The notes under the pieces were generated by a model. The model was not told the DNA's origin. It was given only the letters and a program-made list of their open reading frames with translations, and did no database searches. 64,000 nucleotides of DNA. Source: Favolaschia claudopus. Its lineage: Eukaryota > Basidiomycota > Agaricomycetes > Agaricales > Mycenaceae. This document shows, one piece after another, positions 1-64,000 of this stretch. Numbering within the stretch: position 1 is the first letter of the stretch; each line of letters starts with the position of its first letter. The position numbers and the translations under genes were made by a program. The stretch is from the NCBI GenBank assembly GCA_037176885.1, contig JAWWNJ010000076.1:124001-188000 (forward strand), in the 5' to 3' direction.

Positions 1-1697
1 CAAGGCCAACCTCAACAGCTGAACGAAAGTGGGACGTACGATAGCCCAGGCGGCAGGGGCAGCTGTTGGTGAGGAAGCGGGTGATGAATGGCGTTCAGCA
101 CAGGCCTCCCTTCTGCGGGAAGCAACGCATTCAAGGGACCTGCAACCAGACATTGGCTACCCTCGAGGCCTTCGAGGCCCATATCTATATAGATGGCATA
201 AGTCTGACGACGTACGAAAGAGCCGCTCTTACCTTGTATGTGGCAGAGGGCGTCTGGATCCCGGAACTGTTGCAGCGTTTGCCAGCTGAAGGGAGGCGGA
301 TGTTCCTGGGTATGGACATCCAGTATCAGAACGCAGCGGTGTCGATGTATCTCATATTTGATGTCGCGCGACAGTTCAGCATATTCGGCTTCCGTGCATA
401 CGTACAACATGCTCTGCTTCTCGGACGCTTGGAGGCGGGGATTAGGGTCGCGGGCGCTATCTTCCAAGAAAAGCGGCCGGACAGTGGGCTGGCTCTGGAG
501 CATGAATTCAATCATCTTGCGATCCGAGGCCTGAGGAACCTAAATCACGGAACTTCGTTGCTGAACAAAACGTACACATTTCTGGAACATGTGATACTCG
601 AACGTTCGCTCATGAGCGCATCCACGCGCGCCTTGCGGAGCATGCAACTTGACGACCAGCGGCTCCGGATCCATCTGAGGCACCTCAGTATACTGTTCAG
701 GTTGTCCCTGAAAGAAATCCCTTACCGGACGAGAGGCCGTCAAATCCAGCGGCTCAATGTTACGCAGAGTTATGTGCTCCGGGATGTGGCCAGGCGCGTT
801 GTCCAGGATATGAATGTAGGCATTCTTGTTCACCCGCGCCGACGCTTGGGGCACAGCGGGCCGGGTGGACGCCCGCGATTTTGCTCGGCGGGCTACGGGA
901 ATGGATACCTCGACAGGTTTCACCTTCACAGGCAGGGTGTTAGTCTGTGTGCGAGTCATTCGCTTTCCCGAAGGTGGCTCGACTCCTTCGCCGTCATTCC
1001 TCTCCTCTTCCTCCCTGCGCCTCTTGGCCTCCGCCTTTTCCTTCGCTGCTTGCTCCTTCGCCGCTTTTCGCCTCTCCTTCTCCGCATGTTCCTCCTGCTC
1101 CTTCTTCTCCTTATCCTGTCTCGCCTTCTCCTCCTGCGCCAGCCGTGCAATTTCTCGGTCGTAAGCGTCGTCGGGGTCAGCTTCTTCTATCTCATACCCC
1201 GTCTGGTCGCCAGCATACTCTAAGAAGATTAAGTTACTGCTCAGTTGCGTGCACAACGCACTCACCCAGAATTTTCAATTGTTGCTCGGAAGGTTGGTTC
1301 TTGATAATCGACTGCACGTCTTTTGATTCAAAGATGAATTTCAGAGCCTCTGCCGCCGAGATGGTTTGCGCAGACAGGCGGAGCAAGGCTATCCAGCAGA
1401 CGCGCTCGACTTGGCCTAGAGGTTGCTTCAACTGGACCCGCGGCATGTTCCCCCCCGCGAACCAATACTGCAAACCGTTGAGTACAGCCGAAGGTCCTAG
1501 TCCAAAGATACACTTGCATCAAATACGGAGGTACTGGGGTTGTAAGTTGCGTTCGCGTAATTTTGTGTCGATAAGAGGAGTACGGGCGATATGGCTGCAG
1601 CCACTGCGAGTGCGGCACAAATTCCGTCGACGTTGGGGTCGTTGAGTATAGCGGCAACTTCTGATCGGGTGATAGATGGATCTTCCCGCTGCGCCTG
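1..1697 (-). CDS. Partial multi-exon gene, JmjC-associated-like hypothetical protein (runs off left edge)
   Basis: Minus-strand gene read from splice signals. An N-terminal segment with an Ala-rich hydrophobic stretch (about 1,660-1,560) is followed by a conserved-looking block (about 1,480-1,265), a GTGAGT donor near 1,265, then a highly charged Lys/Glu/Arg coiled-coil stretch (about 1,200-960) and a basic linker. A 36-nt intron near 570-535 joins it to a C-terminal block (515-190) with an Asp-Pro-Asn/Asp-Ala-Leu-type motif and the phrase VLNAIHHPL near position 90. From memory, that C-terminal block resembles the region that precedes or starts the JmjC fold in many agaric proteins, but no Fe(II)-binding His/Asp is inside the window because the gene continues past position 1. 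The 1,699-2,392 exons may be its true 5' end, since GAATAG at 1,699-1,704 could be a splice acceptor. Coding status is fairly sure, function is not. Confidence 0.5.
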
Positions 1698-1698
1698 A

Positions 1699-2392
1699 CT
1701 ATTCTCTTAGCTCTATTACATCAATCCATGCGAAACGACATGAAACCCACAGTAGAGCCAAGTCAATGAATACGTTGAGCGTCATTACCATTTTCCCCTG
1801 AGAAACCTGAGTGAATAAAGATTGCTTGACAGGTAGTTTACCTCTCTCATCGCTCTCAGCATGAAAGCCGCCTGAGTCATGTTGTACATCGCAGTGTCGC
1901 CCGGTTTCGAATTGTTGTTCAGCATGCTTAAGTCGCTGAGACACCTTCTCTTCGTTCCGTCGGCTATCGTTTCCACGTTAAGCGTCGGTCGTTGTGATAT
2001 TTTCTCGCGTTCTGTGTGGGCAAACCAGGCATTGAGTAAGATTTGGTACCAGTCAGTGTTCCTGAGAAAGTGCTGAGCTAGCCATGAGATCGAGAAAAGC
2101 AGAGAGAATCGAGAAAACACTGTACATTTTTGTGTTTAATCGACGAGAACGGCCGCAGGAAAGCACGAGGGGATGGCGGAGCAAGGTCTACTGGGTCGAC
2201 GGCATGCAGGAGTAAGTCCAAAGTGATCAAGGGCAGAATGGCGTTCCGGATGGCGGGCGAGGTAATGCGGTTCATCACGCCGAAACCGGTAGTGCTGATT
2301 CTCATGTGACGTAGCGCTGTCTGTTTGTGCTCGTCAGGGAGGCCATCCAGAGCGTCTGTGCTCCATTTCATAATTGCTTGTATTAGATCCAC
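1699..2392 (-). CDS. Short three-exon hypothetical gene, or 5' exons of the neighbouring gene
   Basis: The start at 2,392 opens MDLIQAIMKWSTDALDGLP, a helical segment. A first intron runs from a GTACAG donor near 2,126 to a GCTAG acceptor near 2,079. The second exon reads through an Asn/Thr-rich segment to a GTAAAC donor near 1,842. The third exon opens after TTTCTCAG near 1,799 and ends with a hydrophobic stretch (LNVFIDLALLWVSC) before the TAG at 1,699. Alternatively, the second intron runs on to the TAG at 1,699, so the exons belong to the JmjC-like gene to the left and there is one gene only. I recognise no domain. RNA reads across 1,690-1,850 would decide between the models. Confidence 0.45.
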
Positions 2393-3318
2393 AACGAATC
2401 GGTCAGGGACATCGATTTCCTAGGCCGGCCGTTTGAGCTGGGTCTCACGTCAACCGTCCACGAGGGGTACCTTGAACTTGCAGACAATGTCATTCGCCCC
2501 GGGAAATGCGTTTATATTGTCTCCTTTGGCGAATATTCTATGATTCCAAGGGCCGGGGATTCGAAAGAGAGTAAATGTTTCATGATTCCAAGGGCCGGGA
2601 ATTCGGAAAGGAGAGACCGACATGGTGATAACTGGTTTGGAAGCTGGAACTGGCTGTCTCGTGATTCGGAGCGCAAGCTTTGCAGACACAGCCACATGCT
2701 TCTTTCAACCGTCAGCCTTGCGTCAACCGACTCAACGCGCTCAACACTAAACTGGCTCCATATTGGCCCCGCGTCAACTTCTCATCCAGGAGCGAACTGA
2801 TCACCAAACAATTCTTTGGTCCACTCCGAGGGTATCGCAGTGTCAATCAAAAACGCCGTTTTCAGACTGTTTTTTTATTGAATCATCCCGTTAATATAAC
2901 TTGAAGTCTAGCCATGCGCGTTCAGAGCTCTGATTGGGTTTTCAAATTGCCCCCGCTGCCGCCTTCCTGGTACTAGTGGCAGCACTCCCAACATCTTGGC
3001 ACGATCAGCGACAGGTTCAACATGTAGTTCTGTGATTCAATGCATGTCTGAAGCCTTGTTTAATCACCAACTTTAGAGCTCGCCATGTATCTCGAGCAAT
3101 TAATTGCCATCTTCCCACCCGGTGACTAGGCGGTGACAGTCTAATTACGATCTTCAGCCTGCGCGCAGGGTGCTTTCTTGTTTCGATGCCACCAGATGAA
3201 AGCTTAAAGATTATTCTGACGCGCCATCGACTTGATACGTGAGTTGATTATCCGCGGAATCTTTACACAGGTGTCTCAGTTATCAACCTCTTGCTAGCCG
3301 TCTGTGAAGTTGACCCTC
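2393..3318. other. Intergenic stretch with a short direct repeat
   Basis: No coding exon could be supported. The only structure seen is a near-identical direct repeat of about 28 bp (2,540-2,567 and 2,582-2,610) sharing ATGATTCCAAGGGCCGGG, 42 bp apart. The rest probably holds divergent promoters for the minus-strand gene to the left and the plus-strand gene starting at 3,319. Confidence 0.4.
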
Positions 3319-4965
3319 ATGGTCGATGCAGAGAGTGAAAGAGAATCTAGCTATGTCTTACCTGTCGGCCGCGATGAGGAAGGGGGTTTCGTGACGCAGT
3401 TTGTCAACCTGTAGGTCCATCCTGCTCACACAGTTTTTCGTCAGAGATCATCATATTTTCCAGTGACAAGCTGGGGTCCGACGAATGCGCCCGTGAACTG
3501 GAGCGCTACGGGTTGGAGATTCCCAGCAGCCTGGCAGAGAAAAAGGAGAGCCTTCGTCAGTTCAGCCAAAACCGACAGACTTGGTCGAGGTGCGTTCTCC
3601 GTAGTCCTTTCATCTCCTCTCTCACTATTCGCCCAAATCAAAGGGGACCCGGCCAATCGCATGTGGGGTCACAGAGTTCTGCGAACGTTCCTTTTTACAT
3701 GGAACTCTACCTTCATAGGCGGGCACAGTATGGCTTGAAATTGGACTCCGACCCCACAAAACCACCCAGTCACATCCACCCTACGATGCACGGCGCCGAT
3801 TGGGTGAGTATCAATTACATACACCGCGTAGGGGTCATCATTCGTCGCACAGGCTGAAGAAATCATGCAACTATATCCCTACCGGTCTTTGGACAAAGTA
3901 GCTGGCAAATTGGATTGCCAGGCGCGAGTGACGGTAAATAGACTTCGAGTCTGAATCCAGGTAACTGATACTTCGATGTTTTCAAAAGCCAGAGCCTCCT
4001 GAGCCTCCAAATGTTGGTAGGCAGACCGCCCAGGATCTGCCTCCGTCCGAGCCTCAGTATGTCGGGACCCCTTCTTCTGGTCCTGTTACTCGGTATACAA
4101 ATACAACGTATGTTACTCACGAGCCGATCCCCTTCGATCCTCGGTATTTCCAAAACGCTCCTTATGCTGCTCCGGGAAGTGTCCCGCAGGTCGTTTCTCA
4201 ATGCCGCACACCGCAGTATTCGTGGCAGACACCACACGCCCTTGAGGAAGGGCTGGTGAACTCTATCGAAGTGAATCGCGGGATAGATCGGCATCCGTTC
4301 ACAGTGGTCCCTCCTCCTGCAGCATTCCCTGCTCCCACCACAACCGGTCTGAGAAAACAACGGAAAGACTCGAAGTCCCAAAAGGACAAGGAGAATCTGC
4401 TTCCCCCAGGTACTGTGGGATCGTACTCTACTGGGGAGAGGTCAGTTTGCCTTGTCCTTCGACAAGGGACGGTCACGGTCACTCAGACAGACTTACTCTC
4501 GCAACAAATCCCTATCCTTTCTTGTAGGGGGTCCGTCCACGAGGTCCTCGCACGAATTCTAGAATCTTACGACGACAACCTGCCGTCATGGAACCCCGCG
4601 AAAGCCTTGCTCTCCATTTCAAAACACAATCAGAACTGGAGTATCCCCTTCAATCGGTGGGGCGACTTGCCTTGGGATAAGAAATCAAGTGATTCTCTTA
4701 GAAGAAAACGGTCTGAGATCAAAGTACGTTCATGAATCTCTGACCACGCACTCGATTTTAAGACTAGAGCTCCTTGTAGATCATGGTCGAACATCATCAA
4801 AAGCTCTATGGTGTGGAACGGCTATATGATATCGCTTCTAGTGCCAAGAATGACCAGAAAGATCAAGCATGGACGAAAGCATGGAAGGATCTCCAGGGAC
4901 GAAACAAGCGAAAATCGCCATCTTCGCCGACGAAGAACCAGGACAAATCCAAGCGCCAGCGTTAA
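3319..4965 (+). CDS. Multi-exon Pro-rich hypothetical protein
   Basis: The start ATG at 3,319 opens a small first exon (to 3,410). Introns 3,411-3,463 and 3,590-3,643 keep phase exactly; the next exon ends with Trp before GTGAGT at 3,804. A longer exon from about 3,989 encodes a Pro/Thr/Gln-rich, low-complexity segment, then a basic stretch with a possible nuclear localisation motif (GLRKQRKDSKSQKDKEN). Two further exons follow, with acceptors TTTCTTGTAG near 4,529 and CTCCTTGTAG near 4,781, ending in a Lys/Arg-rich tail (NKRKSPSSPTKNQDKSKRQR) and TAA at 4,965. The consistent splice phasing argues for a real gene. The basic C-terminus suggests a nuclear protein, but no known domain was recognised. 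Confidence 0.6.
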
Positions 4966-5220
4966 AAGATGGATGCAGAATCTTTGTAGCGTACCCGACA
5001 TCACCCTGTCAGTAGAAGGAGCTATAACATTGCAACCGTTACACGAGTGCACGTTGGCTAGTCTGTCATACAACCCTAAGTTCATGTACGACGCTGAGCG
5101 GCAAGCTCCTGTTCTCGATCGCCACACCTCCCATATATCCAACCAGATGATCTCTCAAATCAGACGGAAACCTCGACGATGCATATAAAGGTTTGACAAC
5201 GACTTATTACAGACAACTAG

Positions 5221-5762
5221 CTAAACTTCGTCACACAACGCTAGGATCCCCTCAGCCCTCCCCAGCGTGTTGTCCATGTCCATGAGTAGCTGCTGATACC
5301 TCTCGATCCTCCGCTTTGCCAAGGCAAGGGCTCGAGCTGTTTCCTCGTGGTTTTCTAGAGAATTTAAAAAATCTATGACAAGGGGAGATTGTGCTGGATT
5401 CTGCTCCTGGGCGAGATGCGAGAACTTGTTGTCAACAACTGCTACGATATGTCGCGCTTGGTTTACAGAAGAGTTTTCGATTCTGTGGTGACGCATGAGT
5501 GATAAACAGGTGAGGGAAGGGAGAAAGATGTATACAATGCGGCCATGCAAGCCACTAGGGCCATAGGCCACATGGGCCCTGGGTTGTCGGTGAAGAACGA
5601 TTCACCGCGAACACTGAAACCGTTGGCTTCCATGAATATGTCAATTCGCCGACAGATACTGGGAAAGTAAGGGATGCTGATGGACCATACACTGTACCGC
5701 GCTCACGAGGTGTATTGGATTCTGGGGCGCGTCGATGTCGGGGTCTGAGAATTGAGAGACAT
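5221..5762 (-). CDS. Small three-exon coiled-coil protein, 146 aa
   Basis: Exons 5,762-5,707, 5,658-5,536 and 5,482-5,221 join in phase across introns with GTGAGC...CCCAG and GTATAC...CACAG boundaries. The product begins MSLNSQTPTSTRPR, has a central MEANGFSV segment, and ends in a long amphipathic helix rich in Glu, Arg and Leu (ARALALAKRRIERYQQLLMD and on to LCDEV), a likely coiled coil. There is a modest hydrophobic stretch (WPMALVACMAAL) near residue 50. No domain family was recognised. The regular exon phase and short introns make it a believable host gene, convergent with the gene ending at 4,965. Confidence 0.6.
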
Positions 5763-6257
5763 GGCGCGAGAGGCTGATTGGAATGACTGGATGGCAACAA
5801 GGTGTAGGTGGGTAGAAATCCCATGGATTTCATTGACTTTATACTGGACCAAAACCAAGAAATACTGTGTTCTAGAAATTGGGCGGGGAAAATAGTCAAA
5901 ACTTGAACGTGTTATAAAATCCCCGCGGATACTTCGTTCACTGTCTCACTCAAACCGAAATCTGCATGGCCGTCGAAATTGGCTCGCCCTGTGCGTCCGA
6001 CTAGCAAGATGCCCGAGAATCTGGCGTAAACGATGCCTGTGAAAGAGTAAATACATACCACGCTTCTGCTCCGAAAATGCAGATGAGTCCATTAACCTTG
6101 ACGGGCTAACCCTGGTTTTCGTCTCGACCCATCTACTGTCACGGTGTGTTCTATTTGAATGAACTGTAGGTGTCGTTAGGTGCAGACCGTTGCAGATGGC
6201 GGCCGATATGTAGTCTAAATGATTTTAGGCGATCGCTCGCCTCAAGTAAGATTTACC
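5763..6257. other. Intergenic, nothing recognised
   Basis: No open frame with coding character, RNA gene or repeat was seen. It presumably contains the promoter of the minus-strand gene starting at 5,762. Confidence 0.3.
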
Positions 6258-7505
6258 CCCAGTGAGAATTTCAGCTAGATATATCGAGCTGGAAAGAGGT
6301 AGCACGAGAAATTGATGGCTTCTCGCTGTATATCGCTAATCCGGACTCACCTCGTTCCACCTCGCCGACTTTTCGAGGTAGATTGAGTGTCATCGAGATA
6401 CAGTGGTGAACATTCACATCGAGGTACCTCAAGCTTTCCACGGGAATATATAAAAATGAATATAAAATCGAATTCATTGAATATTGGCTACTACGGTACA
6501 TCGGTGCGCTAAAACCCTTCTATGAGTACCCAAACCTGCCCACAGCTCCTTCCAAGCCTTTTTGAAGCAGGTAATAGTGGAATCTGGAAGAAGAAAAGGA
6601 ACAAGTCAGAATAAGTCTAAGACTATAAGGCAGGAGGGGGCCGCACACGTACTGCTAGCATTGCAGCGAACAGCGAACAGAACATTCCTACTTAAGAGTT
6701 CAGAAAGCGAAGTTGAGAGTGAAAGTAGTGAAACATACAAGGCTCACATACCTATGTGTTATCCGAGCAGCTGTGGCAGCGATAGCCGGAGCCGACGGTG
6801 GCAAGGTCCTAGAAGAAAAAGAACAACGACATTAAGTATAAATGACAGTAAGCAAAACAGGAACACGTACCGTTTATAAAAGTCTGGCGAGTCCTGGATA
6901 CTTATATCAACATGAGTAAGGAGGAGCGGGATGCCATATAAAAGACAAACCATAGATATCGAAATCGGCGACCACACGATTCAAAGCAGATGCAGAACTT
7001 ACGATACCGAGGTTCTACGGCTCGGTTCAGATAAAGAGCCGTGTTACCAGGGAATTAAGCCAAGGCGAGTTGAGACATTGTCGTCGAGGCGAGGCGAGCG
7101 GGCAGCACAACAAGAGATAAAACTACCACGACAGCGGCTGGAAGGGAAGGAGGGGTACGAGAGGCGAGTCGGGGGAAGAGTTTCTCATAACAGACCGACG
7201 AGATAGTGAGACAAAAAACGGGGGCTGGAAGATGGCGAGCACGCCAGTAGACAGCAGTGAGACCCAGTGTGGCGGCAAAGCAATGAGCGCGTGACAGCGA
7301 GTGAGTCGTGCGAGAGAGGCGCGAGAGAGCTGGAGCCTGGATGGGCGAGAGGCGGGCAGGTGAGAGGCGGGCAGCAGACCGCGTGGTGGTGGGAGGAGGG
7401 AAAAAATAAGAACAAGTCCAAATCGTACGACTTTATTTATTTTGACGACGCGGCAATGACGCCTTCGGCGACTTGGGTGAAGAGAGTCGTCGAGGTCTGT
7501 CGTTT
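6258..7505 (-). repeat. Dispersed repeat segment, copy 1 (partner at 51,698-52,275)
   Basis: The left edge (CCAGTGAGAAT, AGCTAGAT, ATCGAGCTGGA, then AGCAC) is matched with few changes at 51,698 on. The right part (AAATCGTACG, TTTGATTTATT-like, GACGACGCGG, CGCC, then GGCGACTTG) is matched at 52,170-52,235. Between them lies a G/A-rich stretch of GAGGCGGGC-type words that is also present, shorter, in the partner. On the minus strand both copies end a short frame with Gln-Val-(Ala/Gly)-(Glu/Asp)-Gly-x-Ile-x-Ala-Ser-Ser followed by a stop. It could be a gene 3' region or a non-autonomous element. No terminal inverted repeats were found. Confidence 0.5.
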
Positions 7506-7624
7506 TGATCTCGTTTTGCCTCGTTTCACCTCGATTTCTCTTTCTACCTCTATCTGGCTCGATTTGTCTAGCTGGGGTTCTCACCGGGGCTCAATATTCA
7601 ATAGCGCTCACCTCATACTCACCT

Positions 7625-7693
7625 CGCCAGCGCTTCACAGGCGCTGGCTCACTTCCTATCCTTCCCAGAAGCCACCAACCGACTCGCATCACA
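7625..7693 (+). repeat. LTR 3' remnant of Ty3/Gypsy copy A
   Basis: This matches the last roughly 70 bp of the intact LTR at 31,364-31,750: the CCAGCGC...GCGCTGG hairpin, CTTCC tracts, and the terminal GACTCGCATCACA. The sequence just after it (AATG, GC, CACCGCGAGGG) also matches the start of the internal region of the intact element. The rest of this LTR is lost. Confidence 0.75.
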
Positions 7694-7730
7694 ATGGGGC
7701 CCACCGCGAGGGATAGTCTATAGACGCCTT

Positions 7731-7789
7731 GGAGCTTCACTCAGCGCTGCGAGTCTTAGACTCGCTTAGCTGCTAAGAGTGAAGTCTCC
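7731..7789 (+). ncRNA. Leader hairpin HP1, copy A (7,694-8,090 leader)
   Basis: The outer stem GGAG-CTTCACTC pairs with GAGTGAAG-TCTCC, and the inner stem GCGAGTC pairs with GACTCGC around a short TTA-type loop. The family core is CTCAGCGCTG...TAGCTGCTAA. It lies about 40 bp after the LTR end, in the untranslated leader. It is one of seven copies with compensating stem changes. Confidence 0.7.
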
Positions 7790-8007
7790 AGATGTATAGC
7801 TTCTTATATTTTCGTTTGGGGCTGGACTGCTGGATAGTAGGGAGGAGGCTTTGGGTAGTGCGAGGGCGTCCGACGCGATGACCTTACTTTGGGATTTTTC
7901 GGATTCGGCCACCAGAGTAACGGTCGTCACTGCGTGACTCGCACACTCTTCCTCTCTCCATCTTGCTTGTGGCTTGAGGTATTCCAGGGTATTCCGTACG
8001 CTGCATA

Positions 8008-8019
8008 CCGTGCAAACGG
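8008..8019 (+). ncRNA. GNRA-tetraloop hairpin, leader copy 1
   Basis: CCGT-GCAA-ACGG: a 4-bp stem closed on a GCAA loop, inside the conserved context TACGCTGCATA...GGAGCGCGTT. Other copies have CCGC-GCAA-GCGG, a compensating change. Confidence 0.65.
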
Positions 8020-8055
8020 GAGCGCGTTGGAATGCCTGCCGAGCACCATGGGATG

Positions 8056-9003
8056 CCGGACTTTCGCGACGACGCTGCTTTAATCTACGAATCTCGGTGC
8101 GAAAGGGCGCTTCAATCTACACTTTCGGTCTTCCGCTGTGGGTCTCGGTGTGAAGGAGCGGTCTAACCGCCACATTTGACGCTCTCAGCGATTACCGTAC
8201 ATTCTTCCGCTCTACCCCTTGAGGTTTTCTGTACGCTGCATACCGTGCAAACGGGAGCGCGTTAGAATGCCTTTCGAGCACCGTAGGAAGCCGGACTTTC
8301 GCCCCGCTACGACGCTTCCAATGTTTTAATCTACACCTCTCCGTCTTCCGCTGCGGGTTCGGTGTGAAGGAGCGGTCTAACCGCCACATTTGACGCCCTC
8401 AGCGGCACCGACGATGCTCTCAATGCTCAATCGGTGTGAATGAGCGGTCCAACCGCCACATCTGAGACTGCTTGATGTTTCCATGCTTGCGCAGTTTCTT
8501 GCTGATGAGGTTGTCGGCCTGCAGCTTTGCTATTACAATGTGCCACGGCTTCGAGGATTCGGGATTCCGAGTCAGCCAAACATGTGTCGTTCACTTCCAT
8601 TTGCAATTTCCAAATTTCTGCCCGAGTTCACCCCAGGGCTTGCGGCCCCAGGCCTACCCTAAGGCTAGGGATTTTTGTTTTCTCATGCCTACCCTAAGGC
8701 GTGGTGCCGAGCCTCCCCTAGGGCTTGCGCATTTAGACCTGGCCACCCTAGGCTGGTGTTGACTTGACTTGGGTTCTATTTTTTTGTTTTTGTTTATGAA
8801 CTCTTCCAAGACCGAAGTTCGATGTCCCTGGCGTACACAGTTCAACATCGCTGCATGCGAGGCCGGCGAGGATCCAAAACAGACGGTCTTGGTGTGAATG
8901 GGGGTTCAACCGCCGCATCTGAGATTCGTCACCGGGAGGGCATTGGTTAATCATCGCAAGGTTTGCTTCGTTTTTGTACGTCTGAGTCTCCTCAGCCATT
9001 AAC
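8056..9003 (+). repeat. R2 repeat block in copy A: palindromic leader-like units
   Basis: The block is built of repeats of CTTCCGCTGCGGGTCTCGG followed by TGTGAAGGAGCGGTCTAACC and GCCACAT, a palindromic unit (GCGGT-CTA-ACCGC inside TGTG...CACA). Units occur near 8,150, 8,370 and 8,440, with a diverged GGGGGTTCAACCGCC unit near 8,900. The middle has repeated CCTACCCTAAGG / CCCCTAGGG words. The same block recurs near 11,800-12,500, 27,176-27,710, 42,690-43,340 and 43,900-44,060. In this copy it interrupts two pieces of the retrotransposon leader, so it is an inserted or rearranged piece of a related element. No protein is encoded. Confidence 0.6.
8243..8254 (+). ncRNA. GNRA-tetraloop hairpin, leader copy 2
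   Basis: CCGT-GCAA-ACGG in the same TACGCTGCATA...GGAGCGCGTT context, in a tandem duplicate of the leader unit. Confidence 0.6.
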
Positions 9004-9004
9004 A

Positions 9005-9045
9005 CACATTTGGTCTCGCGCAGTCGCTAACGAGTGAATCCTCCG
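9005..9045 (+). ncRNA. Half of leader hairpin HP1, copy A second leader
   Basis: Only the 3' half remains: TCTCGCGCAGTCGCTAACGA followed by GTGAATCCTCC, matching the descending arm of HP1. The ascending arm was lost where the R2 block joins the leader at about 9,003. Confidence 0.45.
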
Positions 9046-9109
9046 GGGTACATATGCTTTCTATTTCTATTCAAGCAGGACTTCTGGATTTTATTCAAGA
9101 ATCTTGAAG

Positions 9110-9164
9110 CTGCACTCAGCGCTATGAATCGACGAGATTCGCGTCTAGCTGCTGACGAGTGCAG
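9110..9164 (+). ncRNA. Leader hairpin HP2, copy A
   Basis: Outer stem CTGCACTC/GAGTGCAG, inner stem TGAATC/GATTCG, with core CAGCGCT...TAGCTGCTGA. The outer stem differs from HP1 at paired positions, so pairing is kept. Confidence 0.7.
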
Positions 9165-9181
9165 TATTCAGGAGGATTGAG

Positions 9182-9234
9182 GACCCACTCAGCGCTGTGA
9201 GCCGACAGGCCGCGTAGCTGCTAACGAGTGGGTC
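9182..9234 (+). ncRNA. Leader hairpin HP3, copy A
   Basis: Outer stem GACCCACTC/GAGTGGGTC is perfect over nine pairs. Inner stem GTGAGCC/GGCCGC, with core CAGCGCTG...GTAGCTGCTAA. It lies 18 bp after HP2 and upstream of the gag start at 9,536. Confidence 0.72.
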
Positions 9235-9387
9235 TTCGGGGAAAAGAGGGCGCGCTGGGGCGTCCCGCGCGATGTGCTGGCGCTTCGGGATTATCGGCTT
9301 CATCGGAGTAACGGCGGTCGCAGAGTGACTCCTCCGTTCTTCCTCTCATCTTCTTCATCTCGCTTGCTGGATTCCGTACGCAGCATA

Positions 9388-9399
9388 CCGCGCAAGCGG
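9388..9399 (+). ncRNA. GNRA-tetraloop hairpin, copy A before gag
   Basis: CCGC-GCAA-GCGG: compared with the CCGT-GCAA-ACGG copies, both sides of the closing pair changed together (T-A to C-G). It lies 137 bp upstream of the gag ATG. Confidence 0.68.
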
Positions 9400-9535
9400 G
9401 AGCGCGTTGGAGTCTGTGCCGAGGCGGCTACAGACCCTTTTCCCATGGCTGGAACAGTTAAAAGCCAGGGAATGTTAGCCGTCTACTTACATTCTTTGGC
9501 TTTCCTCTTGACTTCCATCCGACAAACTTGCCAAA

Positions 9536-10334
9536 ATGCCTGACCCCGTATTGAACGCCAACAATCCCAACCCCACCATCGACCGAGCCGCCTCTACGCG
9601 CCACCATGCTTCTAAGGAAATTTCAAATAGTCGAACCGCCGCGACGACATCCAAATCTCAAAGGTCCTCAGCGCCGTCCGCTTCGCGAGACGCGGCGACG
9701 AGACCTTCGAGTGGACCTCCCTCCAAGGAGACGGCAGTAGTACCTTCATGGGGCGCTCCCAATCCTACCGCAGTTGCGCGGCCCCAACCGCCTCACCAAC
9801 GCCTTCCAGCTCTTGGAGCGAATGAAGCTCGGGTCCCGTCTTACATGAGAGAGCTAGGACTACGAGGGCATCCCCCCGCTACCTTGAAATCAACGTCTAC
9901 GTCTCCTTCACCCCCTTTCGCTAGCCCTTGGGAAAATGTAAGCCCGGTCACCGCGGAAGATCCCTCTTCTGCGCCTCTTACCCCCGCGACCGTTCCTGCG
10001 CGCCCTTCTCACCTTCATCTACTCAGCGCGGTCACTAAACCTGCGAGTGTGGATGGAGCTGGAAGCGTAGCTAGCGAAGGAAGTCGCGTCAGCAACCGGG
10101 AATCGGCGCCTACGGGCGGATACATACGCCCGCCGTCTGGTAGCGACTTGACGAAGAAGCTCCGGGAGGGCGAGTGACCGTCCCCCTTCCCAACCGAAGC
10201 AAGAAGGGGCTGGTGAGAGCGAGAGTATTACGGTAGCCCTTCATCAGCGTCGTGCGGACAAGCAGAGCACTGGGCCAGATTACCCTAAGCTGTTCCAAGG
10301 ACCGGGGGCTGCCATAGACGTCTTCGACGAGCCC
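9536..10334 (+). pseudogene. Ty3/Gypsy copy A gag, N-terminal part, broken
   Basis: ATG at 9,536 opens MPDPVLNANNPNPTIDRAAS, clearly homologous to the gag start at 32,326. The protein is Ser/Pro/Thr-rich with the shared words SPWENVSPVTAED and PSHLHLLSAVTKP. The frame stops at 10,177; homology continues in another frame to about 10,350 (ASVQRLHG). There the gag sequence is joined directly to the integrase core, so capsid, nucleocapsid, protease, RT and RNase H are all missing. A non-functional internal deletion derivative. Confidence 0.75.
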
Positions 10335-11484
10335 TTGTTCGCCTCGGTGCAAAGACTTCACGGCGCTTACGTGATAGTGGATAAGCTCACCCGTTTTTCT
10401 ATCATGATCCCCACGCATACCGAGCTATCTCAGGAGGGATTCGCTAAATTCTCTGTCGACTATGTGGTCAATGTATTCGGCATGCCTGAGCGCATCATCG
10501 CTGATCGCGACAAACGCTGGTCTACCGCGTTTTGGCGCTCCGTGGTGGCTCAGTATGGCAGCGTCATGGCCCTATGCCCTATCGTCAGCACATCACCCGC
10601 AAACGGATGGGCAAACTGAGATCTTGAATGCTATGATTGAGCAAATGTTAAGAGCTTAAGTAGCGAAGGACCGATCTTCTTGGGCGAAATGGTTGAAGGA
10701 GATTGCATTCGCATACAATTCGAATGTACATGCTTCTACTGGATACTCGCCCAATTTCCTCCTTCTGGGTTACCACCCGCGGGGTGCAGCAGGGCTGCTG
10801 GTTTCGGAGGGTGACCCGGTTGCGCGCCTCTTTCTGCCTAGTCAGAAAGGTGAGGATTTCATCGCTGCACTGGAGAGCCATCGGCAAGCTGCAAGAGATT
10901 CAGTGACTCTTGCGCGAGAACGACAAGCTCGGGCTTACAACAAAAAGAGACGCCCTGTAGAGTCTATCGAGGAAGGGGATTACGTTCTGGTTAACCCCCA
11001 TTCCCTGGAGTTGGTGGACGTCGAAGGGACGGGGACGGGGAAGCAGTTGGTGCAGCGCAGTATTGGACCGTTTTCGGTGATGGAGAAAATTAACCCGGTC
11101 GTATACCGCCTTCGCCTTCCCGACACCTACCCCATGCATCCCGTAGTCAACCTGGAACACCTGAGCAAGTTTCACGTATCGCGAGACGAGTTTGGTGAAC
11201 GCACTACTCTCCCTGATACTCGTGATTACTTGAGCGCGACGCAAGAATATGTGGTAGAGGCCATTCTCGGCCATAAAACGCGTTCCGGGAAGAAAGGGAA
11301 CCAAAGGATGTTCAGAGTCGGGTGGCAAGGATTCGGACCGGCTGACGACTCGTGGGTCTCTGAACTGGACCTACGAAACACTCCAGAACTCAAGCGGGAG
11401 TATTTAAATATATGCATAAATTACCGGTCGTTTAATCGTCGGAAGCGTCGGCCGACTCGGCCGAGTGACTGTATGTACGTGTGA
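10335..11484 (+). pseudogene. Ty3/Gypsy copy A integrase core plus chromodomain, frameshifted
   Basis: The DDE integrase core is recognisable: VIVDKLTRFSIMIPTHTELS, then GMPERIIADRDKRW carrying the second Asp, then the HPQTDGQTEI region (third acid), which is frameshifted near 10,590-10,625. After a stop near 10,660 the frame is open from 10,693 to 11,484, covering the AFAYNSNVH region, the GPF/Y-like SIGPFSVMEKINPVVYRLRL segment, and a C-terminal chromodomain (YVVEAILGHK...FRVGWQGFG...DDSWVSELDL). The first catalytic Asp was removed by the gag-integrase deletion. Chromodomains steer integration to heterochromatin in chromoviruses. Confidence 0.8.
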
Positions 11485-11691
11485 ATTTGTACTTGTAGTT
11501 TTCAGTACTCTCTCTCCCTTCTTCACGCGATCTCGTTGTAGCTCATTTGCACTTTCTTGCTCCAATCACTTAGCACTCTGCTTCTGCACCTCCCTTCTAC
11601 CCTCTTCTCTTGCCTGGTCTTGACGCGCGTTTCGACGCGATCTTGGCTGCGCTCGTTCGACCTCTTCTTCTCTTCCGGACTCCTCCTTAGC

Positions 11692-11790
11692 ATGGCTACC
11701 CCCAAGGATTCCACCTTTCCGTTATACGACGGCGCCCGGCAAAGCTGCACAGCGGGCTATTACGAGCTGCCTCACGTTTATTCCAAAATG
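11692..11790 (+). pseudogene. ORF3 N-terminal stub of copy A
   Basis: MATPKDSTFPLYDGARQSCT and the following GYYELPHVYSKM align with the first 33 codons of the intact ORF3 (38,352). The frame is then cut, and R2-type sequence follows without a break at about 11,790, which marks the junction of copy A with copy B. Confidence 0.75.
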
Positions 11791-12790
11791 AACGCTCCCA
11801 ATCTTTAATCTACACCTCTCGTCTTCCGCTGCGGGTCACGGTGTGAAGGAGCGGTCTAACCGCCACATTTGACGCGCTCAGCGGCACCGACGATCGTGAC
11901 GCTCTCAATGCTCAATCGGTGTGAATGAGCGGTCCAACCGCCACACCTGGAACTGCTTGATGTTTCCATGCTTGCGCACCGGTTTCTTGCTGATGAGGTT
12001 ATCGGCTTTTCACCCAAAGCTATGCTATTACAGTGTGCCACGGCTTCGAGGATTCGGGATTCAGCCAAACATGTGTCGTTCACTTCCACTTGCAATTTCC
12101 AAATTTCTGCCCGAGTTCACCCCAGAGCTAGTGGCCCCAGGCCTACCCCAAGGCTAGGGATTTTTGTTTTCTCATGCCTACCCCAAGGCGTGGTGCCGAG
12201 CCTCCCCCAGGGCTTGCGCATTTAGACCTGGCCACCCTAGGCTGGTGTTGACTTGACTTCGTTCTATTTTGTTTATGAAACTATACCTTTTCCAAGACCG
12301 AAGTTCGATGTCCCCGGCGTACACAGTTCAACGTCGCTGCATGTGAGACCGGCGAGGATCCCAAACCGAAAGTCTTGGTGTGAATGAGGGTTCAACCGCC
12401 GCATCTAGGATTCGTCACCGGGAGGGCATTGGTTACCCATCGCAAGGTTTGCTTCGTTTTTGTACGTCTGAGTCTCCCCAGCCATTAACACATCGAATAG
12501 ATGCTGGATTCCGTTTTCCGCCTAGTGCACAAACCCACGGTGTCCCTCCATCGCAACTAAATTTATGCTTCCCCTTCCATAATTCTCTTCGCCAGCTCGG
12601 CGTTCGTATCCAGCATCACGGCCGTCGAGGTCATCGGTTTTGCGATTGTAAGCCTTGCCACCATTTCACCCCACCAAACATGTTTCTTCATTCATACCTC
12701 GCCGTCTTCCGCTGCGGGTCTCGGTGTGAAGGAGTGGTCTTACCGTACATTCTTCCTCTCTCCCCCTTGAGGTATTCTGTACGCTGCATA
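11791..12790 (+). repeat. R2 repeat block and leader of copy B
   Basis: Palindromic GAGCGGTCTAACCGCC units lie near 11,850 and 11,935. The CCTACCCCAAGG / CCTCCCCCAGGG words follow (12,135-12,240), then a GGGTTCAACCGCC unit (12,385). A further 250-bp stretch (12,480-12,740) is almost identical to 43,020-43,280. It contains no gene; it is the leader portion of copy B, truncated at its left end. Confidence 0.6.
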
Positions 12791-12802
12791 CCGTGCAAAC
12801 GG
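12791..12802 (+). ncRNA. GNRA-tetraloop hairpin, copy B
   Basis: CCGT-GCAA-ACGG just upstream of the gag remnant, in the conserved TACGCTGCATA...GGAGCGCGTT context. Confidence 0.62.
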
Positions 12803-12815
12803 GAGCGCGTTAGAA

Positions 12816-13290
12816 TGTCTGTCGAGCACCATTACTTCTTCCAACGCCGAGGCTTCATCTTCGCGGATGTCGAGGATGGTCCTGGAGCGGTAGCTCGGAT
12901 CTTACGCACCCAACCTCCGGAATGGGCTAAAGACATCAACGAGCGTCGTTGCGTTAACATCGAAAAGGATGCGTTGATCTCCACCCGGGTCATGGCGAGG
13001 AAGATCAACTCCTTCTTCCAGCATTCCGAAGGGCCCATGTGGTGCAGGTGCCGGATGAGGAGGACTATATAGCGCAGAAGGAAGCAGAGGAAGAGAATGA
13101 AGAGAAAGAGGCCTTGGCGACGGACCGCCGATTCCGATCGACGGCTCAGCGCCGCGCCCCAACGGACTCCAAAACATCGACGCCTTCTCCGTCTATCCTG
13201 GATCCAATGGATATTTCTCCGCTCGCGACGACTCTCGAGTCAGCGCGAAGCCTCCTAATGGCGAATGCTACATTTGCACCAGTACTAAGC
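12816..13290 (+). pseudogene. Copy B gag C-terminal fragment
   Basis: RRGFIFADVEDGPGAVARIL and QPPEWAKDINER match the end of the capsid region of the intact-LTR element (34,790-34,910). A second frame then gives VPDEEDYIAQKEAEEENEEK and RRFRSTAQRR, the spacer before the nucleocapsid zinc knuckle, and ends at ANGECYICTST-type sequence with the first knuckle Cys residues. The N-terminal two thirds of gag is gone, and the leader is joined directly to this piece, as in the fragment at 43,381. Confidence 0.7.
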
Positions 13291-13757
13291 AACCATGTCG
13301 TCAATGTCTTTGGGATGCCGGAGCGCATCATCGCTGATCGCGACAAACGCTGGCCTACAGCGTTTTGGCGCTCCGTGGTGGCTCAAGGACGGGCAGACGG
13401 AGATACTAGACGCTACCATCGAACAGATGTTTCGAGCGTACGTAGCAATACGCACAACATCTTGCTGCTAGGATATCATCCGCGCGGTGCAGCGGGGCTG
13501 CTGAATCCGGAGGGTGATCCTGTAGTCCGTCCCTCAGAGCAATGCACTACCTTGTAGCCACGGAAGAATATGTGGTGGAAGCGATTCGATTCTGGGTCAT
13601 AAAACGCTGTCGCGTAAAAGGGAAATCAAAGGATGTTCAAGGTGCGGTGGCAGAGATATGGACCAGCGGACGACACTTGGGTCTCCGAGCTGGACCTTAG
13701 AAACGCTCCGGAACTCAGGCGTGAATACTTGAATCTACATAAATTACCGTTTGTTTA
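13291..13757 (+). pseudogene. Copy B integrase and chromodomain fragments
   Basis: The nucleocapsid remnant runs straight into HVVNVFGMPERIIADRDKRW (integrase, second Asp region). A second internal deletion then reaches the LLLGYHPRGAAGLL segment, and chromodomain codons follow from about 13,565 (EYVVEAI, frameshifted) to ELDLRNAPEL near 13,720. Protease, RT and RNase H are absent. This is an independent deletion with breakpoints different from copy A and from the element at 31,364. Confidence 0.75.
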
Positions 13758-14018
13758 ATGGCCGGACGTGTCGGCCGAAACTGTACGTACGTGGGAATTT
13801 GTACTTGGAACTTTTCGTACTCTCTCTTCTTTCCTTCCACCTCGCTAGGACGCGTTTCGACACGATCCCTGCGGAGCATCTTTCTATTACTACAAATCGA
13901 CTTTTCGACTACGGCCTCTCTTCTTTACCGCCTTCCTCTTCGCCTGCCCCTAGCCTGGTCCTGACGCGCGTTTCGACGCGATCTCGACTGCGGCCTTTTC
14001 TTCAAGAATTCCGACGAT

Positions 14019-16866
14019 ATGGCGACCTCTTCGGATAGCGACCCCCTCTTCCCGCTCTACTCACGAGCGGCTCGCCAGAACTGCGCAGCGGGCTACTACG
14101 ACAGCCCAGAAGTCTATTCGGGGATGAGATTCGAGCTACGACGAATCCCGACGGTCTATTCGAGGGTGGTCAAGCAGAAGGAAAAGAAGTGGGAGCTGTG
14201 GTCACCAAACTCGTCCCAGACGCCATTTCTACCTGGATGGAGGATACCTGGATCGCTGCCAACCCTTCCGAAATTGTTGGAGGACCGTCGATACGATGGA
14301 CACGTAGGGAGGATGGACTGCCTCTTTTCTCCTCACTACTTCGGAGAAGACGTGCCCCACTGGCCCTTTATCCGCCGTCAACATATGGTCCTGTCGAACG
14401 ACTTCGCGTACGCCGCCTACGAACCGCTGATGAATCAATGGGCGGTGGACAGGGACGACCGAAGGATGGGCAGATTCCGCCCGGAATACGTGGAAAGATT
14501 AAGTGCGTTGAGGCGCGAGCTCGATGAACGCATGGAGGAGATCAAGGCTCGACTCCGCTCGGGCTCGACGACTTGGAGCTCCCGCCCTCAGTACGCCACG
14601 CCTACCGTAATCACCGAGCTTCTGGGAACCCGGTTCTGGTGGGACGCGGTGGACCGCGGCATGGGAGTGCAGAGAGGGCTGAGAGAAAAGGAGGCTTGGT
14701 TGACGATGATGCATGCGCGGCGATCCCTCGGTCAAATGACTATGGAACAGCTGCGAGGCATCGAGTTCCCTCCAGCGGATGAACGCTTTATGGGCGTCTG
14801 GGTCACTGGCAATGGACTCTTAGTAGAAGGAGCGGTACTCTGCAATCTCTGTGCTGGTCTCCCTTGCTTCATTGTTCGTGCTTGTGAGCCGGAGGACCGC
14901 ACCCGAGCCGACGTTGTACCCTACGACGGTTCGATCTGACTTTGTCACTGGCACGGACGTCGCTAGCGAGGTGGCGGATGGCCCATACCAGAGACTCGCT
15001 CGTCCAGAAGCCCAACGCTTAGACGCGCTGTATAAGTTACCGGACCATAACATTTCGTTCCCCACTACCGCTCCCGACGAGGCAAAGCTGTCGTCTTCCT
15101 TGTACCTGGAACAGATGGGCTTCCTTCCTGTCACCTGGACTCGGGATCCATTCACCGCGCCGTTCAATCTACTGGGCTGGCGCTCAGGGAGCGCGGTGCA
15201 AACTGCGATCCCTCCGCCGCTGACAACGATAGCGCTCCCAGCTGGTCGGGTCGTGAGCGAATGACGGGCGAAAGATCTACCGTTCCGGGAAGGGTGCGTT
15301 CCACCGTCTAATAGCGCGGGCAAAGGCAAGGGCAAGGCGACGGTGGAGCACGAAGCAGAAAAGTGGAGGGACGACGCTGTGGCAGGCATGGAGGTGCCAG
15401 AACCAAGACCAGAGGAGGAGGCGACCAACGTATTGATCGTCCTAGGCTTCAGCGAGGATATCCGCGCTGCCACCTTCGAGGCCATGGCTCGAGATGCCTT
15501 CTTCCATGCGCGCGTTCGACCCTTGTCCGGCGAACGATCGCATGTGGATCAAGTTTGCCACCACTACAGAAGGAAGGCAAGCATTCGGAACCGAATACAC
15601 GGTCGCTCACAATCTGCGTCTTGAGTATGAGAAGGATGAGCAATTCATCATGGTTTTGTCGCGCTCCGACGATGTCTGGCCTGAGCAGGAGAGGCAAGGG
15701 AACCGAACGAGAGAGGCAGAAGGGTCGTCCCAGTCGCAAGATGGTGGAGCGGGGCCGTTCCAAACCACACGCATAGAGACCTTGCAACAGACGCCCGCTC
15801 ATTCATCGACGCCCGCTCGCTCCCCGTCACCGGTCAATCCTCCGTCGCCGGTTCATCCTATGTCGCCTGCCCACTCAATGTCGCCCGCTCGCTCCCCCAG
15901 AGCATTTATCTCTCCCCCTCGCCCGCCAAAAATCGAGCCGCCAACGACTGCACGAGGTTGATCTCGTTCATATTCCCTCTCTAGTAGTACCAGTAGTAGT
16001 TCTAGCTCTAGTGATAGTTCACGTTCTCGTTCCCGCTCTCATTCTCGCTTACACCGCCGCTCTGGTCAGCGCTCCAAGCATCGTGCTCGCTCTTACCACC
16101 GTCGCTCTCGACATTCTCGCTCCCGCCACCGTCCTCGTTACCGCTCGCGTTCTCCCTCGCACCATCGTCACCGGCACCCCCGCTCTCCCTCACATCGACA
16201 CCGACGATCGCGTTCGCACTCGCCGGCACTACAGACGTCGCTCGCGGTCCAGCTCGCGCAACTCTTCCCCTTCTTCTTCGGGCTCTGATTCCAGACGCCC
16301 TTCAACCCCGCGATCCCGCATGAAAGCCAAGAGCAGCTCAAGTGCTCGCGCTGCGAGGCCGGTGCCGCTCAGACAACGCTTACGATCGCCGCCCCGGCCT
16401 CCAGCGCCACCCAAAACGTGCCGCGCGAGCCTAGAGCTATGTGCACGCCCTCGTTGTTTTCACGTCTTCAGCCTGCGAGCCCACCTCCGCTACTGCAACG
16501 AATGACGGGACTCTCCCTGGAAGGCAGCACCTCTTCGCCGCTGCCTCGTCTACTCCAGCGCTCGCAGCCCCCTCCAAGTTCCTTGATCCAGAGGCTGGGT
16601 GAGGAGGACGATCAGCCTACTGCGAACAAGAAGAAGGCTAAACGAGGGCAGCGAGGGGGGGATCTACAGCTAAGAAGGCGAGGGAGAGGAAGAAAAAGAA
16701 TCTGGCGGCTCTCCACGCATTGCAGCAAGCCCAAGGGATAACGAATGAAACCCCGGCAGCTTCGTCCTCCTCCACCTTGCGTAGAGGATGTGGACATTGA
16801 CGAGGAGAAAGACGGTGCGCATTAGACGAACGAGGATGATGAAGACGCAAGAATGGGGCCTGCATA
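14019..16866 (+). pseudogene. Copy B ORF3 (SR/RRM-like retrotransposon protein), frameshifted
   Basis: Nearly full-length homologue of the intact ORF3 at 38,352-41,588. The N-terminal block (CAAGYYDSPEVYS, RMDCLFSPHYFGED, NDFAYAAYEPLMNQW) is open to 14,939, followed by a shift into FVTGTD...SSSLYLEQMGF (to 15,264), a deletion, then the RRM-like segment (ATNVLIVLGFSEDIRA, later RMWIKFATTTEGRQAFG). From 15,960 an Arg/Ser domain (SRSRSRSHSRLHRRSG-type) is preserved although many codons differ. The Pro-rich tail (LRSPPRPPAPP, TPSLFSRLQP) and the closing Asp/Glu then ARMGPA stop at 16,866 are also kept. At least three frame breaks make it inactive. Confidence 0.78.
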
Positions 16867-16883
16867 AAAAGTATACGGACACT

Positions 16884-16970
16884 AGCGGGTAGGGGGGCAC
16901 TGTGATACGGTGTATATACATTTCTACTTATACGCGAACGTGGCTCCGCTTAGGCTAAATGTGAGGCCGA
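16884..16970 (+). repeat. Polypurine tract and LTR start of copy B
   Basis: GCGGGTAGGGGGGCAC is followed at 16,901 by TGTGATACGGTGTATATACA, the LTR start shared with 41,620. Similarity fades by about 16,970 and the rest of the LTR is missing, so the tyrosine recombinase gene that begins at 17,093 lies beyond a truncation point. Confidence 0.7.
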
Positions 16971-17092
16971 CATCGAATATAAATACTAGCTTTGTTCATT
17001 TAACTTGGTTTTCCACGTGAACAAATGCCGCGGTTGACTTTTCCTGTAGCCAGCGATTCCTTCTGCATCCGACTCAATCCAGTATAGACAGG

Positions 17093-18883
17093 ATGGACAA
17101 CACCCAGTGGGAAGACGAATACCAGCCAGCCGACATGGACGTAGAGTCGGAGAATGAAGACGAAGACGATCTCGTGGAAAAAGAGCGACTCCTATATGAG
17201 GAGGAAGAGGAGGATCGAATGTTAGATGAGGAGGAGCAGACCAGAGAAGACTTTACCGCTCGTCTTGAAAAATACGACGAAATAACCGTCGATCTATCCG
17301 ATATCAAAGGAGTGGCTGCGAACACCGCTGGTGAATACGAGAGGCAAGTCTCATCCGTTTCTCGACCCCCGAAGCTTATAGGGTGGGCCCACTAGGATGG
17401 CACAACGCTTCACCCAACACCTGGAGTCGTTGCCAAACTGGCACAACACACGAAAGCGACCATTTTTCAACCCTCGTCCGTATCCTGACTCTCCACAATT
17501 GATGATACAATGGATCAGGAAGCTGTATGGGTTGAATTTTTTTCCATTTTGTGTACTCATACCTCGTCTAGCTGCGACGAGCAACATCCGCACGGAAATC
17601 CTGCTCTATCCGATAAAAAGCCACTATCTTATAAATCCGCCGAAAAATGGCGTTCAGCCTTTGTCTGGAAATTTTCCAGAATCGCGGAACTGGGGAAGAC
17701 CCCTTGGACTTACGCAGATGACGAGCTCTGGAAGGGAAACCCAGCCAAATCGTCGTTGATCTCTGACTACCTCCAAGACCTCAAACGACGCAAGGTCTGT
17801 CTATGCTATTATCCGGGTCAGATCATTTACAACTCTAGTCAGACGAGAGCGGGAAACGTCTCAAGAAGCGTCAAGGCGCTCAACATTGTGAGGGACATCT
17901 GTAAGATCCAGTAATGCGCCATTCATTCTTTTCTCAGGATCTACTGAAAAAGGCGTACGACTGGATCAATGATCACGAACGTAACGACGTGCAGCACTTC
18001 AGGGAGAATGTGCATGGGAGAACGAAGAGACCGAAGAAGAAGACACAGTCCAAGCCCGCGGCAAAGCCTGTCAAGGAAGAAGAAGACGATTCATTTCGGT
18101 GGCATACACCCAGAATACTGATTCAGCTGTGGGCGATGATGCTCGTGGCTATAATATGCCTCCTGCGTCCGGGGGAGGTGCTGAACCTGAGGTGGGGTGA
18201 TATCGTCTTTGCTGGTCCTAGAGATGGCCTCCCATATCGCATGGAAATCCGACTTCGATACAGAAAAAATGATCCCTATGGCGGTGAGTTGGTTTTCTGA
18301 TTCGGAAACGGTGCCTAATGGTAATAGAGCAATGCAAGGACAAGACGTTCGTTGTGTATGCACTACCGGAGAATCGAGCCTATCTTTGCGCAGTCCGCGC
18401 TCTTGCGCACTGGATTTTTGTTGTCCCCAACAGCTTTCGAGATGCTACTCCAGACGCCTACTTGTTCAGAAAGATTACTCGTTACGACTCTGTATCGGAT
18501 GAGCCCCAGGTGAGCAGAATTTTGTTTGTCATACGAACGATATATTAATAACAGTTTCCTCCAAGACATATACTGCGTTTCTGGAGGCCTTTCGCTGCCT
18601 ACTAGCAGAGATCCTGGAAAACCCGTCTCATTATGGGGTCCACACCTTCAGGCGTATGGGGGCTCAGCTCCTTTTCGTCTACTTCAAGTGGCATGAAAAG
18701 AAGATAGCGGAGTGGGGGGGCTGGGGTCTGCTCAATGGGCTTCTTGTCATTTTGGGGTACTTGGACGGACTGCGCGATAACGCAGGCATTCGCAGGGAAG
18801 ACTTTTTAAACCCCACCCTACGGCCTTACACTGTATGTACAGCTTGTGGGCGTCAATGCGCCTGTGCCAGGCAGTATGGCTAA
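17093..18883 (+). CDS. Crypton-type tyrosine recombinase, multi-exon, apparently intact
   Basis: A small acidic N-terminal exon (17,093 to about 17,346; Asp/Glu-rich coiled segment) is followed by exons carrying PYPDSPQLMIQWIRK, then EKWRSAFVWKFSRIAELGKT...WKGNP, then KKAYDWINDHE. The catalytic domain shows the first Arg in CLLRPGEVLNLRWGD, the His-x-x-Arg box in HYGVHTFRRMGAQ, the KIAEWGGWG motif, and a candidate nucleophile Tyr in LVILGYLDGL (about 18,758). The C-terminus FLNP...CTACGRQCACA is a Cys-rich tail that I recall from agaric Crypton recombinases. Introns at about 17,528, 17,796, 17,885, 18,282 and 18,509 have GT/AG ends. Such enzymes cut and rejoin DNA by strand exchange. All four catalytic positions seem present, unlike the copy at 29,361. 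Confidence 0.75.
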
Positions 18884-18931
18884 AGTTCTTGTGATATAAT
18901 TTTGTAGTTGGTCTGCATCATATAAATTCAC

Positions 18932-21203
18932 ATGCGCGCACGAGACGATAGCAATAGGATGCCAAATATATATCAAGTTCGAACTGTGTTGTACATACAT
19001 TATGAGGGCTCGGAGATGGAAGGCCGGCCCGCTCTCATAGTAAACAGACACAAATACCCGTTTCCCCTCATGCGATTCGAGAATCCGGACTCCAGCGAGA
19101 CGCCAACACTGGAGGCTTGGATTGGCCCTCCTAAGACCTTCAAAGACCTTATCGGCCTGCAGCTTCCGGAAATTAACCCATCCCATTCAAAGAGTTCGAA
19201 GACCGCGCCCTATTCAGCGCGTAGTATATCGGCCACCTTCCTAGAGTTCTCGTACCAAGACGAAGGCATCGCGGACCGGCTCAGAGCACACTATGAGGTT
19301 CTCATTGCTGGTCATGAACACGATACCTTCAGCACGAAAACTTCTGACGCATGGAACGGACTCCGATCCGTACTTAGGCCTCCCGAACTCAACAAGAGCG
19401 AAGACTTTGTCCAAGATATTGCGAAAGCCCTCACAAAAGTACTCACCCACATATGTTCCGATATTGGGAAAGCTCGCGGCGAGTTGAAGGATGTCGAGGT
19501 CTCTTATGCCGGCCCGCCTTTGGGATATTCTCAGAAAGGAGACCTCTCATTCCACCTGCGTGGTAAAGATCTCAATGACCCCACTGAGGGCGGCATTTGT
19601 GGAGCTACGTCGGAGGAGTCCAAATCAGAGGGAGTTCTCAAACGCTGCACTCCAGGGCTGATAGCAGATAACACATATTCAAATGAGGCACACAAAGACG
19701 CGAAAGCCATCCTGTTCAAGGTAAGTCATTCGTAGAGAATCGTTTCAAGTGGCTAATAATTAGGGTATAGTTATTCCTTCAGTTGTATACACATGGATTG
19801 TCTATTAACAACGACGGGAGTTGGGTCGTACACTACGGCTTCGTATTCACTGGCAGAAGCTGTGTGCTTGTTCAACGCGGTGCGTTCAAATTTCCACATG
19901 AATTGAGAAGGACTCAAGAAGCTGGTAGCTCTCGGTTTCGATCAAGCGGGCGATGGTGTTCATGGTTTGGCTGTATCCCCAGCCTATCGTGTTGACGGCT
20001 CGACGGCCAATGTCGACTTGATTTGCCTTCTGGTGGCCATGATATACCCGCCCGAGCAAAAACAGAAGATCTTGGCCCCCAACCAAGAACAATGGTCTCG
20101 TCTTCTGCCAAAAGTCACTCAACAACGGCGTACTTCTCAAGCAAAAACACAGCTCACTGTTGTCGAGCAAATAGTGCAGACTCATGATGATAGTCGCCGT
20201 GATGGCCAGGGAGGAGCAGGTGGTGGGGGATCGATGCACGAGGATCCCAATGGCGGAACCGATAGCAGCAAAGCAGGGTCCAGTACATCGGAAGGCACTC
20301 AATCAGTGGGGAATACTCCCCTTGGTTCTTCCCTCGCACTCGTCGTAGTACGTTTTCATCCGCCCGTTTTCCAGCTGTTTCTAAGCAATCTCGGCATTAG
20401 TACCCAGAAGCATCGAAACCTTCCATTTGGCCTCCTTGGACGTGGACCGTCATGGGCAGCCGTTCATGGGCTCGGTTGCTCTCTGGGAAACCGCCACAAT
20501 CTGGGGCCAAGTACGAGATGAAAGATCTCGACAGATCACCCGAAGAACGGTCCTTCACGGACAAGGTCATCTCCACAGCTCCCACTTTGATTCTCACAAG
20601 TGCTCTCTCTCGCGGAGAGTTCGCTATGGTTTTTGAAGGCCAATTGGCACATGACAAGCGAAAGCTATCTTGCGTGATGAAGATATACCTCACAGCTTAC
20701 TCTTTCATGGCTTACAAGGAAGTTCTTGCATATCACCGTCTGCATGCTTTGCCGGCGGTTCCGAAGCTTTGCGGTGCATTCCTTGCACTAGGCTCGGACT
20801 ATGTCGGTCTACTCATGGAATACAAAGGTCGTGCTTTGGGGTACGACGACTGGGAAGAACTGGGATTGCTGCCTAGAGAAAGGTAATTCGCCTGGCCCAT
20901 CCTGAATCAGCTCACGGGCTCTATATTAGGTTTACCATATATCAAATTGTGCAGGAAATTCACCGTGCCGGAATCCTTCACGGTGATCTTGCTCCGCGGA
21001 ATGTCCTGCGCGGTTCGGACGGGACCCTGAACCTTATCGACTTTGGCTTTTCCTCCCTTGATCACCGCTGCCCAGGGTCAACATGTGCTGAACTCCTAGC
21101 TCTAGCCCAGTCCTTACACCTCGACGCCCACAGGGAGGAGTTTTTCACTGCAAGCATGAAGCCGAACACTGCGAATAATAGTATAGTTCTGAATGGTCTC
21201 TGA
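18932..21203 (+). CDS. Multi-exon protein-kinase-like gene with N-terminal extension
   Basis: Exons 18,932-19,720, 19,783-19,879, about 19,908-20,348, 20,401-20,882 and 20,930-21,203 join in phase. The N-terminal half (WIGPPKTFKDLIGLQLPEIN and onward) is unassigned; a Gly/Ser/Thr-rich linker is encoded near 20,200-20,320. The last two exons encode a kinase fold: a lysine-bearing SCVMKIYLTAYSF strand, hinge LLMEYKGRALG, catalytic loop ILHGDLAPRNVL and metal site LIDFGFSS. The HGD loop (Asp catalytic, no HRD Arg) and the stop 35-40 residues after DFG are typical of compact fungal atypical kinases, though the C-lobe looks short and could be truncated. It starts 48 bp after the recombinase stop. 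The start codon is uncertain (18,932 or 18,959). Confidence 0.65.
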
Positions 21204-21349
21204 GAATTGGTTTACCTAGAATTCGATCATGACTCTCTGGCATCTGTTGTACCACCGCTTCGTAGGCAGAATTATATCACTAGTGTCAATCTACGATGTG
21301 TGAAGGTTGAGATCTCTACAGCGAACCACTGGAAGGTTAGACCCCACGG

Positions 21350-21480
21350 TGCGCATTGGACTAACGAAAATGATGAAGAAGCAAGAATGGGGCCTGCATA
21401 AAAGTGAACGGAACTGTGATCGTATGACGGTGTATATGCGTTTCTACTGACTTACGCGCTCGCTATGTATACCTTATAAT
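21350..21480 (+). repeat. ORF3 tail plus LTR start fragment (copy C)
   Basis: GTGCGCATTGGACTAACGA, the Asn/Glu/Asp-rich codons and ARMGPA stop at 21,401 match the ORF3 end at 16,815-16,866 and 41,550-41,588. At 21,415 a TGTGATCGTATGACGGTGTA sequence is the LTR start with a small insertion. The polypurine tract is lost. A relic of a fourth copy. Confidence 0.65.
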
Positions 21481-21616
21481 TATTCGTCGCCCTCCGGGCA
21501 CCGCGTCTTAGTAGTTACTGTATTTGTGACATATATATATATACGCTGCTATATAGATTTTTTAATACAACTACCGACTTTCCTACAAAGATACATGATT
21601 TTCGCGGCGGGGTGCC

Positions 21617-22960
21617 TCAGTTTAAACCCATGCTATGAGACCGGATTATTATGGCTTTCAGTGTCTCCATACGTCTAGTTATTACGTCCCATATTACATC
21701 CCAGTTCCCAATTGGATGGCGCTGTGAAATGTTCAGTTCGCTGAGGTTGGGCAGAATCGCCGGATCCAGCAAGCTGGCAATGCCCAGACCTTGAGTGGTG
21801 GTGTGTTCTGTGAGGACGAGCTTGCTGATGCCAGAAAGCTTGAGGGACAGAGAGGGCTCCATCCAATGACAGGCGAACATGGTGAGAGGGGGCTGCGAAC
21901 GATCGAGGAATGGGCCCAGCTGTTCCACGTCGGCGGACCGCACGCTAAGCTCCTCAAGACATGGCAAGGTAAGTCGTTTCAGCCAATGTGCTTGCCCCAA
22001 GTCGTTTGAACCTGCGAGGGTCAACGCCTTCAAAGTATTGACCACAAAATCTAGCCCCTCCGTCAATTCTTCAGGATCATCGTCCTTGTCCCAGTCACTA
22101 AAGATGAAAACGCAGCAGGAGAGCAAAGGAAAGCTGCCGCCGAACACGTATTTCAAATTGTGCGCTGAGCTTCCGAAGAACGCGCCCTCTGAATTCTCCA
22201 TGTGCAGCAGCTGCAGCTTTGGGAACTCGAGGTACGGCCCCTTATGCGATAACTGCCAATCCTCCCATAAAGGCGCTGCTACTATCAAGGACCGAGTGTA
22301 GGGCGCCACAGTTTCCCAGAAACGTTTCAAATGCGAGTGGGCGTCTTCATACCGCCTGCAGTGAAAGACGATGTGCAGACCCAGGTTTGCGCCGCGAGAC
22401 ACCAAAGAGGCGAGCCCATCTCCAAAGTTATAGGACGTCCTGGACGTGAATGTGTATTCCACCGTGTTCCACAGCATCGCCAAGCTCGGCAACGTGCGAT
22501 TCCACGAGGATGATATCGTCGAGAGTTTGGCCAGTTGTGATGGGCGGGGCCCGACGTTCCCTTCGTCGACAAGAGACCACCACAAGATCATGGCCACGAT
22601 CTCCGGCGGTAACGTCGCCCCGAGCTGCAAATCCTCAATCTTCAGGCGGGCAGAATTGATGGCCTCCCTGAGGGCAACGCTGGTTTCCCTGGCTTGTTCC
22701 GTGGTCTGGGGCAGCGTTTGGTGCGATGAATATTTCTGAGCGGCGACGCGCCACTCCAAGACAGCTACGCGCAGTTCGGCGCGTTTCTGTTCGGCAACCA
22801 ATTCTTTGAGCTCTTTGTTGACATCTACGCCATCTGGAGCCGCGGAGCTTTGGCCCAGAGTGTGCGGCTCATTCAACGGAGCAGCGACGCGGTGAGTCGT
22901 ACGGACGATGTACGTTGTGCTGGAGTGGGAGACTGTCGAAAGCTGCTTGCGAGGTGACAT
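21617..22960 (-). CDS. F-box protein, 447 aa, single exon
   Basis: Start chosen at 22,960 (MSPRKQLSTV), because codons further upstream to 23,152 are antisense to a LINE RNase H domain. An N-terminal coiled coil (ELKELVAEQKRAELRVAVLE) and helix SARLKIEDLQLG lead into the F-box, LPPEIVAMILWWSLV (about residues 120-160), then WNRTLPSLAMLWNTVEY, a typical agaric F-box layout. The remainder shows irregular leucine-rich repeats (LPCLEELSVRS, LSGISKLVLTE, ILPNLSELNIS). F-box proteins recruit substrates to SCF ubiquitin ligases. A truncated paralogue of its N-terminal part lies at 24,138-24,340, beyond the LINE. Confidence 0.8.
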   Translation of the reverse strand: MSPRKQLSTVSHSSTTYIVRTTHRVAAPLNEPHTLGQSSAAPDGVDVNKELKELVAEQKRAELRVAVLEWRVAAQKYSSHQTLPQTTEQARETSVALREAINSARLKIEDLQLGATLPPEIVAMILWWSLVDEGNVGPRPSQLAKLSTISSSWNRTLPSLAMLWNTVEYTFTSRTSYNFGDGLASLVSRGANLGLHIVFHCRRYEDAHSHLKRFWETVAPYTRSLIVAAPLWEDWQLSHKGPYLEFPKLQLLHMENSEGAFFGSSAHNLKYVFGGSFPLLSCCVFIFSDWDKDDDPEELTEGLDFVVNTLKALTLAGSNDLGQAHWLKRLTLPCLEELSVRSADVEQLGPFLDRSQPPLTMFACHWMEPSLSLKLSGISKLVLTEHTTTQGLGIASLLDPAILPNLSELNISQRHPIGNWDVIWDVITRRMETLKAIIIRSHSMGLN

Positions 22961-22999
22961 TCGGAGGCAAGGCGTGCGACTGTGGGCGGTGTTGCCGCA

Positions 23000-24136
23000 T
23001 TTGGAAGTGTTTGGGCGAGATGGAAGGACTCTTGTAAGTTGTGCGCCACGAAACGGGCATTGGTCTCTCAGGCGGATCACATTCTCATCGTCTCCGATTC
23101 CCAGGCAGCGTTGCGCGGGATACAGTCTACTCGCCCTCGTGCTGGACAACATCGAGTTATCGCTTACGATAAACTCATCCGCACCACCATGCCATCCTCC
23201 CCCGGTTTACGCATTACAAATCTTTGGACACCAGCGCACATATGCACGTTAGGCAACGAGTTCGCGGACGATGCTGCCAAGGCAGCAACCCTCCTTCCGG
23301 CTCCATCCTCGCTCCCCGTTTCGCTCACCACCTGCAAACGTAGAATCAACACCGAAAGCGCGATTTTACTTTGAATGCCCCTACTAGAACGCTGGTGCAA
23401 TCCACCCTTGGTCGCAGCCTGCGGGAGATCGATGATTCACCACCTTCCGTGATCCTTCGCTCAACCTTCGCTCGCCGTACACTGCAACACGGGCCGAAAT
23501 ATCCATCATCAGCCAGCTGCGAACAGACTTTTCCGCTCTCAATCAGTAATACACTCAATGCCCATCGCTTCCGCTGCCGCCTCGTCTCTTCCCCGGAGTG
23601 TGAGGCCTGTGGTGCGTCTCAGGAAACAAGGGCACATTATTTGCTGTTTTGTCCCGCATGGTCACAATTCCGCGCACCCCTGCAGGCCGCCTCCTTCTCA
23701 GCGGGGATTCTTGGAGCTGTGGATATACGCACAATCCTCAACCACCCTAAACTCATCAAACCTCTTGTCGAATTCATACGCTGCACTGGACGATTCACAC
23801 GAGTACGTGCTCTCGCACTCTCCCGGTTTCTCACCATCCTCTTTTTACCTGGCTTTCCTTACTACTTTACATTCGTGTAATTCCCTTTATCCTAACATAC
23901 TCAAACCGTAGCTTACTATCTTTCCCAATTTTGCGACTCAAACCTCTCTCTTATAGTTACTCTACATCCGGTGATTCCCCTCTCGTCTCCAACTTATATC
24001 TACTTATCTTCGCTTACATTCCCAACCCCAGTAGTTTATCCTGTACATACCCGAGGCTGCCTCGCACAGCCGGTACTGCCGCGTAGCCCTTAAGGCCAGA
24101 TACGGCGTAAATAGAAATCAAGTCAAGTCAAGTCAA
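23000..24136 (+). mobile_element. 5'-truncated non-LTR retrotransposon (LINE) 3' end
   Basis: The plus strand encodes the end of an RNase H domain (ILIVSDSQAALRGIQST, later LWTPAHICTLGNEFADDAAK, with its conserved Asp and His), broken by a stop at 23,372. The C-terminal region then reads to 23,880 with a CCHC-like zinc motif (CEACGASQETRAHYLLFC). This order, RNase H then C-x2-C-x8-H-x4-C, is that of Tad/I-like fungal LINEs. The endonuclease and reverse transcriptase are absent. The 3' end near 24,135 is an AAGTCAAGTCAAGTCAA tandem tail rather than poly-A. It abuts the truncated F-box paralogue. Confidence 0.75.
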
Positions 24137-24137
24137 C

Positions 24138-24340
24138 AGGTGCGATGAAAACTTCCGAACAGCGACGCGCCACTCCAAGACGGCTAGGCGCAGTGCGCTG
24201 CGTTTCTGTTCTGCGACTAACTCTTTCAGCTCCGTGTCGTCCCCGCCGGCAGCTATGGGATCTCGGGCTGCGGAACTTGCACCAGGAATGTGTGTTTTGT
24301 ATTCAAAGGAGTGGCAGACCAAGCCAGAGCGGGTCGCCAT
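24138..24340 (-). pseudogene. Truncated paralogue of the F-box gene
   Basis: The minus strand from 24,340 reads MATRSGLVCHSFEYKTH, then TELKELVAEQKRSALRLAVL and EWRVAVRKFSSH, matching the coiled coil of the F-box protein starting at 22,960. Similarity stops at the LINE tail near 24,136, where TGCGATGA is shared with 22,725. The F-box itself is missing on this side, so the gene was cut by the LINE or by the duplication that carried it. Confidence 0.7.
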
Positions 24341-24517
24341 AGTTTCAAGAGCCGAAAGTGGTCGAAAACGAAAACGGGATGGGTTCGTCCGATAGAACGC
24401 TGACTGAGGCTGAGCCGGACAATAAGGGAGGTCGGTGAAAGGTAGTATTACCGCATTCGGAAACTCGTAACACAAATCCGTGACTGTGACATCTCCTTCT
24501 CCACCCCTTCGCGCTGA

Positions 24518-26928
24518 ATGTCGTCCTCTCGTCCTCAAGAGTCCTTATCGGCATCGCATTTCAAGAAGAAAAAGAGCAAGCCTTCTCCTGTCTCTGTTCC
24601 GCTCCAGGCTGGTGTTCCTGCCGCCACCACGGTTACAAACAAGGCAGCGTCTCTTCAGCACTCGTATTCACCGGATGCACGAACCGACTCCTTGCCTCTG
24701 CGCAGTAACCCGAGCTCGCGAACTCCCGAGCTTGAACCCCAGTCCGACTCCTTACCTCGGAACTTTCCAATCTTTATCCCCCATCGATGGAACGTAAACC
24801 CACTCGCTCCTTTCCGTGACGTCGTGCCGATTGATGGCTCAAAGTTAGAGTGGCTGAGGCCCCCGTCTTGCACGAGGAATTTGCTCAAGTCAAAGAAACA
24901 GAAATTCATACTCACTGACCATCTTGGCTTGCTAGTCTGGATGGAAACGTCAAAAAAAGTGCGCTCGACTTTTCAAACATACGACCGGGATCTCTCTCGC
25001 ATCTTGTGCTTCAACGGCGCCTCGTCGGACATCTTCGCCGGCGTTGTGGAAGCAGAAACCTATGGAATGCCAGTCCCCGGTTTTCCGTTTATGTCAATAC
25101 AAAAAAACATGGTTAAACCGCAGACTTCCTCTTCTTGGATGTACTTGAAGGAGGAGAGCGACCCAGATCCCCAGCAGCCACTCGCCGTTCCATCTGCTGA
25201 GACGCTTGGCAGGTCGCCTCGCAATCCGTTCCAGCGCTTGCATGACGGATCGGACGGAGATGAGGATCTATATCTACGGAATCCATCTCAGCACGAACTA
25301 CCCACCAACGTTTTGGCTGCATTTGGAAAGCTGGATCCTTCGTCCCTAAAGGAAATTCGTGACAAGCTACGCACCGTGGCGTACGCAGATGTTGGGCGTA
25401 GCATATGCCCGTTAGCGATGGTTGGGGACGCTCAGTCTTTGTGGCTCATGTATGATACCACCATGGATTGTCTGTACGCCTTGGGCCTACTAGACCGGTA
25501 TGTGAAAGGCCTGGAATTCGTGAGGTTCGAGACGCACGCGAATTTTGCGGAGCGTTTCAACGCGGGGCAACAACGGTGGAAGCGTACCAACCTGGACTGG
25601 TCCCCACACAATACACCTGTGCTACCTCCTGTGGAAGAAGTCCTCCATAGTCGTGCACCTTACAACGTCAGCGGAAAGGATATGCCAATCTCATCCCAGC
25701 TAGGATCCGCAGACTCGGAAGAGCGATGTGGAGGTCATGACAGCGAGCCTGTGGCGGAGGGTTCTCTGTTGCAAAATCTGCCCTTTACAACAGTGCCACT
25801 ATCTCGGGTATCTACACCGGCTCCCGAAGCCCATGAATCCATTACAACAGACGGGATCCCCGAAGACCAATCTCAGGGTCATAATGAAAGTGGACCTATT
25901 CCAGTCGCTCCTCCATTAGAACATTCGATCTCTACAGTAGTGCGCGCGCCTCAGATATCGACGCTATCTCCGGTCGTCCACGAAGCCATTCCAACAGAAG
26001 AGGCCCCTGAATCTCCCTTGTCCAGCGTCTCATCAGCGTTATCAGATGTTGAATCTGATTCTAAGCATGAAGGTTGGTCTTCATACCAGCAATCTCCCGT
26101 TTCCTGATCCATGCGTGGTTTGTTAGGCCCTCAGAGCATAACTGCCAAGCGTAAACTGGGACCGGAAGAAATTAGCATTCCCTCCACCGTCAAGCGAGTG
26201 AAGCTCGTTCTGCCTCAGCATCACCACCAAGTCCCAAGCATCTCAGTGGATCCATACTTCGGAAAATCTGGCCAGTCGAACCGACCTCTTTCTACAAAAC
26301 ACATTGAAACTATGAATGTCTTTAGATACTCACGAACTGCTTTGCACGAACGGGGAAGCATGGGACGCTGGTGCGTTCTTTCTTTACTCGCATGTAAATA
26401 CCAACTCAAAATTTTCCCAGTATATCATGCTGATTTTCAGTTTGGAAAGGAAAAGAACGTCAGGTACGGCCCATAATGCGTTTGAACTACATCTCTGAAA
26501 AATGGTTGCGTAGATTCGCAGTGAAGCAAATTTTGCGAGAAAAGCAAACAGGTACATGTTCGATCCATGGGAGGTACGGGTTCTTGAACACAGAAGGCTA
26601 CATTGAAGAATATGTACGTATGCTGGCACCGTAAATGGGCGTGTATTTTATTTTCCCTCATGACCAGGCCCCTTGCCCTGAAAATATGGCCATGGATAGC
26701 TTTCGAGAGGAGTTTCTAGAACACACCGGATTTTCTTGGGAGGAGAAGGAACCGGGGTTGAGGGGTTCAGGCAATATACGCCGCCCATCGGGGAAATATT
26801 ACTGGGTTGGTGAGTATAAATTTCTGAATTCATCCTCCAGTAATTAAATTGCGCATGCAGGCCACAGCAATGACTCTGGCGTTGCGGTACATCCTGTCAG
26901 CGTAGATCAAGGAAACCGGTTGGCATGA
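24518..26928 (+). CDS. Multi-exon gene related to the retrotransposon ORF3 middle domains
   Basis: The first exon (24,518 to about 26,072) begins MSSSRPQESLSASHFKKKKS. Residues about 105-215 match ORF3: IDGSKLEWLRPP aligns with IDPDRVAWIVPP, and the pattern G-x-PVP-x-x-PF...S-x-WMYxKE is shared (183-213 here, about 515-545 there). Residues about 268-340 (NVLAAFGKLDPSSLKEIRD...LWLMYDTTMDCLYALG) line up with the RRM-like segment. There is no Arg/Ser domain; instead an acidic Ser/Pro tail. Further exons with clean GT/AG introns follow: GPQSITAKRKLGPEE, FGKEKNVR, IRSEANFARKANRYMFDPWE, then SFREEFLEHTGFSWEEKEPG and WVG-HSNDSG, stop 26,926-26,928. The introns and open frame make it look like a host gene; it could be a captured source or a descendant of ORF3. 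Confidence 0.65.
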
Positions 26929-27061
26929 GCTGCGTGATGAAATTGGTCGGTTTCGCCCCTTGCCGCAGGCTCCCTTCAAGAAACGAGGTCTTATTATAGA
27001 TCCCGCTTAACAGTCGATGCATCCGGGACAGACGGTTCGAGATAGGGACTGTATTCAAGAG

Positions 27062-27130
27062 TGTGATATGGTGTATATACATTTCTACGAACTTATACGA
27101 GAACACGGCCTTACTACTATATTCCGCTTA
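27062..27130 (+). repeat. LTR start fragment (copy D)
   Basis: TGTGATATGGTGTATATACA followed by TTTCTAC...ACTTATACGAGAACACGGCC matches the LTR start seen at 16,901 and 41,620. It breaks off before R2-type sequence starts near 27,176. Confidence 0.6.
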
Positions 27131-27175
27131 CTCAAAAGATAACATAGATTAGGTCACATCTGTTACATAATCTCA

Positions 27176-27710
27176 TCTGATTCCGCTGCGGGTCGAATGA
27201 GGTAGACCGTAACCGCCAGATTTGAGGCTTTCAGTGGTAATCAACTGCGTGACTCGTACATTCTTCCTCTCTCCCCCTTTCATCTGGCTTGAGGGATTCT
27301 GTACGCTGCATACCGTGGAAACGGGAGCGCGTTAGAATGCCTGTCGAGCATCATGGGAAGCCGGACTTTCGCGACTCTCAGTGGTACCTACGAGCGCGAC
27401 GACGCTTCCAATGCTTTAATCTACGGGTCTCGGTGCGAATGGGCGCTTCAATCTACACTTTCAGTCTTCCACTGCGGGTCTCGGTGTGAAGGAGCGGTCT
27501 AACCGCCACATTTGACGCTCTCAGCGGCACCGACGATCGTGACGCTCTCAATGCTCAATCGGTGTGAACGAACGGTCCAACCGCCACATCTGAGACTGCT
27601 TGATGTTTCCATGCTTGCGCAACGGTTTCTTGCTGATGAGGTTATCGGCTTTTCACCCAAAGGTTTGCTTCATTTCCGCGTGTCTCCTCAGCGATTGACA
27701 TACTTTAAAT
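27176..27710 (+). repeat. R2 repeat block, copy D
   Basis: The same palindromic units (GAGCGGTCTAACCGCCACAT near 27,500; GGTCCAACCGCCACATCTG near 27,570) and the CTTGATGTTTCCATGCTTGC tail seen at 8,470 and 11,955. It carries no gag downstream, so it is an isolated fragment. Confidence 0.6.
27313..27324 (+). ncRNA. GNRA-tetraloop hairpin, copy D
   Basis: CCGT-GGAA-ACGG: the loop changed from GCAA to GGAA, which still fits the GNRA rule, and the stem is unchanged. Confidence 0.6.
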
Positions 27711-28925
27711 AAACAGACATTGATTCCAGTACGGATGAGTAGCGCAGTTGCTTACCTCAGACTCTTTCATCTTGGTTGTACCGGTTTGAGTGGTCGGGGC
27801 GTAGGTCATCTTCCAGTCAACCACCCCGCGTAGGGGTACGCTTGATGTCTGATATCCAAATTTTCTATAATTGATTGGGAATTTTCAGGCCTCTCCTCCA
27901 GTCCACGAAGCGGACCGTCTCCCTTCATTTTCTGGGACATAATAGATAGTATGGTACAACCACTAGGCATAGATTATGTCGCTGTCTAGGACCCATTGGC
28001 TCACAACGCTGCTCGAGGAAACATCTACGTATGTTTCGAATTTGCACGTTGTTCGACTCTCAGTCCTCTGCTCAAATTCACGCCGCTTCCTTTGCTAGGG
28101 CGGGGTGGTATCGGGCCTACCGCCCGCGTACCAATAGCCACGCTAAAGCCGTTTCCTCGGTCCGTAATGCCTGAGCAAAAGGTTTCCCGCAGTTGACAAG
28201 CCCGTCGAAATGGGCCAACACCTGGACCACCGACTCGCCCGGCGCCAGCGCCCTCGCCTCCAATTGGAGCGGGCTCGCCGACACACCCATTGCTTCAGCC
28301 ATCCACTCGACCTACGCTGGCACTACTTGTACCACGTCGATCTGGTATCGTCAACCGTTCCACCCCATCTTTGCCGTCGACAGTGGCGAGCAAAACCTTG
28401 GTCATCTCCGGAAATCGCACCGTTCGTTTCATGGTTTTTTACGCTTCGGTGGTCGTATCTAATCGTCTGCAGGAAAATTTCGCTTCTCCTCCGCACCAGA
28501 ACCCGAACCTCAGGAACCGGGCTAGGAAGCGCCTACATTTGCTAAATCCCCCGTTCCAGGAGGAGCCTCCCGTCATCGAACGCTCCACGTCCACCACAAT
28601 CTATCGCACTGACCCAGTCACCTGCGACCTTCAGAAAGATGCCAGAACCGGTTCTCGCCATGGCTGTTGAAGCTGAACACGGTTTATATCTTGTTTTCGA
28701 ACCGGCTGGCGCTTTCCACATCCAAGAAAACGTTTTGAGTTCAAGCAAATCTTCGACTCGCCTGTCAATATAACCGCACAGCTCACCGCCCAGCCCAACC
28801 GGAACTCTCCTTCCATTCCTGCTTTGTTTCTAACTCAACCAGCGCCATTCGATTTCGCATGGAATTGACGAAAGCGCCTTTGAAACTCGACTTCGCGTCG
28901 TGTTCGGTCACCCAAACGAGTTTTG
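27711..28925. other. Unresolved stretch, weak coding character on + strand
   Basis: Between 28,020 and 28,190 a plus-strand frame reads AQIHAASFARAGWYRAYRPR, and 28,193-28,462 is open with a Ser/Thr/Ala-rich sequence (SPSKWANTWTTDSPGASALA). They may be exons of a decayed gene, but no splice model joins them convincingly. 27,711-28,000 holds nothing recognisable. Confidence 0.25.
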
Positions 28926-29150
28926 CCGCCCTCCCGATACCGACGACGCTGGCAACAGCGTAGTGACGTCTGGAGGGACGGGCCTGGGAGCTCATGAAGG
29001 ATCGCATAATGTCGGCAAGGAAATTGAGGAAGTGGAGGGTCCCAAGAGTATGATGACGATACTATTGCGATAAGTGAGGTCCCCGAAGATGAGGGCGAAC
29101 GAAATCTGAAGCAGGGTGGCAAGGTCGACCGGAGTAGCAGCTAGGTGACT
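28926..29150. repeat. Direct repeat X, left copy
   Basis: TTTGCCGCCCTCCCGATACC, then GACGTCTG, GAAGGATCGCATAATGTCGG and CAAGGAAATTGAGGAAGT match 30,966-31,215 in order, with about one base in three to four changed. On the minus strand both copies suggest a hydrophobic protein (here DLATLLQISFALIFGDL). The two copies flank the second tyrosine recombinase. Confidence 0.55.
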
Positions 29151-29360
29151 TGCGACGGTTCTGATTCCTCTGCTGTTGCTGGGGATGTACATCAAACGAA
29201 CCGCCGAAGTCGTTGCGAAGGAAGCAGTCCCAGCCAAAGGACAAGAAGGACGGGGCCGGGCACCCCCAGCTAATGTAGGGTCGATGGCTACAGGCACCTG
29301 ACGATATGGAATTCCTTCTTGGCGAAGAGACAATGTTGATGGCCGCCCTGCCGACACCGA

Positions 29361-30990
29361 ATGAGTTGCAATCACCCGCTGCTGGGTCAATGTTATTGTT
29401 TCATGGCGTTGCTCCTGCCCCTATTCCTCCTGTTCTTTACCTTCACCTTCATGTCTTGCCCCTTCCCTGGCATCGTGGAATCCCTTCAGCATGTCTCCCT
29501 CACCGACATCACGGCCGATCTCGAAGCACAACACGAGTCCGTCGTTGACGACTCTGACGGTGATGAAAAAGATGAGGCAATTCGGCCAGATGTCGACATC
29601 AAGGAACTCCGACAGCAGATATCGAAAGCTAGCAACAGCACCACCGAGGGGACACAAAAAGAATACGAACTGTACGTGCCTTTGCCGAATTGCGGTTCAT
29701 CCCTTGATTCATGATCTCGTCCGTAGTCTTCAAAACGCTTTTCTGGTGTGGCTCAACTCGTCCTCTTATTGGACCAAGGACACCCCTTTTTTCACCGATC
29801 GTCCTCATCCGGACAGTCCTGCCCTCATCGTAGCGTGGATAATGTCCCGGTTTGTCCTTCTGATTTCTCTGTCACTGTATCTCTTATCAGTCTTGCGCGC
29901 AGCTGCGACAGTAAGGATGCTCAAGGCCGTGTTATCCCTACTGCCCAAATACGCCAGTCATACAGCTACGCCCAAAAAATGCGGGCAGCCATGACCCATG
30001 CATTCGGCCATAACCATGGACTCGGCAAAGCCAAGTGGCACAAAGATGACCGTGGCATTTGGAAAGGGAACCCTTCTGTTTCTGATACAGTTTCTGGCTA
30101 CCTAGTCAATCTTCGTCGCACCAAGGTATGCCCCTGCTTCCCTATCAGCGCCGCTTTGCCTCCTAATCTACATTTGCCATAGACGAGGTCCGGCGAAGGT
30201 AGCACCACTGCAAAGGCAATCAGACATGTAAGTTGACGTCTTGTTTTACTACAATATGTGAAACGTCAATCCAGGAAACTCTGAAGAAGATTTACGATTT
30301 CAATCAAGCTGAGAATCGCTCCGTTCCGACACCGTATGTTCCTGGGCGGAGGAATCACAACGACGCTTGGGGATCGCCTCGCGTTCGACTGCAGACGTAT
30401 GCCTTGATGTTGATATGTTTTTGGTGTCTTCTTCGCAGCGATGAGGCAGTCAGAATCACCTTCGATGATCTGGAATTCATTCCTGCGGATGCTACCACTC
30501 CCTCTTCTTTCGAACTGACTCTGCGATGGCGCAAGACAGACCAGTTTGGACGTTCGTTTGTTCTTCGTTTTGTTCTACACCTGTTCACTCCTTCCACAGA
30601 GGTCAAGCCATTTCGTTTGTATATGCGCGACGAATGCGAAGCTCACCTCTGTCCTGTTCGGGCCATCGCTGCCTGGATCTCGTCCGCCCAAAAAGAATCG
30701 GGTCCGCTGTTCCGCAAGATGAATTCTGGAGATCTTGTGTCGGACGAGCCGCTGGTAAGTCTTTTTGAGCGCACATCACACATTCCCATCTCAACCACCA
30801 TCTTGAGGCATCTGATACTTTTCTTGAATGGTTTCGCAACTGCCTTTTCGACGTCGACGATCCATTCCCGTCCGGTACACACGCGTTTCGCCGCGCGGGA
30901 TGCCAGCATTTATCATCATACCTACCATGGGGCGGCAGGCACATCGCTGACTGGGGAGGGTGGTCGACGTTTGCCACCTTCCCGATACGG
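29361..30990 (+). pseudogene. Second Crypton-type tyrosine recombinase, 3' end replaced
   Basis: Exons in order: an acidic N-terminus (VVDDSDGDEKDEAIRPDVD), PFFTDRPHPDSPALIVAWI, KMRAAMTHAFGHNHGLGKAK...WKGNPSVSDTVSGYL, LKKIYDFNQAENRS, catalytic Arg in CFWCLLRSDEAVRITFDD, AHLCPVRAIAAWISSA, then PSGTHAFRRAGCQHLS (His-x-x-Arg) and HIADWGGWST. All match the recombinase at 17,093. Immediately after GGWST the reading frame enters direct repeat X, so the region that should carry the nucleophile Tyr and the Cys-rich tail is gone. A stop-free frame continues to 31,188 but it is repeat-derived. Probably inactive. Confidence 0.7.
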
Positions 30991-31215
30991 ATGATGCTGG
31001 CGGGGACGTCTGAAATGCCTAGCGGGGCCGGTCATGGAGCTGGGGAAGGATTGCAGAACGTTGGCAAGGACATTGAGCAAGTTCAATTTTGCAAAGGTGA
31101 CGGGGAAGACGAGAATCACCCCAAAGGCAGCAATGATGACGACACTGCCGAGATGATTGAAGAGGTCGCCGAAGACGAAGGCGATTGAAAGTGAGAGCAA
31201 GGTGGCAAGACCGAT
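30966..31215. repeat. Direct repeat X, right copy
   Basis: Partner of 28,926-29,150. It begins at GTTTGCCACCTTCCCGATAC directly after the recombinase GGWST codons. On the minus strand it encodes LATLLSLSIAFVFGDLFNHL and VVIIAAFGVILVFPV, a two-pass membrane-like stretch of unknown family. Confidence 0.55.
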
Positions 31216-31363
31216 CTGGAAGAGCAGCTAGGAGATGAATGCTGCTGTCCATTCAAATCCATGGTAGCACGAGCAGGGCAGAAAACGTTCACGATTTCCC
31301 TCTTTTTGACAATTAACACGATTTCATCAATTTCAACTGTCTCAGTTTCTTGAAGTGACTCTA

Positions 31364-31750
31364 TGTGATACGGTGTATATATTTTCACTACTTAGTACAC
31401 GGCCGTACCTGTACTTTACTTTACTTTACTTGATTTAGCTAATATTGATTACTCGTCCCTGCAGTACACGAGATTACCTCATAGATACAAATCTATCTTG
31501 CTTTACTACTACGATGAAGAGGGATATTAGCGGCGAACCACCGACATGCGTTAGACCCCCTGCTTGCCTGAGCATGCGTCTAACTGCTCCATGGCCCCGG
31601 TGTTGCAGGGACTCCTGTCCAGGGTCACACGACCCCTCGTCGAAGGGTTACAACGACTGACGACTAACGACAACCAACCGCCAGCGCTCTCAAAGCGCTG
31701 GCTCCTTCCAACCCTACTTCCAAGAGCCACAAAAGTCGACTCGCATCACA
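31364..31750 (+). repeat. 5' LTR
   Basis: 387 bp, TGTGATACGGTGTATATATT to GACTCGCATCACA. It differs from the 3' LTR by several small indels and a handful of substitutions, so the insertion is not brand new. The 3' part has a CCAGCGCT-CTCAA-AGCGCTGG hairpin, also kept in the remnant at 7,625. Confidence 0.9.
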
Positions 31751-31796
31751 ATGTAGCTCACCGCGAGGGCTTTTGGGAGAGGGAAGGAGCTTGGGA

Positions 31797-31848
31797 CTTC
31801 ACTCAGCGCTGCGAGCCATTTGGCTTGCGTAGCTGCTAACGAGTGAAG
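31797..31848 (+). ncRNA. Leader hairpin HP1, reference element
   Basis: Outer stem CTTCACTC/GAGTGAAG, extended by CTTGG/CCAAG outside; inner stem GCGAGCC/GGCTTGC (one G-T pair). It lies about 45 bp after the LTR. Confidence 0.72.
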
Positions 31849-31917
31849 CCTCCAAGGTATTATTCTCAACTTATCCTAAGGCTGGACTTCTGGATGTTTC
31901 TACATACCACTTGGGTG

Positions 31918-31965
31918 CCGCTCAGCGCTGCGAGTCTTCCGACTCGCGTAGCTGCTAACGAGCGG
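31918..31965 (+). ncRNA. Leader hairpin HP2, reference element
   Basis: Outer stem CCGCTC/GAGCGG with CTTG/CAAG outside; inner stem GCGAGTC/GACTCGC on a TTCC loop. Compared with HP1 the A-T pair of the outer stem became G-C. Confidence 0.72.
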
Positions 31966-31983
31966 AGCCTTCAAGGAGCCCGA

Positions 31984-32038
31984 GGTCTCACTCAACGCTG
32001 CGAGTTTTACGACTCGCGTAGCTGCTAACGAGTAGACC
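31984..32038 (+). ncRNA. Leader hairpin HP3, reference element
   Basis: Outer stem GGTCT/AGACC with ACTC/GAGT next to it; inner stem GCGAGTT/GACTCGC. The AGC...GTAGCTGCTAACGAG core is shared with the other copies. Confidence 0.7.
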
Positions 32039-32180
32039 TTCAGGGATTGGGGGGCGCTGGATGCCTGACGCGATGTGCTGGCGTATCGGGATTATCGGCC
32101 TTATCGGAGTAACGGAAGTCACACCACCATTCTCCCCCTCACCATCTTCATCTCGCTTGCGCAATTCCGTACGCTGCATA

Positions 32181-32192
32181 CCGCGCAAGCGG
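32181..32192 (+). ncRNA. GNRA-tetraloop hairpin, reference element
   Basis: CCGC-GCAA-GCGG, 134 bp upstream of the gag ATG, in the context TACGCTGCATA...GGAGCGCGTT. Confidence 0.68.
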
Positions 32193-32325
32193 GAGCGCGT
32201 TGGAGTCTGCCGCAGCGGCTGGTGACTCTCTTTCTCATTCCTTGAACGCTTAAAAGCCATGGGATGCCGGCCTTCAATATTCTTCCAGGCTTTTCTCTTG
32301 ACTTCAACCTAACGAACTCGCCAAC

Positions 32326-35300
32326 ATGCCTGATCCCGTCTACGACGCCAATAATCCCAATCTTATCATCGACCGCGCTGCTTCGACGCGTCAAAGCTCC
32401 AACAAGGACACTTCAGCTGGTAGAACTCTCGCTGGATTCAAACTCGATGCGACGGGCCCTAAATCTCAGAGGACTTCAGCGCCGTCCGCTCCGCGAGACG
32501 TGGCGACGTTGCCTTCGAGTGGGGTCCCTGCCCAAGGAAGCTCTGCTCCCTCCAAGAATGCTCGCTCGCGTATTCTCAGTCCTACGCCGACCGCTGGCGC
32601 TCGCCAACCTCCTCCGACGCTAGGGGCTTTCGAGCCGCGCATTCCCTCCCACATGAAAGAAACAGGAATACGTGGCCTCGCTCCCATTGAAATAAAACCC
32701 GTCGGGTGGAAGTCTTCAAATTCTTCACCGCTGTATGCCAGTCCTTGGGAGAACGTGAGTCCCGTCACTGCTGAGGGACAACCCACGACGCCTCTCGCCC
32801 CCGCGAACCCTCCTGCGCGCCCTTCCCATTTACATCTGCTTAGCGCGGTCACCAAACCCGCTAGCCCTGATGGAAACGGAAGCGTAGCTAGCGAAGGAGG
32901 TCGCAGCGAGAGAAGTCTCCCCAGCACAAGGCATAGCAATCGCGGCCCCAGTCCGCAAGCCGGCTATGTTCGCCCTCCTTCAGGAAGCCCTCTCACGAAA
33001 AGTTCGGGCGAAGAGAGCGACGTCCTCCCTCACCCGGAACACAAGAAGGCTAACGAGGGCGAAAGCATCACAGTAGCCCTCAGCCGCCCTCGTGAGGAAA
33101 AGCGAAGTAGTGGACCGGACTACCCCAAGCTATTCACGGGGCCGGGAGCCGCAATTGACGAGCCCCTCGTCGCGTCGGTGCAGAGGCTGCACGGAGAATA
33201 CGATCCAGCGGATGGTACGGAAGATCCGCTGTCGATATTCGGAGCGGAAGGAGGTGAACTTCCTGGGTATGACCCCGCCCGTACCATGCATTTGCGAGAC
33301 GCCGTCACCCGCTACATTCAGCCTAGCCGTTTCTTCGAGGGCAACCTCGTCTCTATCATACAGAAGGTGGTTCAGCTGGACGCAGGGAAAGTGGTGTTGA
33401 GAGTTCTGGAGGATACTAGGACGTCGAAGCGAATCTATAGTCTGAATCTGAACGATCTGAGCGATACCGCTCATGCCTCGCAAGGCGTTCAGCAGATCTT
33501 GGAAGCGCTGACGGCCTTTCTCCAGAAGGATCCCAAGAAGAGCTTCACTTTGGATCCTGACTACGGATTTCTGAAGCTAGCCGAATACAGCGAGGACAAG
33601 GCTGAAGTGCGATTCGCGCTTTCTACTCTACAGAGACGCCTCGACACCGCCAACACGCACATAAACAAGTACCTCCAGGCCATCCAGGGAACCTTGACTG
33701 GAGATGCGGCTAGCGACGCGATAGGATCGATGGACTCTACGATTTCGTCCGTTCGAGAGGTCTTCGGCAAGGAACACCCCTCCAAGGAGTTTAATCGACG
33801 CACCCGACCGTGACTCTATGATCCTGCAGTTGCGGGAGGTGCCGCGTACCAGGTGGTACAAGCTGCGGTCAACTCAAGCGATTCCTACTTTGAAGGAGCA
33901 AGAAGCACCTTCCAACTCTCCTCCAGCAGCGGTGACTGCGAACACAGTGCCTCCCGCCGCTGCGGCGTCGAACAGCGCGGCTCCGGCCGCTGCAGTTCCT
34001 CCGCCCGAAGCACCGGAAGCCGCCGCTCCCCCTCCAACCACTCCTGGAGTTCTGGGAGTGCGCTTTACGGCGCCTTCGACTCCGCGCCCTAGACTGTCCG
34101 CCATCTCCTTCCTACCAGGACACGGACGTCTCCGTAACACGGACGGATCGGACGCGTCTAAGCGTACGTTTGTAACAGGGGGGCCATCGTTGATGCGAGA
34201 AAGTGGCGCGCCGCCAGCAGACTCTGCGAGGCCTCCCAAGACGTCTTGGACTAGCTACCAATTCAAGACGGTGTCGGAGACCCCATCGCAAGCAGCAGCT
34301 CCGCCGCCTGCGCCTGGCAATGACGCTCCTCCGCCTGCGCCTGGATACGGAGGCGGAGGAGGCGGAGGCGGAGGTGGAGGAGGCGACTTCCCTGGGATGG
34401 CTGCGCCAGGGATTTTTCCCGAGCGCGCGCCTGATCAGTGGCAGATCAATTACAAGCTGAACGTCGCTATCATTCCCTCATGGAATGGCTTGGGGAAACC
34501 CTTATCAAATATGTGATTGACATGGCAGGCCTAGCTCTCCTCAGCCCTCGGATGAACAGTGATATAGCGCAGATAGCGCCATCCAAATTCGAAGGGCGTG
34601 CTCAGAATTGGTGGAATGGTCTCTTACCGCACCGAAGGGTTCACTTCTGTCAGAATTGGGACCATCTCCTAGAGGCTCTCCGTGGACAGTTCATGACGAC
34701 GCTATGGGTTCATAATCGCATGAAGGAATTTGAGGAGATGAAGTACCGCCAGAGGGGACAGGAGGGCGAGGAACCCATTGACTTTCCAACGACGGTTTCA
34801 ATACCATGGATTTCTCTTTGCGGACGTTGAGGGTGGACCCGGGGCCGTCACTCGCATCTTGCGCACGCAACCGCCGGAGTGGGCTAAAGATATTAACGAA
34901 CGAGTCTGCCCCGACGTGGAGACCCTCATGGTCGTCGCGGAGGAGGAGAAGGACGCGTTGATTTCCGCCTGGGTCATGGCCCGGAAGATCAACTCCCTCT
35001 TCAACGCCTCGACGTCCGCGTCGTCTAACTCCGCTCCCCAACGTTACCGTCGCGCGCATGTGGTCGAAGTTCCCGACGAGGAGGATTTCATCGCTCAGCG
35101 AGCTGCAGAGGAAAAAAGTGAAGATGAGAAAACGGCATTGGCGACGGACCGTCGGTTTAGATCGACGTCTCAGCGCCGCCCTGCGGGAGAGAAGCAAGCT
35201 GCATCCCCGTCTTCCCCACCAGGGAAGACTACAAATGCATACTTCTTTGCTCGCGACGACTCCAAAGTCAGCGTGAAGCCTCCCAACCGAGCCCCAAACA

Positions 35301-35350
35301 CGTAGCTAGAGATTGTCCTCATTTCGGTCAATGGGACTCGCTAAACCGTG
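32326..35350 (+). pseudogene. Gag of the reference Ty3/Gypsy element, frameshifted
   Basis: ATG at 32,326 (MPDPVYDANNPNLIIDRAAS) opens 495 codons rich in Ser, Pro and Thr, ending in a helical part (SVQRLHGEYDP, RYIQPSRFFEGNLV, LLRR-like coils). After a stop at 33,811 the frame shifts to an Ala/Pro-rich spacer with a 12-Gly run (34,350-34,385), then to the capsid core (KFEGRAQNWWNGLLPH, LRGQFMTTLWVHNRMKEFEE, YRQRGQEGEEPIDF), then to QPPEWAKDINER and RRAHVVEVPDEEDF. The nucleocapsid zinc knuckle is damaged: HVARDCPHFG remains, but the CYIC half present in the fragments at 13,280 and 43,850 is missing. Gag builds the virus-like particle; this copy cannot do so as written. Confidence 0.8.
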
Positions 35351-36921
35351 CTCTCCTAATTGAGGTAGATCGAGACCCTACGGAGGAAGCTAGAGAGATA
35401 CAAGAGCATGTAGCTATGATGACCACAATCGCATCCCCTTCCGCTTATGATGGTGTGATTGAACGTGAAGTAATGGTTGTAGGGGCGGAAGCCCATGTTG
35501 TTAAAGAGGGCCCTTACAACCGTAACCGACGTCGCAGAGAATCCTTTGAGAGCGGCAAATCCTCTGTCAAGGATAAAGGCAAACTCCCTCAGGAGAAAGC
35601 GTCCATACTCCCTCGCAGAGAACTACGCCAGGCTGCCGTTGTCTCTGTGCTCCCTTCCTACGTCAATGAGGCGGGAGTAACGATTCATGCCGCTCGGGAG
35701 GCTCGTCAGCTGCCTGATGGATTAGGATCCTATGGCGCTCGAGCCCTTCATACCAAAGTCAAGGTGGCCTCCCTCGACAACGCCGAAGTAAGGGGGCGGT
35801 TGGACTCCGGCGCTGACATCACTCTAATGTCGGAGGATTTCTGGGCTTCCATCCCTGGGCTTCCTAAACCGAAAGAAGGAATCAGGATGACTCTCTACCA
35901 CCTCACCGGGCAAGCTAAAGTGTTGGGATACATAAACATGATGAAGACAACGCTTTACATGACTACGAAAGACAATGAGATCATTAGTTTCGATCTCGAG
36001 GCCTACGTGGTGAGGAATATGAAGGTCCCCCTCCTTGTGGGCGAGGATTTCCAATCGGCCTACGAACTGGGAGTTCAGAGATGGGGAACAGGACATTGCG
36101 ACGTCTCGATCGGCAAGACGAGGCACGTCATCCCAGCGTCCTCCGCTCTCGCCGTAGACCTGGGCTTTGAAATTCGACAAGGTAGAGTTGCTAAGGCTTC
36201 AGGGCGACGTCTGCTACCAGGGATTTGGCGAAAGACATATCAGCGATCTCGAGCCAGGAAGTGGAAGGAAGGGAAAACGGAAGCTCCGCCAGTTTTAGCG
36301 GCACAAGATGCGCTAATTGCATCCGGATCGGTGCACAATTTTCGGGTTTCAGGCCCATTTGAAGGGAAGGAAGAGTGGCTAGTGGAGAAGGTTATCATAT
36401 GCAAGCGTAATGGCAGCCCCGACGACGCTCATAAATTCCGCCGCGCCGTACCTCCCTATAGCGAACCCCAGTACGCGCCCGTTGTATATCCGCGTTGGCG
36501 ATATTGTGGGCAAGCTGCACGACCCAGCAGAGTTTGCGGACACGCCTAAGTCGGAAGAAGAGCTGGAGAAAATGGTGGCTTCGGCGGAAGCGCTCGCGAG
36601 AGTGATTCAAGAAACTCACCGGGTGCAGGATTCTGGCGTAGTAGCTCCTGATATATCGCCATCACCTGATAAGCTAGAGGAGGATCACCATTGGGGACCT
36701 AAGACCACAGCGCTGCCAGGAGAGTTTGAAGATGAGGAGGGAAAGACCGACGTAGCGGAGATGGTAAATCTGGGGCTGGATATCCCAGAGAAAATTCGTC
36801 CAGAGCTGGACGCCGTACTGCGCCGCAATGCGGCTGCGTTCGGCGTTGGAGGACGTTTGGGGCATGTAAAGGAAAAGGCTCCTGTACCGGTCAGAAGATC
36901 AAAACGGACCATCGCAAGAAT
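35351..36921 (+). pseudogene. Protease and pre-RT linker of pol; RT and RNase H deleted
   Basis: The frame 35,416-36,549 includes the retroviral-type aspartic protease: the active-site block RGRLDSGADITLMSEDFW and the later VPLLVGEDFQSAYELGV. A frame break near 36,400 leads to SAAPYLPIANPSTRPLYIRV and GDIVGKLHDPAEF, then AAFGVGGRLGHVKEKAPVPV, the linker that normally precedes the reverse transcriptase. Instead of RT the sequence jumps at about 36,890-36,920 to integrase (RRSKRTIARIWEG, then LRPAHIPPRPFATVSLDLI). No YxDD, RNase H DEDD or HHCC zinc motif exists anywhere in the element. Confidence 0.8.
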
Positions 36922-38151
36922 ATGGGAGGGTTGAGGCCAGCCCACATACCTCCTCGTCCATTCGCGACAGTGTCGCTAGACTTGATCACAGGGCTGCCGC
37001 CCTCGGGACCAGAAAAGTTCACCGCTATCCTAGTGATAGTGGACAAGCTTACTCGCTTCGCTCTCATGATCCCCACACACACTCAGCTTTCGCAAGAAGG
37101 ATTCGCTAGATTCTTCATCGACAACGTCGTTAATGTATATGGCATGCCTGAGCGCATCATCGCTGATCGCGACAAACGTTGGTCTACAGCGTTTTGGCGC
37201 TCCGTGGTGGCTCAGTATGGCAGCGTCATGGCGTTATCATTCGCGCATCACCCTCAAACGGACGGGCAGACGGAGATTCTAAACGCGACTATCGAACAGA
37301 TGTTGCGAGCTTACGTTGCGAAGGATCGATCTTCCTGGGCGATGTGGTTGAAGGAAATTGCGTTCGCGTACAATTCGAACGTACATGTTTCTACTGGCTA
37401 CTCGCCCAATTTCCTTCTTCTAGGATACCACCCGAGAGGAGCAGCCGGACTGCTACATCCGGAAGGTGACCCGGTTGCGCGCAAAGGTGAGGACTTTATC
37501 GCTGCACTGGAAAGTCATCGTCAAGCTGCGAGGGACGCGATAGCCATTGCACAAGAACGACAGGCTCGCGCTTACAATAAAAAACGGCGTCCCGTGGAGC
37601 CTATTGAGGAAGGGGACTATGTTCTGGTTAACCCCCACTCGCTGGAGTTAGTGGTTGTAGAAGGAACGGGGAAGAAGCTGGTGCAGCGCACCATTGGGCC
37701 GTTTGAAGTACTGGAGAAGGTTAACCCCGTCGTCTACCGACTTCGTCTCCCCGACACTTACCCGATGCATCCTGTGATAAATCTGGAACACCTACGGAAA
37801 TATCACGTCTCTAACGATGACTTTGGGGAGCGCACGGTCCTCCCAGATACTCGCGATTGCCTCACTGCGACTGAGGAGTATATTGTGGAGGCCATATTGG
37901 GTCACAAGACGAAGTCGAGAAACAAGGGTAACCAGAGGATGTTCAGAGTCCGTTGGCAAGGGTTTGGACCGGCGGACGACACCTGGGTTTCAGAGCTGGA
38001 CCTCAGAAACGCTCCAGAACTTAAAAGGGAGTATTTAACTATATGCATAAGTTACCATTTGTTGAATAGTCGCGAGGCGATAGAGTTACGTACGTGTGAA
38101 TTTGTACTTGTAGTTTTGGTACACTCTTCTTCATTCACTACTACGGCTTGA
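36922..38151 (+). CDS. Integrase core with C-terminal chromodomain, 409 aa, open
   Basis: The DDE core is complete: Asp in TVSLDLITGLPP, Asp in GMPERIIADRDKRWSTAFW, Glu in HHPQTDGQTEILNA. A GPF-type module follows (RTIGPFEVLEKVNPVVYRLR), then a chromodomain (EYIVEAILGHKTKS...MFRVRWQGFGPADDTWVSE...LRNAPELKREY), about residues 325-385. The usual N-terminal HHCC zinc domain was removed with RT, so MGGLRPAHIPP is only the first possible start, not a native one. The open frame over 409 codons contrasts with broken gag. Chromoviral chromodomains bind modified histones or silent chromatin and target insertion. Confidence 0.8.
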   Translation: MGGLRPAHIPPRPFATVSLDLITGLPPSGPEKFTAILVIVDKLTRFALMIPTHTQLSQEGFARFFIDNVVNVYGMPERIIADRDKRWSTAFWRSVVAQYGSVMALSFAHHPQTDGQTEILNATIEQMLRAYVAKDRSSWAMWLKEIAFAYNSNVHVSTGYSPNFLLLGYHPRGAAGLLHPEGDPVARKGEDFIAALESHRQAARDAIAIAQERQARAYNKKRRPVEPIEEGDYVLVNPHSLELVVVEGTGKKLVQRTIGPFEVLEKVNPVVYRLRLPDTYPMHPVINLEHLRKYHVSNDDFGERTVLPDTRDCLTATEEYIVEAILGHKTKSRNKGNQRMFRVRWQGFGPADDTWVSELDLRNAPELKREYLTICISYHLLNSREAIELRTCEFVLVVLVHSSSFTTTA

Positions 38152-38351
38152 CGCGCGTTTCGACGCGATCTTGCTGCAGTATTCCTGTGTGCTACTTCTC
38201 TGCTTACTATCTCCCTCTTGCTCTCTCCTCCTCGCTTTCTTTCGTCGCTCGACCTTGACGCGCGTTTCGACGCGATCTTGGCTGTGACTCGGAATCCCCG
38301 ACTGTTGGAACGACCATTATCCTTCGACTCGACCCCTTCGCACTAGCGAGC

Positions 38352-41300
38352 ATGTCTACCGCTCCAAATGCCGACTTCCCGTTGTACTGGGGCTCCCGAC
38401 TGAGCTGCACCGCGGGGTACTACACTCCTCCGCAAGTGTATTCGAAGATGAAGTTCGAATTGCGCCGGATTCCGCAAGTGACTTCCAGAGTGGTGAAGGA
38501 CGGGCAAGGGCGACGGTGGGAGTTGTGGTCTCCTAACTCGATACAGACTCCCTTTTTACCGGGATGGAGAGCGCCTGGGCCTCTGCCTCCGCTTCCCGCT
38601 TCGGAGGAGGAGCGTCGCTATGACGGGCATCTTGGGCGAATGGACTGTCTCTTCTCCCCCCACTACTCCGGGGAATTCATCGCGCACTGGCCGTACCTAC
38701 GTCGTCCATACTCCGTCCCCTCCAACGACTTCGCGTACGCCGCGTACGAACCACTTATGAATCAGTGGGACGTGGACTCGCGGGACCATCGCAAGGGCTC
38801 GTTCCGCCTCGAATTCATACATCGCTTGAATACCTTACGGAGCGAATTGGATAGTCGAATGGAAGCCATGGGAGCCCGACTTCGCGGTGGATCGACAACC
38901 TGGGCCAATCGCCCTCAATATACGACTTCGACGATTATCACCGAACTTATGGGAGTGAGGTCTTGGGGAGACGCTGTGGACCGAGGCGTGGGAGCGCAGA
39001 GAGGACTACGGGAGAAGGAAGCATGGCTCTCCATGACTCATGCGCGGCGCGTCCTGGGTCGAGCGACCATGGACCAGCTGCGAGGAGTCCGATTTCCCCG
39101 GGCGGACGAGCGCTTCATCGGTGTATGGGTTAACGGGATCAATGAAGGAGCGGTGCTCGCCAACATGTACGCTGGGATTCCGTGCTTTATAGTACATTCC
39201 TACGCTGCAGAGGACCTTACGCGGGCTGAAGTCGACCCTGCCATTCCGACCCCTTCCGATTTCGTCACAGGCACCGACGTGATCACCGCCGTACTGGACA
39301 GTCCATACCAAAAGCTAGCTCGCCTGGACGCATTCCGACTAGACGTGCCGCTTCGTCCCTCGAAAGAAGCCGTCTTGCAAGTCAACCCGTCTCCCGAAGA
39401 AGAAAAACTATCCTCCTCCCTCTACCTCGAGCAACTAGGAGTACAGCCAGATTCGTGGAAGAAGGCGGACTTCGACGCTAACCCGGAGCCCTTCGACCTC
39501 CTGGGATGGCGCAAGGGAAGCGCGGTGCAAACCGCGAATCCTCAAGCACCCCTCATCTTCGTTCCTCCGCCTGCGCCTGCGCCCACGGTCGGCCCCGCTC
39601 TTGGAGATCCAAGCACGAAACAGGACAAATTCGCGCACCAAGAGCTGGAGAAGCAAGTGATCGATCCGGATCGTGTTGCTTGGATTGTCCCGCCTCCCGT
39701 CGCCGAGGCCGCGCGCGAAGGTAAATGGGCGATGTACGAGTTGGAGGAGCTGGAGAGTGGAAGGACCGCGTTCATCTATAGGGGAAAGAGTAACAAGCCA
39801 GAGACGGACGAGAAGTTTTTCGACAGGGTCAAGAAACGGCGGTTATACATGGGGGAGTACGAGGTACCAGCAGGAGTATTGAACAAAGGAGTCTTTGGCG
39901 TCCCCGTCCCTCGCTACCCTTTCGTTATAATGGACGGCATCAAGGAGAGGATGGAGAAACCCTCCTTCTGGATGTATAAGAAGGAGGCGCCGTTGAAAGG
40001 AGACGCCGGGAAGAAAGCTGAAACCCCTCGAGCGGAAGAGCTACCCTTCCTGCCAGGACGAGGACCTTCCACCAGCGTTGAGGGTAAAGGGAAGGGACGA
40101 GCGACCGCGGAGCAGGAAGCAGAAGAATGGGCGAAGGATGCGATGAGAGGCATTGAGGTGCCATTACAGATACCGGAGCAGGAAGCCACCAATGTGTTGG
40201 TTATCCTAGGCCTTAGCGAGGACATCCGCGCTGCCGACTTCGAATCTCTGGCCCGCGACGCTTTTCATTTTGCGCGCGCTAAACCGCTCGTCATAGCACA
40301 TGCGGATGGCCGCATGTGGGTCCGTTTCGCCACCATCACCGAAGGGAAACAAGCTTTTGGGACGGTCTACGCAGTGGCGCAAAAACAGAACGCGTCAATG
40401 GAATACGGCAAGGACGAGCACCTCGCCATCGTGCTGTCACGAGCCACCGACACATGGGCTAACCCTGAGGTGGTAGTAAGTGAGGCCAAGAGCGTCGTCG
40501 CTCCCCCTCCGCCGCCTAGTGGAGGCGCGGGGCCGTCGCAAGGGCCCTCCTCCACGCCAGTGGCTCCATCCTCTACGCATGAGGAGCCGCCAGCCGCCAA
40601 AGCCGCGAAGGAATCCCCACGTCCTCCGAGTCATCCTCGCCCTGCGGAGACCAACTACCGCTCCCGCTCCCGTTCTAAGTCTTCCTCCTCTTCCCGCTCG
40701 CGTTTCCGTTTATCCCGCTCGCGTTCTGAGTCCAGCTCCCGTTCTCGTTATCGTTCTGACTCCCGTCGTCGAGCTCGCCCACGTTCTCGTTATCAGGCTC
40801 GCTCCCATTCCCGCCGCCGTTCCAGGTCTCGCTCTAGCCGGCGCTACCGCTCTCGCTCTCGCTCCAGATCTCGCTCGTCTTCCTCGTCTGGCTACAGCTC
40901 TCATGGTCCCTCGCCTCCTCCTACCGCCGTGAAACAGAGGGGCAGGTCTCGGACTCGCGCCATACCACGTCCCCCGCTCCAACAACGCCTCCGCTCGCCT
41001 CCTCGACCGCCGTCGCCACCAAAACTCACGCCACCTCCTGCTCCGACTGAGCCTGGGGCAATGCGTACGCCCTCGCTGTTCTCTCGGCTTCGGCCTACCT
41101 ATCCGCCCCCGCTGTTGCAAAGAAGGCCGGGGCCTCCTCTCGCTGATCGAATCTCCACGCCGTCGGCGCCCCTTCTCCAGCGCATGCAACCTTCCCCAAA
41201 CTCACTACTTCAAAGAGTAGGGGGGCCAATACCGTCTGGCTCAGGTAAACGCAAAGCGACGGAGAAGGAGGAAGGAGAGACGTCCGAGGACACGGATGAG

Positions 41301-41588
41301 GGGCCGGTTACGCCGGTCAAAGCGAAGAAAAAGGCGAAAAGAGGACAGAGAGGTGGATTGCGTGCGAGGAGAGATAGAAAGAGGCAGAAAAAGAAGCGTG
41401 AGGCTCAACAAGCGTCTGCGGCGCAGCAAGAGGGAGGAGGAGCTGAGGCTACCCCGTCAATGTCCATACCGCTGGATCAAGTCATCTTGATACCAGGCGA
41501 AGACATGAATTGGCCAGATGACGACGCGATGATCGGAGAAGGCTGGGCGGCGGAAGATGACGAGGATGCTAGGATGGGGCCGGCGTAA
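38352..41588 (+). CDS. ORF3: 1,078-aa SR/RRM-like protein between pol and the 3' LTR
   Basis: Intact single exon, ATG at 38,352 about 200 bp after the integrase stop. Residues 1-430: an unassigned globular region (CTAGYYTPPQVYSKM, RMDCLFSPHYSGEF, NDFAYAAYEPLMNQW, AGIPCFIVHSY). About 435-545: a block shared with the gene at 24,518 (VIDPDRVAWIVPP; GVPVPRYPF; SFWMYKKEA). About 610-700: an RRM-like segment (ATNVLVILGLSEDIRAADFE; GRMWVRFATITEGKQAFG), with strand-helix-strand order and an RNP1-like Gly-Arg-Met-Trp-Val-Arg-Phe. About 770-850: dense Arg/Ser repeats as in splicing SR proteins. Then a Pro-rich part, a basic cluster (KAKKKAKRGQRGGLRARRDR) and an acidic end. There is no signal peptide, membrane segment or fusion motif, so it is not an Env. 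RNA binding or splicing control of the element's RNA is inference. Confidence 0.8.
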   Translation: MSTAPNADFPLYWGSRLSCTAGYYTPPQVYSKMKFELRRIPQVTSRVVKDGQGRRWELWSPNSIQTPFLPGWRAPGPLPPLPASEEERRYDGHLGRMDCLFSPHYSGEFIAHWPYLRRPYSVPSNDFAYAAYEPLMNQWDVDSRDHRKGSFRLEFIHRLNTLRSELDSRMEAMGARLRGGSTTWANRPQYTTSTIITELMGVRSWGDAVDRGVGAQRGLREKEAWLSMTHARRVLGRATMDQLRGVRFPRADERFIGVWVNGINEGAVLANMYAGIPCFIVHSYAAEDLTRAEVDPAIPTPSDFVTGTDVITAVLDSPYQKLARLDAFRLDVPLRPSKEAVLQVNPSPEEEKLSSSLYLEQLGVQPDSWKKADFDANPEPFDLLGWRKGSAVQTANPQAPLIFVPPPAPAPTVGPALGDPSTKQDKFAHQELEKQVIDPDRVAWIVPPPVAEAAREGKWAMYELEELESGRTAFIYRGKSNKPETDEKFFDRVKKRRLYMGEYEVPAGVLNKGVFGVPVPRYPFVIMDGIKERMEKPSFWMYKKEAPLKGDAGKKAETPRAEELPFLPGRGPSTSVEGKGKGRATAEQEAEEWAKDAMRGIEVPLQIPEQEATNVLVILGLSEDIRAADFESLARDAFHFARAKPLVIAHADGRMWVRFATITEGKQAFGTVYAVAQKQNASMEYGKDEHLAIVLSRATDTWANPEVVVSEAKSVVAPPPPPSGGAGPSQGPSSTPVAPSSTHEEPPAAKAAKESPRPPSHPRPAETNYRSRSRSKSSSSSRSRFRLSRSRSESSSRSRYRSDSRRRARPRSRYQARSHSRRRSRSRSSRRYRSRSRSRSRSSSSSGYSSHGPSPPPTAVKQRGRSRTRAIPRPPLQQRLRSPPRPPSPPKLTPPPAPTEPGAMRTPSLFSRLRPTYPPPLLQRRPGPPLADRISTPSAPLLQRMQPSPNSLLQRVGGPIPSGSGKRKATEKEEGETSEDTDEGPVTPVKAKKKAKRGQRGGLRARRDRKRQKKKREAQQASAAQQEGGGAEATPSMSIPLDQVILIPGEDMNWPDDDAMIGEGWAAEDDEDARMGPA

Positions 41589-41603
41589 AAGCAATCGGAC
41601 ACT

Positions 41604-41619
41604 GCGTGTAGGGGGGCAC
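41604..41619 (+). promoter_or_regulatory. Polypurine-like tract before the 3' LTR
   Basis: GCGTGTAGGGGGGCAC ends right at the LTR start. The same GTAGGGGGGCAC is found at 16,889-16,900 before the copy B LTR. It is the expected site for plus-strand priming, although only six purines in a row are present and it is unusually G-only. Confidence 0.6.
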
Positions 41620-42022
41620 TGTGATACGGTGTATATATTTTCACTACTTAGTACACGGCCGTGCCCTCTAAGTACTTTACTTTACTTGATTTAGCTTACT
41701 ATTATTGATTACTCGTCTCTGCAGTACATACACGAGATTACCCCATAGATACAAATCTATCTTGCTTTACTATCTACTACGATGAGTGAAGAGGGATATT
41801 AGCGGTGAACCACCGACATGCGTTAGACCCCCTGCTTGCCTGAGCATGCGTCTAACTGCTCCATGGCCCCGGTGTTGCAGGGACTCCTGTCCAGGGTCAC
41901 ACGACCCCTCGTCGAAGGGTTACAACGACTGACGACTAACGACAACCAACCGCCAGCGCTCTCAAAGCGCTGGCTCCTTCCAACCCTACTTCCAAGAGCC
42001 ACAAAAGTCGACTCGCATCACA
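41620..42022 (+). repeat. 3' LTR
   Basis: 403 bp, TGTGATACGGTGTATATATT to GACTCGCATCACA; longer than the 5' LTR through small duplications (TACTATCTACTACGATGAG, CAGTACATACACGAG). Followed by CTCTC, close to the CTCTA left flank. Confidence 0.9.
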
Positions 42023-42689
42023 CTCTCAGTAAACTTCGAACAACGTCAACTTTTCACGCAAAATTCAGATCTGCGTCCTTCGACATCCTATACCCAGGAG
42101 TGCTCAATATCTATGCTCTGTTAACCACACCCGGCCGTTCTCGTACATTGAGCCATGGAGTCCAGACGCCGCTCAGCTACACGCTCTTGGGCAAGTGCCA
42201 AGAACTAGGTTCAAGCTTTCAAATTCCAGCGCCTTTACTATTGCAGGGTCAAGGCAAGGTTCGTGTTCTTTCTCCATGTATCTGTCAGATGAGCCAGCAA
42301 TTTGTTTCACTCCTTATCAATGATCAGTGTAGTATTAGTATACAGCCAAATTCGGACATCAGAGTCTGCCTGAGGCTGCCTGAGGCTTGCTCGGTGTTTG
42401 AGCGCTACTTTACCGCTCGACGCAGGAGTGATAAAAACTCATCTCAATCCTACTTACGATGCCTTCGTATCATCACCTCAGACGAGTGCCTTTTGCCCTG
42501 GTCAATATAAATATTTTCTATGCAACTGATTCTTGAAGAAACTTTGAGAAACGTTTGAACGACCGCAAGCACTATGCAAACTCTTGAATTCAGACTTGGC
42601 GGCCGCCTCGACTTCAAACTCTGGCACGAGGCTCTGCCGCTGCTCGCTGACGACAGCTAGCGACAGCTGTGCTATTGCTGTGGCTTTGC
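42023..42689. other. Flank of the LTR element, no gene recognised
   Basis: An open plus-strand frame runs through the LTR to 42,510, but it has no coding signature. The stretch separates the reference element from the next R2/gag fragment. Confidence 0.3.
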
Positions 42690-43340
42690 TACAGTGTCAC
42701 TGTGCCGTGACAGCTTTGAGGATTCGGGGGTTCAGCCAAACAAAGCCAAACATGTGTCGTTCACTTCCACTTTCTGCCCGAGTTCACCCCAGAGCTTGCG
42801 GCCCCAGGCCTACCCCAAGGCTAGGGATTTTTGTTTTCTCATGCCTCCGAAGTTCGATGTCCCTGGCGTACACAGTTCAACATCGCTGCATGCGAGACCG
42901 GCGAGGATCCAAAACAGACAGTCTTGGTGTGAATGAGGGTTCAACCGCCACATCAACGGGAGTGCGTTGGTTAACCATCGCAAGGTTTGCTTCGTTTTTG
43001 TACGTCTGAGTCTCCTCAGCCATTAACACATCAAATAGATGCTGGATTCCGTTTTCCGCCTAGTGCACAAACCCACGGTGTCCCTCCATCGCAACTAAAT
43101 TTATGCTTCCCCTTCCATAATTCTCTTCGCCGGCTCGGGGTTCGTAGCCAGCATCACGGCCGTCGAGGTCATCGGTTTTGCGATTGCAAGCCTTGCCACC
43201 ATTTCACCCCACCAAACTCGTTTCTTCATCTATACCTCGCCGTCTTCCGCTGCGGGTCTCGGTGTGAAGGAGCGGTCTAACCGCCACACTTGAGGCTCTC
43301 AGCGGTTACCGTACATTCTTCCTCTCCCCCTTGAGGTATT
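42690..43340 (+). repeat. R2/leader block of fragment B'
   Basis: Matches 12,030-12,780 of copy B: TTCAGCCAAA, CATGTGTCGTTCACTTCCAC, the GGGTTCAACCGCC unit (42,938), the 250-bp segment 43,020-43,260, and a GAGCGGTCTAACCGCCACAC unit (43,270). The CCTCCCCCAGGG part of copy B is missing here. Confidence 0.65.
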
Positions 43341-43354
43341 CTGTACGCTGCATA

Positions 43355-43366
43355 CCGTGCAAACGG
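43355..43366 (+). ncRNA. GNRA-tetraloop hairpin, fragment B'
   Basis: CCGT-GCAA-ACGG in the usual context, 15 bp before the gag remnant. Confidence 0.62.
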
Positions 43367-43380
43367 GAGCGCGTTAGAAT

Positions 43381-43872
43381 GCCTGTCGAGCACCATGACT
43401 TCTACCAACGCCGAGGCTTCATCTTCGCGGATGTCGAGGGTGGTCCTGGAGCGGTAGCTCGGATCTTACGCATCCAACCTCCGGAATGGGCTAACGACAT
43501 CAACGAGCGTCGTTGCGTTAACATCGAAAAGGATGCGTTGATCTCCACCCGGGTCACGGCGAGGAAGATCAACTCCTTCTTCCAGCAATCCCGCAAGATT
43601 CCGAAGGGCTCATGTGGTGGAGGTGCCGGATGAGGAGGACTATATAGCGCAGGAGGAAGCAGAGGAAGAGAATGAAGAGAAAGAGGCCTTGGCGACGGAC
43701 CGCCGATTCCGGTCGACGGCTCAGCGCCGCGCCCCAACGGACTCCAAAAGCATCGACGCCTTTTTCGTCTACCCCGGGCAAGACGGTGAATGGATATTTC
43801 TTCGCTCGCGACGACCCTCGAGTCAGCGCGAAGCCTCCTAATGGCGAATGCTACATTTGCACCAGCACTAAC
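43381..43872 (+). pseudogene. Gag C-terminal fragment of B'
   Basis: RRGFIFADVEGGPGAVARIL and QPPEWANDINER, then after a frame break VPDEEDYIAQEEAEEENEEK and RRFRSTAQRRAPTDS, and finally NGECYICTSTNHD near 43,850 with two Cys and the His of the nucleocapsid zinc knuckle. The leader-to-gag junction is the same as in copy B, so both descend from one deleted ancestor. After 43,872 it runs into R2 units. Confidence 0.7.
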
Positions 43873-43879
43873 CATGACT

Positions 43880-44060
43880 CACCAACCTCGTTTCCTCTTC
43901 TATACCTCGCCGTCTTACGCCGCGGGTCTCGGTGTGATTGAGCGGTGTAACCGCCACATCCAGCGGTACTGACAAGACGACTCTGCTGCTCTCATTGCCC
44001 AATCTCTATGCGCGTGTGATGAGCGGTCCAGCCGCCACACTGGAGACTCGTTTTCGCTCA
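43880..44060 (+). repeat. R2 units after fragment B'
   Basis: GAGCGGTGTAACCGCCACAT (about 43,940) and GAGCGGTCCAGCCGCCACAC (about 44,022): both keep the GCGG/CCGC stem while the loop and neighbouring bases vary. Confidence 0.6.
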
Positions 44061-46130
44061 ATGTCCATTGCGGGCGCCTACCCCGTTAGGACGCCGCATC
44101 GTACCCAGTGCCTTCCTTGCCAACGTCCCGCCCAAACGCCCATCGTTCACAAGTGCCAGCTATTTGCTCCCCAGGAATGTGATCACATGATGTCACAGGA
44201 GGATCCCATATGACACAGCCACTGTCGTGCCTATTAGTACGTCCCCAAGGCGTCGCAGAGGTATGACCTTTTCTTTCATGGTGCCCGCCTTTGCTCACCG
44301 CAGACATAGATCTGTACTCTTCCCAAGTTGACGCTCGTTCGACCCACGTTCTTCCTAACCTTCAAAATGTAATTGCGTACTCACACCTTCGATTCCGTCG
44401 CCCCAGATCTTCCGCGGAAGTTTCAGGATTTGAATATAGAGCAAGTTCTGGTAGCTCCCCTTGGACAGGGTTCCCGAAACCCCACCTCTTCGTCAGCTTT
44501 CTTTCTTCCCCCAACTCATTTGTCTTTAAATCAGCTTCCAAGGTATTCTTACGTTCAGGACAACTTGCAATTTTTAAAGCTGTTCCCCTTACAGTTTTTG
44601 AAGAACAACCAGCAGTGTTGCACGTCTCGACACTGAACTCAAAGTCGTCAAGGTCGTGGTCAAGTCGTTCGAGAGACGAGGTCGATGAAAGTTTTCCTCA
44701 AAGGATATATCCGCAGTCCATGCCATTTCATACCTAGGGTCCATAGGGTCAGAGCTTGCGCAGGGTGTTCTTCACCGGAGACCGACCGAGCTGGATACTG
44801 TCCACGAAGAGTGGCGCCTTCGGGACACTCCGTGGTACACGCTTTAATTCAATGTTCATGACGGGAGTTATTATGTTCAGCAAAGGTAAGTTGATATTCC
44901 CTAGTCTTCTCTGCGCTCAACAAAGCGATTAGGGGTCTAGTTTTGGAATGGTTATCGGCCTTCAATCTCGACACATCGTCACCCTGCAGTTTTGTACCTC
45001 GAGGACGATCGTATGCACATGTCGTCTTCGATCTTTGCACCTTTCTCATCGTTGCTACTTCATTGCTCTTGGCCAGAGTTGTCTCTTTCGATGAGGGTTT
45101 GGGAACCAAATGGTAATCACTTGCGTCTTGTGTTACTCCTGCCTTGCTCATGTCTGTCCAGCTCCCGACGACGGGTTAGGCGGTTCGACGAATATTCCGT
45201 CGTTTGATTGGGCAATAATTTCGTTTATGAGTTTGACCCAGGAGGTGGCGCATGCCAAGGCGAAACTCGTATCCTAGAGCGTATGTATCCATTCTCTGAG
45301 TTTTCTGAAGTTTTCTGAAGTTTTCCGATCTTCGAGTGTAGTCGCTCCCACGCCAGCAGGTATATCGGTACGCTGTGTGGAACACCAGCCAAATGTGATA
45401 CCGAAAAATCACTCTAAGTTTATCAATCCTCTCAAGTGAGCTTCAACATCCCCATCTTGTTATTCATCTGAAGTTCAAGCTGCCTTGCGCGCAGACTCTC
45501 GTCTATGGCCGTCGATACAGGAGCCTGTTCACTGCACCACATCGTGCAAGGCTTCAGCATATCGCCTTGCGGATGACTCATGCCTCCGGAAACAGGGAGC
45601 GCTAGACCAGAATACCTGTTTCCGACGCGTTGAAACCGAAGCAATCGTAGCCTTCGGTCGTATTGGCAAGTTCCTTACTGCGGAAGAACTCTCCGACCCA
45701 TATAGGATTATTTTTGACCAGAAGAACGCGGGCGACTACGATGCCAGTTCACTTGGAAGACGGCCGGGAAGGCCGAGCAGGCGCGGAAAGGGTGGGTCCG
45801 TGATGGTCTAAGCAAGGAGGATGCCAACAAGAAGAACAATAAGGGCGAAATTTTCCCTACCGCCAACGAGAAAGATGTTCCGTCTAGGGCGGTTACGCCG
45901 AAAGAGGAGGAAGGCCCTTTTGGTAATTCGAAGCTCAGCGCACATTTGTGGCGATTGTTGGTGATTGTGGCCCCGTGATTATTCGTTCTCCGTAATAACC
46001 TAGTTTACAAGACTCAATCCTTCAAGCGCATTGGTGAGGCGGTTCATTCACCCTGTGACCAGTTGATCATTGACGACATGCACTTGCGAAAAGTCGCCAA
46101 GACCGCTTTGGGCACCGACTTGGATTCTAG
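44061..46130. other. Unresolved; possibly the 5' part of the RasGAP pseudogene
   Basis: Short plus-strand frames (44,373-44,636; 45,485-45,811 with EAIVAFGRIGKFLTAEELSD and a basic RRPGRPSRRGKG) have some coding character and lie upstream of the RasGAP homology in the right order and strand. I could not match them to the known N-terminal region. Confidence 0.3.
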
Positions 46131-49100
46131 CCTTTGCTCGAGACTGCCGAAACATTTCGACGAGTACGGCCTAAGCTCATCATCGAGAATAAGCATTCCA
46201 GCTCACAGGAGACCATGAGCATCAATATCAGCTTGACAAGTTACTCGCTCTGTTCATTACACCACAGTTTGACGCGCAGGCCGCCATGCGGCTCCGCCAA
46301 AGATTCCTCACACTTGTTAATGCTGTCTGTGAACAACTCAATATCCTTTCGCTACGCAGAGACAACCCTGACCGGCACAAAACCCTGGACATTGTCATGG
46401 AGTTGATGCACACGGCGCCAACCGTTCGGTATCTGATCCTTGCATCCTGCTATCACTCATTCAGGCGTTAGTCCCAACAGCTCACGGCCATGCAAAGCGA
46501 CCTTGGTTTTGCATGCAGCAGCTGCGTCAAGCTCCTTGACCGTCTCCAAATTCAATCTCTGGATGAGACAGCAACGGAAGACGATAGTTTACACGTCGTG
46601 TCGCGACTCTTTGCTCTTGCGGGGGGACCTCCGACTGCCATTTGGACCCTACTGTATGACGTCTTTCTTGACTTGAAGACCTGTGAATCGAGCAACCTCA
46701 CAGCGAGCTGACGACGTCTTTGAAGCGCATTCCCTGCGAAAGGTACGGCGTTTCTTGCCTCTCATCCCGTCTGTGACTGACTCCATCATACAGGACCCGA
46801 TTGGCGAAGCGGGAAGCAGAGCTTCGAGACTGGTCATTACCGGCCTCTCCCATCTTGTCGCCGCCAACTCGGAGTATGGTTTCAGGCAATGCCTGCTTCT
46901 GGCTTATGGTCCGGATCCAAAGAGACCCGCCATCTTCGCGCTTGTTCCCTAGAGTGATAGAGCAGAGGGCGAAGTCAGATGTCAATTATCGACTTCAAAG
47001 GTAAGCTCCTTCCTCGAATTTCGGCATGTGCTCATGCTCTTCAGTTGGTTGAAGGGTGTGGTGTGAGTGACTTCCATTTCGCAAGTGCTCCACTGATAGT
47101 TGCATGGTAGATGGTCCTTGACATGGGCATATGCAAAACCTACGCCCCTGGCGAAGTCGAGATCATGATATCGGTTACAACTTATTCGACACCCAAAGGA
47201 CTCTCATAGCTCTCCTCGAGCGTATGATAGATCGGGAAGTCGCACATACAGGTCGGGCTGCTTCTCCAAATAATATAAACCGCAATGCTGACTTTTTCTC
47301 AAGAAAACGAGGCTGCACTGTTCCGCAGCAATTCTACGTGCATCAGGATTCTGTCCGCCTTTGCCAAAGCTCACAGTTACCGGTGTCTACGCGGTCTCGT
47401 CGTTCCCCTCATCGAGAGTATGGCGTCGCTGGCCATCTGGGCAGTTGTATGAGCTTGATCCCGACAAACCTGATGTAGGCGAGGGCAAGCGCGGCACAGA
47501 ATCTGGAGAACATCAAAAGACTACCACCTCCTCTATCCCAGTGCTTCCTCCGTATGTCTCGCTTTGCTGCCCAACGCAGCTCACATATCCAAAGCAGAGT
47601 CAGTGACGTCGGCCGTATCTGTTTTTACCGTTTTACCCAATATTTTTCAGGTCTTGAGTATGGCCTGAGGCGCAGTTTTCCGTCATGGGAGCCTTTATAT
47701 CCGGTATGTTGTGGACTCGCCTCATTACTCCAGGACCTAACTCTCCTTACTCGCAGATCCCCCTCGCCATCGATATTGAACTCTCCGAAGACCTATCCTG
47801 AGAGGGCACATGGCCATTCGCCGGGGTCTCATGACTATCGCCAAGATCATTCAGTACCTTACCAGTAGACTCTTCAGCATATGGTCCCGCTCAACACTTT
47901 CCTCCCGGCCAACATTGCTAGTGTTACGAGATCCTTCCCGGAGCTCAAATCAAGTCGAGATCAGCTCCCTCGCAAACGAGAGTTAACGCTTATGCCAGAA
48001 ATATCAGCCACCCACTGCAGAGGAGGAAGCTGACGAATATCTAGACACGACCTCCGATGACACGGACATAATCGTGCTTCATCGATACTTCCACAAGCAC
48101 GCAGACAAGATTGGGAAAGAGCTGTTGAGTCTTTCGAAGCCTTCGGACAACGACCCATCTGCGATCCGGTAAAAGCACGTGAACTGTGCGGTATGCTGGT
48201 CGTCGAACTCGGTACACCCCTGGATATCCCCAAATTGTCGTCCTCATTATCGCATGAACATCCCAACTCTCTGAAGTCGATAAGTCGGCATCACCATGGG
48301 AACACAGAGTCTGCCAAGCGTATATTCCTTGAACGGATACTCCGCAGGTGTGCGCCTAAAACGCAGTCTATATATGCATGCCCTCTCACTGCTAGCGACT
48401 TCAGAACGATCCTGCTGTTTTCTTGCTCCTTTTATGTAAGATTGACGTCGAGGCGTTGGGTGTTGAGCTTGTCATGTACCACATCTTCCAGGTGCGTTTG
48501 TATTGTAAACCTGTACTCCGTGCTATTTTTCATACCATTCGCAGACCTTGGCCCTCCCCAATTACCATTCGATGTCGTGTTAGACTGCACAGGGTTCACC
48601 GGGATCTCTGATTACCTCTCCAGTGGCTCGAGTTTTGTGCTGAGCTGATATCACACAACATCTGCATGCGCTTCGGGGCCACCCATATCTTCAATTCCAA
48701 TATATTAATGTAGAAATCCATGACTTGCTATAACTCTTGCGCAGGAACACCGTTTTGTTCTGTGATCAGAGCGCATTCTTCTGTGACGGAGCTTCTCACG
48801 AGGTTCCAGCGTCAGCCATCGACCGAAAAGCTCGGTTATCCTTGTGAGTTCACCTGACATGCATGGATGTATCTTTAACGCTCGTATATAGCACGATTGG
48901 AACACGAATTTGGAGAACAATCTTCGGACATATCGATGAGATTGTGTTTCCTTATAGCTTTACTCTCTGGAGAGACACATGTCCGGATTACCTCGGTCTG
49001 TCACTCCTGCGGCTGGCATTGGATTCGTCGCTCATCATAGATATCTAGGAACGCGCTCAAGCCTACGCGTTCAACTAATTTCTCCTGGCTTTGGAGATCA

Positions 49101-50350
49101 TCCCGTCAACGGATGTCAACGACGTTTACAACGTTTCGTCCGTTGCGCAAGACACGCAAGAATTCATCATTCGACGTGCTCAACAAGGCAACACGGTGGA
49201 CTTTTCATCACCGTCTCATAAAGCCATGGTCAAGGCACGTCTCCACCCCCTTGTGTCGTCTGTGCAATATCTAATCAGTCTACGACTTAGGCTATCCACC
49301 ATGCCAAGGGTCGGTTAAAAGTTACCCGATACCGCTGGCGGAGCGATTCTCGAGGCCCTCCAATATTTCAGCGACCTTGCTGCACGTTGGCATGCTGAGC
49401 GTCGACTTGAATGATGAAGAACTCCGTGCTGCCTGCTACGAACTGATTGGTGCTGATGCCTTGATTTTGACTGCAGTTCTACCTGCGAAATGTATGTGAA
49501 GTAATTCTAGCTCTGTTCGCGTACCGACTCCACATTCGCAGCGGCGTGCAATTCGGGTGCTTCGCCACATGTCATATTGGCCCACGACTTGAACTACTTT
49601 GAGAGGCAAGCGGATCTTCAAGCTGCGCAAGGTGAGTAATCGTCTTAATTTCGAGCAATTTCCCACACCGAGTTCTTACAGTCACTCGCGAAAACGACCG
49701 GAGGACGTCCCCAGTGAACGCTTGAAGACTATCTGAATTGGGGTCAATTTCGACGCTCATCCGCCTCTACCATATCGCCGCTTATCAGATCCAACCAAAA
49801 CATGCTCTCCGTCCCCGAGATCATGCATCTGGTTACTTTGACGGCAGGCGCTGGTCCCGAGCTCGTTGCAGTCACGGAACTTCTGCTGGCAATGTCCGTC
49901 AATCGCTTGGACGATGTACCCGCGTCAGAAGTTATCCAACTTCACCACAGCCAAGGTGGACATGAGGAGAACTGACAGCGCTTTTGGCTCGAATCTTCGG
50001 ATTACGGTCAAGAGGTATATAGACCCTTATAGATGGCTCGTCGATCTAATGATGTTTTATTCAGGGTTGCTCAATGTCTGACGCGCGCGATGGATGGAAT
50101 TAGCACCGTCGTCTGCTTTCCAGTATTCCCCGCAGTACAGACGCGATCCTTCACAACCATTGGCGCCCTCCTTACGCAACAAGCAGACAGCTACTACCCT
50201 TTACCAGATGCTTGTTGCATTACGGACTACGTTACAGCTTTCATTTCTACATATCGAGCGTTGTTTCACCAGTGCCCCAACCTTTGCCTCCCATTCTCTA
50301 GCGTTGACGATTGAACTTTGCCCCGCGGCTCGCATCTCGGTTCGGTGAAT
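46131..50350 (+). pseudogene. Degraded neurofibromin/IRA-type RasGAP gene
   Basis: Pieces appear in the order of fungal neurofibromin proteins: KLLDRLQIQSLD and DSLHVVSRLFALAG (46,530-46,620); LVITGLSHLVAANSEYGFRQ and LLAYGPDPKRPAIF (46,830-46,950); ENEAALFRSNSTCIR, the arginine-finger loop (47,300-47,350); YELDPDKPD; RRGLMTIAKIIQYL; TSDDTDIIVLHRYFHKHADK; ELGTPLDIPKLSS (48,215); VEALGVELVMYHIF with an intron; FDVVLDCTGFTG; EIIPSTDVNDVYNVSSVAQD; DEELRAACYELIGAD; VPEIMHLVTLTAGAGPELVA. Many stops and frame breaks separate the pieces, and the FLR helix of the GAP domain is scrambled. Retained intron-like gaps show a genomic duplicate, not a retrocopy. An active copy should exist elsewhere. Confidence 0.8.
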
Positions 50351-50972
50351 AGTTTTCGAATCTGATTTTCATACGCTTTGGGTCTAATGTGAGTCTCTCG
50401 AACATCTAGCAAGGCTGCGAACACTGACATGGGTTGTACGACTCTCGACGAGCCAGCCGAACGCCGTGCGGCGTTTCCTAGGCATAGGACGGCGCTGTCA
50501 GTACACCAGCTGGCCTCATGTTAATACTAGCTAAACGGACCTGTGGTGATACAACTTGTATATGGCGCTATTCGAGTGTATGGAAGATTTTCTGTTTCTT
50601 GTGCGACACGACGTTGGCCCTCTTCCGCCTTCAGCTCCTACAGTATGTGATCTGGAATGATCATATTTTCCCGCCATGTTTACAGGCAGCTCACCTCAAT
50701 TCTCAGCTGCACCGCGGCCACCGCTTTCCATTGGGTGTCGATTTTGCGAATGACACCCCATTGCTTTCGCACATACTCACCAAGAAGATCCAATGCCTTC
50801 TCGATGGCTTTGAGGCTCTTCAACGCCTTGATTGTATTCGTCTGGAATATCATACTAAGGGACCATTGGTTGTGACTTCGATTGGCGAGCAATTCAAGTT
50901 CGATGGCGAAAACGGACTGTTGAATCCTGACAAACCTATCGGTTGCTCGTATCTGATGAATGCGTGGTTAAC

Positions 50973-51386
50973 TTACTGAAGCATGTGGCCTGTGATATCC
51001 ACCACGTCCGCGTGCCAATGACGCTCACAATATAAGCTGGCTCCCTCCAGCTCTTCGTCGGCGATCTTCACAGCCGCCTGCAACCGACGTAATCTTTCGG
51101 AAGGCTGCTTTTGACGGAGGTCGCGCAAGATGAGCACGGCTGGCACGGTGACGAGCAGGATATAGGCATTGCCTGACAAAATGGATAGTGCACCACAGAA
51201 CAAGGTGCTGACCACGGCGTCCCGAGTAAAGTCGGCGCCGCCCAGATATGATGCTAAGGGATTCACGAAGCTGGGATAACGTGTCTCGCTGGTGAGTGGT
51301 GAAAATGCGCGAAATCGACTCGTGTATGCGTTGAACACAGCCACAATCTGTTCAGGTTTGTTTCGTTGGACTCGCTGTCCGTGCAA
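50973..51386 (-). CDS. Hypothetical membrane-anchored coiled-coil fragment
   Basis: 137 codons with a hydrophobic segment (VVSTLFCGALSILSGNAYIL and LVTVPAVLIL) followed by a basic/acidic helix (RQKQPSERLRRLQAAVKIAD). This TM-plus-coil design is common in uncharacterised agaric proteins. Both ends look incomplete and no splice model was found; it may be a fragment. Confidence 0.35.
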   Translation of the reverse strand: MHGQRVQRNKPEQIVAVFNAYTSRFRAFSPLTSETRYPSFVNPLASYLGGADFTRDAVVSTLFCGALSILSGNAYILLVTVPAVLILRDLRQKQPSERLRRLQAAVKIADEELEGASLYCERHWHADVVDITGHMLQ

Positions 51387-51697
51387 ACCTTTTGCTCTCG
51401 AACGCTTTCTGCATTCAACGCCTCATCTCCAGTTGCACTGCAACTGCACGAATGTTTGTTGGTTCAGATCAACTCGTAAAACGCTCGGAATGCGCGAGTG
51501 ACCCCTGCTCCTCCCGGACACTTCGACATCATCTAGAGGCATCTCGCTTTTCCAAACACGTCGGCTACATTGTGTCTACCCTGAAGCTGTCCTAAATAAT
51601 GTGTCTCCATCTACGTCCGCACCGCTTGCAATCCACGCTGTAATGTCTCTCCACCTCTGGCGACATTGTCGCGGTTGACCCCTCGACGTCAACGTTC

Positions 51698-52275
51698 CCA
51701 GTGAGAATCCAAGCTAGATGGATCGAGCTGGATAGGAGGATAGCACCTCGCCATTACGGACTCCTTCAGTGCCGCAACCCATCCACCAGCCGCAACCCAC
51801 AGCCCCTCCCAAACCGCTCCGACCCGTGTGATTGTTGAACTAGGTGAAGCTGAAACAAGACGAGGCGAGATGAGTCCAAGATCGAAAACAGTAAGAGGCG
51901 AGGGAGCGCGCACACGTACCCGTTACTGTTGCACTGCGGCCCAGTAAATAGAATATTCGTAGCATCCAGCTGCAGAAAGGGCGGCCGAAAGTAAAGCAGA
52001 AATAGTTTTACAAAGAACCAGTCAGCATAGCAGTCGACAGAGCGACCCAGGAGAATTGAAGGCGGTGGGGATGTGAGAGCGAAGGATTGGGTGAGAGAGA
52101 CGCATGAGAGGCGGATGAGGCGAGCGAGAGGCAGGGGAAATTGGTGGTAAGAGGAAAGGAAAATGCACAAATCCCAAATCATACGCCTTTGATTTACTGA
52201 GTCGACGACGCGGGGATAGCGCCGTCGCCAACTTGAAGGAATTGGTCAGAGTTTTTGAGGTCTATCCATGGACGA
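51698..52275 (-). repeat. Dispersed repeat segment, copy 2 (partner at 6,258-7,505)
   Basis: CCAGTGAGAATCCAAGCTAG, ATGGATCGAGCTGGATAGGA and AGCAC open it; AAATCATACGCCTTTGATTT, GTCGACGACGCGG and CGCCGTCGCCAACTTG close it. It is about half as long as copy 1. Its right end fuses with the last codons of the OPT transporter pseudogene, ending the frame with QVGDGAIPASSTQ and a stop. Confidence 0.5.
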
Positions 52276-52930
52276 AGGGAAATGATAGACAAAGTACAGT
52301 ACATGGCACTGGAGTTGAAGACGCGCTGGGGGCCACCCCAGGCGATCACTGCCGTTGCAAAGGCGTTAGTGGACGGGCATCTTTTCGAAGAGATAATCAA
52401 CACGCGAGGGAGGCAAGCAATGACAAGACACCCAGACAAAGTGATTCGGCGCGTCAGGCATGCAGATCCCAGCAATGTTCGCAAACATGAAGCTCAGCAC
52501 ACCAATAACGACAACGCAGGTAATGACAGCCGCAACGAGTTGCACCGTGGACATCATGCGCGACGGAACCTTCGTATGATGCCCGAGCTTGAGGTCACCT
52601 GCGAGTGTGCCCGTGTACGCGGTCGCTTTGAAGATGCTGTTTGTGACGTCTTTGCCGGGGAGGAGATATACCGTGATCATCTCTTCGACGCCCTGGAGTG
52701 CGACGTGCTGGTTGGTAATGGCTTGCAGCATGGCGAGCGAAATCGCAGCGGCGGTGGCGATGACGAGCGCAAAAAGGGTAGCACAGATGGGAGGAGGGTA
52801 AGATTTCGATCGCGATGACCATGAAGATCGTGGAGAGGACATCGACGAGAAGGTACCACTGGCACCAGATAGAGACTTCAGGGCAGCGCTGCATCAAACG
52901 CAAGTAAATCCTTGAGGCCCGATGGGAAGC
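52276..52930 (-). pseudogene. OPT-family oligopeptide transporter fragment
   Basis: Read on the minus strand: IYLRLMQRCPEVSIW (about 52,910), IAIEILPSS, then in another frame SLAMLQAITNQHVALQGVEE and MITVYLLPGKDVTNSIFKA, TAGDLKLGHHTKVPSR-like sequence, MFANIAGICMPD, and AWGGPQRVFN with MYCTL. The order ITNQ - YLLPG - DLKLGHxxKVPxR - IxxICxPD - GPQRxF is that of the C-terminal half of OPT proton-coupled peptide transporters. Frame breaks, missing transmembrane helices and the fused repeat at its 3' end make it non-functional. The N-terminal half is absent. Confidence 0.75.
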
Positions 52931-54577
52931 CGCAGACAACGTCGCGGCCAACCTAACTGAAAGAATATTAGCTTCGAAAGTGACGATGCACAAAGAGGAC
53001 GCACGTATAATCATTAATGTGCGTGAAGACTTCAGAAGATTGCACCGAGCGCCGTGAATAATACAAAATAAGCCATGCACAATGCAACCGTAGAGCTCTG
53101 AATCGAACTGACCGTCGGCGCCGATGATAACAGATATATGGCAAGGCAGGCATTCCGGTGTTGGTGAATTAAACGAATACCGACAGAGGGAGGTAGACGA
53201 TCTACATTTTTTACTGCGACAATGGGTGTGATGGGACTACAGACAAAGGAAGAGAGAGATCGCTTACAAGCTAGGCACGATGAACCAGAACCGACGCCAT
53301 CGTGTTCATTCTGGAGCACCACTTAAGAAGGAGAGGTAAATTTGTTTCGGAGCGCGCTGCATTGCCCAGTATTGTCGTGTATAGAAATCAATCTATTTCG
53401 ATACCCTACTACACCACTGCCCGTATTACCTACCACCCGCCATTGTACGCCTGGCACGCCCGCCTGCTCCTGCTGGTGCGCACTGTCGCTTATTGCATCG
53501 CGCTCTCGACCCCCGGGCCCCACCTGTCTGTCTTCCCGCCGCAACTCTTTAGACTTGCTGTGTGGTGCAATCGCTTTGAAGTTCGTGGATCGCTGATGGC
53601 GCAAACCGAAGAATCGAAACGGCGAGGAGTTCTGGTGTAGTTAGTGCCAAAGCGGAAGGCAAAAAAAAATCAGACCCACCCCTGTGATTGTCCTGTCAAA
53701 CTGAGTGCGGTAAATATTGGCTTGATTGAGCGTGGGGGGAGGTAGAGGGAGGGATCTAGAGGGTAAATTTTAATACAGGTAGCAGAAGGAACGGGATGCG
53801 AATGAAGGGAATGGGAATTGAAAGAAAGGCAAAAGCGGATGAAGAGACAAAAACCCCGACTTTTGACCACCCAGCGCAACCTGCAGCAGAAATGAGACAG
53901 TGACACAGATGTGGGTAGGCGTGCACCGTGTGGTGCAGCTGTGAAGGAGATGAGCGCGGTGCTACGGGTAAAGAAGCTACACATACCATCGCGCCAGGCG
54001 CGCGCGCGAACCAAGCCATGCAACTGCATTTGTGAATAAGCAGAAGGAAGAGAAGAAGAAGAATTTTTGCTATTACACGTACCTTATCCAGCACCAAGAT
54101 AGCATCATAGCAAGCACGGTGTGCCAATGTGCCTGGCAGCGCTCCCTCGCCGGCCGCGTCAATGATTCCCGCCAAAAGATTCCCGCCAAAAGAAAAAGAA
54201 AAAGAAACTCATACCTTCACCGGTGAGTGAATACCCTCATGCCTCCACATCCTCCTCGTCCCTGTACATCGCTGATCCATGTAATCACAGTTTTCCTGCA
54301 CCCAACAGCGATTTAGGCATGTAGTCGGCGGGGAGACGGTGAGGCAACGGTGAGGTGGCGAGGACGGTGGGAGAAAGAGAACAGGAGAAACTCCGATCAT
54401 GGAAACGATGACATCACTGACTTTTGACTTTCCCGATGGAGCCCAGGCTACAGAGTCTAATGAGAGTTGAAGCAATCCATTCCATTGAGTAAGCGAATCT
54501 ACTAGAGTGAAATCGTGACGGCAAAAGCACAAAATAAAATTCTAAAGGAAAAACACAAAATTCCAAAGGAAAAAACC
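52931..54577. other. No gene recognised
   Basis: Open frames on both strands here are short and of low complexity. Nothing beyond a G/A-rich bias on the plus strand was seen. Confidence 0.3.
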
Positions 54578-54591
54578 GTGAACGAGGATCC

Positions 54592-54655
54592 GTGAACGAG
54601 GATGAATGCCGTCGAAGAAGACTGTGAACGAGGATGAATGCCGTCGAAGAAGACT
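54592..54655 (+). repeat. Perfect 32-bp tandem duplication
   Basis: Two identical units starting GTGAACGAGGATGAATGCCG, preceded by a 12-bp partial third unit at 54,578. It sits about 160 bp upstream of the exon at 54,814, in what looks like its promoter. Confidence 0.8.
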
Positions 54656-54813
54656 CGTACTCGTGCTCTCGTGCTCAGCTTAAAAGGCCACACCCCGACG
54701 AGCCTCGTATTATCAGTATCATCGTATTACCTCTCTACTCTCTAACACTCTCTAACCAAACGACTACCACTACAAACGACTACCACTACCTACCCAAAAC
54801 AAAACACCCCAAA

Positions 54814-54863
54814 ATGGCCCCGATTCCGGCTACAACTGTCGCTGTCGCTGCTCGCGGAGGCTC
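54814..54863 (+). CDS. Possible first exon of a gene without recognised continuation
   Basis: ATG in good context (CCCCAAAATGG) after a pyrimidine/ACTACC-rich leader and an upstream CTTAAAAGG TATA-like box (about 54,680). It encodes MAPIPATTVAVAARGGS and ends at a strong GTAAGT donor. No later exon could be found; a CTCCAG acceptor near 55,130 leads only to a short frame. It is probably a 5' gene relic. Confidence 0.4.
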
Positions 54864-55172
54864 GTAAGTTCTTCTCTGTCTCTCTCCCCCGATTTTTCTT
54901 TTCTTGTCTATTCCCTCGTCTTGTCTATTCCCTCTCTGTCGTCTTCCCTCTCTCTGTCTATTATGTATGGTATGTATGTACTAGTCCCTTCCTTCATTCA
55001 TTCCTTTTTTTTCTCCTTCATTCCTTTTTTCTCCCTTTCTCTCTCTCTTTCCCCTCCGCCTTGCCTTGCGTTGGCTGGGGTGGCCTTGCCATCATCGATC
55101 GCTGCTCGCTCGCCAAACTCCAAACTCCAGATATGGTCGTGGCGATCGATCGATCGCGATCTGGGTGCCGTA

Positions 55173-55224
55173 CAGAAAAAAAGACATCTTTGTGACGATC
55201 AGTGACCAAGATGTCTTTTTTCTG
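55173..55224. repeat. Long inverted repeat (hairpin)
   Basis: CAGAAAAAAAGACATCTT and AAGATGTCTTTTTTCTG are complementary over 17 bp with one extra A, around a 17-nt loop. Nothing nearby explains it. Confidence 0.7.
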
Positions 55225-56151
55225 GGACGAAACTAACTTCTGCCCGAATCGTCCAAAGCCGGATTATCACTGAATTCATCAATGTGGCAGTGTGATATGA
55301 CTAAGCGGCTATGCAGAAAGACTCTGAGCAGAGCGTGAGGGGCGCCGACCAGGGAAGCAATGAGCATGACCCAGACTATATAGCGAGAGTAGACAATTCC
55401 TAAGTCCGTGTGCGAGTTGCAGTGTTGCAGCATTGAAATTGAGCTGGATGCACGCATAACGGAGTGGATGTCGTAGACTCGTCCATTGTCAATGAGTAGG
55501 AGTAAAATTTGTGTCGACCAGCCATCTCCCGGCACATTGAAGGGCTCGTGTCACCAGCTTGAGGACTTTGGGCTCTTTGTGGCCTCGTCTCTCTGCGTTG
55601 TGTGTACTACGGCGGGATTTGTGCTTGGGATGATGGTGGGAAGAACGGCCTAACTTTGTTCGCCATTTCTTCCGACCATGACAATGACGGAATCAACTCA
55701 TCTACATAGGTCACTGGTACTGGATCCTACATACCTCCGGTTTTTTTTTAGCTCCACGAAGCTCCGCTCCCGCGTATCTGTACAGCACTTCCCCTTACGG
55801 GTTATTCCAGTCCCCTACTAAATATACCGTAGCATGATATCATCCGAGTCTGTTTGTCTTCAATTCCTTGAGCAGCTGATCATGAGCTTGCGAGCATCAC
55901 ATCCCCGCTGCGTGGAAAATGTCCTGACGTCCAGAGGTATCGACAAGGTCTCTGAGAAGTGGGCAAATTTGAGGGAGAGTTTGGGAAGAGTGGTTTGCGA
56001 GAGTAATAAAGCCTGGGGGAGCAAGGCCCCGAGTTATTATTAGGAACTATCATTATTCACTCAGTTCATTAAGCAGGGAGATACGTCTGCGTGTGTTTTC
56101 TTCTGTGACATGGTTGACTGTAAATACACCTCCGATAACACTTCTCTTCAG
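55225..56151. other. No firm gene; contains one copy of a dispersed repeat
   Basis: A minus-strand frame at 55,233-55,535 (IVWVMLIASLVGAPHALLRV) is hydrophobic but isolated. At about 55,655-55,755 lies GACCATGACAATGACGGAAT followed by a T-run, repeated at 61,985-62,080. Confidence 0.35.
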
Positions 56152-57560
56152 TCATATCGCAACAAAAAGCTTTCTAGACTGCATCAACCGTGCAGCAACG
56201 AAGAAAGCGGACCCCACGAGTGCCATGATTCCCTGCAAGTGGTAGTGAGCACTACTACTAGAGAGGGCAGACGAAAATACATGCCGAAAACAAAACAAAA
56301 TGCCTGAAATTCGCAACGGTTGTAGTGCGAATGAAGACTCCGCCAATTGGCGTCCCCGCGAGAGCGCCACCGGACCTGGCAAAGAAGACCATGCCTATCC
56401 GAGCGCCTACTTCTTGAACGGGGGATATCTGGGCTACGCATGTCTGGAAGCAGCCAATGCGTTAGTTTCCCCGCTTCCTTTCAAAGAGGTACGTAGACGT
56501 ACGGTAACAAGGGAGAAGAATGGCCCAGATGCGAACCCATAGAGTGCCGAGAAAGCGATAAGATTGGGCAGGGCTCGGCAGTGGATGGATACCACAGTGC
56601 GAGGATTAGTACGCCGGATAAAGCGGTGAAGAATGCGACGACGTTAAATCTAAATATGGAGATTGTCAGCTTGATACTACAGCATATTCATTGTGTACAC
56701 ATGCACATACCTTCCAATACGATCAGCGATATACCCCGGCAAAATTCTTCCCAGAATTGCAGTTGCGCAGAGAATAGAAAGATAATATGGTGTTAGCTTT
56801 GAAGGGCCGCCATTAGCTACCGCCCCGTACAGACCGACGTAGAAGAAGGGGTTGAAGGCGGAGAAGACGGTGAACCACCCGCCGAGGCAGATCAGCGTAA
56901 AGCGCGTGTCGGTGAACGCGCGGAAGGCGAGAATTTTGGAAAGTGGGGGGAGGGGCTTCGGTGGGCGACGGGTTTTGATTGTTACGGAGGCGATGGTGAA
57001 GGAGAAAAGGACGATGAAGGCAATGATGCGGACAGTCCAGCCTTGAAACTTCGTTAAGAACATGCAATATAAAAAGAGACCGAGATGGACGTACCAAACC
57101 CTATTCGAGGTATGAGTCGGCTCATCATGATTGGGAAAATAATGCCTCCCAGACTCGCTGCACCGACTGGAAAGCCGATCGCGAAGGCCAGGCGGCGTTT
57201 GAACCAGTGCGCACATACTGCGAGACTGGGAAGGAAGCTAAATGAGGCTAAACGGCGCCCCGAAAGCGAATAGCACCGCCTGATAATATATTTAGATTGT
57301 GATATATTTAGATTGTGAGCTCAGGTCAGTACGAAATGGGGACCTACTTACTGTAGTACTTGTGTGAGAAATTGCTGGTATATTTTTTGAGGTTTTGTGA
57401 TTGAAAGCATGAATAGCGCGAAAGTACTATAGTCACGGTAGTGATCAGTGAGATTGCGGACATCAGTTGTCGAAAATCCGGAATGCGCCCGCCCCGGCGG
57501 CCCCGCAAACTTCCAGACGTTCGCCCAGAGGCCCTCCACCGTAGTCTCTTGCACAGACTC
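56152..57560 (-). pseudogene. MFS monocarboxylate-type transporter, N-terminus missing
   Basis: Minus-strand exons in order: FALFMLSITKPQKIYQQFLT (about 57,400), VLFAFGAPFSLI (57,260), HWFKRRLAFAIGFPVGAASL with GGIIFPIMMSRLIPRIGFG, a GTACGT intron, then WTVRIIAFIVLFSFTIASV, RRPPKPLPPLSKILAFRAF, GGWFTVFSAFNPFFYVGLYG, LSILCATAILGRILPGYIAD-RIGR and GTATGT donor. Later exons give LNLIAFSALYGFASGPFFSL-type sequence, ISPVQEVGARIGMVFFARS, GTPIGGVF and GIMALVGSAFFVAARLMQ, ending LFVAI at 56,152. The GASLGGIIFP and ILPGYIADRIGR motifs are those of fungal MCT-like MFS carriers. Roughly the first 60-80 residues are not found and stops occur near 57,240, so it is likely a pseudogene. Confidence 0.7.
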
Positions 57561-57831
57561 AAACTCGATAACTCGTTATAGACCGACCGAGGGGATAGTA
57601 ATCTGGGTGTGCCAGGTTCGGTGTCGACGCCCTACGGCCCAATATCCCTCCACGGAAGGCGCCCGACCCTGACGCGTCTCCGCTACCTTCTACGCATGCA
57701 CGGAACGCGTTGAAATCCGACGGTTTTGGGAGTAGTCGATGAAAGTTCTGCTCAAGATGGTGTACGTAAATTCGGACACGCCGATGATGTTTGGAAGTTG
57801 TTTGGCACTACCAAGAACGACGACAACGACC

Positions 57832-58848
57832 ATGTCTGAAGAAGCTCTCCCGCTCGTCGACTATCGCGGAAACTGCCATTGCGGCGCGTTCAAGTTTACC
57901 TTCAAGGCGCCTGAACTCAAGAAGACTTTTGCGTGCAACTGCAGCATCTGCTACAAAGTGTGCTTCTTTGGATCAACCAATCCGCTGGCGTTTAGCTAGA
58001 AAATAAGGCGATTTTAGATTGGCTACCTATGGTGTGCTCCGCCGAAGGAGCACTTTGTTATCGTTAAGGGCGATGAGAAGGATCTGAAGTCGTACGAGTT
58101 TGGGAATCGCACTATAGCGCATAAGGTTCGTTTCCCAGTTTCCAATCGTTTTTCGTGTTGTTTACATCGGAAGGCGCAATTAATTAGTTTTGCCCTACGT
58201 GTGGAATATCCGTGATGTGCCGCACGTCTGACGGTAAACTTGGGGTTAATGTACGCGTTTGAGCACCTTACTCGACTGTTTGACCAAAAAAAATTCTATA
58301 GCTCCGAACCTTGATGGATGTGGATGTCGCTGCCCTTCCAGTGACGATCAGCGACATGGCGAGCAAACCACCTCTTTATCAAGTCCCTGACCCCGTCGTT
58401 GTGGAGAACGTCGGGGAGGGAATGAATGTGTATAGCGGCAGTTGCCATTGCGGGGCGATTGGCTACACCGTCGTGAAACCCGATAAAATTGTCCGGGCCA
58501 AAGAGTGCAACTGTAGCATATGTTATCGGGTTTGTTTCTTTCAATTTTTTCGTCCTTCGCGTACTTGAAAATTGATATCTTCGACAGGAGGCCGCATTGT
58601 GGATTTATCCGCCCGCCACCTCTGTGACGTTCAAGGGACTTGAGTCTTTGACCGAGTATACCTTTGGAGTGGGAGATACGTACCATGGGTCCTGTAGCAT
58701 TTGTGGGAGTTCACTGCGTGAGCGATTCACTGAGCCAGGACGGACGGATATGGCGCTTAACGTTCGTACGTTGAATGGCTTTGATCTGTCTTCCATCGAG
58801 ATCAGGAAGTCGGATGCGAGGGATTTCCGGGGCGTGTATCGGATGTAA
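57832..58848 (+). CDS. Double GFA/CENP-V domain protein
   Basis: Five exons join in phase: 57,832-57,957; 58,018-58,125; 58,188-58,250; 58,302 to about 58,530; about 58,588-58,848. First domain: GNCHCGAFKFTF, FACNCSICYK, YLWCAPPKEHFVIVKG, FCPTCGISVMCR. Second domain: GSCHCGAIGYTV, AKECNCSICYR, ALWIYPPATSVTFKG, GSCSICGSSLRER. Each has the C-x-C...C-x-C-x2-C...C-x2-C zinc pattern of the glutathione-dependent formaldehyde-activating/CENP-V fold. Such proteins are cytosolic zinc proteins, some handling S-hydroxymethylglutathione. It is the only clearly intact host gene between 44 and 62 kb. ATG at 57,832 was chosen because the first domain follows directly. Confidence 0.85.
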
Positions 58849-59828
58849 TACAAGAGGCACATGCGCGTTTTTTCTCTCTTCTAATTTGGATGAAGTGTAA
58901 TGACATGGCCGTCTTTCGTTTGCGGACTGCACTGTGGTCAGCGGTGTCGGGACTCGGTGAGCAAAAATCATACATACAACGCAATTTCGTTGGGTGAGCA
59001 TCGAACTTGCTACAGACATATATTTCTCTCTATTCCCGGGTTGGGGTGGTAGACATGAGGACAGACGATGAAGACCCAATTTTGGTGACAGAATATTGAT
59101 TCTGTTAAAGCTCGTAGTTAACGAGGATATTCCAGTAAAAAGAGCGGCAAATGAGCAGCAATCTGTTAATAGTCACGGTTGAGCAAGTAACTCAAAAGTT
59201 GAACCTGAAGGTGTCCTGGCAAGAGTTCTGAAAAGTTCTGAGACAAGGTTTCAAGGTCACGTGTCAAAATTCCTCTTGTTCCCAACCGTTCAGAACAGAA
59301 CTTCAACGACCCCAAACTGCGACGTTCGTCGTCGACGGAAAAGCGACGACGATAATATTGCAATCATGCAGCGTGTTCTTGCTTCCCTAGCTTAGGGCCT
59401 CCTCTTTGTCTCCCCCCAAGTTTTCTTGATCGAAAGCGGAGACCAGTCCAAGTCGCGCAAGTCGCAGGCATAAAATTTACCCTGAAGAAACTGGAGAAGC
59501 GGGGAATCTCGGTGCCACAAATCTTCCTTCAGCTCACTCCGCCCTCACACAGGATCGGACCCTGACCGAGAGTTTGCCAGCGAGCGCGTGGTCCTCTCAG
59601 CACCTTCGGCTCAGAAATTCATACTGTGCTCGTCAATATCTCGATCCAAGCAGCAAGATGGTGCAATCGGTCGGTACATCTCATGCTTGTATTCTTGACT
59701 TTGCTCCCCCTACTATGTCGCTTCGTTTCTTTCCGTCCCCTCCTTGCCTTCCCTGATGTCCTCTCAAGTCCTTTCCTCGCTGACTGCCATCCCATCAACC
59801 GGTCCAATTCATATAATCCCTCGCGATC
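58849..59828. other. No gene recognised
   Basis: Short frames only. Upstream of the amino-acid transporter fragment there may be decayed N-terminal exons, but none could be matched. Confidence 0.3.
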
Positions 59829-60291
59829 ATGCTCTCCGTCCCCCTGCAGCTCTTCTCTGCTATCCGAATCATGGAGAACGGGATATTTACGCGCAGCGAC
59901 AAGGGCGCAAGTGGGCGAAGAACTGGCGCAGCGGATTTGGACAAGTTCGTCGCGTTCATTGAGGTTCATTGGCCGCTTTGCGTGGTATGCTGCTGCATGA
60001 CTTCTATGCTGTATGCTGGAGCTAGTGTCTCGCTCTGCTATGTGTACTATCCGGCGTTGCTGCATTGTAAGGCATGCGCAGGTACACGGCGGAAACAGCG
60101 GGGGATATTGCGATGATTTTGTTTGGGTTGATCGCTGCTGCGTATACGACGATACAGACCGTGAAGGTGCGCTCTACTTCAGTCCCTCCAACTCCATGCT
60201 GTACTCGATTATCTTACTGACGCCATGGTCCCCGCAGTTGATGCTGGAGCCTGATGATGGCGGCCCACCGGTGTTTGGCAATTGCCCATGA
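59829..60291 (+). pseudogene. Vacuolar-type amino-acid transporter (Aa_trans) C-terminal fragment
   Basis: LSVPLQLFSAIRIMENGIFT with RSDKG, then KWAKNWRSGF in a shifted frame, LCYVYYPALLHCKAC, MRRYTAETAGDIAMILFGL with IAAAYTTIQTVK and, after an intron-like gap, LMLEPDDGGPPVFGNCP and a stop at 60,291. The LQLFxAIRIMENGLF and TTIQTIKLMLEP words are typical for fungal SLC32/36-like transporters. The first eight or so membrane helices are absent and frames shift, so this is a relic. Confidence 0.6.
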
Positions 60292-60676
60292 TGCGTGATG
60301 TTGGAAGGGATACGCGGATAGACGTGATGTAGCCATTGCTTAATCTTGAGAATGTAGGGGTTGATCTTTTAGGGTGGAGTCCGCATATATTCATAGCGAT
60401 TCACAGCTACGTACAAACATTCAAATCTTGCAAATACAGTACAAGAAATACAAGACAAATTCAGAACAATCCATGCCGAAAGCGATGGCGGGCACTGCCA
60501 GAGGGCATGTTATATTCGTTCACAAGCGCTGAAGAGGCGCCCGCACGTAGTGGTACGGACCGACTACAAGCTCAACAGCCTTCGTACGATGCTGTTAGGG
60601 ACTCAGCACTGTCCCCTCCCAACTCATCCCTTCGTCACCCACCCCCTCCCCCGGCACCAACACGCTCATCCCAGAT
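60292..60676. other. No gene recognised
   Basis: No coding or structural signal seen. Confidence 0.25.
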
Positions 60677-61241
60677 ATGTCGAAAAATCTAGACCGAATT
60701 ACGACGAGAGCTGCTGAGCTATGCATCTGGTGCTCGACTATACCCGACATAAGCCAGATACAGCAATTGTCTGAGGCTACCCTTGAAGTGTGCAAGGCTG
60801 CTAGCAGCTTGGTTTGTAACTTTTCCCATCAGAATAAGCCCAGTCCTTGCGGATCGCGCTGAATCTGCTCCAAGGGGGGAAACAGTCAAGTTGAGAAGCT
60901 GGCGGCTTTCGTGGTGGAGAACACCGAGAAGTTGGCTTCGCAAACGTTGCGCCAAGCTCTGTCACCGGAAATTGCTGAAGACTTGAAGCTCTACGTGGAG
61001 TATGTGTACTTTGCTCTTTTGGCTTCTGCTACTGACGCGACTTGCGAAGAAAATTGGACGATATCCGCCGAACGTTCAAACAGATGGCTTTGCAGCGCAA
61101 ATCGCCTGTCAAGTGGGTAATATTCCTGAGTACAATATTAGCTCGGAAGAACGCAGAATTACAACGTTCGAAGGCCGAGATGAAGAAAATTTTGCATAGA
61201 GTCGTGCGTTCGGTATATCCAACCACTGTCGGCTCTTTCTA
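60677..61241 (+). pseudogene. Helical N-terminal signalling-domain fragment 1
   Basis: Frames in order: RAAELCIWCSTIPDISQIQQ with LSEATLEVCKAASSL, AAFVVENTEKLASQTLRQAL with SPEIAEDLKLYVEY, and KLDDIRRTFKQMALQRKSPV with NAELQRSKAEMKKILHRVVR. The all-helical pattern with a late DDIRRTFK-type helix resembles the N-terminal adaptor region found before kinase or NACHT domains in many agaric proteins. Frame breaks separate the parts and no effector domain follows. Confidence 0.45.
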
Positions 61242-61317
61242 AAGGATTCTCTGTGACAGAATGCCACTATCCAAAAGCCGTCCGCGGCTAAGCATCTTTC
61301 GCGTAGCGACTGCGCGC

Positions 61318-61815
61318 TTGAAATTGTCTCCTTGGGTACCAAAACCTTGAGTGCCATCAGCGAGGCGCCGGGGCTCAATCTACTCAAGCCTGCGTTGGGC
61401 GCCGTGTCGACCATTTGCGATCAAGCGAAAGTGAGCACCTATGTATCACTATTGTTTGTCTGGCATCTGAAAGTGGCCAAACCAGTTAGTGAGGCGTAAC
61501 AAGGAAGCTGCTCTTGAGCTTGCTCGCCATTCGAGCGCTGTAATTCAGTCTCTCGTGGATCATACGGACGCCTTCGATGTATCCGGGCCAACCAATACTC
61601 ATGACTTTGAGGAAGTCGGAGCGTGCGTCTCATGATCGTTCCAAGCTAAAACCCATTCAATCCTCCTTGTAGGGTCTTGCAAGACATCCAAACATACCTC
61701 ACAACTCTCAGCAAACCCCGTCGCCGTCTCTTGATCTGGATTATGGCAGATCAGGAGAAGGATCGGATTTCACGACTCGAATCCGCGCTAGATAAAGCAC
61801 TGGCATTGTTCACGG
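61318..61815 (+). pseudogene. Helical N-terminal signalling-domain fragment 2
   Basis: LGTKTLSAISEAPGLNLLKP with ALGAVSTICDQAK, a GTGAGC donor, then RRNKEAALELARHSSAVIQS, a GTGCGT donor after EEVG, then LQDIQTYLTTLSKPRRRLLI and EKDRISRLESALDKALALFT before GTCAGT. The exon phases fit and it is the same kind of helical adaptor region as fragment 1, so the two are probably remains of tandem paralogues. Nothing continues after 61,815. Confidence 0.5.
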
Positions 61816-61984
61816 TCAGTCAATCATTGAACAGTGCTTGACAAACAGCTGAATTTCTTTTGGCAATAAGTCAGTGAATGTGTTGGAAACACACGCCCGC
61901 AGTACGCGCGCATGGTCTTGAAATCCGAGAACTTTTTCGCTCAAAGATGGACCGTAAGATGATTGCGGTGAGCAACTCTGTTCG

Positions 61985-62080
61985 CGACTCTGACCATGAC
62001 AATGACGGAATCAACTCTTCTGTAGCTCACCGGTTCCGGATACTATGACGTACTTCCCGGGGCTTTTTTTTTTTAACTCT
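61985..62080 (+). repeat. Dispersed repeat, second copy (partner 55,655-55,755)
   Basis: TGACCATGACAATGACGGAA and TCAACTC, then CACCGGTTCCGGATACTA and a T10 run, matching 55,670-55,750 in order. Confidence 0.6.
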
Positions 62081-62199
62081 CTATGACGCGGGCACAGGAG
62101 AAGGGTCTCAGATCTCTGGCAGTGGATCTGACATGATCTGACACCCCATCACGGTTTGACATCGCTTGTATTTTTGTTTGGCAGGCAATGTGTGGAAGA

Positions 62200-62672
62200 A
62201 GGCCCCCGGTCACTACCTATTAGGCGGGTCGGCCATAGAGTAAAACAACGTCTCAAAAAACGGCTTACCTGGGTCAGGAAAATAGAGTAAATCGAGCTGA
62301 AAACACCCAAGGCTGGTCAGAAATAGAGTAAATCGCGCGCAGCGCGAGAGAAATTTTGAGGTTAGTACCTCATGAGCGGGTGCGGGACACTGACTGACAC
62401 CGACTTTTGAGTGCATCGGCTGAAATTCCGAGCAAAAATCAAGCAGGACTCCCTGTCAGTCTGCAGGAGAAGAACAGATGGCGGCCAGAAACAAATTTGA
62501 TGGAAAATGGGCTGAAATACAGGTAAAAATTGGGCGAAAAAACCAAAATTTACCCCTAATGTGAGTCGGAAATAGAGTAAATCAGCAGCGGATGGACCCA
62601 AAATCATAGAGTAAATCAGCCCAAAATCCGGTCGCGAATCCGACCTGCCTAATAGGTAGTGACCGGGGGCCT
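62200..62672. mobile_element. 473-bp non-autonomous TIR element (MITE) with 8-bp TSD
   Basis: The 33-bp terminal inverted repeats start AGGCCCCCGGTCACTACCTA and differ at one position. Flanks are GTGGAAGA on both sides (62,192-62,199 and 62,673-62,680), a perfect 8-bp target-site duplication. Five direct copies of ATAGAGTAAA lie inside (62,235; 62,282; 62,323; 62,572; 62,606), three near the left end and two near the right, as expected for transposase-binding subterminal repeats. No ORF of significance. The 8-bp duplication fits hAT or Kyakuja-Dileera-Zisupton superfamilies. Confidence 0.88.
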
Positions 62673-62753
62673 GTGGAAGACTAAGAGAACCTCCATTGGG
62701 TGATTGCATATTACGCAATCCATTATACTTCTACTTAATGATATGTCACTAAA

Positions 62754-63335
62754 TGGGTGACTTCCCGTAAGCCCAGATACTTTTTCGCCAATATTCGAGG
62801 CTATTTGAGGGGTGCCAGCGATGTCGGCATCTATTCTTTGATGGCGTAGAAATATTCCTACTCTATTCCCATAGCGTTTTGACGACTAGAATCCAACTAA
62901 GTTTATCAGTAAACTCTCCCATGGGGCGCCAGCCTGCTGCCTTCGTCAAACGCGTCCCCTACGCGTGTTGCATGAGACTCAACGCGTCAAGACGCGTATT
63001 TTGCGATGTTCGTTGATCGGAACCTTTCTCCGGGATGTCTGGTGCGGCGGCAGCTGCAGGAGGAGGATGCCGAGGATGACGGGGCAAAATGCCGGTGACG
63101 AAATCAACGGATGGAAGGCAGACACATTCCAAATCCGTTTATTCGAGTAGCTTAGAATCTGAACAGGGGGTCGGTACCCCCTGTTCAGATTTAAGCATCT
63201 AACAAGGTTTAGAGCGACGGAGACGCAACGTAAGCAAGATCCAAGTCCGATGGGGTCCTGATGGAAGCTTCGGCATCTCCGCCGGATAGTCGAAAATATT
63301 GTAGAAAAGTATCTGGGCTTACGGGAAGTCACCCA
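62754..63335. mobile_element. 582-bp second TIR element
   Basis: Terminal inverted repeats TGGGTGACTTCCCGTAAGCC followed by CAGATACTTTT are perfect over 31 bp, and an AATATT word follows on both sides. No clear target duplication was found (flanks ...CACTAAA and ATATAAG). It encloses a 36-nt perfect palindrome. It is non-autonomous, superfamily unknown, and lies 82 bp from the 473-bp element. Confidence 0.75.
63156..63191. repeat. 36-nt perfect hairpin
   Basis: AATCTGAACAGGGGGT and ACCCCCTGTTCAGATT are exact reverse complements around a 4-nt CGGT loop. Confidence 0.85.
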
Positions 63336-63429
63336 ATATAAGTACATCAAATATCATCTGAGCTGCTCAAAGATAGTCTCTCTAGACAGACGCTTTATTG
63401 TTTCTAGCGTACCTCGCCCAATAAATTTA

Positions 63430-63483
63430 TGTGACCGGAAGCCCAGGTGAGTACGAATAATTCTATTCAGAAACCCGGTCACA
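63430..63483. repeat. Short inverted repeat
   Basis: TGTGACCGG at the left and CCGGTCACA at the right, 9-bp arms around 36 nt. Possibly a very short TIR element; evidence is slight. Confidence 0.35.
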
Positions 63484-64000
63484 TTGACGGGAAGGGAAAG
63501 ACTTCATGTAAAATGATTTGGATCTTCAGAATCTTTCTCTTTCAGAGCATGGGGTTGTTTACCACCGTTTTCACAAAGCACTACATAGTACCTCGGGCCG
63601 CGTCGACCAAGCGAGCTCTGAGCCAGGCCCGGTAGATTATTTTTCGGAATTTATCGTACTTTTATTGTATTCTTACGACGTACAGTGATTCGCAAATTAA
63701 GCAACTAGACTTTGTAATTATAAACTACTATGAGGGATAGTGGGCTCTGCTGCGCGTGCGTGGGCCTACTGCGATTATTTTTCTACAAAATTCCCGTAGC
63801 CAGTGAATCAGAGGGAGAGCCAGATATGCTTCGAAATGAATGTAGACACAAGGGTGAAACGTGAACATTTGGTTGAACTACCACAGTGCCCAAACAACAA
63901 GTAGAAAATGCGGAACAGGAAGGCGAAGCACATATCTATAAGGTCTATGACTAGATACAGCGGAGCTACGGAGCCATTGAGAGGCAGATATTCTGAGATT
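63484..64000. other. No gene recognised
   Basis: No coding, RNA or repeat signal could be supported up to the window end. Confidence 0.3.

What the first reader, a model, noticed from the sequence alone, without database searches (positions are those of the whole stretch)
38352..41588. LTR retrotransposon with a large SR/RRM-like third ORF in the env position
The sequence shows an intact 1,078-codon ORF after the chromodomain integrase, with an RRM-like segment, a long Arg/Ser domain and a basic nuclear-type tail, and no membrane or signal segments. Known Ty3/Gypsy extra ORFs in this position are mostly Env-like. A splicing-factor-like protein suggests control of splicing, export or packaging of the element RNA. 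A decayed homologue in the same place at 14,019-16,866, a stub at 11,692 and a tail at 21,350 show it belongs to the family and is not a one-off capture.
Basis: partly seen in the sequence, partly recalled or inferred. Interest (0 to 1): 0.88.

Follow-up and report, generated by a model that had tools for sequence, protein, structure and literature searches.

The report
Mushroom retrotransposon with RNA-binding-like third gene
A retrotransposon of a mushroom carries, where retroviruses keep their envelope gene, a large extra gene whose protein is predicted to contain an RNA-binding-type fold, and related genes occur in several other mushrooms, so it may help the element handle its own RNA.

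Summary
The 1,078-codon ORF at 38352-41588 lies between a chromodomain integrase and the 3' LTR of a 10.66-kb element (LTRs 31364-31750, 41620-42022). Residues about 608-704 are predicted as an RRM-type fold at high confidence. The ORF belongs to a family: 46 database proteins found, 15 from Favolaschia claudopus (probable host; two are the window's own copies), 20 from nine Mycena species, 2 Laccaria, 2 Hypsizygus, 7 unnamed. One Mycena vitilis gene model joins the same integrase tail directly to the ORF, an independent case of the linkage. dN/dS between two window copies is 0.11-0.25 by two methods, 0.60 by a third in one segment. Corrections: this copy lacks reverse transcriptase and has frame-broken gag, so it is non-autonomous; a strong Arg/Ser tract is in 4 of 29 long members; the most widely kept parts are two domains without a detected known fold, and the RRM is weak or absent outside Mycenaceae. 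Best reading: an element-encoded, probably nuclear RNA-binding accessory protein, perhaps acting on hairpins in the 5' leader. Function is untested; a genome-wide copy count failed. An 'additional ORF with unknown function' was noted in such elements in 2010.

The parts
31364..31750 (+). 5' LTR (387 bp, TGTGATACGG...CGCATCACA)
   Evidence: gapped blastn against the 3' LTR, 378/404 columns
31797..32038 (+). 5' leader with three tandem bulged hairpins (the third folds less regularly)
   Evidence: fold z-score -5.5, 0 of 200 shuffles as good; related copies at 7740 and 9188; 5 of 21 pairs with double changes
32160..32211 (+). second leader hairpin, GCAA loop (GNRA type)
   Evidence: six copies in the window fold alike
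32326..33813 (+). ORF1, 495 aa, no Pfam match, gag-region N-terminal part by position
33818..35305 (+). rest of gag in broken frames; Retrotrans_gag match in 34435-34827 (24.4 bits, cut-off 24.1)
35416..36549 (+). protease region (weak Asp_protease_2 match, below cut-off); no RT or RNase H follows
36922..38151 (+). integrase core (weak rve match), SH3_Tf2-1, chromodomain
38148..38173 (+). 26-nt repeat, first copy, at the integrase end
   Evidence: exact match
38255..38280 (+). 26-nt repeat, second copy, upstream of ORF3
   Evidence: exact match
38352..41588 (+). ORF3, 1078 codons
38394..39341 (+). ORF3 N-terminal domain (residues 15-330)
   Evidence: predicted mostly at pLDDT over 80; profile found in 47 of 48 proteins scanned
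39639..40046 (+). ORF3 middle beta-rich domain (residues 430-565)
   Evidence: profile found in 46 of 48
40173..40463 (+). ORF3 RRM-like domain (residues 608-704)
   Evidence: profile found in 25 of 48
40659..40958 (+). ORF3 Arg/Ser tract
   Evidence: 38 RS/SR dipeptides in 100 aa
40968..41235 (+). ORF3 repeated LxxR[LMVIF] motifs followed within a few residues by P or A (5)
   Evidence: 0 of 500 shuffles reach 5; pattern chosen after seeing the sequences
41307..41408 (+). ORF3 basic, NLS-like tail
   Evidence: aligned to KKKVRRG-type tails in Mycena
41609..41619 (+). polypurine tract TAGGGGGGCAC
   Evidence: sequence
41620..42022 (+). 3' LTR (403 bp)
14019..16866 (+). copy B ORF3, decayed, after an integrase remnant and before an LTR start near 16901 (about 44 bp of LTR matched)
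11692..11793 (+). copy C ORF3 stub after an integrase remnant
21346..21412 (+). fragment matching the ORF3 tail and purine tract of copy B (88%)
24518..26107 (+). diverged 529-aa ORF (P0035) with the middle domain and RRM-like domain but no N-terminal domain

Best explanation
ORF3 is a long-standing third gene of a group of agaric Ty3/Gypsy chromoviruses. It encodes a protein without hydrophobic membrane segments: two structured domains of unrecognised fold, an RRM-type domain, a disordered C-terminal half with repeated LxxR motifs (Arg/Ser-rich in some lineages) and a basic NLS-like tail. Most likely it is a nuclear accessory protein that binds the element's own RNA, perhaps at the structured hairpins of the 5' leader, and so promotes export, protection from splicing, or packaging of the full-length RNA. 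Shown here: position, family, predicted fold, constraint. Inferred: disorder of the C-terminal half, nuclear location, RNA binding, the RNA target, and which RNA step it serves.
Confidence: 0.5

Rival explanations
1. ORF3 is chiefly a structural or assembly protein: a second Gag-like or particle-associated protein whose N-terminal and middle domains matter most and whose RRM and basic tail only add nucleic-acid affinity.
For: N-terminal and middle domains are the most widely kept parts (47 and 46 of 48; RRM profile 25 of 48, with 13 of the 23 misses in models of at most 594 aa). The C-terminal repeated LxxR motifs look like protein-docking motifs.
Confidence: 0.2
2. ORF3 counters host silencing or steers chromatin: a nuclear protein protecting the element from RNAi or heterochromatin, in the manner of plant VANC-type factors (recalled).
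For: Basic NLS-like tail and motif-rich C-terminus; retention in diverged, multi-copy families.
Against: No recognised silencing-suppressor or chromatin domain. An RRM is more directly an RNA-binding fold.
Confidence: 0.15
3. ORF3 is an Env-like gene that has diverged.
For: Env position, between integrase and 3' LTR.
Against: No signal or membrane segment by hydropathy, RRM-type fold.
Confidence: 0.02
4. A host gene captured recently, or an ORF open by chance.
For: gag-pol around it is broken while ORF3 is open.
Against: Homologues in nine Mycena species, Favolaschia, Laccaria and Hypsizygus, in several of them more than one; mostly species-grouped copies in the tree; dN/dS well below 1 by most estimates; linkage to integrase in M. 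vitilis.
Confidence: 0.03

Closest known systems
CERV of Cer1, a C. elegans Ty3/Gypsy-related LTR retrotransposon (PMC10309623; abstract and sections 6 and 15 read)
   Same: Large non-Env element-encoded protein with several structured domains; CERV is nuclear and needed for export of the element's genomic RNA
   Different: CERV is described with a G domain resembling G proteins and an M domain with a cysteine loop, and is made from a spliced mRNA; ORF3 has an RRM-type domain. No sequence comparison was made here, and export is untested for ORF3
[quoted passage not shown] the figure itself was not seen)
   Same: Extra ORF in an element of a survey of chromodomain Gypsy elements that included Laccaria bicolor
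   Different: No fold, family or function is given in the text read; which element carries it and whether it is the same ORF could not be checked
Sense additional ORFs (env-like) and antisense ones of plant LTR retrotransposons (PMC7264820, passages read)
   Same: Extra ORF between pol and 3' LTR; nuclear location reported for some antisense ones
   Different: Sense ones are described as Env-like, some with membrane segments; ORF3 has no hydrophobic segment and an RRM-like fold
ORF3s of bdelloid rotifer LTR elements (PMC5408684, abstract and outline read)
   Same: Non-envelope ORF3 in LTR elements
   Different: Those named are GDSL esterase/lipase and DEDDy exonuclease; ORF3 here matches no Pfam family
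SR proteins (recalled)
   Same: RRM plus Arg/Ser tract in this copy
   Different: The strong Arg/Ser tract is in 4 of 29 long family members; two further large domains
Retroviral Rev with its structured response region (as described in section 15 of PMC10309623)
   Same: Idea of an element protein acting on a structured piece of its own RNA
   Different: Homology not tested; the hairpins here lie in the 5' leader; no interaction shown

Membership tests
Ty3/Gypsy chromovirus | Integrase with C-terminal chromodomain | tested here: met
   SH3_Tf2-1 2.9e-16 and Chromo 1.1e-9 above cut-off; rve 0.0017 below cut-off
Ty3/Gypsy chromovirus | LTR pair with TG...CA ends | tested here: met
Ty3/Gypsy chromovirus | 5-bp target site duplication | tested here: inconclusive
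   CTCTA vs CTCTC, 4 of 5
Ty3/Gypsy chromovirus | RT and RNase H between protease and integrase | tested here: not met
   No RT or RNase H match in the ORFs covering 35161-38151 and no room for them; in copies B and C gag-side and integrase matches adjoin. This copy is read as a deleted derivative; the filing rests on integrase, chromodomain and LTRs
Env-like third ORF | Signal peptide or transmembrane segment | tested here: not met
   Hydropathy only: maximum 19-residue mean 1.27; N-terminus hydrophilic
RRM superfamily | beta-alpha-beta-beta-alpha-beta fold | tested here: met
   Predicted strands 615-619, 647-651, 654-658, 682-686 and helices 627-640, 662-678; RRM matches
RRM superfamily | RNP1 and RNP2 aromatic consensus | tested here: inconclusive
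   One aromatic (W656) invariant in 18 rows; others absent by eye; consensus recalled; no Pfam RRM match
SR protein | Arg/Ser domain kept across the family | tested here: not met
   4 of 29 long members with 13 or more RS/SR per 100 aa
Rev/CERV-like export factor | Binds element RNA and is needed for its export | not testable with these tools
   needs experiments

The most novel reading that the evidence does not exclude
Agaric chromoviruses evolved their own RNA-handling system: an element-encoded RRM protein that assembles on tandem covarying hairpins in the element's leader and decides export or packaging of the full-length RNA, a fungal counterpart, of separate origin, to Rev or CERV.
Probability: 0.22. 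Interest if true: 0.82.

Novelty: new variant of a known kind. Interest (0 to 1): 0.62.

Why it matters
Sense extra genes in the env position of LTR retrotransposons are often read as envelopes or left unnamed. Here is a family in at least four agaric genera with, in Mycenaceae, an RRM-type domain, two domains of unrecognised fold and no hydrophobic membrane segment. If it handles the element's RNA, it would show that control of genomic-RNA export or packaging by an element-encoded protein arose in fungi too, and would give a testable protein-hairpin pair.

Tried and rejected

A search for gene models of 1025-3262 aa holding ORF3 together with pol gave 15 hits; none is longer than 1214 aa and none lists Pfam domains, but one (P0038) carries the integrase tail. 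RRM outside Mycenaceae: hhalign of 5 Hypsizygus/metagenome segments (P0014, P0015, P0020, P0021, P0023) against 7 Mycenaceae segments, 60% probability, E 8.6e-5 for one comparison; the profile itself gives only 0.022-1.2 for P0020, P0021 and P0023 and nothing for P0014 and P0015. So homology there is possible, not shown. My first motif and Arg/Ser tally used 24 of the 29 long proteins and left out P0002, P0004, P0011, P0012 and P0048; one search counts all 29, and four of the five left-out proteins (all but P0048) lack the LxxR motif or do not exceed shuffles. Paper searches: in their listings I recognised no paper on an RRM-bearing extra ORF of fungal LTR elements; the library lacks most subscription papers, and most listed papers were not opened.

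Full report
What is there. The window holds a 10.66-kb LTR element, 31364-42022. Its LTRs (387 and 403 bp) align over 404 columns with 378 identities and 18 gap columns, hence 8 mismatches. They begin TGTGATACGG and end CGCATCACA. The flanking five bases are CTCTA and CTCTC. Inside are ORF1 (32326-33813), frame-broken gag with a Retrotrans_gag match, a protease region (weak match), integrase with SH3_Tf2-1 and chromodomain, and ORF3 (38352-41588), followed by a purine tract and the 3' LTR. [quoted passage not shown] In copies B and C of the same window the gag-side and integrase matches adjoin, at different junctions. This copy is therefore not autonomous.

Host. P0006 matches copy B of the window in four segments of 95.7-100% identity, 541 of its 753 residues; P0026 matches copy B's N-terminal part at 92.7%, so it is probably a further copy. 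The window is therefore very probably F. claudopus, a Mycenaceae mushroom (PMC10905254, abstract and outline).

Family. Three protein searches returned 22, 31 and 15 rows, together 46 distinct proteins: 15 F. claudopus (14 named so, plus P0024 by its contig; P0024 and P0006 are window copies A and B), 20 from nine Mycena species, 2 Laccaria bicolor, 2 Hypsizygus marmoreus, 7 unnamed. Each search scored only about 8,000 best candidates within a length bracket, so the list is a lower bound. A tree of 39 of the 48 proteins at hand mostly groups copies by species, with several divergent copies in F. claudopus (two separate groups), M. vitilis, M. filopes, M. crocata and M. belliarum (one copy apart). 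The tool warns of long branches, so deeper joins are unsure.

Linkage. In copy A ORF3 lies inside an LTR pair; in copy B it follows an integrase remnant and is followed by an LTR start; the stub C follows an integrase remnant. In M. vitilis, P0038 starts with 80 residues 74% identical to residues 264-343 of this integrase ORF and continues as ORF3; of the 48 proteins whose first 140 residues were compared, it is the only one with such a match. A genome-wide count could not be made because the genome search did not complete.

Selection. Only segments alignable without frame breaks were used. Copy A against copy B, dN/dS components: N-domain, 294 codons, 0.24/2.19 (NG86) and 0.26/1.56 (LWL85). 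Residues 302-408, 103 codons: 0.38/3.2 and 0.42/2.6. Residues 552-646, 94 codons: 0.32/1.28, 0.32/1.30, and 0.41/0.68 by YN00. RRM part, 68 codons: 0.47/2.7 and 0.47/2.5. YN00 failed for three of these four. Integrase A vs C, 297 codons: 0.12/1.44 and 0.13/1.06; integrase A vs B, 40 codons, gave no usable dS; ORF1 A vs C, 206 codons: 0.27/1.47, 0.30/1.80, and 0.30/1.07 by YN00 (all). Synonymous sites are near saturation, B and C are decayed, and the pairs differ between genes, so these are rough; they put ORF3 roughly in the range of ORF1 and integrase.

RNA side. The leader 31790-32050 folds at -109 kcal/mol against a mean of -85 for shuffles (z -5.5) into three bulged hairpins of one type, the third less regular, also seen at 7740 and 9188. 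On five sequences, with one row misaligned at the 3' side, 5 of 21 pairs have changes on both sides; 7, 16, 6, 118 and 6 of 500 shuffles reach the five measures, and the tool warns that these are not probabilities. A second hairpin type with a GCAA or GGAA loop occurs six times in the window. A 26-nt repeat lies twice between integrase and ORF3 and once in each of copies B (two mismatches) and C. None of these has been tied to ORF3 by experiment.

Mechanism. An RRM-type domain, a basic tail, no hydrophobic segment and a structured leader in the same element make an RNA-handling accessory role the most economical reading. CERV of Cer1 (PMC10309623) shows that a non-Env protein of a Gypsy-related element can be required for export of its genomic RNA. 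Which step ORF3 serves is open.

Prior knowledge. [quoted passage not shown] In a later survey of fungal LTR elements, 12 of 19 places were shown and mention no such protein (PMC3248453). A word search of the Laccaria transposon paper found none of six terms, ORF and env among them (PMC3411680). I therefore call this a new variant of a known kind.

Noticed in passing
window 31797-32038, also 7740 and 9188: Tandem bulged hairpins in the element leader with covarying stems; the leader folds better than shuffles
   Followed up: partly
window 32160-32211, 7987, 8220, 12773, 27284, 43325: A conserved hairpin of about 50 nt with a GNRA-type loop in six places, some of them outside recognisable copies of this element
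   Followed up: partly
window 38148, 38255, 13961, 11620: 26-nt repeat TTGACGCGCGTTTCGACGCGATCTTG between integrase and ORF3
   Followed up: no
window 24518-26107: Open 529-aa ORF with the middle and RRM-like domains of ORF3 but a different N-terminus; no LTR context worked out
   Followed up: partly
window 36900, 13258, 10371: Three copies of the family reach integrase without RT and RNase H, with different junctions
   Followed up: no
window 17489-18883 and 29365-31188: ORFs that look by eye like tyrosine recombinases (recalled resemblance); one piece from each stretch tested matched no Pfam family
   Followed up: partly
window 31364-31560 vs 41620-41830: The differences between the two LTRs lie in their first half, four of them 4-bp steps
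   Followed up: no
window 42847-43874 and 12298-13291: About 1-kb repeat, 90% identical, holding a gag remnant, next to copies of the element
   Followed up: no
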